Source: Ignavibacteriota bacterium
Lineage (GTDB): Bacteria; Bacteroidota; Ignavibacteria; Tepidaquicellales; Tepidaquicellaceae
Direction of reading: 5' to 3'
Assembly (NCBI GenBank): GCA_020437545.1
Contig: JAGQWH010000014.1
Span: 1-40,912 of the forward strand
Length of the DNA: 40,912 nt
The position numbers and the translations under genes were made by a program. Positions 1-40,912 of the stretch are shown here, piece after piece. Position 1 is the stretch's first letter. Each line of letters opens with the position of its first letter. The notes under the pieces are model-generated. The model had not been told where the DNA came from and searched no databases. It worked only from the letters and a program-made list of their open reading frames with translations.

Positions 1-346
1 ATTATTGTATTTATTCAAAAAAAAATAGGATAATCTTTCAAAAACAAGCTGAATTCAGCATTTTTTTAGTGAAAACAAAAAATGTTTGATCAGGAAAATT
101 CAAATATAAATAAAGATCCCGATTTTCTGAGTTTAGTTTGAAGTTATTCTGTCAAAACGAACAAATTATTTTCTTAAATATATTTGTCCCCAATTAAGAA
201 ATCATTAAAAATCATTTAAAAATAATAATTTTCTTTTCGTTTAACCAATCATTGATTTATAAAAATTAGATATCCCGGCATATGCTGAGATAGTTTTTAT
301 AAACTTTGAATTTTTATACTTTTTGTTTTTCAATTTAATCCAATAA
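1..346. other. AT-rich non-coding leader upstream of the NRPS locus
   Basis: No reading frame here looks like a gene on either strand. The stretch is strongly A/T biased, with poly-A and poly-T runs. It holds a small hairpin at 48-67 and one match to the Bacteroidota -7 consensus TAnnTTTG (TATATTTG, 179-186), but no TTTG box at the expected 17-23 base distance upstream. The start codon at 347 has no Shine-Dalgarno sequence before it, which is common in Bacteroidota. A promoter for the whole locus probably lies here, because the downstream genes are all on one strand, but I cannot place it. Confidence 0.6.
42..68. terminator. possible small intrinsic terminator (palindrome plus T-run)
   Basis: GCTGAATTCAGC at 48-59 is a perfect 12-base palindrome, able to form a 4-bp GCTG/CAGC stem. 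It is followed by A and seven T residues (61-67) and preceded by an A-rich run, so it could work on either strand. The stem is short and the flanks pair imperfectly, so this may only be a chance palindrome. It could end transcription of a gene left of the window. Confidence 0.3.
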
Positions 347-2803
347 ATGAAGTTAAAGTCTTTTATATTTACAGGTTTAATTACGGGAATATTAATATTT
401 ACATTAAATAAAAGCTGGAAAGTCGGTAGTCTGCAAATTCCTGCAATTGGTAAATTTTTAAGTCCTCAGCAAGGATTTTGGCAGAATGCTGAACCTTTAA
501 CCGAAGATTACAGTCAGGATCTTAAATTTCCATCTTTAAAGGGAAAAGTAGATGTGTATCTGGATGAGAGACTTGTGCCTCATGTTTTTGCAGAACAGGA
601 GAATGATGCATATTTTGTACAGGGATATTTGCATGCAAAATTCAGATTATGGCAGATGGAATTACAGACCTTTTCAGCCGGCGGGAGATTAAGTGAAATT
701 ATGGGTGTTGGAATGCTTGAACGTGACAGGCAAATGAGAAGATTAGGCATGGTTTATTCGGCAGAAAATACATTAAAAATAATTGAAAAAGATCCTGTTA
801 TGAAAGCAGTAAATGATGCTTACACTGCAGGGGTAAATGCATATATTGAAAATCTTCCTGAGAATAAGTTACCGGTTGAATATAAATTGCTGGGATACAG
901 ACCTGAAAACTGGAGCAATCTTAAGACTGTATTATTTATGAAGTATATGAGTTATGATCTTGCCGGATTTGATGAGGATTTTGAAATGACGAATGCAAAG
1001 AATTATTTTGATAAGGAAAGATTTGATCTTCTGTTCCCGATAATACAGGATTCACTTGATCCTGTTATTCCCGATGGTACGCAGATCGAAAAGCAGGGAG
1101 TATTTCCCGTAATCCCGGGGGATGTTGATTCCGTATATCTGAAAAGAGAAGAAATTGAAGTATCAGAACAGGAGAAACCAAACAGGGAAAACGGAAGTAA
1201 TAACTGGGCTGTGAGTGGCAGGAAAACCAAGTCCGGAGCTCCGATATTGAGTAATGATCTTCATTTAACAATGAATTTACCGTCAATATGGTATGAGGTT
1301 CAGATCACTGCTCCAACTGTAAATGTATATGGAGTTAGTTTCCCCGGAGTCCCCGGAGTAATAGTCGGATTTAATGACAGTTGTTCATTCGGATTTACAA
1401 ATGGAGGCAGGGATGTAAGGGATTATTATGAGATAACATTCAAAGATGAAAGCAGAAAAGAATACCGGTACAACGGGGAATGGCATCAGACAATCTGGAG
1501 ACCGGAAGTTATAAAAATTAATGGTTCACCTGATTTCACAGATTCAGTTTCTTATGTCAAACTAGGAGATGATCTATGTCCTGTAATGTATGATAATAAA
1601 TTCAGTGGTTCAAAAATATCAAACAATAAATATTATGCTGTAAGATGGAAGGGTAATGACCCGAGTAATGATCTTAAAGCATTTTATCTTCTTAATCATT
1701 CGAAGAATTATGATGATTTTAATGAGGCTGTACTTGAACTAAAAACTCCGGGACAGAATGTAATTTTTGCAACAAAAAGCGGAGACATTGCAATCAAGAC
1801 ACAGGGAGAGTGGCCGGCTAAATGGAAAGAGCAGGGAGATTTTGTAATGCCCGGTTTTGACAGCAGTTATTTATGGCAGGCAATGATACCGCAGGATGAA
1901 GTTCCTTTTCAGTATAATCCTGAAAGAGGATTTGTAAGCAGCGCGAATCAGAAGCCTGAAGATGATAAAACGTATCCGTATTATCTTGGAAGAAATTATC
2001 CAGTATGGAGAGGAAAAGAGATCAACAGAAGACTGGAAACTATGGAAAATATTACAACTGAAGATATGTTAAAATTGCAGACTGATAATTACAATATTGT
2101 AGCGGAAGTTATAAGACCATTAATTTTAGCAAATATTAATGTCAGTGATCTGAGTCCGGATGAGAAAAAATATTATGAACTATTAAAAAACTGGGATCTC
2201 CGGAATGATGCAGGTTCACAGGGAGCAACAGTCTTTGAATTGTTCTGGATGAATTTTTATAAAACAATTTATGATGATGAATACAAAGATGCTCCGAAAG
2301 TAATAAAGTATCCTGACGAGACCTCACTAATTGATGGTTTATTAAGCGATTCGGGATTTATATTTATTGATGATATAACTACTGATCAAAAAGAAACTCT
2401 GACTGACAGAGTTACAACGGCTTTTAAAATTACATCAGAGCAGTTAAATAAACATGAAAGCAAAGGCAGACTTGAGTGGGATAAATTCAAAGGGACGCAG
2501 ATAAATCATTTATCCAGACTGGTTCCATTTGGAAGATATAACATTCCAATTGGAGGGAGCAAACATAATATAAATGCAACAGAAACCATTCACGGACCGA
2601 GCTGGAGAATGGTTGTGAATTTGACTCAGGAAACGGAAGCCTACGGTGTATATCCCGGCGGTCAAAGCGGGAATCCCGGAAGCAGATTTTATGATGATTT
2701 TATTGATTACTGGGCAGAAGGAAAATATTATCCACTCTGGCTTATGACTGCAGATGAACAAAATGACAGCCGTGTGAAATGGAAAATGAGTTTTACAAAA
2801 TAA
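347..2803 (+). CDS. penicillin acylase family Ntn hydrolase (N-acyl amidase/AHL acylase type)
   Basis: 818 aa, the usual size of a penicillin-acylase precursor. Enzymes of this family hydrolyse N-acyl amide bonds (penicillin G, acyl-homoserine lactones, the acyl chain of pyoverdine precursor by PvdQ). They are made as one chain that cuts itself into alpha and beta subunits before a nucleophile Ser. Here GSNNWAVSG places that Ser at residue 284, giving an alpha part of about 283 residues including the signal. Residues 5-20 are hydrophobic and look like a signal peptide or membrane anchor, so the enzyme probably acts outside the cytoplasm. The family-typical segments YFVQGYLHAKFRLWQME (90-106) and, near the C-terminus, HGPSWRMV and GGQSGNPGS are present. 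The start is an ATG directly before the hydrophobic leader. It is the first gene of an apparent NRPS operon; removal of a fatty acyl group from the matured peptide is an inference from PvdQ. Confidence 0.9.
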   Translation: MKLKSFIFTGLITGILIFTLNKSWKVGSLQIPAIGKFLSPQQGFWQNAEPLTEDYSQDLKFPSLKGKVDVYLDERLVPHVFAEQENDAYFVQGYLHAKFRLWQMELQTFSAGGRLSEIMGVGMLERDRQMRRLGMVYSAENTLKIIEKDPVMKAVNDAYTAGVNAYIENLPENKLPVEYKLLGYRPENWSNLKTVLFMKYMSYDLAGFDEDFEMTNAKNYFDKERFDLLFPIIQDSLDPVIPDGTQIEKQGVFPVIPGDVDSVYLKREEIEVSEQEKPNRENGSNNWAVSGRKTKSGAPILSNDLHLTMNLPSIWYEVQITAPTVNVYGVSFPGVPGVIVGFNDSCSFGFTNGGRDVRDYYEITFKDESRKEYRYNGEWHQTIWRPEVIKINGSPDFTDSVSYVKLGDDLCPVMYDNKFSGSKISNNKYYAVRWKGNDPSNDLKAFYLLNHSKNYDDFNEAVLELKTPGQNVIFATKSGDIAIKTQGEWPAKWKEQGDFVMPGFDSSYLWQAMIPQDEVPFQYNPERGFVSSANQKPEDDKTYPYYLGRNYPVWRGKEINRRLETMENITTEDMLKLQTDNYNIVAEVIRPLILANINVSDLSPDEKKYYELLKNWDLRNDAGSQGATVFELFWMNFYKTIYDDEYKDAPKVIKYPDETSLIDGLLSDSGFIFIDDITTDQKETLTDRVTTAFKITSEQLNKHESKGRLEWDKFKGTQINHLSRLVPFGRYNIPIGGSKHNINATETIHGPSWRMVVNLTQETEAYGVYPGGQSGNPGSRFYDDFIDYWAEGKYYPLWLMTADEQNDSRVKWKMSFTK

Positions 2804-2837
2804 ATCATATATTCAGTTTAACAAATAATAGAAAAAT

Positions 2838-3209
2838 TTGAAATTTATTTTATCTTTAATTTTAATGGCTTTGTTAAGTTATGCAGCAAGTTTGTATCTG
2901 CCGTGGTGGAGTATTGCAATAGTAGCATTTTTAGTTTCGGTAATAATTCCATTGAAACCGGCTAAAGCTTTTATTTGTGGTTTCTTATCACTGTTTTTGT
3001 TATGGGGCGGTATGAGTTATATAATAAGCAGTAACAACGGGAATATATTAGCTCAGAAGATATCTCAACTGATGATATTCATGAACAGTCCGTTTTTACT
3101 GATAATACTTACAGGTTTGATCGCAGGACTGGTTGCTGGCTTTGCATCTTTGTCAGGAAGTTATCTGAGATACCGGAAAGAGGATAATTATCATAATAAA
3201 CTGGCATGA
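2838..3209 (+). CDS. small four-helix membrane protein of unknown function
   Basis: 123 aa, very hydrophobic, with four predicted membrane helices at about residues 2-20, 23-39, 44-63 and 84-106, and a basic/polar tail (RYRKEDNYHNKLA). I do not recognise a family. The start is TTG at 2838; the first in-frame ATG would remove half of helix 1, so TTG is preferred. It begins 34 bases after the acylase stop. Its TGA overlaps the ATG of the thioesterase (ATGA), so the two are probably translationally coupled and belong to the operon. A role in membrane anchoring, export or immunity is possible but nothing in the sequence proves it. Confidence 0.75.
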   Translation: MKFILSLILMALLSYAASLYLPWWSIAIVAFLVSVIIPLKPAKAFICGFLSLFLLWGGMSYIISSNNGNILAQKISQLMIFMNSPFLLIILTGLIAGLVAGFASLSGSYLRYRKEDNYHNKLA

Positions 3210-3937
3210 GCAGACCTATAAAAATATTTTGTCTTCCATATGCCGGAGGCAATAAATATTCATATCGTGAACTTGAGGAAGCGGCTCCTTCGAATTATGT
3301 ATTTCATACTCTGGATTATCCGGGGAGAGTTTCGAGAATCAAAGAACCTCTTATATCAGACGCAGATGAACTTGTTGAAGATCTGTTTAATCAAATCAAA
3401 ACAAAAATAAGTGATGAAGATTATGTAATGTATGGTCACAGCATGGGTGGACTTCTTGCTTATTTACTCACTAGAAAATTAGTTCAAAACAATTACAAAG
3501 CACCTTTGCACTTGATAATAACAGGAACTTCGGGTCCTTCAGTATTTGAAAAAAGAGAAAGAAAGAGACATTTAATGCCCCAGAAAGAATTCATTCAGGA
3601 AATGAAAGATCTTGACGGAATACCTGAGGAGATACTAAATACAGAGGAGCTTATGGCATTTTTTGAACCGATTCTGAGATCAGATTTTAAAGTTTGTGAA
3701 AATTACATTCATAGATATGACGAACCATTGAATATCCCTATTACAGTTATAACGGGAACGGAAGAAGACATGGAAGAAGAAGATATCCTTCTGTGGCAGA
3801 AAGAAACCAATCTTGAAATTGATTTTAACAGATTAGAGGGAAAGCATTTTTTTATTTTCAAAAAGAAGAAAGAAGTTATGGATATAATTGAGAAAAATTT
3901 ATCTGTAAATGCAAATTTCAGAAAAGCATACAACTAA
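3206..3937 (+). CDS. type II thioesterase (external NRPS editing thioesterase)
   Basis: 243 aa, alpha/beta-hydrolase fold of the GrsT/SrfD type (typical length 230-250 aa). These enzymes act in trans to remove wrong or stalled acyl groups from carrier-protein phosphopantetheine arms. Visible marks are the N-terminal FCLPYAGG (8-15), LDYPGR (36-41), the nucleophile elbow GHSMGG with Ser79, a likely acid Asp188 in TGTEEDME, and His214 in EGKHFFIF. The ATG overlaps the TGA of the membrane-protein gene, so it needs no leader of its own. It lies about 1 kb before the first NRPS gene, as such thioesterases usually do, and so most likely serves this line. Confidence 0.93.
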   Translation: MSRPIKIFCLPYAGGNKYSYRELEEAAPSNYVFHTLDYPGRVSRIKEPLISDADELVEDLFNQIKTKISDEDYVMYGHSMGGLLAYLLTRKLVQNNYKAPLHLIITGTSGPSVFEKRERKRHLMPQKEFIQEMKDLDGIPEEILNTEELMAFFEPILRSDFKVCENYIHRYDEPLNIPITVITGTEEDMEEEDILLWQKETNLEIDFNRLEGKHFFIFKKKKEVMDIIEKNLSVNANFRKAYN

Positions 3938-4053
3938 AACAGAATTTTTATTTATCAATAAAAAGTAAATGAAATTTTAAGTAAAAATTTAAAATTATTA
4001 AAAAAGATCTTAACATTTAAAAGAATTTTTAAAGAATTATAAAACCAAATAAA

Positions 4054-4854
4054 ATGGAAACAAAATTTAAAGATATTGCTACAGTATCGGAATTATCAAA
4101 AAATGAATTTGACAATAACTATTATAAACCAAGCATACCGGTCATAATAAAAGGCGGGGCAAATGATTACAAAGCATATAAGAAATGGTCGCCGGAATAT
4201 TTCAGTTCACTTTTTGGAAAGAAGAAAGTAGATGTCAGAACAAGTCAAAGTGGCGTATATGATTATCACAAAGGAAGTGTTTCCAGAGTATTTCTGCCGT
4301 TTGATGAAGCGGTGGATTACATTAAAGAAAATAAGGCTTATTATCTTCAGCAATCTTCCATACCGGATAATTTTCCTGAACTGCTCGGAGATCTTGATGA
4401 ACCAATGTGGATGGAAGAAACTGATAAAAATAAAGTAAGAAATTTATGGATCGGCGGCGTAGGTTGCGTATCACCTTTACATTTTGACGGATCGGATAAT
4501 TTTCTGATTCAGATCAAAGGGAAAAAAGAGATCATACTCTTTCATCCCGATGATGATAAATATCTTTACCCGAATGTCCACGGTCCAAAGACTTTAAGAC
4601 AGATCAGTCTTATAGATCTTGATAATGTAGATCATAAAAAATTTCCACTCTTTGAAAAATCTCAGGCGTATAAAGCTACAATTGGACCCGGAGATATTTT
4701 ATACATCCCCTTACACTGGTGGCATCATGTCAGATCCCTGGATTTTTCAATAAATATAAACTACTGGTGGAACAGGAAAAACCTGAGGTATTATAAATAT
4801 TATACAAAAGCTGCAGTATCCACTCACACAAAAAGGCTTACAAAAAAATATTAA
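4054..4854 (+). CDS. JmjC/cupin_8-like Fe(II)/2-oxoglutarate-dependent oxygenase
   Basis: 266 aa. The fold is recognisable from the facial triad: LHFDGSDN gives His143 and Asp145, and IPLHWWHHV gives the distal His (probably His224). The segment KGKKEIILFHPDD between them holds the lysine expected to bind 2-oxoglutarate (about Lys158). GPGDILYIP precedes the distal His, as in FIH- and JMJD5-like hydroxylases. Such enzymes hydroxylate amino-acid side chains. Beside an NRPS the likely substrate is a free, carrier-bound or peptide-embedded residue; which one cannot be read here. The gene has its own 116-base AT-rich leader and lies 95 bases before the first NRPS gene. No signal peptide is seen, so it is cytoplasmic. 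RNA or protein hydroxylation is an alternative role. Confidence 0.85.
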   Translation: METKFKDIATVSELSKNEFDNNYYKPSIPVIIKGGANDYKAYKKWSPEYFSSLFGKKKVDVRTSQSGVYDYHKGSVSRVFLPFDEAVDYIKENKAYYLQQSSIPDNFPELLGDLDEPMWMEETDKNKVRNLWIGGVGCVSPLHFDGSDNFLIQIKGKKEIILFHPDDDKYLYPNVHGPKTLRQISLIDLDNVDHKKFPLFEKSQAYKATIGPGDILYIPLHWWHHVRSLDFSININYWWNRKNLRYYKYYTKAAVSTHTKRLTKKY

Positions 4855-4949
4855 CATTGATTTATAAGACCGGGAAAAATCACATGAATAAATAATTGGA
4901 ATACTGGAAATTAAAATAACAGGATAATCAAATCAGAAAAAGTTTAAAA

Positions 4950-7900
4950 ATGCAGAAAGCAACATTTCCAATGCATCCGGCCCAGAAGGATATTTATGTG
5001 GATCAGTTGATAAATAAAGACAGTCCACATTATAATCTTGGCGGATACATTAAATTAAAAGGTTCACTCGATAAAACAAAATTCTTTGAATCCGTGAATT
5101 CTGCTCCGTTTGTTTTTGATGTTTTTAAAATGAGATTTGATAATGAAGATGAAGAAGCAGATTTTTATTTAACTGAAGAGTCAGGTGATAGCGGAATAGT
5201 TGAGATTGATTTTTCCGGAAAGCAAGATCCGGAAAAAGAGGCAATTATCTGGATGCAAAACCGATTTAATACAACCTTTATTTTAAGAAAAGAAAATCCG
5301 TTATATGAACATTCTCTTTTAAAATTATCCGATAAAGAACACTGGTTTTTTGGAAGATATCATCATTTGATCACTGATGGGTTTGGATTTATAGTATTCA
5401 TTAAATATGTTGCTGAAAAGTATAAAACATTGACTGAAGGCGGGGATAATGAATTTAATTATCCTTCTTATCTCGAAGAGATCTCAAAGTCAGGTGAATA
5501 TTTCAATTCGAAAACATTTGGTAATGATGAAAATTACTGGAAAGAAAAGTTCAGTGAAAGATCTGAACCATTATTACAGAGAAAATATATAAGGACTGAT
5601 AAATCTGTAAATGTTAATGGAAAGTATGTTGTAAATATACCGGAAGAAGAAAAAGTTGAGTTATCTGAAATTGAAAAGTCAACGGATTCCGGAATTCAAC
5701 AATTAATTTTAGCAGCATTAATAATTTATTTTGGTAAGACTTCAAATGTAATCGAACCCGTAATAGGTATTCCGGTGCATAAAAGAAGTTCGAAGGTATT
5801 ACGAAATATAGTAGGGATGTTCAGCGGTGTATTGCCATTCAAGGGTGTTTATAAAGAAGATCGTACAGTAAAAGATCTGTTGCAGGAGATCAAACAGGCA
5901 CAGAGAAGTGATTACCGGCATCAGAATTATCCATTAAGCGAGATAAAAAGAAATCTTAACGAAAGTTCAGCAGGAGTTAGGCGTCAAGATAATTTATTTG
6001 AAGTTAGTTTTAATTATGAACCTTTAAATTTTTCACCTGACTTTGGCAGTGAAATAAAATCTGAGATCATAAGACTGGAAAGTGATTATGATACAAATCC
6101 GTTGCAGTTATTCTGGCGGGATTATGGTGAAGAAAGCCCGGTTCAGTTTATTGTTAAATTCAGTAAGGAGTATTTTAATGAGACTGAAATTGAGCTGTTT
6201 GTAAACAGATTATTATTTGTTATAAAGAAATTTCCGGAAAATCTTTCAACGGAATTGAAAGGCTTTGGTATTATTCCTGAGGCGGAGGAGAGTTTGCTGA
6301 AGAGATTCAATGATACATCTTCGGTAAGTAAAACGGAATTTAATTCCGTTTTACTTATAGACATGATACACGATCAGGAAAAGAACACCCCTGATAAACC
6401 CGCACTGGTTTTTCACGACGAAGAGCTTACATATCAGGAACTAAGTGAGCGTTCGAACAGACTCGCAAATTATTTACATTCAAAAGGCGTAAAAAAAGAA
6501 ACCCTGGTTCCGGTTTGTATAGAAAGAAGTATGGATATGATTGTTGGAATTATTGGAATTCTTAAAGCAGGCGGTGCCTATGTCCCGATTGATCCCGAGT
6601 ATCCTGCAGACAGGATAAGTTACATGCTAAAAGATACAGATGCATCTATTGTGTTAACCGGCAGTAAGAGTTCTTTAAAATTACCTGAGTCAGAAAGTAT
6701 AAAAAAAATAATTCTTGATGATCCCGAAACAATTTTAGAAATAAAAAAACAATCATCAGAATATCCAAACACTGATTTGAAATCTGACAATGCAGTTTAT
6801 GTGATATATACTTCCGGCTCGACTGGTAAACCAAAAGGTGTTGTCATTGAGAATAATACAGTAGTTAATCTGATCAAAGCTCAAAGTGAATATTTCAATA
6901 TTACGTCTGATGACAGAATCTTACAGTTTTCGAATTACAGTTTTGATGCGTCTGTCGAACAGATATTTCTGGCTTTGACTAATGGCGCAACATTAGTGCT
7001 ATTCCGTGAAAGACTTCAGCTTGATCAGGATAAATTCAATGAATATTTAACTGAGAAGAATATAACTCATCTTCATGCAACCCCGGCATTTCTTGAAAAT
7101 ATTATAACGGACAGCACCATTTTCACTGATCTGAAAAGAGTAATAGCAGGAGGTGATATTTGTAAAAAGGAATTAAGTGATCAATGGAAAGGAAAGGTGA
7201 AGTTTTATAATGAATACGGACCGACAGAGACAACAGTCACAGCCATAGAATACCTCGCAAATAAAAATGAGGAAGTATTCAGTTATATTTCTTTACCAAT
7301 AGGCAGACCTCTAACCAATATAAAGGTAAACATTGTAAACAGGAATAATGAGATCTGTCCGATCGGAGTTTCAGGTGAGATATGTATATCAGGAAATTGT
7401 CTGGCGAGAGGATATTTAAATCTGCCTTCATTAACTGAGGAAAAGTTTGTTATGAATCCATATGGAAAGGAAAGCGGAGAGTTAATGTACAGAACCGGTG
7501 ATCTTGGAAGATGGATGACAGATGGAAATATAGAATTCCTGGGAAGAATAGATGATCAGATAAAAATTCGCGGTTACAGAATAGAGCTTGGTGAAATAGA
7601 AACCGTCATACTTGATTCAGGGCTTGTAAAAAATTCAGTAGTATTATCCGGGATAGACAGCAGCGGAAATAACAGACTAGCGGCTTATGTAATACCTGAC
7701 AAGGTATTTGACCGCGATAAGATCAGAAATTATCTTAGTAAAAAACTACCTGAATATATGATACCGGCTGTCTGGGTTGAAATGAAATTTTTTCCTGTAA
7801 CATCCAACGGTAAAATAGACAGGAAAGCTTTTCCAGATCCTGAGATAAGTGAAACAATAAGTGCTCATTATCAGGAAGCAGAAAGTGAAATAGAAATTAG

Positions 7901-10900
7901 ATTAACAGAATTATGGAAAGAAATTCTGAAAATTGAAAAAATAGGAATAAATGATAATTTCTTTGAACTTGGCGGTCACAGTTTGAATGCTGTCAGACTA
8001 TCTTCAAAAATAAATAAGCTGATGAATATAAGAACTGACATCGGGACCATATTTTCAAATCCGACTATATTCAGACTTGCAAAGGCAATTGAGATTGAAA
8101 AGAAGAGTCAGTTTACAGAAATTAAAAAACAACCAGAAAAGGATTTTTATGAATTGTCACATGCTCAGAAGAGATTCTGGATTCTGAGCAAATTCAAAGA
8201 TGGATCAGAAGCTTACAATATTTCAAATCTGTTTGAGATAGCCGGCAATTTAAATTCTGAAGCTTTCAGATCAGCTTTCAAAGAAGTGATGGAGAGGCAT
8301 GAAATACTCAGAACTGTATTTGTTGAAAAAAACGGTGAACCATATCAGAAAATACTTTCTTATGAGAGTACGGGATTTGAAATATTTGAAAAAGATCTGA
8401 CGGGATATGAAAACGCTGAAGTCATAATAAAAAAATACCGGGATGAAGATGTAAAGAAAGTATTTGATCTTGAAACCGGTCCGCTTATCAGAATTTATTT
8501 GTTCAGGATTTCAGAAGAAAAACATTTTGTGCTTTTCAATATTCATCATATTATAAGTGATGGCTGGTCAAAGGGAATTTTGATTAAAGAGTTTTTACGT
8601 TTATACAATAGTATCTGCCTGAAAGAAGAAAATGATATAAAGCCACTTCCGATACAATATAAAGATTATACTTCCTGGCACAGTTCAACATTTGAAGAGC
8701 AGGGAAAATACTGGAGAGAAGTTTATAAAAACGGAATTCCTGTTTTGGGTTTCCCGGCAGATAATGAAAGACCGGAAGTTCTGTCATATTCAGGAGATAA
8801 AATCAGGATGACAATTTCGGAAGAATTGACTTCAAAGCTTCAGAAGATGGCAATCAGGAATAATGTTTCTCTGAATAATTTAATGCTGATCCTTTATGGA
8901 TTAAATGTAGCTGCGAAAAGCGGTCAGGAAGATGTTGTAATCGGAACAGTGAGTTCAGGAAGAAGTCACCCTGATCTAGAGGAACTTGTGGGAGTATTCA
9001 TAAATTTTCTTCCGATCAGATTTTTACCTGAGAAGCATCTGAGATTGTCCGAATTTATTGATAACTGCAGAAATGATATTGTAGAAGCATTCAAAAATCA
9101 GGATTATCCTTTCGATCTAATGGTTGAGGATAATATTAAAAAGAGGGATGTCTCGAGGAATCCATTTTTTGATACTATGATGAATTTTCAGATCGATGAA
9201 AATTTATCAGAAAAGAATTCTGAAATTTCAGAAGAGGAAATCAATCCGAATGCCATTGAACTAAAACCTTACGGCTCAGGTAATGAAGATCTTTTTCAGT
9301 CAGTTTTGGACTTTAAACTTGATGCTGTACCGGAAGATTTAAAAATTAATTTACATTTAAGTTATAATACTAAGTTATATTCGGAAGAAAGAATGAAAGA
9401 ATTTCTGAATGATTACATCCGGTTGCTTGAAAATGCTGTCAGTAAGCCGGATAATTATTTGTCAGAATTTATTAAGTGGAGTAATGAAAATAAAAATATG
9501 CAGCCGGATAATAATATAAATACAGAATCAGATTCAGAAAAATCAACTGTGAACTCAATGCCCGTTAATGTATGCTCTTCATTTGTGATAGAGCCTGTAA
9601 AGGAATACATGGAATACTGGAGTAATGAGATCGATATAAATATTAATATTGATCTTGCACCATATAATCAGGTATTTCAGCAGTTAATGAATCCCGGGAG
9701 TTTATTGTACAGTGACAAAGGAATTAATTTTTTATTCATAAGAACGGAAGACTGGCTGAAAGATAAAAAAGAAATCAGTTCTTCAGAACAGATAGATTTT
9801 TTAGATAAGACGTTTAAAGAGTTTAAGGAAATATTTATAAATGCCGTTAACAAAATTTACATCCCGTTTTTAGTAATGATCGTCCCGGTGAATATTATAA
9901 CGGAAAAAGATTTTCAGAAAGAAACTGTTGCTCATTTAGATAAAATAAATAAAGTGCTTGATCTATTTCTTAAGGAGATACCTTCTGTACAATACATAGA
10001 GATCGATATTATAAAAGATCTGTATGATGTCGGGGAAATTTATGATCCGAAAACAGATGAACTCGGGCATATGCCATTTACACCTGAGTTTTATGCAGCT
10101 CTCGGAACATATATGACAAGAAAGGTCAGCGCTTTTATGAATCCTTCTTACAAAGTAATTGCTCTTGATTGCGACAATACTTTATGGAAGGGAGTTTGCG
10201 GAGAAGCAGGAGCGTTAAATGTTAAGATCGATGAGAACCATACTGATCTGCAGGAATTTTTCATCGAAAAATACAACGAAGGATTTTTACTTGTATTGAG
10301 CAGCAAGAATAATAAAGAAGATGTGTGGGAAGTATTTGACAAACATCCCGGGATGAAATTAAAGCGTGAACATATTGCTGCGCACAGGATCAACTGGGAT
10401 CCTAAGCCGCAGAATCTTTTATCGATAGCGAAGGAATTAAATCTGGGTATCAACAGCTTTATATTTTTAGATGACAATGAATTTGAGACTGATCAGATGA
10501 CACAGAACTGTCCTGATGTATTATCATTAACCTTGCCCGATGAAGATGAAAGTTTTTCAGAATTCTTAAATCATATCTGGGCATTTGATTATTTCCGGAT
10601 CACTGATGAAGACAGAAAAAGAAATGAGATGTACAGAGTTGAAAAACAGAGAAAGACAGAGGAAGAAAATTTCGGAACGCTGGAAGATTTTCTGAAATCA
10701 CTTGAGATAAAAGTAAATATGAAATCTCCTGAACCAAAAGATCTTGAAAGGGCGGTTCAGTTGACATTGAGAACAAATCAGTTCAATCTAAACGGTGTTA
10801 GAAAAACTCCTGAAGAAGTAAAAAGTTACATCAATAACGATAATTCCATTTGCAGAATTATTGATGTAAAAGACAGATTCGGAGAATACGGCATAGTAGG

Positions 10901-11174
10901 TTTGATACTGGGAAAAATTAACGGAAATGCTCTTGATGTTGATACATTTCTTTTAAGCTGCAGAGTACTGGGCAGGAATGTGGAAGGAACGATCTTAACA
11001 GAGCTTGAAAATTATTGTAATGAAAAAGGATTAAGCGTGATCAATCTTAATTTTCAGCCAACACAAAAAAATAAGCCATTTCAGGAATTTCTTGCAAACT
11101 CAGATTGGAAGATTGATACAAAGACAAACTTGCACAGTAAAATCATAAAACTTACAGAGGAAACCGCGGTTTAA
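4950..11174 (+). CDS. NRPS, C-A-T-C-FkbH: initiation module and glycerate half-module
   Basis: 2074 aa. C domain at 1-450 with HHLITDG at 138-144; its N-terminus (HPAQKDIY) and the DGFGF after the His motif resemble starter/first-module C domains, so it may N-acylate residue 1. A domain A1 at about 468-960: TSGSTGKPKG near 621, Asp666 anchoring the substrate amine, A10 Lys955. Hand-read code DAEHIGEVTK is not a standard one, and the acidic positions 239 and 322 might suit a basic or amino side chain (weak). T domain at 975-1050, LGGHS with Ser1011. Second C domain at 1066-1510, intact HHIISDG at 1199-1205. FkbH domain at about 1535-2060 with DCDNT (1740-1744). No carrier follows: the partner T is the first domain of the next protein, and the two coding regions are in the same frame, separated by one TAA. 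The order implies X1 is passed to a glyceryl thioester, giving an ester bond. Confidence 0.95.
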   Translation: MQKATFPMHPAQKDIYVDQLINKDSPHYNLGGYIKLKGSLDKTKFFESVNSAPFVFDVFKMRFDNEDEEADFYLTEESGDSGIVEIDFSGKQDPEKEAIIWMQNRFNTTFILRKENPLYEHSLLKLSDKEHWFFGRYHHLITDGFGFIVFIKYVAEKYKTLTEGGDNEFNYPSYLEEISKSGEYFNSKTFGNDENYWKEKFSERSEPLLQRKYIRTDKSVNVNGKYVVNIPEEEKVELSEIEKSTDSGIQQLILAALIIYFGKTSNVIEPVIGIPVHKRSSKVLRNIVGMFSGVLPFKGVYKEDRTVKDLLQEIKQAQRSDYRHQNYPLSEIKRNLNESSAGVRRQDNLFEVSFNYEPLNFSPDFGSEIKSEIIRLESDYDTNPLQLFWRDYGEESPVQFIVKFSKEYFNETEIELFVNRLLFVIKKFPENLSTELKGFGIIPEAEESLLKRFNDTSSVSKTEFNSVLLIDMIHDQEKNTPDKPALVFHDEELTYQELSERSNRLANYLHSKGVKKETLVPVCIERSMDMIVGIIGILKAGGAYVPIDPEYPADRISYMLKDTDASIVLTGSKSSLKLPESESIKKIILDDPETILEIKKQSSEYPNTDLKSDNAVYVIYTSGSTGKPKGVVIENNTVVNLIKAQSEYFNITSDDRILQFSNYSFDASVEQIFLALTNGATLVLFRERLQLDQDKFNEYLTEKNITHLHATPAFLENIITDSTIFTDLKRVIAGGDICKKELSDQWKGKVKFYNEYGPTETTVTAIEYLANKNEEVFSYISLPIGRPLTNIKVNIVNRNNEICPIGVSGEICISGNCLARGYLNLPSLTEEKFVMNPYGKESGELMYRTGDLGRWMTDGNIEFLGRIDDQIKIRGYRIELGEIETVILDSGLVKNSVVLSGIDSSGNNRLAAYVIPDKVFDRDKIRNYLSKKLPEYMIPAVWVEMKFFPVTSNGKIDRKAFPDPEISETISAHYQEAESEIEIRLTELWKEILKIEKIGINDNFFELGGHSLNAVRLSSKINKLMNIRTDIGTIFSNPTIFRLAKAIEIEKKSQFTEIKKQPEKDFYELSHAQKRFWILSKFKDGSEAYNISNLFEIAGNLNSEAFRSAFKEVMERHEILRTVFVEKNGEPYQKILSYESTGFEIFEKDLTGYENAEVIIKKYRDEDVKKVFDLETGPLIRIYLFRISEEKHFVLFNIHHIISDGWSKGILIKEFLRLYNSICLKEENDIKPLPIQYKDYTSWHSSTFEEQGKYWREVYKNGIPVLGFPADNERPEVLSYSGDKIRMTISEELTSKLQKMAIRNNVSLNNLMLILYGLNVAAKSGQEDVVIGTVSSGRSHPDLEELVGVFINFLPIRFLPEKHLRLSEFIDNCRNDIVEAFKNQDYPFDLMVEDNIKKRDVSRNPFFDTMMNFQIDENLSEKNSEISEEEINPNAIELKPYGSGNEDLFQSVLDFKLDAVPEDLKINLHLSYNTKLYSEERMKEFLNDYIRLLENAVSKPDNYLSEFIKWSNENKNMQPDNNINTESDSEKSTVNSMPVNVCSSFVIEPVKEYMEYWSNEIDININIDLAPYNQVFQQLMNPGSLLYSDKGINFLFIRTEDWLKDKKEISSSEQIDFLDKTFKEFKEIFINAVNKIYIPFLVMIVPVNIITEKDFQKETVAHLDKINKVLDLFLKEIPSVQYIEIDIIKDLYDVGEIYDPKTDELGHMPFTPEFYAALGTYMTRKVSAFMNPSYKVIALDCDNTLWKGVCGEAGALNVKIDENHTDLQEFFIEKYNEGFLLVLSSKNNKEDVWEVFDKHPGMKLKREHIAAHRINWDPKPQNLLSIAKELNLGINSFIFLDDNEFETDQMTQNCPDVLSLTLPDEDESFSEFLNHIWAFDYFRITDEDRKRNEMYRVEKQRKTEEENFGTLEDFLKSLEIKVNMKSPEPKDLERAVQLTLRTNQFNLNGVRKTPEEVKSYINNDNSICRIIDVKDRFGEYGIVGLILGKINGNALDVDTFLLSCRVLGRNVEGTILTELENYCNEKGLSVINLNFQPTQKNKPFQEFLANSDWKIDTKTNLHSKIIKLTEETAV
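6325..6357. repeat. 33-base perfect inverted repeat in the C-A1 linker
   Basis: Two 16-base arms, taagtaaaacggaatt (6325-6340) and aattccgttttactta (6342-6357), are exact reverse complements separated by one T. They lie inside the coding sequence, in the linker between the first C domain and A1 (encoded SKTEFNSVLL). The RNA could fold into a long tight hairpin. Equivalent linkers in other modules do not carry it. Confidence 0.9.
9552..11159 (+). other. FkbH-like HAD domain (glyceryl loading) at the C-terminus of the first NRPS
   Basis: HAD-superfamily subfamily IIIC/FkbH domain. FkbH proteins take 1,3-bisphosphoglycerate, remove phosphate and load glyceryl on a carrier protein, as in FK520, tetronate and bryostatin pathways. 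Visible here are the DxDxT motif (ALDCDNTLWKGVCGEAG, residues 1738-1754), SSKN about 35 residues later, FLDDNEFE near 1837 (the acidic HAD motif), and the C-terminal acyltransferase-like part with LRTNQFNL and SCRVLGRNVEG. Nothing essential seems missing. It is fused directly behind a C domain instead of standing alone, and the receiving T domain is encoded by the next gene. Confidence 0.88.
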
Positions 11175-11180
11175 AATATA

Positions 11181-14100
11181 TTGAAGAAAAAGCAATCAAA
11201 TACATTAAAAGGCAAAACAGGAAAAGACCTTCTTAGTTTACTAAGTTCTAAAGATAAGAAAGCCGTTAGTCCTGAAAACAGAAACTTTATTGCTCCGGAG
11301 AGTGAAACTGAAAAAATTCTGTTTGAGTACTGGAAGACCTTGCTTGGGCATAGTGATTTCGGAACGGGCGATGATTTCTTTATGAGTGGCGGAAACAGCA
11401 TAAAAGCTATTCAGCTGCTGTCCCGAATCTCTTCGCATTTTTCCGTTGAACTTGAGACAAGTGAAATTTTTCTAAAGCCAACCATTTCTCAGTTATCTGA
11501 ATTAATAGATAAGAAAAAAGAAAACAGATCTGATCAAAGATCAGAAACTTCTATTTTAGTCAGAAAAAGACCTGAAGAAATTCCATTATCATTCAGTCAG
11601 GAAAGATTGCTGTTCATAGACAAGTTAGAAGGAAGTTTGCAGTACCATTTACCGGCTGTATTTAAATTAAATGGAAAGCTTAATAAAGAAGCTTTAGACA
11701 GTGCTTTAAAAGAGATCATCAAAAGACATGAAATTCTTAGGACGGTATATTTTGAAATTGACGGAAAATCATATCAGAAGGTCAATGAAAATAAAGTTTG
11801 GAAATTAAATGAATCTGACGGAACAATATTTACTGGTGATCCTGAAGGATTAAGAAAATATATTCAGCAATTGATAAACAAACCATTTGATCTTTCAAAT
11901 GATCACATGGTAAGAGCAGATCTTATCAACATCGGGGCTGATGAAAATATTTTAGTTATAACATTACATCATATAGCTTCAGACGGATGGTCAGTTACAA
12001 TATTTGCAGAAGAGTTTCTGGAACTATACTCCTCGTTCATAGAAAACCGGAAGAGTATTTTGCCTGATCTGAAGATACAATATGCAGATCACGCAATGTG
12101 GCAGCGTGAAAATATTCACGGTGAAATTCTGAATCACAAACTGGATTTCTGGAAAAAAGAACTTAAGGGAGTTGAACCACTCGAGCTGCCGACAGATCTT
12201 CCAAGACCAAATCTTCAAAGTATCCGCGGTGCTTCCGTAAAATTTAAAATTGAAAATGATTTAAGAGAAAAACTTACCGTTTTAGGTAAAGAAAATAATG
12301 TTACACTTTTCATGACCTTGTTTTCTGCATTCAATGTTCTGCTTTACAAGTATACAGGTCAGGAAGATATATGTATAGGAACTCCTGTAGCAGGAAGACA
12401 AAAGCAGGAATTTGAAAAACTCATCGGATTCTTTATAAACACTCTTGCATTGAGAAACGAAGTGAAAGGTAGTTTGCCGTTTACTGAATTTTTAAAAGAA
12501 GTCAAATCAAATTCTCTTAGAGCTTTTGGAAATCAGGAAGTACCTTTTGAGAAAGTAGTGGAAGCAACTGTCAAAGAGAGGATACTAAACAGAAGCCCAT
12601 TGTTTCAGGTAATGTTCATACTTCATAACACTCCCGAAGCTGAAGCTTTGAAATTACAGGATGTAAAAATTGAAAGAGAAGATCTAATCCCAGAAACATC
12701 TATGTATGAAATTACTTTCAATATCACTGAAACTCAGAGTGAATTGAAATGTGAGATCATATACTGTACGGATCTGTACAAAGAGAATACGATTTTACGA
12801 ATGGCAGATCATTATTCAGAGCTGCTGAATTCCATTATTAGTTCGCCTGAAGAAAATATTGATTCATTATCAATATTAACCGAAGCTGAAAATGCTATAT
12901 TAAATTCATTTACCGGAACTACTGCAGAATATCCTGAAAAGAAAAATATTACAGATATTATAGATGAACAGGTAAAGAGAACTCCGGAAAACACAGCGTT
13001 GATTTTTGAAGATCTGAAATTGTCATATCTTGAACTTAATAAACGTTCTAATCAGATCTCAAATTTTCTGTTAAGTAAAGGGATTAAAGAAGAAACATTA
13101 ATTCCGATCTGCATAGAACGGGGATTTGAAATGATTGCCGGAATACTTGGAATTCTGAAAGCAGGAGCAGCCTATGTTCCCATTGATCCCGAATATCCTG
13201 ATGACAGGAAAAAGTTTATATTAGAAGATACAGGAGCTGAAATTATTCTCAGCAGTAAGAAATGCAGTTCAAAAATTCCAATTGAATATTCAGATATAGT
13301 TGCAGAGCTTGACACAGATTCAGAGATAAGAAGTCAGTCAAAAGAAACGCCGGAAGTAAATATTGGTCCGGATAATCTTGCTTATATAATTTACACTTCG
13401 GGTTCGACCGGTAAACCGAAAGGTGTAATGATAGAGCACGGATCAGTTGTAAACCTCATTTATACCCAGACAAATTATTTTAAGTTAACAAGTGATGAAA
13501 GAATTTTGCAATTCGCAAATTACAGTTTTGATGCATCAGTCGAACAGATCTTTTTAGCATTATTTAATGGTCTGCCTTTGGTTCTGTTTCCTGACGGATT
13601 GCAGCTCAACAAAGAGCTCTTTGAAAAATATTTAGTTGATCAGAAAATAACACACCTTCATGCTACTCCGACATTCCTTGAAAATATAAAACCGGAAAAT
13701 CACAGTTATTTAAAAAGAGTCATAGCCGGCGGTGATGTATGTAAACCGGAGCTGGCAGAGTACTGGAAAGATAAAACCACTTTTTATAATGAGTATGGTC
13801 CGACTGAGTCAACTGTAACAGCAATAGAATTTAACGCATCAGAAAATAAAATTATTGGCAATACACTTCCGATCGGTAAACCACTTTCCAATATTGAAGT
13901 TTACATCCTTGATAAAGCCGGAAAGAAGCTACCTGTTGGAATCAACGGAGAGTTGTATTTAGGAGGTGATTGTTTAGCCCGGGGGTATTTGAATTCATCT
14001 GATCTTACAAAAGATAAGTTCATAAGAAATCCTTTCAATTATAAAAGCGATTCAAGATTATATAAAACAGGAGATATCTGCAGATGGCTTGAAGACGGCA

Positions 14101-17100
14101 ATATTGAATACAAAGGCAGAATAGATGATCAGGTAAAGATCAGAGGTTTCAGAATTGAGCTTGGTGAAATAGAGAGTGTCATTCAGGAAAGCGGATTGGT
14201 TAAGCAGTCTGTTGTAATAGCAGCGGATACATCAACAGGAGGAAAGAGACTAATCGGATATATTGTGCCAAAAGGGAAATTTGATAAAGATGAAATAGTT
14301 GCATATCTGAGCAGCAAACTACCTGAGTATATGATCCCTGCAATATTTGTAGAAATGGAAAGTTTGCCATTGAATAAGAACGGAAAGGTTGACAGAAAAG
14401 CTTTACCGGATCCGGATCTGAGTGAACTTCTGACCAATGAATATGAAGCTCCCCGAAATGAAATTGAAAATTCTTTAGCCGGGATTTGGAAAGAATTGCT
14501 CAATGTAGAAAAAGTCGGTATCAATGATAATTTCTTTGAACTCGGAGGTGACTCAATTATAACTATACAGGTAGTCAGCAGAGCAAGGAGAAACGGTATC
14601 GAATTGAAACCTGCAGATATATTTATTTATCAGACTATCAGAAAATTATCAGCAGCAATAGAGACAAGATCAAAGGAAATTTATTCAGGTGAGCAGGGAA
14701 TGCTAACCGGTACCAGCGGATTACTTCCAATTCAGCAAGCATATTTTGAAAGAGCAGGGAAGGACATTTCGCATTTCAATCAAAGCATTCTGCTTGGAAT
14801 AGATAAAAGTATAACACAGGAAATGCTCGGTAATGCTGTAGAAAATTTAACATCATATCACGATGCATTAAGATTTGAATATCATAAAAATGAAAATGAA
14901 TGGGTACAGAAATACGGAACTGCAAATGGGATTTTACTGACTGTTGATCTGAGAAAATCAAAAGCCGGTAAAAAGGAACTGGAAAATTTAATTAAAGAAC
15001 ATGCTGAAAAATATCAGAAGAGTCTTAACATAGAAAAAGGCGAACTTGTAAGATTTGTGCTTGTATTAACACCTGAAGAAGAATTAAATAACAGGATATT
15101 TATTATCATTCATCATCTTGCAATTGATGGTGTCTCCTGGAGAATATTACTTGGAGATCTTGAAATGTTTCTGGATAATTACCGGAATGGCATGGAACTG
15201 GTGCTTGATGAAAAAGGAAGTTCATACAGACAATGGTATCATGCACTTGAAGAATATGGAAAGAGCAAGAGATTATTATCACAGGAAAATTTATGGAAAC
15301 AATTTTCGGACAGCTGTAAACCAATTAAAGTCGATAAAGAATATTCAGAGCAATTACAGGCAAAAGATTTTGAGTTAAAAACAGTTGAACTTGATCAGAC
15401 TAATACTCAGCTATTGTTAAAGGATGTCCCGGGTATATATCATACTGAAATAAATGATATTTTAGTTTGTGCTTTAGCATTAACTTTATGCGGCAGAGAA
15501 AAGTCTGAACAGATTACAATAGGAATGGAAGGGCATGGACGTGAGGAAATTTCGGACAATATAGACCTTAGCAGGACTGTAGGGTGGTTCACAAGTTTAT
15601 ATCCTGTTATGCTGAACATTGGTGCAGAAAAAAATATTGAGGATCATATAAAGTCTGTAAAAGAGCAGATGAGAAAAATTCCGGATAAAGGTCTTGGATA
15701 TGGTGTGCTGAAGTATATTAATAAGAACGAAAATTTTTCTGAAAGTGTTACTCCGGAAATCTTATTCAATTATTTAGGACAACTTGATAATGTGACAGGC
15801 GAGAAAAATATACTTTCGGGAACTCCTGAAGCAGCCGGAACAGACATTAGTGCAGAACAAAAGATAAACGAGAAACTTACTATAAATGCGATCATTAAAA
15901 ATGATCGCTTAACACTAAACTGGAATTACAGCAGTAAACATTTTGAAACTGATACTATCAATAAACTCACCGAAGATTATTTAAAAAATCTGAATTCAAT
16001 AATTACTCATTGCATTGAACTTGAAAATACAGGAGCAATTTATACACCATCAGATTTTGGACTTGGCTCTGAGATCAGCTATAAAGAACTTGACAGATTT
16101 CTTGATGAAAAATACGGAGATTCAATACGAAGAGAAAAAATAGAATCTATATACAGATTAAGCGGACTGCAGGAGGGAATGCTTTTTCATGCATTGTATG
16201 ATACTGATGGCGGAGCATATATTGAGCAGTTGAGTTGTGATCTTAAAGATCCTGATATTGAATTGATCAGGAAGAGCTGGAATCAACTTATCAAAAATCA
16301 CAGTTCGCTTAGGAGCGGATTTTATAATGATGTGTTTAGAATTCCCGTACAGGTAGTATACAGGGATGTGGAGATGCCGGTAACACTACTGGATCTAAGC
16401 GGGATGGAAAGAGAAGAGCAGATTGCGGCTGTAGAGAGATTTAGCGAAAAAAACCGTTTAAACGGTTTTTCCCTGAGCGCCGTGCCGCTTATGAACATCT
16501 GCATGATTAAACTCGATGAAAACAATTACAAAATGGTATGGACTTCACATCATTTGCTATTCGACGGCTGGTCACTTGCAATCCTGATGGAAGAGTTTTT
16601 GAAGACTTATGAAAATCTTGTAGGCGGTAATGAAATTGTAAAAACAGATTCAGATAATTATCTGGATTATATTAGATTCATTGAGAGGAAAGATAAAGAT
16701 GTCCAGCTTAATTACTGGAAAAATTACATGGAAGGTATTGAGCAAAGTACTTTGCTTCCATTTCCGGGAATCACTACTCAGCGAACTAAAGGCATCGGCG
16801 AATATGATTCTCTCAATCTGATACTGAATGAAGAGACCAGACAGAAAGCAGAATCATTCGCTCAAAAGAATCGATTAACATTGAATACCTTATTGCAGGG
16901 CGTATGGTCTTATCTTCTGCACAGATATACGGGAAGTGAAGATGTTGCATTCGGGGTGATCGTATCAGGCCGTCCGGATGAACTGCCGGGTATAGAAAAA
17001 AAAGTCGGACTATACATTAACACACTTCCTTTACATTCCAGACTTGAACTTAACAATAATGCAGAGACGATCAACTGGCTGCAGGACATTCAAAGCAGGC

Positions 17101-20100
17101 AGGTTGAATCTGCAAAATTTCAATACACACCTTTACAGGAAATACAGAATCTTACCGGTATAAGTGGTGATCTTTTTGACAGTATAATTGTCTTTGAAAA
17201 TTATCCGCTGAATGAACTGATCAGATCAAAGAACTGGAAACTGAAAGTTGATAATGTCCGGATGAAGGAGCAAAGCAATTATCCTTTATCATTACTCATA
17301 AATAATTCGGATCAGATAAATATTAATTTCATTTATAATAAAGACATACTAAACAACGAATATATAAATGAAATAAGCAGACACTTTGAAAATGTACTTA
17401 AGCAGATAATTTCCGGTGAGAAAGAAAGTATCAATGATATAAATTTACTTTCAGAATCTGATGAGAAAAAATTATTAATTGAATTTAATGATACGACAGC
17501 TGTATATCCCGGTAATAAAAGCGCTATAGAATTATTTGAAGAGCAGGTATTAAATACGCCTGATTCTGTTGCAGTGGTTTACGGGAATGATAGCATTTCT
17601 TATAAGGAACTCGATGAACGGGCAAATAAACTGGCTAATCATATAATTGCAAAAGGTATTAATCCCGGTGATAAGATCGGGCTGCTGTCTTACAGATGTA
17701 TAGATATGATGACAGGCATATTCGGTATCCTGAAAGCGGGATGCGCATATGTTCCATTCAATACTGATTACCCGGCAGAGAGAATAAAATTCATCACAGA
17801 GGACTGCGGAATTAAAAATATTATTTATACCGATAAAGGTTTACTTGAAAAAAGCGGATTAGAAGATTCAGCTGTTTATGATTTTATTTACATAAAAGAT
17901 TCAGAATCTGATTCAGCTAAAGCTCCCGGTATAAAAACAGATATCGATTCATGTATTTATGTGATGTTTACTTCCGGAACAACCGGCCGTCCGAAAGGTA
18001 TTGCAGTAAGTCACAGAAATGTAATCAAGCTGGTTTATGATACCGGCGGCATTGCGATCAGAGAAGGTGACCGCGTGCTTCAATGGTCTAACTATTCCTT
18101 TGACGGTTCTACTTATGATATTTATGGTTCGCTTCTGACCGGTGCAAGTCTTCATCTGATAAAAGATGAATGGGCTTCTGACGGGGATGAACTTGCGAGA
18201 GTGATCACTGAACAGAAGATCTCTGTTGTTTTTATGACAACAGCTCTTTTCAATACTATAGTCGATATTAATTCAGAGGCATTCAGAGGATTGAGGAAAA
18301 TATTATTCGGCGGTGAGATGGTTTCGCTTTCACATGTTAACAGAGCTCTTGATGTCACAGGTGAAAATGTGATAATGCATGTTTACGGACCGACAGAGAC
18401 AACTACCTACGCAACTTCTTATCCTGTTAATGAAAAAAGAGATGAAGGTACAGTTCCGATCGGAAAGCCTTTATCGAATACTCAGCTTTACGTTCTTGAT
18501 CCTTCAGGAAAATCTGTGCCTGTTGGTGTTGGAGGGGAACTGCATATAGGCGGTGATGGCGTATCGATGGGTTATATAAATAATGAAGAATTAACAAAAG
18601 AAAAATTTATAACAAATCCTTTCAGCAAAGATCCGGATTCAAGAATTTATAAAACTGGCGACTTATGTAGATGGACTTCTGAAGGGAATATTGAATATCT
18701 CGGAAGGATAGATGATCAGGTAAAGATCCGAGGATACAGAATTGAACTCAGTGAGATCGAGAGTGTGCTGTTTGAAATTGATTCTGTAAGTAATGCAGTC
18801 ATACTTGCAAAAGAAGATAAGGCAGGAACAAAAAAACTTGTTGCCTATGTCGTTCCGGAAGACGGATTTAAGTTTAATAAAGATGAGATCACAACTAAAC
18901 TCAGAAGCAAACTTCCTGATTATATGATCCCTGCTTTATGGGTTGAAATGGAAAGTCTGCCTCTGAATACAAGCGGGAAGATCAATAAGAAGGAATTACC
19001 TGATCCCGATGCAAGTCAACTTCTGAGCAATGAGTATGTTGCACCGCGAAATGAAACTGAAGAAAAACTGGCTGCAATCTGGAAAGATCTTTTGAACATA
19101 GAACAGGCGGGAGTGAATGATAACTTTTTTGAACTCGGCGGACATTCTTTATTGGCAATGAGACTGATCTCGGCTATCAGGAGAGAATTTAATTCTGAAT
19201 TAGGTATAAAAGATATTTTTTATTATCCGACAATTGCTGAACTGGCTGAGCAAATTGGCAAAGAAAATCCGGTGTCAGTTTTACCGGCTGTTGTATCAGG
19301 TGAAAGACCTAAACATATTCCTCTGTCATTCAGTCAGGAAAGACTATGGTTTATTGACCGTCTTGAAGGAACGGTTCAGTATCATATTCCGGCTGTATTC
19401 AGATTGAAAGGTGAACTAAACAAGGATGCTTTATCAAAAGCATTGCAAAGTATAGTTGAAAGACATGAAGTTTTAAGAACTGTTATCTATGAAAAAAATG
19501 GAACAGGATATCAAAAAATTCTTAATTGTAAGGATTGGTCTCTAAACGAATCGGACGGATCTGACATAAAGAAAGATCCGGACAGTCTTCAGAATTATAT
19601 TCAGGATATAATAAATAAACCCTTTGATCTTTCTGCTGATTATATGCTGAGAGCTGATCTGATAAAAACAGATGAGAAGGAAAGTATTCTTGTTGTGACG
19701 ATGCATCACATCTCATCAGACGGCTGGTCGCTTTCAGTGATTGTAAATGAGCTGGCTGAATTGTACAAAGCTTTTGATGAAAACAGAACTCCTGACTTGT
19801 TACCTATGCCGATCCAGTATGCGGATTTTTCTGTCTGGCAGAAAAAATATCTGACTTCTGAAGTACTGGATAAGAAGCTTGAATACTGGAAATCGAGATT
19901 GACCGGAGCCGAACCGCTTCAGCTTCCTGCAGATTTTACAAGACCTGCTGTGCAGAGTATCAGAGGCGCTTCATATGAATTTAAGATAAGCAAAGAACTG
20001 ACTGATAAACTCGAGCAGTTGTCAAAACAAAAAGGCGCTACTTTGTACATGACCTTACTTGCAGCATTCAATGTACTTCTGTACAGATACAGCGGGCAGA

Positions 20101-23100
20101 AGGATATCAGTGTAGGAAGTCCGGTTGCCGGTAGACAGCAGAAGGAAGTTGAACAGTTGATAGGTTTTTTTGTAAATACGCTTGTACTCAGAAATGAAAT
20201 TGAAAATTCATTTACGTTTTTAGATTTACTTGATCAGGTCAGAACAAATACATTCGAGGCATTTGAAAATCAGGAAGTACCTTTTGAAAAAATTGTAGAA
20301 GCTGTTGTAAAGCAAAGGGATGTAAGCAGAAGTCCGCTTTTTCAGATAATGTTTATTTTACAAAACGCGCCCGAAGTGCCGAAGATCGATCTGAATAAAC
20401 TTGTATTGGAGAAAGAAGATTTTGTAAATAACATTTCAAAGTTTGATATATCTGTTTCCATGACAGAAACTCCAGAAGGACTTATTGGTTCTGCTGATTA
20501 TTGCACGGATCTTTTCAAAGAGAATACGATCAAAAAAATGATGACTCATTTTACCGAGTTGTTAAATTCAGTCGCAGAAAATCCCGGGAATAAGATCGGC
20601 TCATTGCCGATGCTTACTAAAGAGGAAGAGCATCAGATACTTTCAGAATTTAACGGTAAGGTAGTTGATTACCCGAAAGATAAAACCATATTTGAATTAT
20701 TTGAAGAACAGGTTCAGAAGACTCCTGACAGTATTGCTGTAGTTTTTGAAGATAAGACACTCACATTTAAAGAGCTGGATGAGAAATCAAATCAGCTTGC
20801 TCACTATCTTCAGAGCAAGGGTGTAAAGATTGAGACATTCGTTCCGATTTGTCTGGAGAGAAGTCTTGAGATGATAATCGGATTATTTGGAATAATGAAA
20901 TCAGGCGGAGCTTACGTACCGGTAGATCCGGAATATCCTCAGGAGAGAATTAATTTCCTACTTGAAGATACTTCTGCTTCAATAGTTGTAAGCCGGAAAG
21001 AAAGCAGTTCGCGTTTTATTTTTCCGGAAAACATTGTGCTTGTAAATCTTGATTCTGACTGGAGTGAGATAGAAAAGTGTCCCAAAGAAAAAGTAAATGC
21101 AGATATTAAATCAACCAATCTTGCATATGTGATCTATACTTCCGGATCGACAGGACAGCCGAAAGGTGTAATGAATGAGCACATGGGAGTTGTCAACAGA
21201 CTGCTCTGGGGAAGGGATTATTTTAATTTGACTTCAGAGGATTCTATTCTTCAGAAAACAACCTATTGTTTTGATGTGTCAGTATGGGAATTGTTTTCAT
21301 TCATAATCTCGGGAGCGAAGCTTGTATTTGCAAGACCCGGTGGTGAGAAAGATACTTCATATTTGAAAACAGTAATTGACAAAGAAAAAATCACTATGAT
21401 ACATTTCGTTCCGTCGATGCTGGAGATATATCTGACCGACATTGAGCATGGAGATAATGCAGGATTAAAATATGTGGTCTGCAGCGGTGAGGCGCTTAAA
21501 CCTTCGCATGCGGAATTGTTCAAAGAGAAATTCGAAAATACGGAATTGCATAATTTATACGGACCGACTGAAGCTGCAATAGAAGTTACATACTGGGAAA
21601 TGCCGAGAGACTATAAAAAAAATGAGATCGTACCGATTGGAAAAGCAATATCAAATACATCAATGTATATTCTGAATAGTGAAGATGAACTTGTTCCCGT
21701 AGGTGGAATCGGACAGCTTCATATCGGCGGAATACAGGTTGCAAGAGGTTATCTGAATCGTCCTGAATTATCTGATGAAAAATTTGTGAAAGATCCTTTC
21801 AGTAAAATTCCCGGAAGCAGAATGTACAGAACCGGTGATCTGAGCAGATGGCTGCCTGACGGCAATATTGAGTATGTAGGAAGAATGGATGAGCAGGTTA
21901 AAATAAGAGGATTCAGAATTGAACTTGGTGAAATAGAAAGTGTACTGATGCAAAGCGGTCTGGTGCAGCAGACAGTTATGCTTGCGCCTGAAGATGCTGG
22001 CGGTAACAGGAGACTTGTAGCATATGTAACAAGTAACGGAAAGTTTGACAAAGAAGAAGCAATATCATATCTGCGAAGTAAACTCCCTCAGTATATGGTT
22101 CCAGCTGTGTGGGTTGAAATGGAAAGTTTTCCTTTAAACCAAAGCGGAAAGATAAATAAAAAATTATTACCGGAGCCTGCTGATATTGAATTTGGATCAA
22201 ATGAATATATTGCGCCGAGGAATGTTACTGAAGAGAAACTTGCCGGGATATGGAAAGAATTGCTTCATGCCGAACGTGTCGGTATCCGAGATAACTTTTT
22301 TGATCTTGGCGGCCATTCGCTTTTGGCAATGCGTGTTATTTCTTCAGTACGGAAAGAGCTCGGATATGAACTTTCCATTAAGGACTTTTTCATTCAGCCG
22401 ACAGTTGAAGAACTTGCAGCGCTTCTGGAAAAAAAATCAGGCAGCACAGTTGATAAACTTCCGTCTGTCATGGTAAAAGAGAGACCGGAATTTATTCCTT
22501 TATCCTTCTCACAGGAAAGGATATGGTTTATTGATAAACTTGAGGGAAGTATTCAGTATCACATGCCGGCGGTATTGAGATTAAAAGGCAAAGTGAATAC
22601 AGATGCGCTGGTCAATACTTTTAAAAATATTGTCAACAGACATGAAGTGTTAAGAACGGTTATCAGGGAACATGAAGGTAAAGCTTATCAGTTTGTAAAT
22701 GAAAAAGACGGATTCGAACTTGAGTTTGTCGATGGTGTAAAATACAAAAACGATCAAACCGGGTTAGAGAATTATATTCAGGAGCTGATCAATGTTCCGT
22801 TTGATCTTGCAAGTGATAACATGCTCAGAGGTCATTTAATCAAATTAAATGAAGATGAACAGATACTTATATTAACAATGCATCACATAGCATCAGACGG
22901 CTGGTCCATTTCAGTAATTGTAAAAGAACTCGTTGAATTATACAGAGCCTATGAAGAGAAGCGGGATCCGGATCTTAAACCTCTGGAAATACAGTTTGCT
23001 GATTATTCGATCTGGCAAAGGGAATATTTGCAGGGTGAAGTTTTAGATAATAAATTAAATTACTGGAAAGAAAAATTAAATGGTACTGAGCCGCTTCAGC

Positions 23101-26100
23101 TTCCGACTGATTTTGCAAGACCGGCTGTACAGAGTAAAAAGGGAGCGAATGCAAATTTCAATATTGACAAAAAGCTGACAGAGTCGCTGCTTAAATTTTC
23201 CCGTCAGAATGATGTAACTTTATTCATGACTTTGCTATCGGCTTATAATGTAATGCTTTACAGATACAGCGGACAGGAAGATTTCACAGTCGGCAGTCCG
23301 GTTGCAGGCAGGCAACAGGCTGAGACTGAGGATATGATAGGTTTCTTTATCAATACGGTTGCGCTGAGAAGTGAGATAGATGGCGAATTACCATTCAGAG
23401 ATTTTTTACAGAAAGTCAGATCAACTACTCTTGAAGCATACGAACATCAGGATGTTCCATTTGAAAAAATAGTAGATGCAGTTGTAAAACAAAGAGACAT
23501 GAGCCGAAGTCCATTGTTTCAGGTTTCGTTTATGCTTCAGAATACACCCGAAGTTCCGGAGCTCAAACTAGGTGAAGCGATCCTGAAAGTTGAAGAGTTC
23601 TCAAATAATATTTCAAAGATCGATATTACATTCAGTCTGACCGAAACGCCGGACGGCATTGAAGGAAATGTAGAATATTGTACTGACTTATATACTGAAG
23701 AGACTATCCTGCGAATGACTTCACATTTCAAAGAAATACTTACTTCAATTTTAAAAGCTCCTGATCAGAAGATCGGTACATTAAATATGATCACTGAAAT
23801 AGAGGAAAGACAGTTACTTGTTGAGTTTAATGATAATGAAAGAAATTATCCAAAAGAAAAAACTATTGTTTATATTATTGAAGAATATGGAATAGAGATC
23901 CCGGATTCAATTGCATTGGAATATGAGTTTGAGAAAGTAACATACAGAGAGCTTAATGAACGCGCTAATCAGTTTGCGCATTATTTAAAGGATAAAGGAG
24001 TTAAGACCGGGACACTTGTTCCGATCTGCATAGACCGAAGCATTGAAATGATCATTGCAATATTCGGAATACTTAAAGCCGGCGCTGCGTATGTTCCGAT
24101 CGATCCTGAATATCCTGAAGACAGAATTCAGTTCATGCTGGAAGATATTGATGCATCACTTCTTGTAACCAGCAGAAAGACTTTTAATAGCGGATTGATA
24201 TTACCTGATTTAAATAATTTAGAAATTATTGAAATTGATTACGAACAGGATGAAATTAAAAAACATTCAAAAGAAAAACTTCAGACTGAGATAACTCCGG
24301 GTGATCTTGCATATGTGATCTACACATCCGGTTCGACAGGAAAGCCGAAAGGAGTAATGATCGAACACAAAGGCGTTGTGAATCTTGCATTAAGTCAGGA
24401 AGAATTACTCCGGCTGAAACCGGGAATGAAGACACTACAGTTTGCTTCATCAGGATTTGATGCTTCCTGTTATGATATATTCAATACACTTTTGAGTAAG
24501 GGTTGTCTTGTGCTTTGCAATAAAGAAGACATACTCTCGGCGGATAAATTTCAGGATCTGATAAACAAATACGGTGTTGAATTAGCAACGCTTCCTTCGT
24601 CATTTCAGCAGACGATCAGAGATTTAATTGGTGAAATGAAATCAATTAAAACAATAGTCTCGGCAGGAGAAGCGCTGAATATAGAAACTGCAAAAACATT
24701 TACTTCAAATGGAATCAGAGTCGTCAATGCTTACGGACCGACTGAAACCACTGTCTGCGCAACTCTGACGGATGATCCGATCAGAGAACACAATGTTGTG
24801 ACAATTGGCAAACCAAATCCAAATCAGCAGGTATTCATTGTTGATAAATACATGAATGTCTGTCCGGTCGGAGTGCCTGGAGAAATATGTGTGGCAGGCG
24901 TCCAGGTAGCGAGAGGATATTTAAACCGGGCTGAACTTTCATCCGAAAAATTTGTAAGTAATCCTTTTGACAAAGGAAACTCTCCGAAATTATACAAAAC
25001 CGGTGATCTCGGTAAATGGTTATCTGACGGAAATATAGAATATCTTGGCAGGATAGATGATCAGATCAAACTGAGAGGATACAGAATAGAATTGGGTGAA
25101 ATTGAAAATGTTTTACAGCAAAGTGAATATGTAAAGCAGGCTGTCGTATTGGTAAAAGCAGATGAGATCGGAAATAAGAGACTAGTCGGATATATTGTTC
25201 CGGAAGATGATTTTGTGTTTGAGAAAGAAGAAATTTTAAATCATATAAAAAAGAAATTACCGGATTATATGATTCCTGCGCTTTGGGTGGAGATGGAAAG
25301 TCTTCCTGTTACACCAAGCGGAAAGATCGACAGGAAAGCATTACCAGAACCGGAAGCAGGAAGTATAAACGCAGAGTATGAAGCTCCGCGTAATGAAACT
25401 GAAAAAGCTTTGAGCGCTATATGGAAAGAACTTCTTCACGTTGATAAGGTTGGAATACATGATAATTTTTTTGATCTTGGGGGAGATTCAATCATTACCA
25501 TTCAGGTACAGAGCCGCGCAAGACGTCTGGGATATGAATTGAAACCGAATGACATTTTCATTCATCAGACCATCAGCAGTTTATCTGCAGCTCTTGCTGA
25601 AAGGTCAGAGACTGCCGTCACCGGCGAGCAGGGAATCTTAAGCGGTAAATGCGGATTGCTTCCAATTCAGCAGTGGTATTTTGAAGGAACTAAATCAGAT
25701 ATTTCACATTTCAATCAAAGTGTTTTATTGTCAATCGATAAATCAGTTACTCCGGAAGTACTGGATAAAGCTGTTAATAAATTAACCGTACAGCATGATG
25801 CGCTCAGATTTATTTATCATTATAATGAAGAGAATGAAAACAAATGGGATCAGGAGTATGGTTTCAATACAGGAAAGCTATTGGAAATAGATCTTCAGTT
25901 TTGTAAAAAAGAAGATCTTGGTATGGAGATTAATTATCACTCGGATAAAATTCAGAGAAGTCTTGATATTTTAAAAGGAGAGATTGCAAAATTTGTATTG
26001 TTCAAAACTCCGGGAAGTGATGATAAAAACAGAATTCTTATTGTAATTCATCACCTTGCAATTGACGGAGTTTCATGGAGAATAATTCTGGATGACCTTG

Positions 26101-27056
26101 AAATGCTGATCACTGGGTTAATGAAAAACGAGGAAGTGGAGCTGGGGGTTAAAAGCAGTTCATATCGCCAGTGGTATAATGCCTTAGAGGAATTCAGCAG
26201 AAGTGAAAGACTTTTATCTCAGATCTCATACTGGGAAAATGCCGTTAGTGATATCGAACAGATCCCTACTGACAAAGATTTTACAGGCGAAGTAAAAGAG
26301 AAGGATATGGAGATAATTTCACAGCGAATTGATAGAGAGAAGACGGATTTGCTTTTACATGAAGTTCCAAGAGTTTATCATACAGACATCAATGATATAC
26401 TTCTTTGCGCTCTGGCACAGACAATTACTGAATGGAGCGCATCCAAAAAGATCGTTATCGGTCTGGAAGGACACGGAAGAGAGAGCATAGCGGAAGGCGT
26501 GGATACCAGCAGGACTGTCGGATGGTTCACGAGTCTCTTCCCTATATCACTTGAGATCTCACCAAACTGGGACAATTCAGATTCGATAAAGAGAGTAAAA
26601 GAGCAATTGAGACAAATTCCGGATAAAGGACTCGGATACGGTATTTTGAAATATTTAAATAGAAATGATAAATTAAATGCTGAATCATCATGGAATATTG
26701 TATTTAATTATTTAGGTCAAATAGATAATATTATAGATTCAGGAAAATGGTTTTCGGGAGCAAATGAAAGCATGGGTGAAAGCTCCGGGTCTGATCATAC
26801 ATTGAGCTACATTATAGCAGTTAACAGTATGGTGCAGGAGGGCGAGCTCATATTAAACTGGAGTTACAGCAATCTTCATTTTGAAAAGGATACAATTTCG
26901 GGGCTTGCTGAAAATTTTAATGCAAATCTGAAATCGCTGATTGATCACTGCATGAATCAGCAAAAATCAGGTTCGGTATATACACCATCAGATTATGGTT
27001 TGGAGTCAGACATCAGTATTGATGAACTGGATGAATTGTTAAATAAACGTATTTAA
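11181..27056 (+). CDS. giant NRPS, T-C-A-T-E-C-A-T-C-A-T-C-A-T-E
   Basis: 5291 aa, all catalytic motifs intact. T0 at 30-110 (Ser73, SGGNS instead of LGGH/DS) should carry glycerate from the upstream FkbH. C 133-575 (HHIASDG at 263). A2 590-1075, Asp784, Lys1069, code DAEHIGEVTK, identical to A1. T Ser1125 (LGGDS). E 1180-1620 (HHLAIDG at 1311, EGHGRE, TVGWFTS). C after E, 1650-2090 (HHLLFDG at 1790). A3 2114-2605, Asp2308, DGYFLGVTYK, near the bacitracin Ile code. T Ser2656. C 2710-3150. A4 3170-3660, Asp3365, DVWHVSLIEK, Ser-like. T Ser3713. C 3770-4210. A5 4229-4720, Asp4427, DAYTVAAVCK, aromatic-like. T Ser4770 (LGGDS). E 4826-5270 (His4957). It ends with a short acidic tail (DISIDELDELLNKRI) like an E-side communication domain. 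Start: TTG at 11181, two codons after the stop of the previous gene; the next in-frame ATG lies inside T0, so an ATG start would destroy that domain. Confidence 0.95.
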   Translation: MKKKQSNTLKGKTGKDLLSLLSSKDKKAVSPENRNFIAPESETEKILFEYWKTLLGHSDFGTGDDFFMSGGNSIKAIQLLSRISSHFSVELETSEIFLKPTISQLSELIDKKKENRSDQRSETSILVRKRPEEIPLSFSQERLLFIDKLEGSLQYHLPAVFKLNGKLNKEALDSALKEIIKRHEILRTVYFEIDGKSYQKVNENKVWKLNESDGTIFTGDPEGLRKYIQQLINKPFDLSNDHMVRADLINIGADENILVITLHHIASDGWSVTIFAEEFLELYSSFIENRKSILPDLKIQYADHAMWQRENIHGEILNHKLDFWKKELKGVEPLELPTDLPRPNLQSIRGASVKFKIENDLREKLTVLGKENNVTLFMTLFSAFNVLLYKYTGQEDICIGTPVAGRQKQEFEKLIGFFINTLALRNEVKGSLPFTEFLKEVKSNSLRAFGNQEVPFEKVVEATVKERILNRSPLFQVMFILHNTPEAEALKLQDVKIEREDLIPETSMYEITFNITETQSELKCEIIYCTDLYKENTILRMADHYSELLNSIISSPEENIDSLSILTEAENAILNSFTGTTAEYPEKKNITDIIDEQVKRTPENTALIFEDLKLSYLELNKRSNQISNFLLSKGIKEETLIPICIERGFEMIAGILGILKAGAAYVPIDPEYPDDRKKFILEDTGAEIILSSKKCSSKIPIEYSDIVAELDTDSEIRSQSKETPEVNIGPDNLAYIIYTSGSTGKPKGVMIEHGSVVNLIYTQTNYFKLTSDERILQFANYSFDASVEQIFLALFNGLPLVLFPDGLQLNKELFEKYLVDQKITHLHATPTFLENIKPENHSYLKRVIAGGDVCKPELAEYWKDKTTFYNEYGPTESTVTAIEFNASENKIIGNTLPIGKPLSNIEVYILDKAGKKLPVGINGELYLGGDCLARGYLNSSDLTKDKFIRNPFNYKSDSRLYKTGDICRWLEDGNIEYKGRIDDQVKIRGFRIELGEIESVIQESGLVKQSVVIAADTSTGGKRLIGYIVPKGKFDKDEIVAYLSSKLPEYMIPAIFVEMESLPLNKNGKVDRKALPDPDLSELLTNEYEAPRNEIENSLAGIWKELLNVEKVGINDNFFELGGDSIITIQVVSRARRNGIELKPADIFIYQTIRKLSAAIETRSKEIYSGEQGMLTGTSGLLPIQQAYFERAGKDISHFNQSILLGIDKSITQEMLGNAVENLTSYHDALRFEYHKNENEWVQKYGTANGILLTVDLRKSKAGKKELENLIKEHAEKYQKSLNIEKGELVRFVLVLTPEEELNNRIFIIIHHLAIDGVSWRILLGDLEMFLDNYRNGMELVLDEKGSSYRQWYHALEEYGKSKRLLSQENLWKQFSDSCKPIKVDKEYSEQLQAKDFELKTVELDQTNTQLLLKDVPGIYHTEINDILVCALALTLCGREKSEQITIGMEGHGREEISDNIDLSRTVGWFTSLYPVMLNIGAEKNIEDHIKSVKEQMRKIPDKGLGYGVLKYINKNENFSESVTPEILFNYLGQLDNVTGEKNILSGTPEAAGTDISAEQKINEKLTINAIIKNDRLTLNWNYSSKHFETDTINKLTEDYLKNLNSIITHCIELENTGAIYTPSDFGLGSEISYKELDRFLDEKYGDSIRREKIESIYRLSGLQEGMLFHALYDTDGGAYIEQLSCDLKDPDIELIRKSWNQLIKNHSSLRSGFYNDVFRIPVQVVYRDVEMPVTLLDLSGMEREEQIAAVERFSEKNRLNGFSLSAVPLMNICMIKLDENNYKMVWTSHHLLFDGWSLAILMEEFLKTYENLVGGNEIVKTDSDNYLDYIRFIERKDKDVQLNYWKNYMEGIEQSTLLPFPGITTQRTKGIGEYDSLNLILNEETRQKAESFAQKNRLTLNTLLQGVWSYLLHRYTGSEDVAFGVIVSGRPDELPGIEKKVGLYINTLPLHSRLELNNNAETINWLQDIQSRQVESAKFQYTPLQEIQNLTGISGDLFDSIIVFENYPLNELIRSKNWKLKVDNVRMKEQSNYPLSLLINNSDQININFIYNKDILNNEYINEISRHFENVLKQIISGEKESINDINLLSESDEKKLLIEFNDTTAVYPGNKSAIELFEEQVLNTPDSVAVVYGNDSISYKELDERANKLANHIIAKGINPGDKIGLLSYRCIDMMTGIFGILKAGCAYVPFNTDYPAERIKFITEDCGIKNIIYTDKGLLEKSGLEDSAVYDFIYIKDSESDSAKAPGIKTDIDSCIYVMFTSGTTGRPKGIAVSHRNVIKLVYDTGGIAIREGDRVLQWSNYSFDGSTYDIYGSLLTGASLHLIKDEWASDGDELARVITEQKISVVFMTTALFNTIVDINSEAFRGLRKILFGGEMVSLSHVNRALDVTGENVIMHVYGPTETTTYATSYPVNEKRDEGTVPIGKPLSNTQLYVLDPSGKSVPVGVGGELHIGGDGVSMGYINNEELTKEKFITNPFSKDPDSRIYKTGDLCRWTSEGNIEYLGRIDDQVKIRGYRIELSEIESVLFEIDSVSNAVILAKEDKAGTKKLVAYVVPEDGFKFNKDEITTKLRSKLPDYMIPALWVEMESLPLNTSGKINKKELPDPDASQLLSNEYVAPRNETEEKLAAIWKDLLNIEQAGVNDNFFELGGHSLLAMRLISAIRREFNSELGIKDIFYYPTIAELAEQIGKENPVSVLPAVVSGERPKHIPLSFSQERLWFIDRLEGTVQYHIPAVFRLKGELNKDALSKALQSIVERHEVLRTVIYEKNGTGYQKILNCKDWSLNESDGSDIKKDPDSLQNYIQDIINKPFDLSADYMLRADLIKTDEKESILVVTMHHISSDGWSLSVIVNELAELYKAFDENRTPDLLPMPIQYADFSVWQKKYLTSEVLDKKLEYWKSRLTGAEPLQLPADFTRPAVQSIRGASYEFKISKELTDKLEQLSKQKGATLYMTLLAAFNVLLYRYSGQKDISVGSPVAGRQQKEVEQLIGFFVNTLVLRNEIENSFTFLDLLDQVRTNTFEAFENQEVPFEKIVEAVVKQRDVSRSPLFQIMFILQNAPEVPKIDLNKLVLEKEDFVNNISKFDISVSMTETPEGLIGSADYCTDLFKENTIKKMMTHFTELLNSVAENPGNKIGSLPMLTKEEEHQILSEFNGKVVDYPKDKTIFELFEEQVQKTPDSIAVVFEDKTLTFKELDEKSNQLAHYLQSKGVKIETFVPICLERSLEMIIGLFGIMKSGGAYVPVDPEYPQERINFLLEDTSASIVVSRKESSSRFIFPENIVLVNLDSDWSEIEKCPKEKVNADIKSTNLAYVIYTSGSTGQPKGVMNEHMGVVNRLLWGRDYFNLTSEDSILQKTTYCFDVSVWELFSFIISGAKLVFARPGGEKDTSYLKTVIDKEKITMIHFVPSMLEIYLTDIEHGDNAGLKYVVCSGEALKPSHAELFKEKFENTELHNLYGPTEAAIEVTYWEMPRDYKKNEIVPIGKAISNTSMYILNSEDELVPVGGIGQLHIGGIQVARGYLNRPELSDEKFVKDPFSKIPGSRMYRTGDLSRWLPDGNIEYVGRMDEQVKIRGFRIELGEIESVLMQSGLVQQTVMLAPEDAGGNRRLVAYVTSNGKFDKEEAISYLRSKLPQYMVPAVWVEMESFPLNQSGKINKKLLPEPADIEFGSNEYIAPRNVTEEKLAGIWKELLHAERVGIRDNFFDLGGHSLLAMRVISSVRKELGYELSIKDFFIQPTVEELAALLEKKSGSTVDKLPSVMVKERPEFIPLSFSQERIWFIDKLEGSIQYHMPAVLRLKGKVNTDALVNTFKNIVNRHEVLRTVIREHEGKAYQFVNEKDGFELEFVDGVKYKNDQTGLENYIQELINVPFDLASDNMLRGHLIKLNEDEQILILTMHHIASDGWSISVIVKELVELYRAYEEKRDPDLKPLEIQFADYSIWQREYLQGEVLDNKLNYWKEKLNGTEPLQLPTDFARPAVQSKKGANANFNIDKKLTESLLKFSRQNDVTLFMTLLSAYNVMLYRYSGQEDFTVGSPVAGRQQAETEDMIGFFINTVALRSEIDGELPFRDFLQKVRSTTLEAYEHQDVPFEKIVDAVVKQRDMSRSPLFQVSFMLQNTPEVPELKLGEAILKVEEFSNNISKIDITFSLTETPDGIEGNVEYCTDLYTEETILRMTSHFKEILTSILKAPDQKIGTLNMITEIEERQLLVEFNDNERNYPKEKTIVYIIEEYGIEIPDSIALEYEFEKVTYRELNERANQFAHYLKDKGVKTGTLVPICIDRSIEMIIAIFGILKAGAAYVPIDPEYPEDRIQFMLEDIDASLLVTSRKTFNSGLILPDLNNLEIIEIDYEQDEIKKHSKEKLQTEITPGDLAYVIYTSGSTGKPKGVMIEHKGVVNLALSQEELLRLKPGMKTLQFASSGFDASCYDIFNTLLSKGCLVLCNKEDILSADKFQDLINKYGVELATLPSSFQQTIRDLIGEMKSIKTIVSAGEALNIETAKTFTSNGIRVVNAYGPTETTVCATLTDDPIREHNVVTIGKPNPNQQVFIVDKYMNVCPVGVPGEICVAGVQVARGYLNRAELSSEKFVSNPFDKGNSPKLYKTGDLGKWLSDGNIEYLGRIDDQIKLRGYRIELGEIENVLQQSEYVKQAVVLVKADEIGNKRLVGYIVPEDDFVFEKEEILNHIKKKLPDYMIPALWVEMESLPVTPSGKIDRKALPEPEAGSINAEYEAPRNETEKALSAIWKELLHVDKVGIHDNFFDLGGDSIITIQVQSRARRLGYELKPNDIFIHQTISSLSAALAERSETAVTGEQGILSGKCGLLPIQQWYFEGTKSDISHFNQSVLLSIDKSVTPEVLDKAVNKLTVQHDALRFIYHYNEENENKWDQEYGFNTGKLLEIDLQFCKKEDLGMEINYHSDKIQRSLDILKGEIAKFVLFKTPGSDDKNRILIVIHHLAIDGVSWRIILDDLEMLITGLMKNEEVELGVKSSSYRQWYNALEEFSRSERLLSQISYWENAVSDIEQIPTDKDFTGEVKEKDMEIISQRIDREKTDLLLHEVPRVYHTDINDILLCALAQTITEWSASKKIVIGLEGHGRESIAEGVDTSRTVGWFTSLFPISLEISPNWDNSDSIKRVKEQLRQIPDKGLGYGILKYLNRNDKLNAESSWNIVFNYLGQIDNIIDSGKWFSGANESMGESSGSDHTLSYIIAVNSMVQEGELILNWSYSNLHFEKDTISGLAENFNANLKSLIDHCMNQQKSGSVYTPSDYGLESDISIDELDELLNKRI
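15888..15908. repeat. small inverted repeat inside the first E domain
   Basis: gcgatcatt (15888-15896) and aatgatcgc (15900-15908) are exact reverse complements with a 3-base AAA loop. The repeat lies in the coding sequence near the C-terminal part of the first epimerization domain. It may be a chance hairpin. Confidence 0.7.
16449..16470. repeat. 22-base perfect palindrome, terminator-like, inside a C domain
   Basis: Arms aaaaaccgttt and aaacggttttt (11 bases each, no spacer) form a perfect palindrome ending in five T residues. It looks like a bidirectional intrinsic terminator, yet it sits in the coding frame of the C domain that follows the first E domain (encoded about SEKNRLNGFSL). The sister C domains in the next gene have a different DNA sequence at this place (EADRNKGFDF, EADRLKGFDF). 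Confidence 0.85.
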
Positions 27057-27070
27057 AGAAATTATTATAA

Positions 27071-30000
27071 ATGGAAATAACTAAAAAAGCATCCGATCAG
27101 GGTAAATCGCGGAAAGACCTCATAGAGGGATTGTACCGTTTAAGCGGCTTACAGCAGGGAATGCTTTTTCACGGGCTGTATAACGAAGGCAAAGGCGCAT
27201 ATTTAGAGCAGATGTCGTGTGATTTTATAAATCTCGATATCGATATCTTAAAAAAGACATGGGATCATATAATAAAACGACATTCTATCTTAAGAACATC
27301 TTTTATCTATAGTGAAATAAGCATACCGGTTCAGAGTGTAAACAGGGAAGTAAAATTACCTCTTGAGATTCTAGACTACAGCGATTTGCCAAAAGGTAAG
27401 CAGGAAGCAGCATTGAAAGATCATGAAGAAGCTGACCGTAATAAGGGATTTGATTTTAATGTTGCACCTCTGATGAGAATAGCTCTGATAAAATTAAGTG
27501 AAGACAGATACAGAATGTTATGGACATGGCATCATATTCTGTTTGACGGTTGGTCCCTTCCTGTTTTAATGGAAGAGTTCTTAAGCACATATGAAACTTA
27601 TCTTGCCGGAAAGGAACCTGTCAAAAAGGATGTTGATAAATTTGAAGATTATATAAGATACATTGAGCGGGGAAGTAAAGAGCGTCAGGAAAAGTACTGG
27701 CGTAATTATATGAAGGGAATTGAGCAGAGTACATTACTTCCTTTTATAGGTGCGACTGCAGACAGAACAAAAGGTAAAGGTGAATACGAAACCGAAGTTT
27801 TACAATTAGATGAAAAGACTACTTCGCTTATAGAAGAGTTTGCTCAAAGGAACAGGCTTACGATAAATACAGTAATGCAGGGAGTCTGGTCTTTACTTCT
27901 TCATCACTACACCGGAAATGAAAATATTGCATACGGAGTAATTGTCTCCGGTCGACCGGATGATCTTCCGGGAGTTGAGCAACGGGTAGGATTATATATT
28001 AATACACTTCCGTTGCATTCAATATTAAAAGACGGAAAGAGTCTGGTCAAATGGCTGCAGGATATGCAGAAGGAGCAGTTGTCCTCCAGACTATATCAAC
28101 ACACACCGCTTCAGGATATTCAGAAATGGACAGGAGTCACAGGAGATCTTTTTGACAGTCTGCTGGTATTTGAAAATTTTCCTGTAAGCGAATTAGTAAA
28201 GTCGAAGAAATGGAGTCTTGCAATTGAGAATGTAGAAATAAAAGAGAGAACTAATTATCCTCTGACACTTATGATAGGCAGCTCGAAAGAGACTACCATA
28301 AACTTCAGTTACAATTCTGAATTACTTAATAATGAATATGTAAAAGAGATCAAAGAGCACTTCAGAAATGTACTCCTTCAGGTTATAGATGCTGACGAAA
28401 CGGATGTTACCGAAATTGATATTTTAACAAAAGATGAAAAAGAAAAACTCTTAGTTGAATATAATGATACAACTGCGGTTAATGATTTAAGTAAAAGCAT
28501 TGCAGATCTGTTCGAAGCTCAGGCAGCAAAGACGCCGGATAATGCAGCACTTATATTTGACGGAGTTGAACTTTCATATTCAGAATTAAATAGACGTTCT
28601 AATCAACTTGCGCATTTACTGAAGTCAAAAGGTGTTAAAGCCGATTCACTTGTACCGGTTTGCCTGAACCGGGGTTTTGAGATGATCACTGCTGTTTTAG
28701 CTGTTTTGAAAGCGGGTGGAGCATACGTTCCTATCGATCCTGAATATCCTTCCGAACGAAAAGAATTTATGCTGAAAGATTCTGGCGCTAAGGTATTTAT
28801 AAGCAGTAAAGATTTAGTGGATAATTTTGATTTTGAAATATCAACAGATGTCGATGTAATGTTCACTGATTCTGATGAGGCTTTGATCAGCGGACAATCT
28901 CCGGAAAATTTAAAAGACAAGAGAGATCCCGAAAATTTAGCTTATATGCTTTACACATCCGGTTCGACCGGAAATCCAAAAGGTGTAAGGATGCCGGGAA
29001 GAAACCTGGTAAATTTACTTTTATGGCAGGACAAACAATTTAAGAACAGGCAGAGAAAAGTATTACAGTTTACTGCTCTTAATTTTGATGTGAGTTTTCA
29101 GGAAATATTTTCTACGCTTTGTTTTGGAAGTACATTATGTCTGATTACGGGAGAGCGCCGTATTGACATGGCAGAGGTGATGAAAGATATTCAGAAATCG
29201 GGTATAACTCATTTATTTGTTCCGTTCATAGTTTTAAAAAATCTTGCGGAATATATTGAAACAGGTACAGGTAAAACATATTCCCTTGAAGAAATAATCA
29301 CGGCAGGTGAGCAGTTAAAATTAACAAAAGAAATAAACTCATTACTCGAAAAGGGGATCTCAATTGTTAATCAATACGGTCCGACAGAAGCACACGTGGT
29401 AAGCAGCTATACTGTTCCGTCAAAGAATAATCTATCAGACCTGCCTCCTATCGGTAAACCTGTTGATAATACGCAATTATATATACTTGACGGTAAAGGC
29501 AAACCTGTCCCTGCCGGAGTAGCAGGTGAATTGTATATAGCCGGTGTGCAGGTAGCAAGAGGTTATTTAAATCTTCCGGAGCTTACTGAAGAAAAATTTG
29601 TCAAAGATATTTTCAGCAATGATGAAAATGCAAGGATGTACAGAACAGGCGATCTTGCAAGATGGCTGCCTGACGGTAATATTGAATATCTAGGAAGAAG
29701 TGATGATCAGATTAAGATAAGAGGTTACAGAGTAGAGCTTGGCGAGATCGAAAGTGTGCTTCAGAAAAGTGAGCTTGTAAAAGGAGCTGTTGTACTTGCA
29801 AAAGAAGATAAAGCAGGCAATAAGAGACTGATCGGTTATGTTGTGCCAAACGGCAATGGAGATTTTGATAAAGGAACAGTGGATTCATATTTAAGAGCGA
29901 GACTTCCTGAGTATATGGTGCCGGGTGTCTGGGTGAAGCTTGACAGCATTCCTTTGAATGCAAATGGAAAGGTTGACAGGAAAGCACTTCCGGATCCTGA

Positions 30001-33000
30001 TCTCAGTGAATTGTTAAGTAAAGAATACACTGCCCCCCGCAATGATACAGAAGAGAAACTGGAAGCTATATGGAAAGAACTCTTAGGTGTTGAACGCGCA
30101 GGAATCTATGATAACTTTTTTGAACTAGGCGGACATTCATTGTTGGTGATAAGATTGATATCAGCCGTTCGAAAGAGTCTTGATATAGAAATTACTGTCA
30201 ATTCGGTTTTTGAAAATCCGAACATAAAATCTTTAGCCGAACATTTTCAGAAACAAACAGGCGGACTTTCGCATCCTCCGGTCTCAGTTCAGAAACGACC
30301 GGACAGAATTCCATTATCATACAGTCAGGAAAGATTATGGTTCATAGACAGACTTGAAGGAACCATACAATATCACATTCCGGCAGTTTTAAGATTAAAA
30401 GGAAAGCTTAACAAAGAAGCATTGATAAGATCAATGCAGATGATTGTTGAAAGGCATGAAGTTCTCCGTACTGTAATTTATGAAGATGAAGGAAAAGGAT
30501 ATCAATCAATCAAAGAAAAAGCTGAATGGGATCTTGAGATTATTGACGGTTCAGTATTTGAAATCGGGGATTCTGAAAAACTGCATAGTTACATCAGGGA
30601 TCTGATCAACATTCCTTTTGATCTTTCCAAAGATCTGATGCTGAGAGGTCATTTGATCGAACTGGATGAAGATGATAATATTCTGATCATTACAATGCAT
30701 CACATTGCTTCAGACGGATGGTCTATTTCCGTTATCGTGAAAGAGTTTGCGGAGATATACAAATCCATTGAAGAGAATCGGGAAGCTGAGTTGCCTGCTC
30801 TTGATATACAGTATGCGGATTATGCAATATGGCAGAAGGAAAACCTGCAGGGTGAGGTTTTAGAGAATAAGATCGATTACTGGAGAAAGAAACTTGACGG
30901 AGTCGAACCGTTACAGCTTCCGACTGACCACTCAAGAAAAGCTGTGCAGAGTATAAACGGAAACGTAGCAGAGTTTAAAATCAATAAAGAACTCAGTGAT
31001 CAGTTACAGTCACTTAGCAGGAAACAAAACGCAACATTATTCATGACGCTTCTTTCTGCATTCAATGTATTGCTTTACAGATACAGCGGACAGAAGGATA
31101 TTTGTGTCGGGAGTCCGATTGCAGGGCGTCAGATGAGTGAGATCGAGGATCTGATAGGTTATTTCGTGAATACACTTGCATTCAGAAGTGAGGTAAATGG
31201 AGACGATACATTTGCAAATTTATTGAAACAGGTAAAGTCTACAACACTCGAAGCATACGAACATCAGGAAGCACCGTTTGAGAAAGTCGTTGATGCGGTT
31301 GTAAAGCAAAGAGACATGAGCAGAAGCCCGGTCTTCCAGGTTGCATTTGCTTTGCAGAATATGCCCGATGTACCCGAACTATATCTGGGCAAACTTGAAC
31401 TTTCCCGAGAAGAAGTTTGGAATAATATTTCAAGATTTGATATTACTTTCAGTATTTCCGCTACTGAAGACGGCATGGATATCTCTGTCGAATACTGTAC
31501 TGATCTTTATAATGAAAATACAATCAAACGAATGCTCAGTCATTACAATGAACTGCTTCAGTCCATTGTAAAATCTCCTGATGAAAAGATAGGTTTATTG
31601 CCTATGCTTTCTATAGGCGAAGAGCATCAGTTGCTTTATGAATTTAATGATACAAAAACGGAATATCCTTCCGGTAAATATTATTTAGATTTTTTCCATG
31701 AGCAGGTAAATGAAAATCCGGATTCGATTGCAGTAAGATTTGAAAATAAAGAGTTAACTTATTCAGAATTAAATAAGCTTTCGAATCAGCTTGCGCACTA
31801 TCTTAAGACGATCGGTATAAAGAATGAAATGTTTGTTCCGATATGTCTCGACAGAAGTCCTGAGATGATAATCGGAATTTTAGGTATTCTGAAAGCAGGT
31901 GCAGCATATGTTCCGGTCGATCCGGATTATCCGGAAGAACGGATCAAATTCATGCTGAGCGATACAGGTTCAAGGATATTACTATGCAATAATGACAGCG
32001 CCGGTAAATTATCTTTCTGCAGGGATGTCATTTTAATTAATCTTGAAGAAGATCTTCCTATTATAAGAGAACATTCGGATGAGAATTTAGAAAATGAGAT
32101 TCATCATCATTCACTTGCTTACATGATCTATACATCCGGATCGACTGGCAAACCAAAAGGCGTGATGAATGAGCATGGCGGTATTATGAACCGTCTGAAC
32201 TGGGCTCAGGAATATTTCAACTTAACAAAAAAAGAATCAGTTTTACAAAAGACAACATTCTGTTTTGATGTATCAGTATGGGAATTACTGCTTCCGCTGA
32301 TGACCGGAGCAAGACTTGTCTTTGCAAAACCGGGCGGACAGAAAGATACCTGGTATCTGAAATCGCTTATTGAAAGCGAACAAATATCTATCCTGCATTT
32401 TGTTCCTTCAATGCTGGTCCTGTTCCTGAGTGATCTTGATGAAGGTGAATGTTTGAGCATAAAGAAAGTTGTCTGCAGCGGTGAAGCATTGAAGCCTGCT
32501 CACGTTGAATTGTTTAAAAAGAAGTTACCGACTGCTGAACTTCATAATCTGTATGGACCTACTGAAGCAGCTATAGACGTTACATACTGGGAAATGCCTG
32601 ATTCGGATGAGACAGTTGAAGTTGTTCCCATTGGAAAACCCGTTGCCAATACTTCTATGTATATACTTGATGAATGGGACGGACTTGTTCCATTGGGCGG
32701 AATAGGTCAGTTGCATATCGGAGGAGTGCAGGTTGCGAGAGGTTATCTCAACCGACCTGAGCTTACGGAGAAAAATTTTGTAGATGATCCTTTTAATAAG
32801 AAGAACGGATCAAGAATGTACAGGACAGGTGATATTGGAAGATGGCTTCCTGACGGGAATATTGAATATCTCGGAAGACTGGATGATCAGGTTAAGATTC
32901 GCGGTAACAGGATCGAACTTGGTGAGATCGAAACCTGTCTGACTTCGATTGAAGGGATAAAAGATTCAAAAGTTGTAATGGTGGACAGTAAAACTTCCGA

Positions 33001-36000
33001 TGACAAAAAATTAAATGCTTATCTTCAGATTGATAAAGAGACACTTCCAATATTAAGCAACTATCAGCACTTAATAGATAAAAAGAATTTCCAGAGATCA
33101 GAGATCCATATATTGCCGAATGAAATGCCGGTGTTTGCAGCAAATCAGAATGAAGTAAAATTTCTGTATAATGAGATCTTTGAAGATCAGTATTATTTAA
33201 AACACGGCATAACTCTCAGTAAAGACAGCACCGTGATCGACATTGGTGCGAACGTAGGATTTTTCACTGTCTTTCTGAATATGCTAAGTGAAGATATAAA
33301 GGTCTATTCATTTGAGCCTGTTCCTGATGTTTATAATTATCTTGAAGCAAACAGGAGTTTATATAATATCAAAGGAAAAGGTTTTCAGCTCGCCTTACTT
33401 GACAAAGAACAGGATATAGAATTTATATATTACCCATCGATGTCAATCCTGTCCGGAATTACTGAAGATAAAGGAAATGTGAAAGATGTTGTCAGATCTT
33501 ATATTGATACTTCGGAAACAGAGGATATCGGTTCACAGGAAATGGAATCATTGCTTGAAGCAAAACTTGCAAGCAGGAAAATTCAGATCAAAGCAAAGAG
33601 ACTTTCGGATATAATTTCAGAAGAAAAAATATCAAAGATCGATCTACTTAAAATTGATGTTGAAAATTCAGAGCATCTTGTGCTTGCTGGACTTGATGAT
33701 AAGGACTGGTCAAAAGTTAACAGTCTGATCATTGAGATACACGATGTTGACGGCAGATTGAAAAACATAAAAGACCTGCTTGAGAAAAAGGGTTTCAGTA
33801 CATATGTCGAGAAGGAAAAAATGCTGTCAAAAGATGCAGTGCTTTACAATCTTTATGCAGTAAGGAAAAATGAAAATGGCGAGAATAAGAAAAATATTAT
33901 AACAGGATTTGGTGACACGGAAAAAAAGAATCTTGAGAAGAGACTTAAAGGCTGGATCAATCCGCCTGATTTTGGGAGAGAGATAAGGATCATTGCAGAA
34001 AAGAGATTGCCGGATTACATGGTACCATCCAAGATAATATTCATGGATGAGTTTCCGCTGACAGCCAACGGGAAATTAAATGTTAAAGCTTTACCCGATC
34101 CGGATTCCACCGAATTATCGGGTAGCATTTATGAGGCACCGAGGAATAAATATGAAGAAGATCTTGCTTCGATCTGGAAAGAGCTGCTTCATGTGGAGCG
34201 TGTCGGAATTAAAGATAACTTCTTTGAACTGGGCGGTGATTCGATGATCACCATTCAGATCATCAGCCGCGCAAGACGTCTCGGATATGAATTGAAGCCG
34301 AAAGACTTCTTTATGTATCAGACAATAGATAAAATGTCTGTGGCGATTGCCGAACGAACTGCAGCGCTGCAAACAGGTGAGCAGGGATCTCTGACCGGTG
34401 AAAGCGGATTGCTTCCGATTCAGCATTGGTATCTCAGCAGTGAAAATGTTAATGTATCTCATTTTAATCAGGCAGTTTTATTATCCCTGGACAAAGCAAT
34501 TACTCCGGAGATCTTAAATAATGCAACAGAGATCTTACTTTCACATCATGATGCATTAAGATTCAGATATAAAAATGAAAACGGAAAGTGGATTCAGGAA
34601 TACGGTGATAAAATTCCGGAAGTCTTAAATATAGATCTGAGAAATTCCGATAAAAAGGAACTTGGGAAACTTATTGAAAAGAATGCTGATGAGATTCAGA
34701 GCAGTCTTAATATTGAAAACGGGGAGATTGTAAAATTTGCTTTAATGCAAACTCCTGATAATGAAACTCACAACAGGGTACTGATAGTCATTCACCATCT
34801 GGCTGTTGACGGAGTTTCATGGAGATTGATTTTTGATGATCTTGAAGTTCTGTTAACCGGATTGATCAAAGGTGAGAAAGTTGATCTTGGAACAAAAGGA
34901 AGTTCATACCGGCAGTGGCATGACACGTTGGTTGAATACAGTAAGAGTCGGAGATTATTATCACAGAAAAAATACTGGGAGAGAGTTGCAGGAAGTTATC
35001 ATCCGTTATTAACAGATAAAGAGTATGATGGTAAAGTTACTGCAAAGGATATAAAGACCCACTCAGTAAAACTGGATGCTGCTCATACGCAATTATTGTT
35101 GCAGGAAGTACCGGCGGTTTATCACACTGAGATTAATGATATTTTGCTTTGCGCTCTTGCACTTACCTTAAGTGAGAAGATAACAGGTGAAGGAATTACA
35201 ATTGGGCTTGAAGGACACGGTCGTGAAAACATTTCAGAAAATCCTGAAGCCGGTATTGATACAAGCAGGACGGTTGGATGGTTTACAAGTCTGTATCCTG
35301 TTTTACTTGAAGTAAAATCCGGAGCTGATTTAGACTATGCAATAAAAAGCATCAAGGAGCAGCTGAGGAATGTGCCTGACAAAGGTCTTGGATACGGAGT
35401 ATTGAAGTATATTAATAATGATGAGAAATTAAATATTACAGGAAGTAAAGACTGCTGGGATATTGTATTTAATTATTTAGGCCAGCTTGATAATGTTGTA
35501 GGCGGAAGTAAATGGTTCTCCGGTGCAAGTGAAGCATCAGGCGGATTCAGAAGTGAAGAAGAAAATGTAAGGGAGATTATCTCTGTAAACAGTATGGTGC
35601 AGGGTGGCGAACTAGTGTTGAACTGGAGTTTCAGCAGCCGCCATTTTGAATCTGATACAATTTCTGATTTAGGTGACAGTTATAAATCAATAATAGAAAA
35701 ACTGATCTCGCATTGCATAGATCAGAAGAGACTCGGGGAAGTATATACTCCATCTGATTACGGACTGGGCTCGGAGATAAGTGTAGAAGAGCTTGATAGA
35801 TTTTTGGATAAAAATGTAAACGGTAAGCCGAGAAGAGAATCAGTTGAAGGTATTTACAGACTCAGCGGTCTTCAGCAGGGAATGCTTTTTCATTCTCTGT
35901 ATGACTCGAATGCCGGTGCTTATACCGAACAATTAAGCTGCGATATATCCGATCCTGATACCGGACTTATAACAAAAAGCTGGAACCATGTAATTAAAGA

Positions 36001-39000
36001 TCACAGTATTCTGCGAAGCGGTTTTTATTATGATCAGTTCAGTATACCTGTGCAATGTGTGTATAGTGAAGTTGATATTCCTGTAAATGTTCTTGACTTC
36101 AGTGAGATGAATGAAGAGGAGCAAACAGCGGCAATTGAAAAATACAAAGAAGCGGACAGACTAAAAGGATTTGATTTTAAAACAGTGCCTTTGATGCGTA
36201 TCGCTTTGATAAGATTGAGTAAAGACCTTTACAGAATGATCTGGACCTCACACCATATCTTGTCTGACGGATGGTCATTGCCTGTGATGCTTGGAGAGTT
36301 TTTGAGTAATTATGAAACATTGCTTAATGGAAGTGAACCGGAATTCAAAGAAGTTGATAAGTTTGAAGATTATATAAGATATATTGAAAACATAGATCAA
36401 TATGAACAGGAAGCATACTGGAAAAATTACATGCAGGGTGTTGAACAGAGTACACTTCTGCCTTTTATAGAAGCAACTTCGCAACGGACTAAAGGTGTAG
36501 GTGAATATAAGACGGAAGCAATTCATCTGAATAAAAATATTACAGAACAGTTCAATTCATTCGCTCAGAAAAATCATGTAACGATAAACACGGTTATTCA
36601 GGGAGTCTGGTCATATCTTTTACATAAATATACCGGTAATGAAAATATAGTTTATGGAATAGTTGTATCCGGCAGACCGGCGGATCTTCCCGGAATTGAA
36701 CATCGTGTCGGTATGTATATAAATACTCTTCCTTTACATTCTGTATTAACTAATGAAAATAAAAATCACGGAATTGTTCACTGGCTAAATGACATACAGA
36801 CAAGACAGGTCTCATCAACTCAGTATCAATATACGCCACTACAGGAGATACAAAGCCTGACAGGTGTCAGCGGTGATCTGTTTGACAGCATACTTGTTTT
36901 TGAAAATTATCCCGTAAGCGAGGTCGTTGGTTCGAAAGAGTGGAGTCTGAAGATAGAAAATATTCAGATGCAGGAGCAGACAAATTATCCATTGACGATA
37001 ACTGTTGGCAGCGCTGATGAAATAGATATTCATTTCAGTTATAATTCAGAAGTTTTAAGCCCTGAATATGTAAAAGAGATAAGCGGTCATTTTGAGAATG
37101 TATTGCTGCAGATAATCAATGGTGAAGCACAGTTGCCGGATGAATTAAAATTACTTACAAAGCCGGAAGAGAACAGATTAGTAAAAGAGCTTAATGATCT
37201 TACTATAGGTTATCCGAAAGAAAAAACCATAGTAGATCTTTTCAATGAACAGGTTGCGAAGACACCTGAAAATACTGCGATTGTTTCAGGTAAGGAAAAG
37301 ATGACATACAAAGAGCTTAATGAAAGATCCAACAGACTTGCGAATTATCTTATCAGCAAAGGTGTCAAAGAGAATGATCTGATACCGGTTTGTATTGAAA
37401 GAGGATTTGATATGATAGTAGGTCTGCTTGCAATATTAAAAGCTGGCGGTGCATATGTTCCGATCGATCCGGAATACCCCGAAGAGAGAATGGCATTTAT
37501 ACTTGAAGATACATCAGCTTCATTAGTTGTCAGCAGTGAATTAAGCAGTTCTAAATTACCGGTTTCGGAAAATATTGAAATAGTAAAAATAGATTCAGAT
37601 AAATCTGATATTGAAAAACTCTCCAAAGAGAATCTCAATGTTAATATCAAACCTGATAATTTTGCATATGTGATCTATACGTCCGGTTCGACAGGCAAGC
37701 CAAAAGGCGTACTTATACAGCATTACAATGTGGTAAGATTATTCATGACAGATTCGCCTTTATTTGATTTTACTGAAAAAGATGTATGGTCAATGTTCCA
37801 TTCATTTACATTTGATTTTACAGTATGGGAAATGTACGGCGCATTATTTTATGGAGGCAAACTTGTCATAGTGCCGAGAGATACTGCTAAAGATCCGGAA
37901 TTGTTCTCGGATTTGCTTGTCAAAGAAAATGTGACAATACTTAATCAGATACCATCTTCATTTTATGCATTGCAGGAAACAATACTTGAAAAGAAATTAC
38001 CGCTTAAAGTAAGATATCTGATCTTCGGAGGTGAAGCTCTTGATCCTGCGAAATTAAAAGAATGGAAGAAGTCGTACCCGGACTGCAGGATAATAAACAT
38101 GTACGGTATTACGGAAACAACCGTTCATGTAACTTATCAGGAAATTGAACAAAAGCATATTGAATCCGGAAACAGCATAATAGGAAATCCTATTCCTACA
38201 TTAAGTTTATATATATTAGATAAAGATCAGAAGCTGCTGCCTGCGGGAGTCGCCGGAGAGTTGTGTGTCGGCGGAGCGGGATTAGCGAGAGGATATCTGA
38301 ACCGCCCTGATTTGACAAAAGACAGATTCATAAAAAATATATTCAGTGATGATCCTGAAGCAAGATTATACAGATCAGGAGATCTGGGTAAAAGACTTCC
38401 CGATGGCAATATTGAATTCTCAGGAAGACTTGATGATCAGGTAAAGATCCGCGGATACAGGATTGAGCTTGGTGAAATAGAAAGCGTATTGAATGAATTT
38501 GGTTCTGTGCGGCAGGCAATAGTTCTGGCAAAGGAAGACAAACAGGGAATCAAATATCTGATTGCATATATAGTCGCAGAAGGTGAATTTAACAGGGAAG
38601 AGATAATTACTTATCTCAAGGGAAAACTGCCTGACTATATGGTTCCGGCTTTGTATGTAAGTATGGAAAGTTTCCCGTTTGCAGCAAGCGGGAAGATAAA
38701 TAAAAAAGCATTACCAGATCCTGATGCAAGTACTTTAATATTGAATGAATATATTGAACCGAGAAATGATGTAGAAAAGAAGATCGCAGCAGTCTGGAAG
38801 GAAGTTCTCAATGTGGAAAGAGTCGGTATCAATGATAATTTCTTCGAGCTCGGCGGACATTCTCTGCTTGCAATGAGAGTTATTTCTTCAATAAGAAAAG
38901 AACTTGAATCGGAACTTGCCATCAAGGATATTTTTGTTCATCCGACCATTGCAGAACTTGCTGACATTATTAAAGATGAAAGTAAAGGTTTATTATTACC

Positions 39001-40912
39001 TGTCATTGGTAAACAGGAAAGACCTGATAAGATTCAGCTTTCATTCAGTCAGGAAAGACTCTGGTTCATTGACAGATTTGAAGGAAGTATTCAGTATCAT
39101 ATGCCTGTTGTACTGAGATTCAAAGGACTGCTTAATAAAGAATACCTGTCGAAAGCTTTACAGACTATAATCAACCGGCATGAAATTCTAAGGACAATGA
39201 TCCGTGAAGAGGAAGGTGTTGGTTATCAGTATGTCAAAGATGAAAATAACTGGGATCTTGAATATATTGACGGATCAGTTTATAAAGATGATGCTGCAGG
39301 ACTAGATAAATATCTGCATGATCTGATCAGCGTACCGTTTGATCTTTCTAAGGATTATATGATCAGAGGTCATCTGATCAGTCTGAGTGAAGAAGAACAC
39401 ATACTCGAGGTGACGATGCACCACATTGCTTCTGACGGATGGTCAATGTCTGTACTTGTAAAAGAAATGGTAGAGCTGTATGCAGCGTATTCACAGAACC
39501 GGAAGCCGGATCTTGAACCACTGGCAATTCAGTATATTGATTATGCAATATGGCAGAGAAGACATCTGCAGGGAGAGATATTTGACAGGAAACTAAATTA
39601 CTGGAAGCAAAAACTTAACGAAGCAGAACCATTGACACTTCCAACGGATTTTGCACGACCGGCAATTCAAAGTAATAAAGGCGCTATAGAGTTATTCAAT
39701 ATTGATAAAGAATTAAGTGAGAAGCTTCAGAGTCTGAGTCAGAAACACGGCGCAACATTGTTTATGACATTACTGACTGCATTCAAGGTTTTACTCTACA
39801 GATATACAGGTCAGGAAGACATAGTAGTCGGAATTGGTATAGCCGGACGTCAGTCAAAAGAGATGGAAGAGCTGATCGGATTCTTTGTGAATACGCTGGC
39901 ATTAAGGAGTGAAATAAATTCCAAAAACTCTTTTGTCGAAATGCTGAATGATGTAAAGACGACAACGATGGAAGCTTATGAAAATCAGGAAGTACCTTTC
40001 GAAAAGGTAGTTGATACTGTAGTAGGTGACAGGGACATGAGCAAGAACCCTCTTGTACAGGTTTCGATGGTTCTTCAGAATACTCCGACAGTTGAGAAAG
40101 TTGATTTCGATAAACTGACTTTATCAAATGCAGGTGTTGAGCATACTACATCTAAATTTGATCTTACATTATACACAAATGAAATTCCGGAAGGTATAGA
40201 AGCCGGATTTGAATATGCTACAGATCTTTTCAGTGCTGAAACAATAAGGAGAATGATCGGTCATTATTTGGAGTTGCTTCATTCGATCATTAATGATCCT
40301 GAGTGCAGTATAGGAACAATTCCGATGCTGACAGCAATTGAGAAACAACAGCTTTTGTATAGCTTCAATGATACGTTTGCAGCGTTTCCTGAAAATACGA
40401 ATGTAGTCGCGTTGATAGAAGAAATGGGAGTCAGCAGACCGGATGCGCAGGCATTGGTGTTTGAAGATATACACGTTACATATCACGAACTCAACGAAAT
40501 TTCAAACAGACTTGCAAATTATCTCATAAGCAAAGGAGTTAAAAAAGAAACACTTGTACCGGTGTTCATTGACAGAAGTATTGAGCTGATAGCCGGAGTC
40601 CTTGCTGTGCTGAAGGCAGGCGGTGCATATGTGCCGGTAGATCCGGATTATCCGCCGGACAGAATAAGTTTCATGCTTGAAGATACTGAAGCAAAAATAG
40701 TTTTAAGCAGCAAAGGAAGTTCTTCAAAATTACCTGAATCAGATAAGTTTGAAGTTATTGAAGTTGATGGTGACTGGTCAGCTGATTTTAAATCAGATCA
40801 GAAAAATCCGGGAATAAAAATTGAGCCAAATGATTTAGCTTATGTGATCTATACATCCGGTTCGACCGGTAAGCCAAAGGGCGTTATGATAGAACACAGT
40901 TCTCTTATGAAT
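27071..40912 (+). CDS. giant NRPS, partial: C-A-T-C-A(MT)-T-E-C-A-T-C-A..., runs off the window
   Basis: Open from ATG 27071 to the last base: 4614 codons, no stop. It starts 14 bases after the previous stop, in a different frame. C after E, 15-455 (HHILFDG at 154). A6 477-970, Asp673, Lys967, code DVQFIAQVVK, one residue from the known Pro code DVQFIAHVVK. T Ser1023 (LGGHS). C 1080-1520 (His1210). A7 from 1538, Asp1733, code DVWHVSLIDK, Ser-like; between A8 (RGNRIELGEIE, about 1945) and A9 (LPDYMVP, about 2312) it carries a methyltransferase insert; A10 Lys2335. T Ser2391 (LGGDS). E 2446-2895 (His2575, GHGRE, TVGWFTS). C after E, about 2928-3360 (HHILSDG at 3061). A8 3381-3880, Asp3582, Lys3875, code DFWNIGMVHK, the textbook Thr code. 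T Ser3931. C 3989-4425 (HHIASDG at 4117). A9 begins near 4443 and is cut just after TSGSTGKPKG (4595-4604), before its code can be read. Its N-terminus should dock with the E tail of the preceding protein. Confidence 0.95.
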   Translation, partial: MEITKKASDQGKSRKDLIEGLYRLSGLQQGMLFHGLYNEGKGAYLEQMSCDFINLDIDILKKTWDHIIKRHSILRTSFIYSEISIPVQSVNREVKLPLEILDYSDLPKGKQEAALKDHEEADRNKGFDFNVAPLMRIALIKLSEDRYRMLWTWHHILFDGWSLPVLMEEFLSTYETYLAGKEPVKKDVDKFEDYIRYIERGSKERQEKYWRNYMKGIEQSTLLPFIGATADRTKGKGEYETEVLQLDEKTTSLIEEFAQRNRLTINTVMQGVWSLLLHHYTGNENIAYGVIVSGRPDDLPGVEQRVGLYINTLPLHSILKDGKSLVKWLQDMQKEQLSSRLYQHTPLQDIQKWTGVTGDLFDSLLVFENFPVSELVKSKKWSLAIENVEIKERTNYPLTLMIGSSKETTINFSYNSELLNNEYVKEIKEHFRNVLLQVIDADETDVTEIDILTKDEKEKLLVEYNDTTAVNDLSKSIADLFEAQAAKTPDNAALIFDGVELSYSELNRRSNQLAHLLKSKGVKADSLVPVCLNRGFEMITAVLAVLKAGGAYVPIDPEYPSERKEFMLKDSGAKVFISSKDLVDNFDFEISTDVDVMFTDSDEALISGQSPENLKDKRDPENLAYMLYTSGSTGNPKGVRMPGRNLVNLLLWQDKQFKNRQRKVLQFTALNFDVSFQEIFSTLCFGSTLCLITGERRIDMAEVMKDIQKSGITHLFVPFIVLKNLAEYIETGTGKTYSLEEIITAGEQLKLTKEINSLLEKGISIVNQYGPTEAHVVSSYTVPSKNNLSDLPPIGKPVDNTQLYILDGKGKPVPAGVAGELYIAGVQVARGYLNLPELTEEKFVKDIFSNDENARMYRTGDLARWLPDGNIEYLGRSDDQIKIRGYRVELGEIESVLQKSELVKGAVVLAKEDKAGNKRLIGYVVPNGNGDFDKGTVDSYLRARLPEYMVPGVWVKLDSIPLNANGKVDRKALPDPDLSELLSKEYTAPRNDTEEKLEAIWKELLGVERAGIYDNFFELGGHSLLVIRLISAVRKSLDIEITVNSVFENPNIKSLAEHFQKQTGGLSHPPVSVQKRPDRIPLSYSQERLWFIDRLEGTIQYHIPAVLRLKGKLNKEALIRSMQMIVERHEVLRTVIYEDEGKGYQSIKEKAEWDLEIIDGSVFEIGDSEKLHSYIRDLINIPFDLSKDLMLRGHLIELDEDDNILIITMHHIASDGWSISVIVKEFAEIYKSIEENREAELPALDIQYADYAIWQKENLQGEVLENKIDYWRKKLDGVEPLQLPTDHSRKAVQSINGNVAEFKINKELSDQLQSLSRKQNATLFMTLLSAFNVLLYRYSGQKDICVGSPIAGRQMSEIEDLIGYFVNTLAFRSEVNGDDTFANLLKQVKSTTLEAYEHQEAPFEKVVDAVVKQRDMSRSPVFQVAFALQNMPDVPELYLGKLELSREEVWNNISRFDITFSISATEDGMDISVEYCTDLYNENTIKRMLSHYNELLQSIVKSPDEKIGLLPMLSIGEEHQLLYEFNDTKTEYPSGKYYLDFFHEQVNENPDSIAVRFENKELTYSELNKLSNQLAHYLKTIGIKNEMFVPICLDRSPEMIIGILGILKAGAAYVPVDPDYPEERIKFMLSDTGSRILLCNNDSAGKLSFCRDVILINLEEDLPIIREHSDENLENEIHHHSLAYMIYTSGSTGKPKGVMNEHGGIMNRLNWAQEYFNLTKKESVLQKTTFCFDVSVWELLLPLMTGARLVFAKPGGQKDTWYLKSLIESEQISILHFVPSMLVLFLSDLDEGECLSIKKVVCSGEALKPAHVELFKKKLPTAELHNLYGPTEAAIDVTYWEMPDSDETVEVVPIGKPVANTSMYILDEWDGLVPLGGIGQLHIGGVQVARGYLNRPELTEKNFVDDPFNKKNGSRMYRTGDIGRWLPDGNIEYLGRLDDQVKIRGNRIELGEIETCLTSIEGIKDSKVVMVDSKTSDDKKLNAYLQIDKETLPILSNYQHLIDKKNFQRSEIHILPNEMPVFAANQNEVKFLYNEIFEDQYYLKHGITLSKDSTVIDIGANVGFFTVFLNMLSEDIKVYSFEPVPDVYNYLEANRSLYNIKGKGFQLALLDKEQDIEFIYYPSMSILSGITEDKGNVKDVVRSYIDTSETEDIGSQEMESLLEAKLASRKIQIKAKRLSDIISEEKISKIDLLKIDVENSEHLVLAGLDDKDWSKVNSLIIEIHDVDGRLKNIKDLLEKKGFSTYVEKEKMLSKDAVLYNLYAVRKNENGENKKNIITGFGDTEKKNLEKRLKGWINPPDFGREIRIIAEKRLPDYMVPSKIIFMDEFPLTANGKLNVKALPDPDSTELSGSIYEAPRNKYEEDLASIWKELLHVERVGIKDNFFELGGDSMITIQIISRARRLGYELKPKDFFMYQTIDKMSVAIAERTAALQTGEQGSLTGESGLLPIQHWYLSSENVNVSHFNQAVLLSLDKAITPEILNNATEILLSHHDALRFRYKNENGKWIQEYGDKIPEVLNIDLRNSDKKELGKLIEKNADEIQSSLNIENGEIVKFALMQTPDNETHNRVLIVIHHLAVDGVSWRLIFDDLEVLLTGLIKGEKVDLGTKGSSYRQWHDTLVEYSKSRRLLSQKKYWERVAGSYHPLLTDKEYDGKVTAKDIKTHSVKLDAAHTQLLLQEVPAVYHTEINDILLCALALTLSEKITGEGITIGLEGHGRENISENPEAGIDTSRTVGWFTSLYPVLLEVKSGADLDYAIKSIKEQLRNVPDKGLGYGVLKYINNDEKLNITGSKDCWDIVFNYLGQLDNVVGGSKWFSGASEASGGFRSEEENVREIISVNSMVQGGELVLNWSFSSRHFESDTISDLGDSYKSIIEKLISHCIDQKRLGEVYTPSDYGLGSEISVEELDRFLDKNVNGKPRRESVEGIYRLSGLQQGMLFHSLYDSNAGAYTEQLSCDISDPDTGLITKSWNHVIKDHSILRSGFYYDQFSIPVQCVYSEVDIPVNVLDFSEMNEEEQTAAIEKYKEADRLKGFDFKTVPLMRIALIRLSKDLYRMIWTSHHILSDGWSLPVMLGEFLSNYETLLNGSEPEFKEVDKFEDYIRYIENIDQYEQEAYWKNYMQGVEQSTLLPFIEATSQRTKGVGEYKTEAIHLNKNITEQFNSFAQKNHVTINTVIQGVWSYLLHKYTGNENIVYGIVVSGRPADLPGIEHRVGMYINTLPLHSVLTNENKNHGIVHWLNDIQTRQVSSTQYQYTPLQEIQSLTGVSGDLFDSILVFENYPVSEVVGSKEWSLKIENIQMQEQTNYPLTITVGSADEIDIHFSYNSEVLSPEYVKEISGHFENVLLQIINGEAQLPDELKLLTKPEENRLVKELNDLTIGYPKEKTIVDLFNEQVAKTPENTAIVSGKEKMTYKELNERSNRLANYLISKGVKENDLIPVCIERGFDMIVGLLAILKAGGAYVPIDPEYPEERMAFILEDTSASLVVSSELSSSKLPVSENIEIVKIDSDKSDIEKLSKENLNVNIKPDNFAYVIYTSGSTGKPKGVLIQHYNVVRLFMTDSPLFDFTEKDVWSMFHSFTFDFTVWEMYGALFYGGKLVIVPRDTAKDPELFSDLLVKENVTILNQIPSSFYALQETILEKKLPLKVRYLIFGGEALDPAKLKEWKKSYPDCRIINMYGITETTVHVTYQEIEQKHIESGNSIIGNPIPTLSLYILDKDQKLLPAGVAGELCVGGAGLARGYLNRPDLTKDRFIKNIFSDDPEARLYRSGDLGKRLPDGNIEFSGRLDDQVKIRGYRIELGEIESVLNEFGSVRQAIVLAKEDKQGIKYLIAYIVAEGEFNREEIITYLKGKLPDYMVPALYVSMESFPFAASGKINKKALPDPDASTLILNEYIEPRNDVEKKIAAVWKEVLNVERVGINDNFFELGGHSLLAMRVISSIRKELESELAIKDIFVHPTIAELADIIKDESKGLLLPVIGKQERPDKIQLSFSQERLWFIDRFEGSIQYHMPVVLRFKGLLNKEYLSKALQTIINRHEILRTMIREEEGVGYQYVKDENNWDLEYIDGSVYKDDAAGLDKYLHDLISVPFDLSKDYMIRGHLISLSEEEHILEVTMHHIASDGWSMSVLVKEMVELYAAYSQNRKPDLEPLAIQYIDYAIWQRRHLQGEIFDRKLNYWKQKLNEAEPLTLPTDFARPAIQSNKGAIELFNIDKELSEKLQSLSQKHGATLFMTLLTAFKVLLYRYTGQEDIVVGIGIAGRQSKEMEELIGFFVNTLALRSEINSKNSFVEMLNDVKTTTMEAYENQEVPFEKVVDTVVGDRDMSKNPLVQVSMVLQNTPTVEKVDFDKLTLSNAGVEHTTSKFDLTLYTNEIPEGIEAGFEYATDLFSAETIRRMIGHYLELLHSIINDPECSIGTIPMLTAIEKQQLLYSFNDTFAAFPENTNVVALIEEMGVSRPDAQALVFEDIHVTYHELNEISNRLANYLISKGVKKETLVPVFIDRSIELIAGVLAVLKAGGAYVPVDPDYPPDRISFMLEDTEAKIVLSSKGSSSKLPESDKFEVIEVDGDWSADFKSDQKNPGIKIEPNDLAYVIYTSGSTGKPKGVMIEHSSLMN
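33040..33900 (+). other. FkbM-type SAM methyltransferase inserted in the Ser adenylation domain A7
   Basis: The spacing between motifs A8 and A9 of this A domain is about 350 residues, against about 75 in the sister domains. The extra part holds a SAM-binding motif I (VIDIGANVGFF, residues 2055-2065), FEPVPDVYNYLEAN (2081-2094), and LLKIDVENSEHLVLAGL, the FkbM-family hallmark (DVEgaE type). FkbM enzymes are mainly O-methyltransferases, so side-chain O-methylation of the activated Ser is the likeliest role. Interrupted A domains with a methyltransferase at A8/A9 are known; the O-Me-Ser-forming KtzH of kutzneride biosynthesis is the precedent I recall. N-methylation cannot be excluded from sequence alone. 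Confidence 0.87.

Follow-up and report, generated by a model that had tools for sequence, protein, structure and literature searches.

Glycerate is a three-carbon sugar acid, and its insertion as an ester has precedents in a few products of myxobacteria and cyanobacteria. The vioprolide line begins with the order FAAL-ACP-C-FkbH-T, in which the C domain esterifies glycerate and the FkbH domain was shown to activate 3-phosphoglycerate (PMC8949500, PMC10099666). The corramycin line opens likewise, with ComK having the same architecture, FAAL-ACP-C-FkbH-T (PMC10099666). An internal C-FkbH-PCP position is likewise already published, for cystomanamide: module 4 of its synthetase (ctmA-D, Cystobacter fuscus) has this organization, the predicted sequence is Asn-Asn-Phe-glyceric acid-Tyr, and glyceric acid was found in cystomanamide B (PMC9581180). 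In suomilide and dysinosin biosynthesis, the carrier protein of an NRPS receives glycerate from FkbH (PMC8609519, PMC13122637). BurF (malleicyprol) has a C domain that esterifies a hydroxy acid bound to a carrier, as tested with a His mutant (PMC12304814). An earlier note on the DNA described here named vioprolide alone and called glycerate rare in NRPS products, which was overstated in view of the published cystomanamide (PMC9581180), corramycin and suomilide/dysinosin cases.

The window analyzed here, an entire contig (C55) of 40,912 bases in an assembly of 429 contigs, carries an NRPS line in which C2-FkbH//T2 (// marks a gene border) is probably a glycerate-incorporating, ester-forming module at position 2 of 14 units. 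Gene 1 (4950-11174, 2074 aa) has the order Cstarter-A1-T1-C2-FkbH, gene 2 (11181-27056, 5291 aa) has the order T2-C3-A3-T3-E-C4-A4-T4-C5-A5-T5-C6-A6-T6-E, and the incomplete gene 3 continues past the contig end. The features discussed below are as follows.

347..2803, + strand: Ntn-type acylase of the penicillin amidase family (Pfam PF01804, 632 bits; solved relatives)
3206..3937, + strand: type II thioesterase (Pfam PF00975)
4054..4854, + strand: Cupin_8/JmjC-type oxygenase (Pfam PF13621)
4956..6299, + strand: C1, starter-type condensation domain (motif HHLITDG at 5361-5381)
6360..7829, + strand: A1 (Pfam; specificity line DAEHIGEVTK by code extraction)
7875..8099, + strand: T1 carrier (GGHSL)
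8139..9494, + strand: C2, LCL-like, proposed ester-forming step (HHIISDG at 8544-8564; Pfam 1064-1510)
9582-11129, + strand: complete FkbH unit, in gene 1 after C2
9582..10124, + strand: FkbH N-terminal extension, NEX-like (covered by a phmmer match to 3slr)
10146..10619, + strand: FkbH phosphatase (HAD) part (D1740, D1742, T1744, S1785, K1819, D1841, D1842)
10620..11129, + strand: FkbH acyltransferase part (N1943-Q1944-F1945-N1946, C2004, R2005, R2009, E2012, N2041)
11172..11183, + strand: in-frame junction TAA AAT ATA TTG, parting FkbH from T2
11292..11516, + strand: T2 carrier, presumed glyceryl acceptor (GGNSI at 11388-11402)
11574..12893, + strand: C3, LCL-type (in the line's own LCL clade in the trees)
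12954..16022, + strand: A3-T3-E, the module after glycerate, with a predicted D-residue (A3 code same as A1 code)

The coordinates and the order proposed in the earlier note, C-A1-T followed by C and FkbH and then by T and C-A in the next gene, were correct according to Pfam and NCBIfam. The Pfam search of the gene 1 protein gave AMP-binding (475-823), PP-binding (984-1047) and Condensation (1064-1510), and the C-FkbH-T order was found with modules on both sides, C1-A1-T1-C2-FkbH // T2-C3-A3. C1 resembled the other C domains of the line weakly, and its nearest solved chains were 7c1k and 7c1h ('NRPS modules'), which we take to be the lipo-initiating starter C domain of RzmA. A1 and A3 were 57% identical and shared the code DAEHIGEVTK, presumably Lys/Orn-like by published codes. 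Upstream of the NRPS genes, the Ntn acylase has an intact nucleophile (Ser284) and a membrane or signal segment at its N-terminus, and is a candidate maturation enzyme. The Cupin_8/JmjC oxygenase is likely an amino-acid hydroxylase, judging from its family. A 123-aa open frame lies between the acylase and thioesterase genes in the window.

The FkbH of gene 1 is the sole FkbH of the source genome (whole-genome search, E=5.5e-88) and matched the NCBIfam FkbH model TIGR01686 over residues 1733-2050 with 290 bits against a cut-off of 147. It is preceded by an N-terminal extension of ~180 aa, similar to the NEX defined in PMC12304814. The earlier note gave an FkbH lacking catalytic residues as grounds for refuting its reading; alignment with 24 relatives (25 sequences in all) showed that every strongly conserved residue was kept, including the HAD motifs DxDxT, S/T, K and DD and the Cys of SCRVLGR. 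The dN/dS values between the window and a sister genome were 0.027 for the HAD part and 0.134 for the acyltransferase part. At the level of sequence, the FkbH was confirmed to be intact and under purifying selection between the two species. In the FkbH tree, it grouped with a Niallia plasmid FkbH (91%), inside the carrier-fused assembly-line FkbHs (82%) and apart from the free-standing, envelope-type FkbHs. An AlphaFold model of the FkbH built from two sequences (pLDDT 51, pTM 0.32) was too poor for use.

The sister genome (G002) belongs to the same genus and was the sole match when genome contigs were scanned for related loci; its copy of the region lies on a contig of 137,693 bases (CALMST010000252.1). 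The order C-FkbH//T was identical there and the FkbH region was 86% identical, indicating that this order is no chance match. The cluster of G002 consists of an Ntn acylase (92% identical to the window copy), a type II thioesterase, a cupin_8/JmjC oxygenase, four NRPS genes (2074, 5289, 8041 and 2484 aa) and an exporter of the ABC transporter type. Its line has 13 adenylation modules and the FkbH module, with a TE at the end, E domains after modules 3, 6, 8 and 11, and methyltransferase domains in two modules. Compared with published codes, the A-domain lines presumably specify Lys/Orn-like residues (A1, A3), Ile, Ser, Phe, Pro, Ser and Thr, followed by Leu, Val, Pro, Val and Thr. Since this line runs 12 more amino-acid modules to the TE, an internal glycerate is the natural prediction. 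The complete sister line has Cstarter-A-T upstream of C2-FkbH, and we identified no FAAL in it. Conversion of glyceryl-ACP to methoxymalonyl-ACP or tetronates depends on partner genes whose roles have been described (PMC7489565), and the G002 cluster has no dehydrogenase, methyltransferase or ketosynthase gene for such a conversion. With these partner genes absent from the complete sister cluster, methoxymalonyl or tetronate use was ruled out, leaving direct incorporation as the only evident use of the glyceryl unit.

The search of other genomes for C-FkbH-T proposed in the earlier note yielded two further lines. A relative of the window FkbH was present in 30 of 395 Bacteroidota-phylum genomes, mostly as free-standing proteins of 560-730 aa or as FkbH-T loading units. 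Apart from the window pair, a C domain directly before FkbH was found among the 395 genomes only in one Bacteroidota genome (G166), whose gene has the order C-FkbH-T-C-A-T-E-TE, the same as that of cystomanamide modules 4-5. The second line, on a Niallia taxi plasmid, has the order KS-T-C-FkbH-T-reductase, which is BurF-like (PMC12304814), but its FkbH is complete.

Genes 1 and 2 share a reading frame, with TAA AAT ATA between them and a TTG start at 11181. The sister genome has TAA AAC ATA TTG at this position, so that the stop is conserved. As no ATG precedes T2, translation of gene 2 either begins at this TTG or comes about by some other route. Gene 2 opens with T2 (residues 38-112) and continues with C3-A3-T3-E; the dN/dS of T2 between the two genomes was 0.083. 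The stop falls within the short FkbH-T2 linker and hence breaks the line inside a module, whereas the other gene borders of the line are E//C and T//C. No docking domain was recognised on either side of the FkbH//T2 junction. The conserved in-frame TAA means that C2 and FkbH have to work on T2 from another polypeptide, in trans. Loading in trans is nothing out of the ordinary, since FkbHs often serve free-standing carriers (PMC7489565); for C2 to reach its acceptor in trans is less usual, and contact between C2 and T2 across two polypeptides is assumed here. Having C, FkbH and T on one polypeptide, which is not the case here, is a usual feature of C-FkbH-T modules, not a defining one.

C2 has an intact HHxxxDG motif (HHIISDG, residues 1199-1205) and a dN/dS of 0.145 between the window and the sister genome. 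The earlier note had proposed a C-domain phylogeny as a check on ester formation, a question that the two trees obtained do not decide. The trees placed C2 among the LCL domains as a long separate branch that did not join the LCL family of the line itself, where C3 sits, and neither tree showed a clade special to FkbH-linked or ester-forming C domains. Of the other FkbH-linked C domains, the one from Niallia grouped with LCL domains of Bacillota and the one from G166 with DCL domains, indicating that C domains have been joined to FkbH more than once. The C domains of VioA, ComK and the ctm line were left out of these trees. A grouping of C2 with the Niallia C domain and TycC6 in a sparse first tree was gone after more Bacteroidota and Bacillota C domains were added. 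Likeness to SgcC5, which we take structure 4znm to be, was rejected as an ester signal, as C2 scored 101 bits against 132 bits for the presumed amide-forming C3. Characterised ester-forming C domains are mostly LCL (PMC12304814); the LCL placement of C2 would fit an ester-former, yet it is no evidence for one. Since glyceryl-S-T2 offers hydroxyls and no amine, any product of C2 would be an ester. The ester reading of C2 is therefore the best one, resting on the chemistry of the acceptor, with no sequence signature in C2.

For the assembly as a whole, the following steps are proposed. The FkbH would take glyceryl from a glycolytic metabolite of the bisphosphoglycerate type, dephosphorylate it and load it on the T2 pantetheine, as expected of its family. 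On chemical grounds, C1 would attach a fatty acyl group to residue 1 (Lys/Orn-like) on T1, and a hydroxyl of glyceryl-S-T2 would then act as the nucleophile onto which C2 moves the acyl-aminoacyl chain, giving an ester. C3 would join the carboxyl of glycerate to the residue 3 amine and so place glycerate inside the chain, which modules 3-14 would extend before release by a TE such as that present in the sister genome. The likeliest product would be a lipo-depsipeptide, acyl-(Lys/Orn)-O-glycerate-D-(Lys/Orn)-Ile-Ser-D-Phe-Pro-D-Ser-Thr-Leu-D-Val-Pro-Val-Thr, with the second hydroxyl of glycerate left for ring closure or processing. Both the ester and the glycerate of this product are inferred, from chemistry and from the FkbH family. 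The mechanism put forward in the earlier note, an ester to glyceryl followed by internal glycerate, is thus the best explanation and is partly supported, by the complete FkbH, the intact HHxxxDG motif and the continuing line; the C2 phylogeny that it proposed gave no ester clade.

Several other readings of the module were weighed. FkbH-like domains of some PKS loading modules have been proposed to supply lactate, and conservation alone leaves the substrate unfixed, so the FkbH could load another hydroxy acid such as lactate; C2 would still form an ester and the product would contain no glycerate. We regard this as very unlikely, given that all catalytic positions of the FkbH are conserved and that published FkbHs inside NRPSs were assigned glycerate (PMC8949500, PMC10099666, PMC8609519). 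That the module is degenerate or bypassed, with the TAA uncoupling the two halves and no glycerate entering the product, is highly improbable: the split inside the module and the missing docking domains speak for it, but C2, FkbH and T2 are under purifying selection between the two species, the junction is conserved instead of decaying, and many FkbHs work on separate carriers (PMC7489565).

A different question is whether the ester survives in the mature product. Glyceryl-T2 may be the true start unit, with C1-A1-T1-C2 adding a removable acyl-aminoacyl ester cap that is later stripped by the co-encoded Ntn acylase or an esterase; the assembly would be compatible with the main reading and the mature product would differ. 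In both genomes the cluster begins with the acylase gene, whose Ser284 is intact, vioprolide and possibly corramycin mature by fatty acyl loss (PMC10099666), and cystomanamides A, C and D are without the glyceric acid and Tyr of B (PMC9581180), an absence that may reflect cleavage at such an ester. The acylase may, however, only take the fatty acid off residue 1, and a true-start role for glyceryl-T2 is considered unlikely. Acylases of the Ntn family usually cut amides (PvdQ type). A bolder version, which we hold to be quite unlikely, makes the glycerate ester a programmed break point: C2 and FkbH would act in trans on T2 to give an acyl-aminoacyl-O-glyceryl precursor, from which the acylase or another hydrolase would remove the head, leaving an active peptide with an N-terminal glycerate.

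An ester-forming glycerate module with glycerate retained inside the chain is the reading carried forward, and it opens no new class of chemistry. With this module, the few glycerate-inserting NRPS modules known come to include one from the Ignavibacteria, for which we found no described peptide of such kind, and the complete sister line gives a concrete product prediction for this group. The naturally split, two-gene form makes C-to-T ester transfer open to study with separate proteins. Among the known systems, VioA and ComK share the C-FkbH-T order with the window module, but take as donor a fatty acid that a FAAL loads on an ACP, whereas the donor predicted here is a T-bound N-acyl amino acid. 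In BurF, the C domain precedes an N-terminal extension of FkbH type (NEX) and T; BurF kept the NEX part only and takes its hydroxy acid from elsewhere, whereas the window FkbH is complete. As loading modules, the suomilide and dysinosin units lack a C domain upstream and so form no ester with an earlier residue. The cystomanamide synthetase resembles the line in the window: in both, an internal elongation module has FkbH where A would stand, preceded by a C domain and followed by a C-A module. Its one C-FkbH-PCP module stands at position 4 of 5 after C-A-PCP-E, whereas that of the window comes second, follows a module that lacks E and is cut between FkbH and T. What is new here is the split module, the acyl-aminoacyl (Lys/Orn-like) donor, the acylase at the head of the cluster and the host group.

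The two adenylation domains that flank the glycerate module, A1 and A3, have one specificity line in common and are 57% identical to each other, which is higher than their identity with any other A domain. The common line and this identity suggest, from sequence comparison, a duplication around an inserted glycerate module. Genes 1 and 2 lie in a single common reading frame, interrupted only at their junction.

6360-7829, A1
12954-14402, A3
11172-11183, gene 1/gene 2 junction, a single conserved TAA, six bases and a TTG start

Two further enzymes were located in the cluster.

347-2803, Ntn acylase of the penicillin-amidase family, first gene of the cluster
31688-34090, A8, a Ser-coded A domain
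33131-33958, FkbM-type methyltransferase (PF05050) inside A8

The acylase carries a membrane/signal segment, and its closest solved structure is D-succinylase, not PvdQ. The FkbM-type insert of A8 occupies the usual N-methyltransferase site, and the same insertion in an A domain was found in the sister genome (G002); O-methylation of serine by this domain is possible. In the fourth NRPS gene of the sister cluster (contig C252), the nucleophile motif of the C-terminal TE is GRCFGG, with Cys replacing the usual Ser.

The C-FkbH-T order was also observed in two lines elsewhere.

L048:16344-23366, KS-T-C-FkbH-T-reductase, Niallia taxi plasmid pMEGANia
L058:3755-12715 and 12708-18965, NRPS locus of another Bacteroidota genome (G166)

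The FkbH of the plasmid line is complete, and the domain order resembles the end module of BurF of malleicyprol, which has an ester-forming C domain. In G166, C-FkbH-T-C-A-T-E-TE, preceded by a line containing a C-T-E module without an A domain, forms a cystomanamide-like ending.

Follow-up and report, generated by a model that had tools for sequence, protein, structure and literature searches.

Does the single in-frame TAA that parts an FkbH domain from the carrier (T) domain it should load mark a true gene boundary, or does it interrupt one continuous gene? The window (i.e., the whole stretch of DNA that was analysed, 40,912 bases) is the entire contig C55, and the features of the two genes concerned all lie on its forward strand. 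An ORF of 2074 aa (ORF1, 4950–11174), which encodes an NRPS subunit with the domain order C-A-T-C-FkbH, ends with TAA (11172–11174) and is followed in a common frame by an ORF of 5291 aa (ORF2, 11181–27056), an NRPS subunit with the T domain first. Between them stand only AAT (11175–11177) and ATA (11178–11180), that is, a 6-nt intercistronic gap reading AATATA (11175–11180), after which comes the TTG start of ORF2 (11181–11183). An earlier note on this DNA had described the junction in these terms, and it was also right that changing the TAA to a sense codon would give a protein of over 7,300 residues (7,368, or 7,369 codons with the final stop) and that ORF2 must begin at a TTG: 11181 is the sole ATG, GTG or TTG ahead of the T domain, and the next start codons, TTG 11340 and ATG 11382, both fall within that domain. 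A perfect 12-base palindrome, AAACCGCGGTTT, was spotted by eye at 11161–11172; it was put aside as a signal, as such palindromes are likely by chance in 40 kb (a mental estimate) and as it encodes conserved residues.

The same arrangement is present in a second species of the genus, an uncultured Ignavibacteria MAG (G002, record CALMST010000252.1), where an ORF of 2074 aa, equal in length to ORF1, is followed by the identical TAA, a 6-nt gap, the TTG and an ORF of 5289 aa; in neither species do the two genes contain a second stop, and all downstream domains are open. The sole change between TAA and TTG is AAT to AAC (i.e., the gap reads AACATA in G002), and over both genes the two species share 84% DNA identity and 85% protein identity. 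By whole-genome search the locus is present in two of the three genomes of the genus, the window's own included, and the genome in which it was missed (G001) is 67% complete. Over the 28 codons that start five codons before the stop, the species differ by 4.8%, versus a median of 15.5% for such intervals; intervals as low as this or lower make up 0.4%, and equally low spots occur elsewhere in both genes. Codons that encode the same residue are changed in 3 of 27 cases at the junction versus 30.6% overall (binomial P = 0.017, post hoc). In the first 24 codons of each gene, the same count is 2 of 21 for ORF2, 3 of 22 for the next gene (ORF3) and 6 of 21 for ORF1, so the start of ORF2 is in the range of other gene starts and 11181 behaves as an ordinary conserved gene start; the first 18 codons of ORF2 carry no amino-acid change. 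To judge from the two sequences, the agreement in stop, length of gap and TTG is more than a product of chance. The earlier note had held that many relatives sharing the stop, plus a clear conserved start, would show a normal gene boundary; such a relative is indeed found, but only one, G002.

Where in the module does the boundary fall? The match to TIGR01686 places the FkbH domain at ORF1 residues 1733–2050 (10146–11099; E = 1.6e-86), with a score of 290.4 bits that is above the curated cut-off of 146.65, and the GGNS motif of the T domain is at about residue 66 of ORF2 (domain at 11301–11520, approximate borders). With the FkbH match reaching to residue 2050 of 2074 and the T motif near the start of ORF2, the stop falls in the FkbH/T linker, and the break does sit between FkbH and its T domain, as had been noted earlier; this T domain is the presumed acceptor of a glycerate-type unit. 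Among solved structures, a single distant match to the FkbH part turned up, the uncharacterized protein 3slr_A. The C-FkbH-T order (C directly before FkbH, T directly after) is present, but across two genes: FkbH and T are not one polypeptide, given the TAA plus TTG in the window and in G002, and as they lie on separate ORFs we class the locus as a split variant of the C-FkbH-T module and not as a strict member. By motif, the full line in G002 comprises 13 A domains and one FkbH in four NRPS genes (2074, 5289, 8041 and 2484 aa), and its other two subunit borders lie before a C domain, which makes the FkbH/T border the only intramodular one.

To place the TTG among the starts of this genome, we used 265,683 bases from 20 of its contigs, on which a simple ORF caller found 194 genes, and took as a Shine-Dalgarno (SD) core a match of 4 nt at −18 to −4. 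Such a core precedes 16 of 142 sampled ATG genes, compared with 232 of 7,100 shuffled upstreams (3.3%), and the bases upstream of starts are A-rich. There is indeed no SD core before TTG 11181, as the earlier note had stressed, but the observation has little weight: SD cores are rare genome-wide, so a missing one is normal here, and, as 126 of the 142 ATG genes are without it, its absence is uninformative as a mark of a weak or false start. The common frame is likewise real but of little weight, since 16 of 31 tandem pairs 0–30 nt apart are in frame as called by a crude longest-ORF caller; with about half of close pairs in frame, it needs no special cause. Four of the 31 pairs are TTG-started, a share that is inflated because the earliest start codon is always the one called, and TTG is a weaker start than ATG. 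SD-less initiation with an A at −3 is described for Bacteroidetes (PMC6847099), and the TTG of ORF2 has an A at this position, as in that account. According to PMC10666635, reinitiation drops steeply as the distance between genes grows (by 40–80% when the distance in native H. volcanii and E. coli pairs was increased to 13–14 nt), and close gene pairs are enriched in subunits of complexes; the 6 nt between ORF1 and ORF2 are a very short gap, as in translationally coupled pairs.

Related clusters were then compared for fused and split versions of the module. Protein searches were run at each rank of the window from genus to phylum, and also within the family and class of G484 and within the order of G348 (overlapping scopes). 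A scan of genome contigs gave one locus, G002 itself, so that other phyla are represented by four plasmid records among 119 matching. Sixty-six distinct FkbH loci resulted, 20 of which score above 285 bits, namely the window, G002 and 18 others. In all 18 others FkbH and T share one ORF, as shown for 17 by an HMM made from 18 T domains of these clusters and for L079 by visual inspection of the alignment; only the window and G002 are split. The 46 remaining loci scored lower and have no fused T in the stretch compared, with a separate T within 1.5 kb in 8 of them. In a tree of 62 of the 66 rows (midpoint root; the rows dropped scored below 110 bits or were of insufficient length), the split pair is the sister of a fused C-FkbH-T protein from Niallia (support 96/91) and lies inside a clade otherwise made up of fused proteins, with moderate clade support of 91/78; one row, L120 (G794), is labelled as lacking T from a shorter stretch, and the longer stretch of the same locus, L113, has the fused T and is counted among the 17. 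Read most simply, this nesting points to a single fission in the present lineage. The sharing of the C-FkbH-T core with a plasmid from Bacillota may reflect transfer. A further FkbH match that contains one TAA was seen at L125 (G855:C377), in the genus of G348.

These data bear on several other readings of the junction. The assembly from which the window comes is a draft of 429 contigs, and a sequencing or assembly error might have placed a stop in one continuous gene; however, the same TAA, gap and TTG are found in a separate assembly whose DNA is 16% different over both genes, an independent identical error is not credible, and the chance that the base-call error suggested by the earlier note explains the junction is negligible. 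The note's other suggestion, leaky or programmed readthrough of the TAA, would yield some fused megasynthetase of ~7,368 residues beside the two separate proteins. Both species preserve the frame through the stop and the gap, and the change from AAT to AAC would be synonymous if translated, but two gap codons have no statistical power, close pairs in this genome are often in frame regardless, and a simpler route is offered by the TTG that both species have in frame six bases further on. TAA is, moreover, the least leaky of the bacterial stops. Compared with shuffles, the RNA at the junction has no unusual fold (z = +0.72; equalled or surpassed by 151 of 200 shuffles), and we regard readthrough as highly improbable.

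There is equally little probability that the split disables the glycerate module in a pseudogene-like decay, such that the line skips or mis-loads it: parting a loading domain from its carrier could uncouple the two, yet in both species the downstream domains are all open and conservation is good (85% amino-acid identity over both genes), with no further stop. A slightly better case, though still a very poor one, can be made for separate FkbH and T genes as the ancestral state, the relatives being later fusions. Stand-alone FkbH is common, given the 46 of 66 loci without a fused T and the 8 with a separate T nearby, but the split pair nests in the fused clade as the sister of a fused C-FkbH-T protein and away from the stand-alone enzymes; this nesting depends in turn on the moderate support for the all-fused clade and on the midpoint root.

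We conclude that the TAA is very probably a true, retained boundary and that the C-FkbH-T module was split into two genes before the species separated, with products that would act together in trans. The gene split proposed in the earlier note therefore stands, but it is not recent, as it predates the divergence of two species that are 15% apart in protein and 16% in DNA. Apart from being a somewhat unusual subunit border, this is a normal operon boundary; it is not an artefact, and recoding is not supported. In such an established fission, an ancestral NRPS C-FkbH-T module would have been broken in the FkbH/T linker before the two species of the genus parted, and ORF2 would now be begun at TTG 11181 in the SD-less, A-rich style of this genome, most likely with the help of ribosomes that have just finished ORF1 (i.e., by termination-reinitiation, with probable translational coupling). 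The two proteins would assemble so that the terminal C and FkbH domains of ORF1 act on the initial T domain of ORF2: FkbH would load, in trans, a three-carbon, glycerate-type unit on this T domain, and the C domain at the end of ORF1 would join the unit to the residue carried on the ORF1 T domain. Of the 7,369 codons of the two genes, 2,821 could become a stop by a single base change, and an in-frame start lies within the next three codons in 11% of cases, so such a fission is easily reached by mutation. According to PMC7489565, stand-alone FkbH enzymes load discrete ACPs, so a split here may also be easier to bear than elsewhere.

How the two proteins might find each other can be addressed only tentatively. 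ORF2 opens with a Lys-rich N-terminal element (11181–11234) that is kept in G002 and is a possible docking element. That the conserved ends, ...KLTEETAV of ORF1 and MKKKQSNTLKGKTGKDLL... of ORF2, form an undescribed docking pair, which would hold an NRPS loading domain and its carrier together across an intramodular junction, is a conjecture from sequence that we think rather unlikely to be correct. Structure models built from two-sequence alignments had mean pLDDT values of 40.2 for the FkbH-T read-through stretch and 42.2 for the ORF2 N-terminus, too poor to seek a docking fold, and a helix hint at ORF2 residues 14–22, in a model with a mean pLDDT of ~40, carries no evidential weight.

The locus indicates that an NRPS loading domain and its carrier can sit on two genes and be kept so through species divergence, and this retention agrees with an ability of FkbH enzymes to work in trans. 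Engineers of assembly lines seek permissive cut points, for which the FkbH/T linker is an obvious candidate; at the same time, the worry of mis-sequencing at this site of the contig is removed. It is the place of the cut that is new, and the possible docking pair is putative.

Several features of the neighbouring genes were also recorded. ORF3 (27071–40912) runs off the end of the contig; its match in G002 has 8041 aa and is followed by the 2484-aa NRPS gene and then by a 576-aa ORF, a putative ABC transporter as judged from its first residues. Upstream of the NRPS line, 347–2803 encodes an 818-aa protein of the penicillin-amidase family with a weak match to PvdQ. A deacylating maturation step is described for vioprolide and proposed for corramycin (PMC10099666), and by analogy the 818-aa protein may possibly serve in such a step. 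A 123-aa ORF at 2838–3209, with a TTG start in both species, overlaps the ATG of a thioesterase gene; it has no Pfam match and looks hydrophobic by eye.

An FkbH/T split in an NRPS was not found described in open-licence PMC full text. The closest architectural parallels are the vioprolide and corramycin lines, reported as FAAL-ACP-C-HAD/FkbH-T, in which FkbH substitutes for an A domain and the unit that it loads is glycerate (PMC8949500, PMC10099666). The likeness is in the C-FkbH-T order within an NRPS, and it is from this likeness that the unit handled here is provisionally called glycerate. In those accounts, however, FkbH and T belong to one assembly-line architecture, with the corramycin FkbH module within comK, whereas here a stop lies between them; those lines also start with FAAL-ACP, whereas ORF1 starts with C-A-T. 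Split modules of trans-AT PKSs resemble the present case in that one subunit ends within a module, after a catalytic domain and ahead of the module's remaining domains, and such subunit junctions are described with docking domains (PMC9113145); here the junction is an NRPS FkbH/T one, without a recognised docking domain in models that are poor. The nearest FkbH outside the genus by tree path (43.6% identity, with four of the 119 matching plasmid records compared) is that of a protein on the Niallia taxi plasmid pMEGANia (L077), which shares the C-FkbH-T core but has it in one fused ORF and in the setting KS-T-C-FkbH-T-reductase; this protein (11344–18366, 2341 aa) is without an entry in the gene table of its record. 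In tetromadurin biosynthesis, FkbH enzymes act on discrete ACPs (Mad7/Mad8 and Mad14/Mad12; PMC7489565), so that FkbH and carrier are on separate proteins with loading in trans, as would be the case here; the tetromadurin enzymes and ACPs, however, are described as small and free and feed a polyketide line, whereas in the present system both partners belong to megasynthetase subunits.
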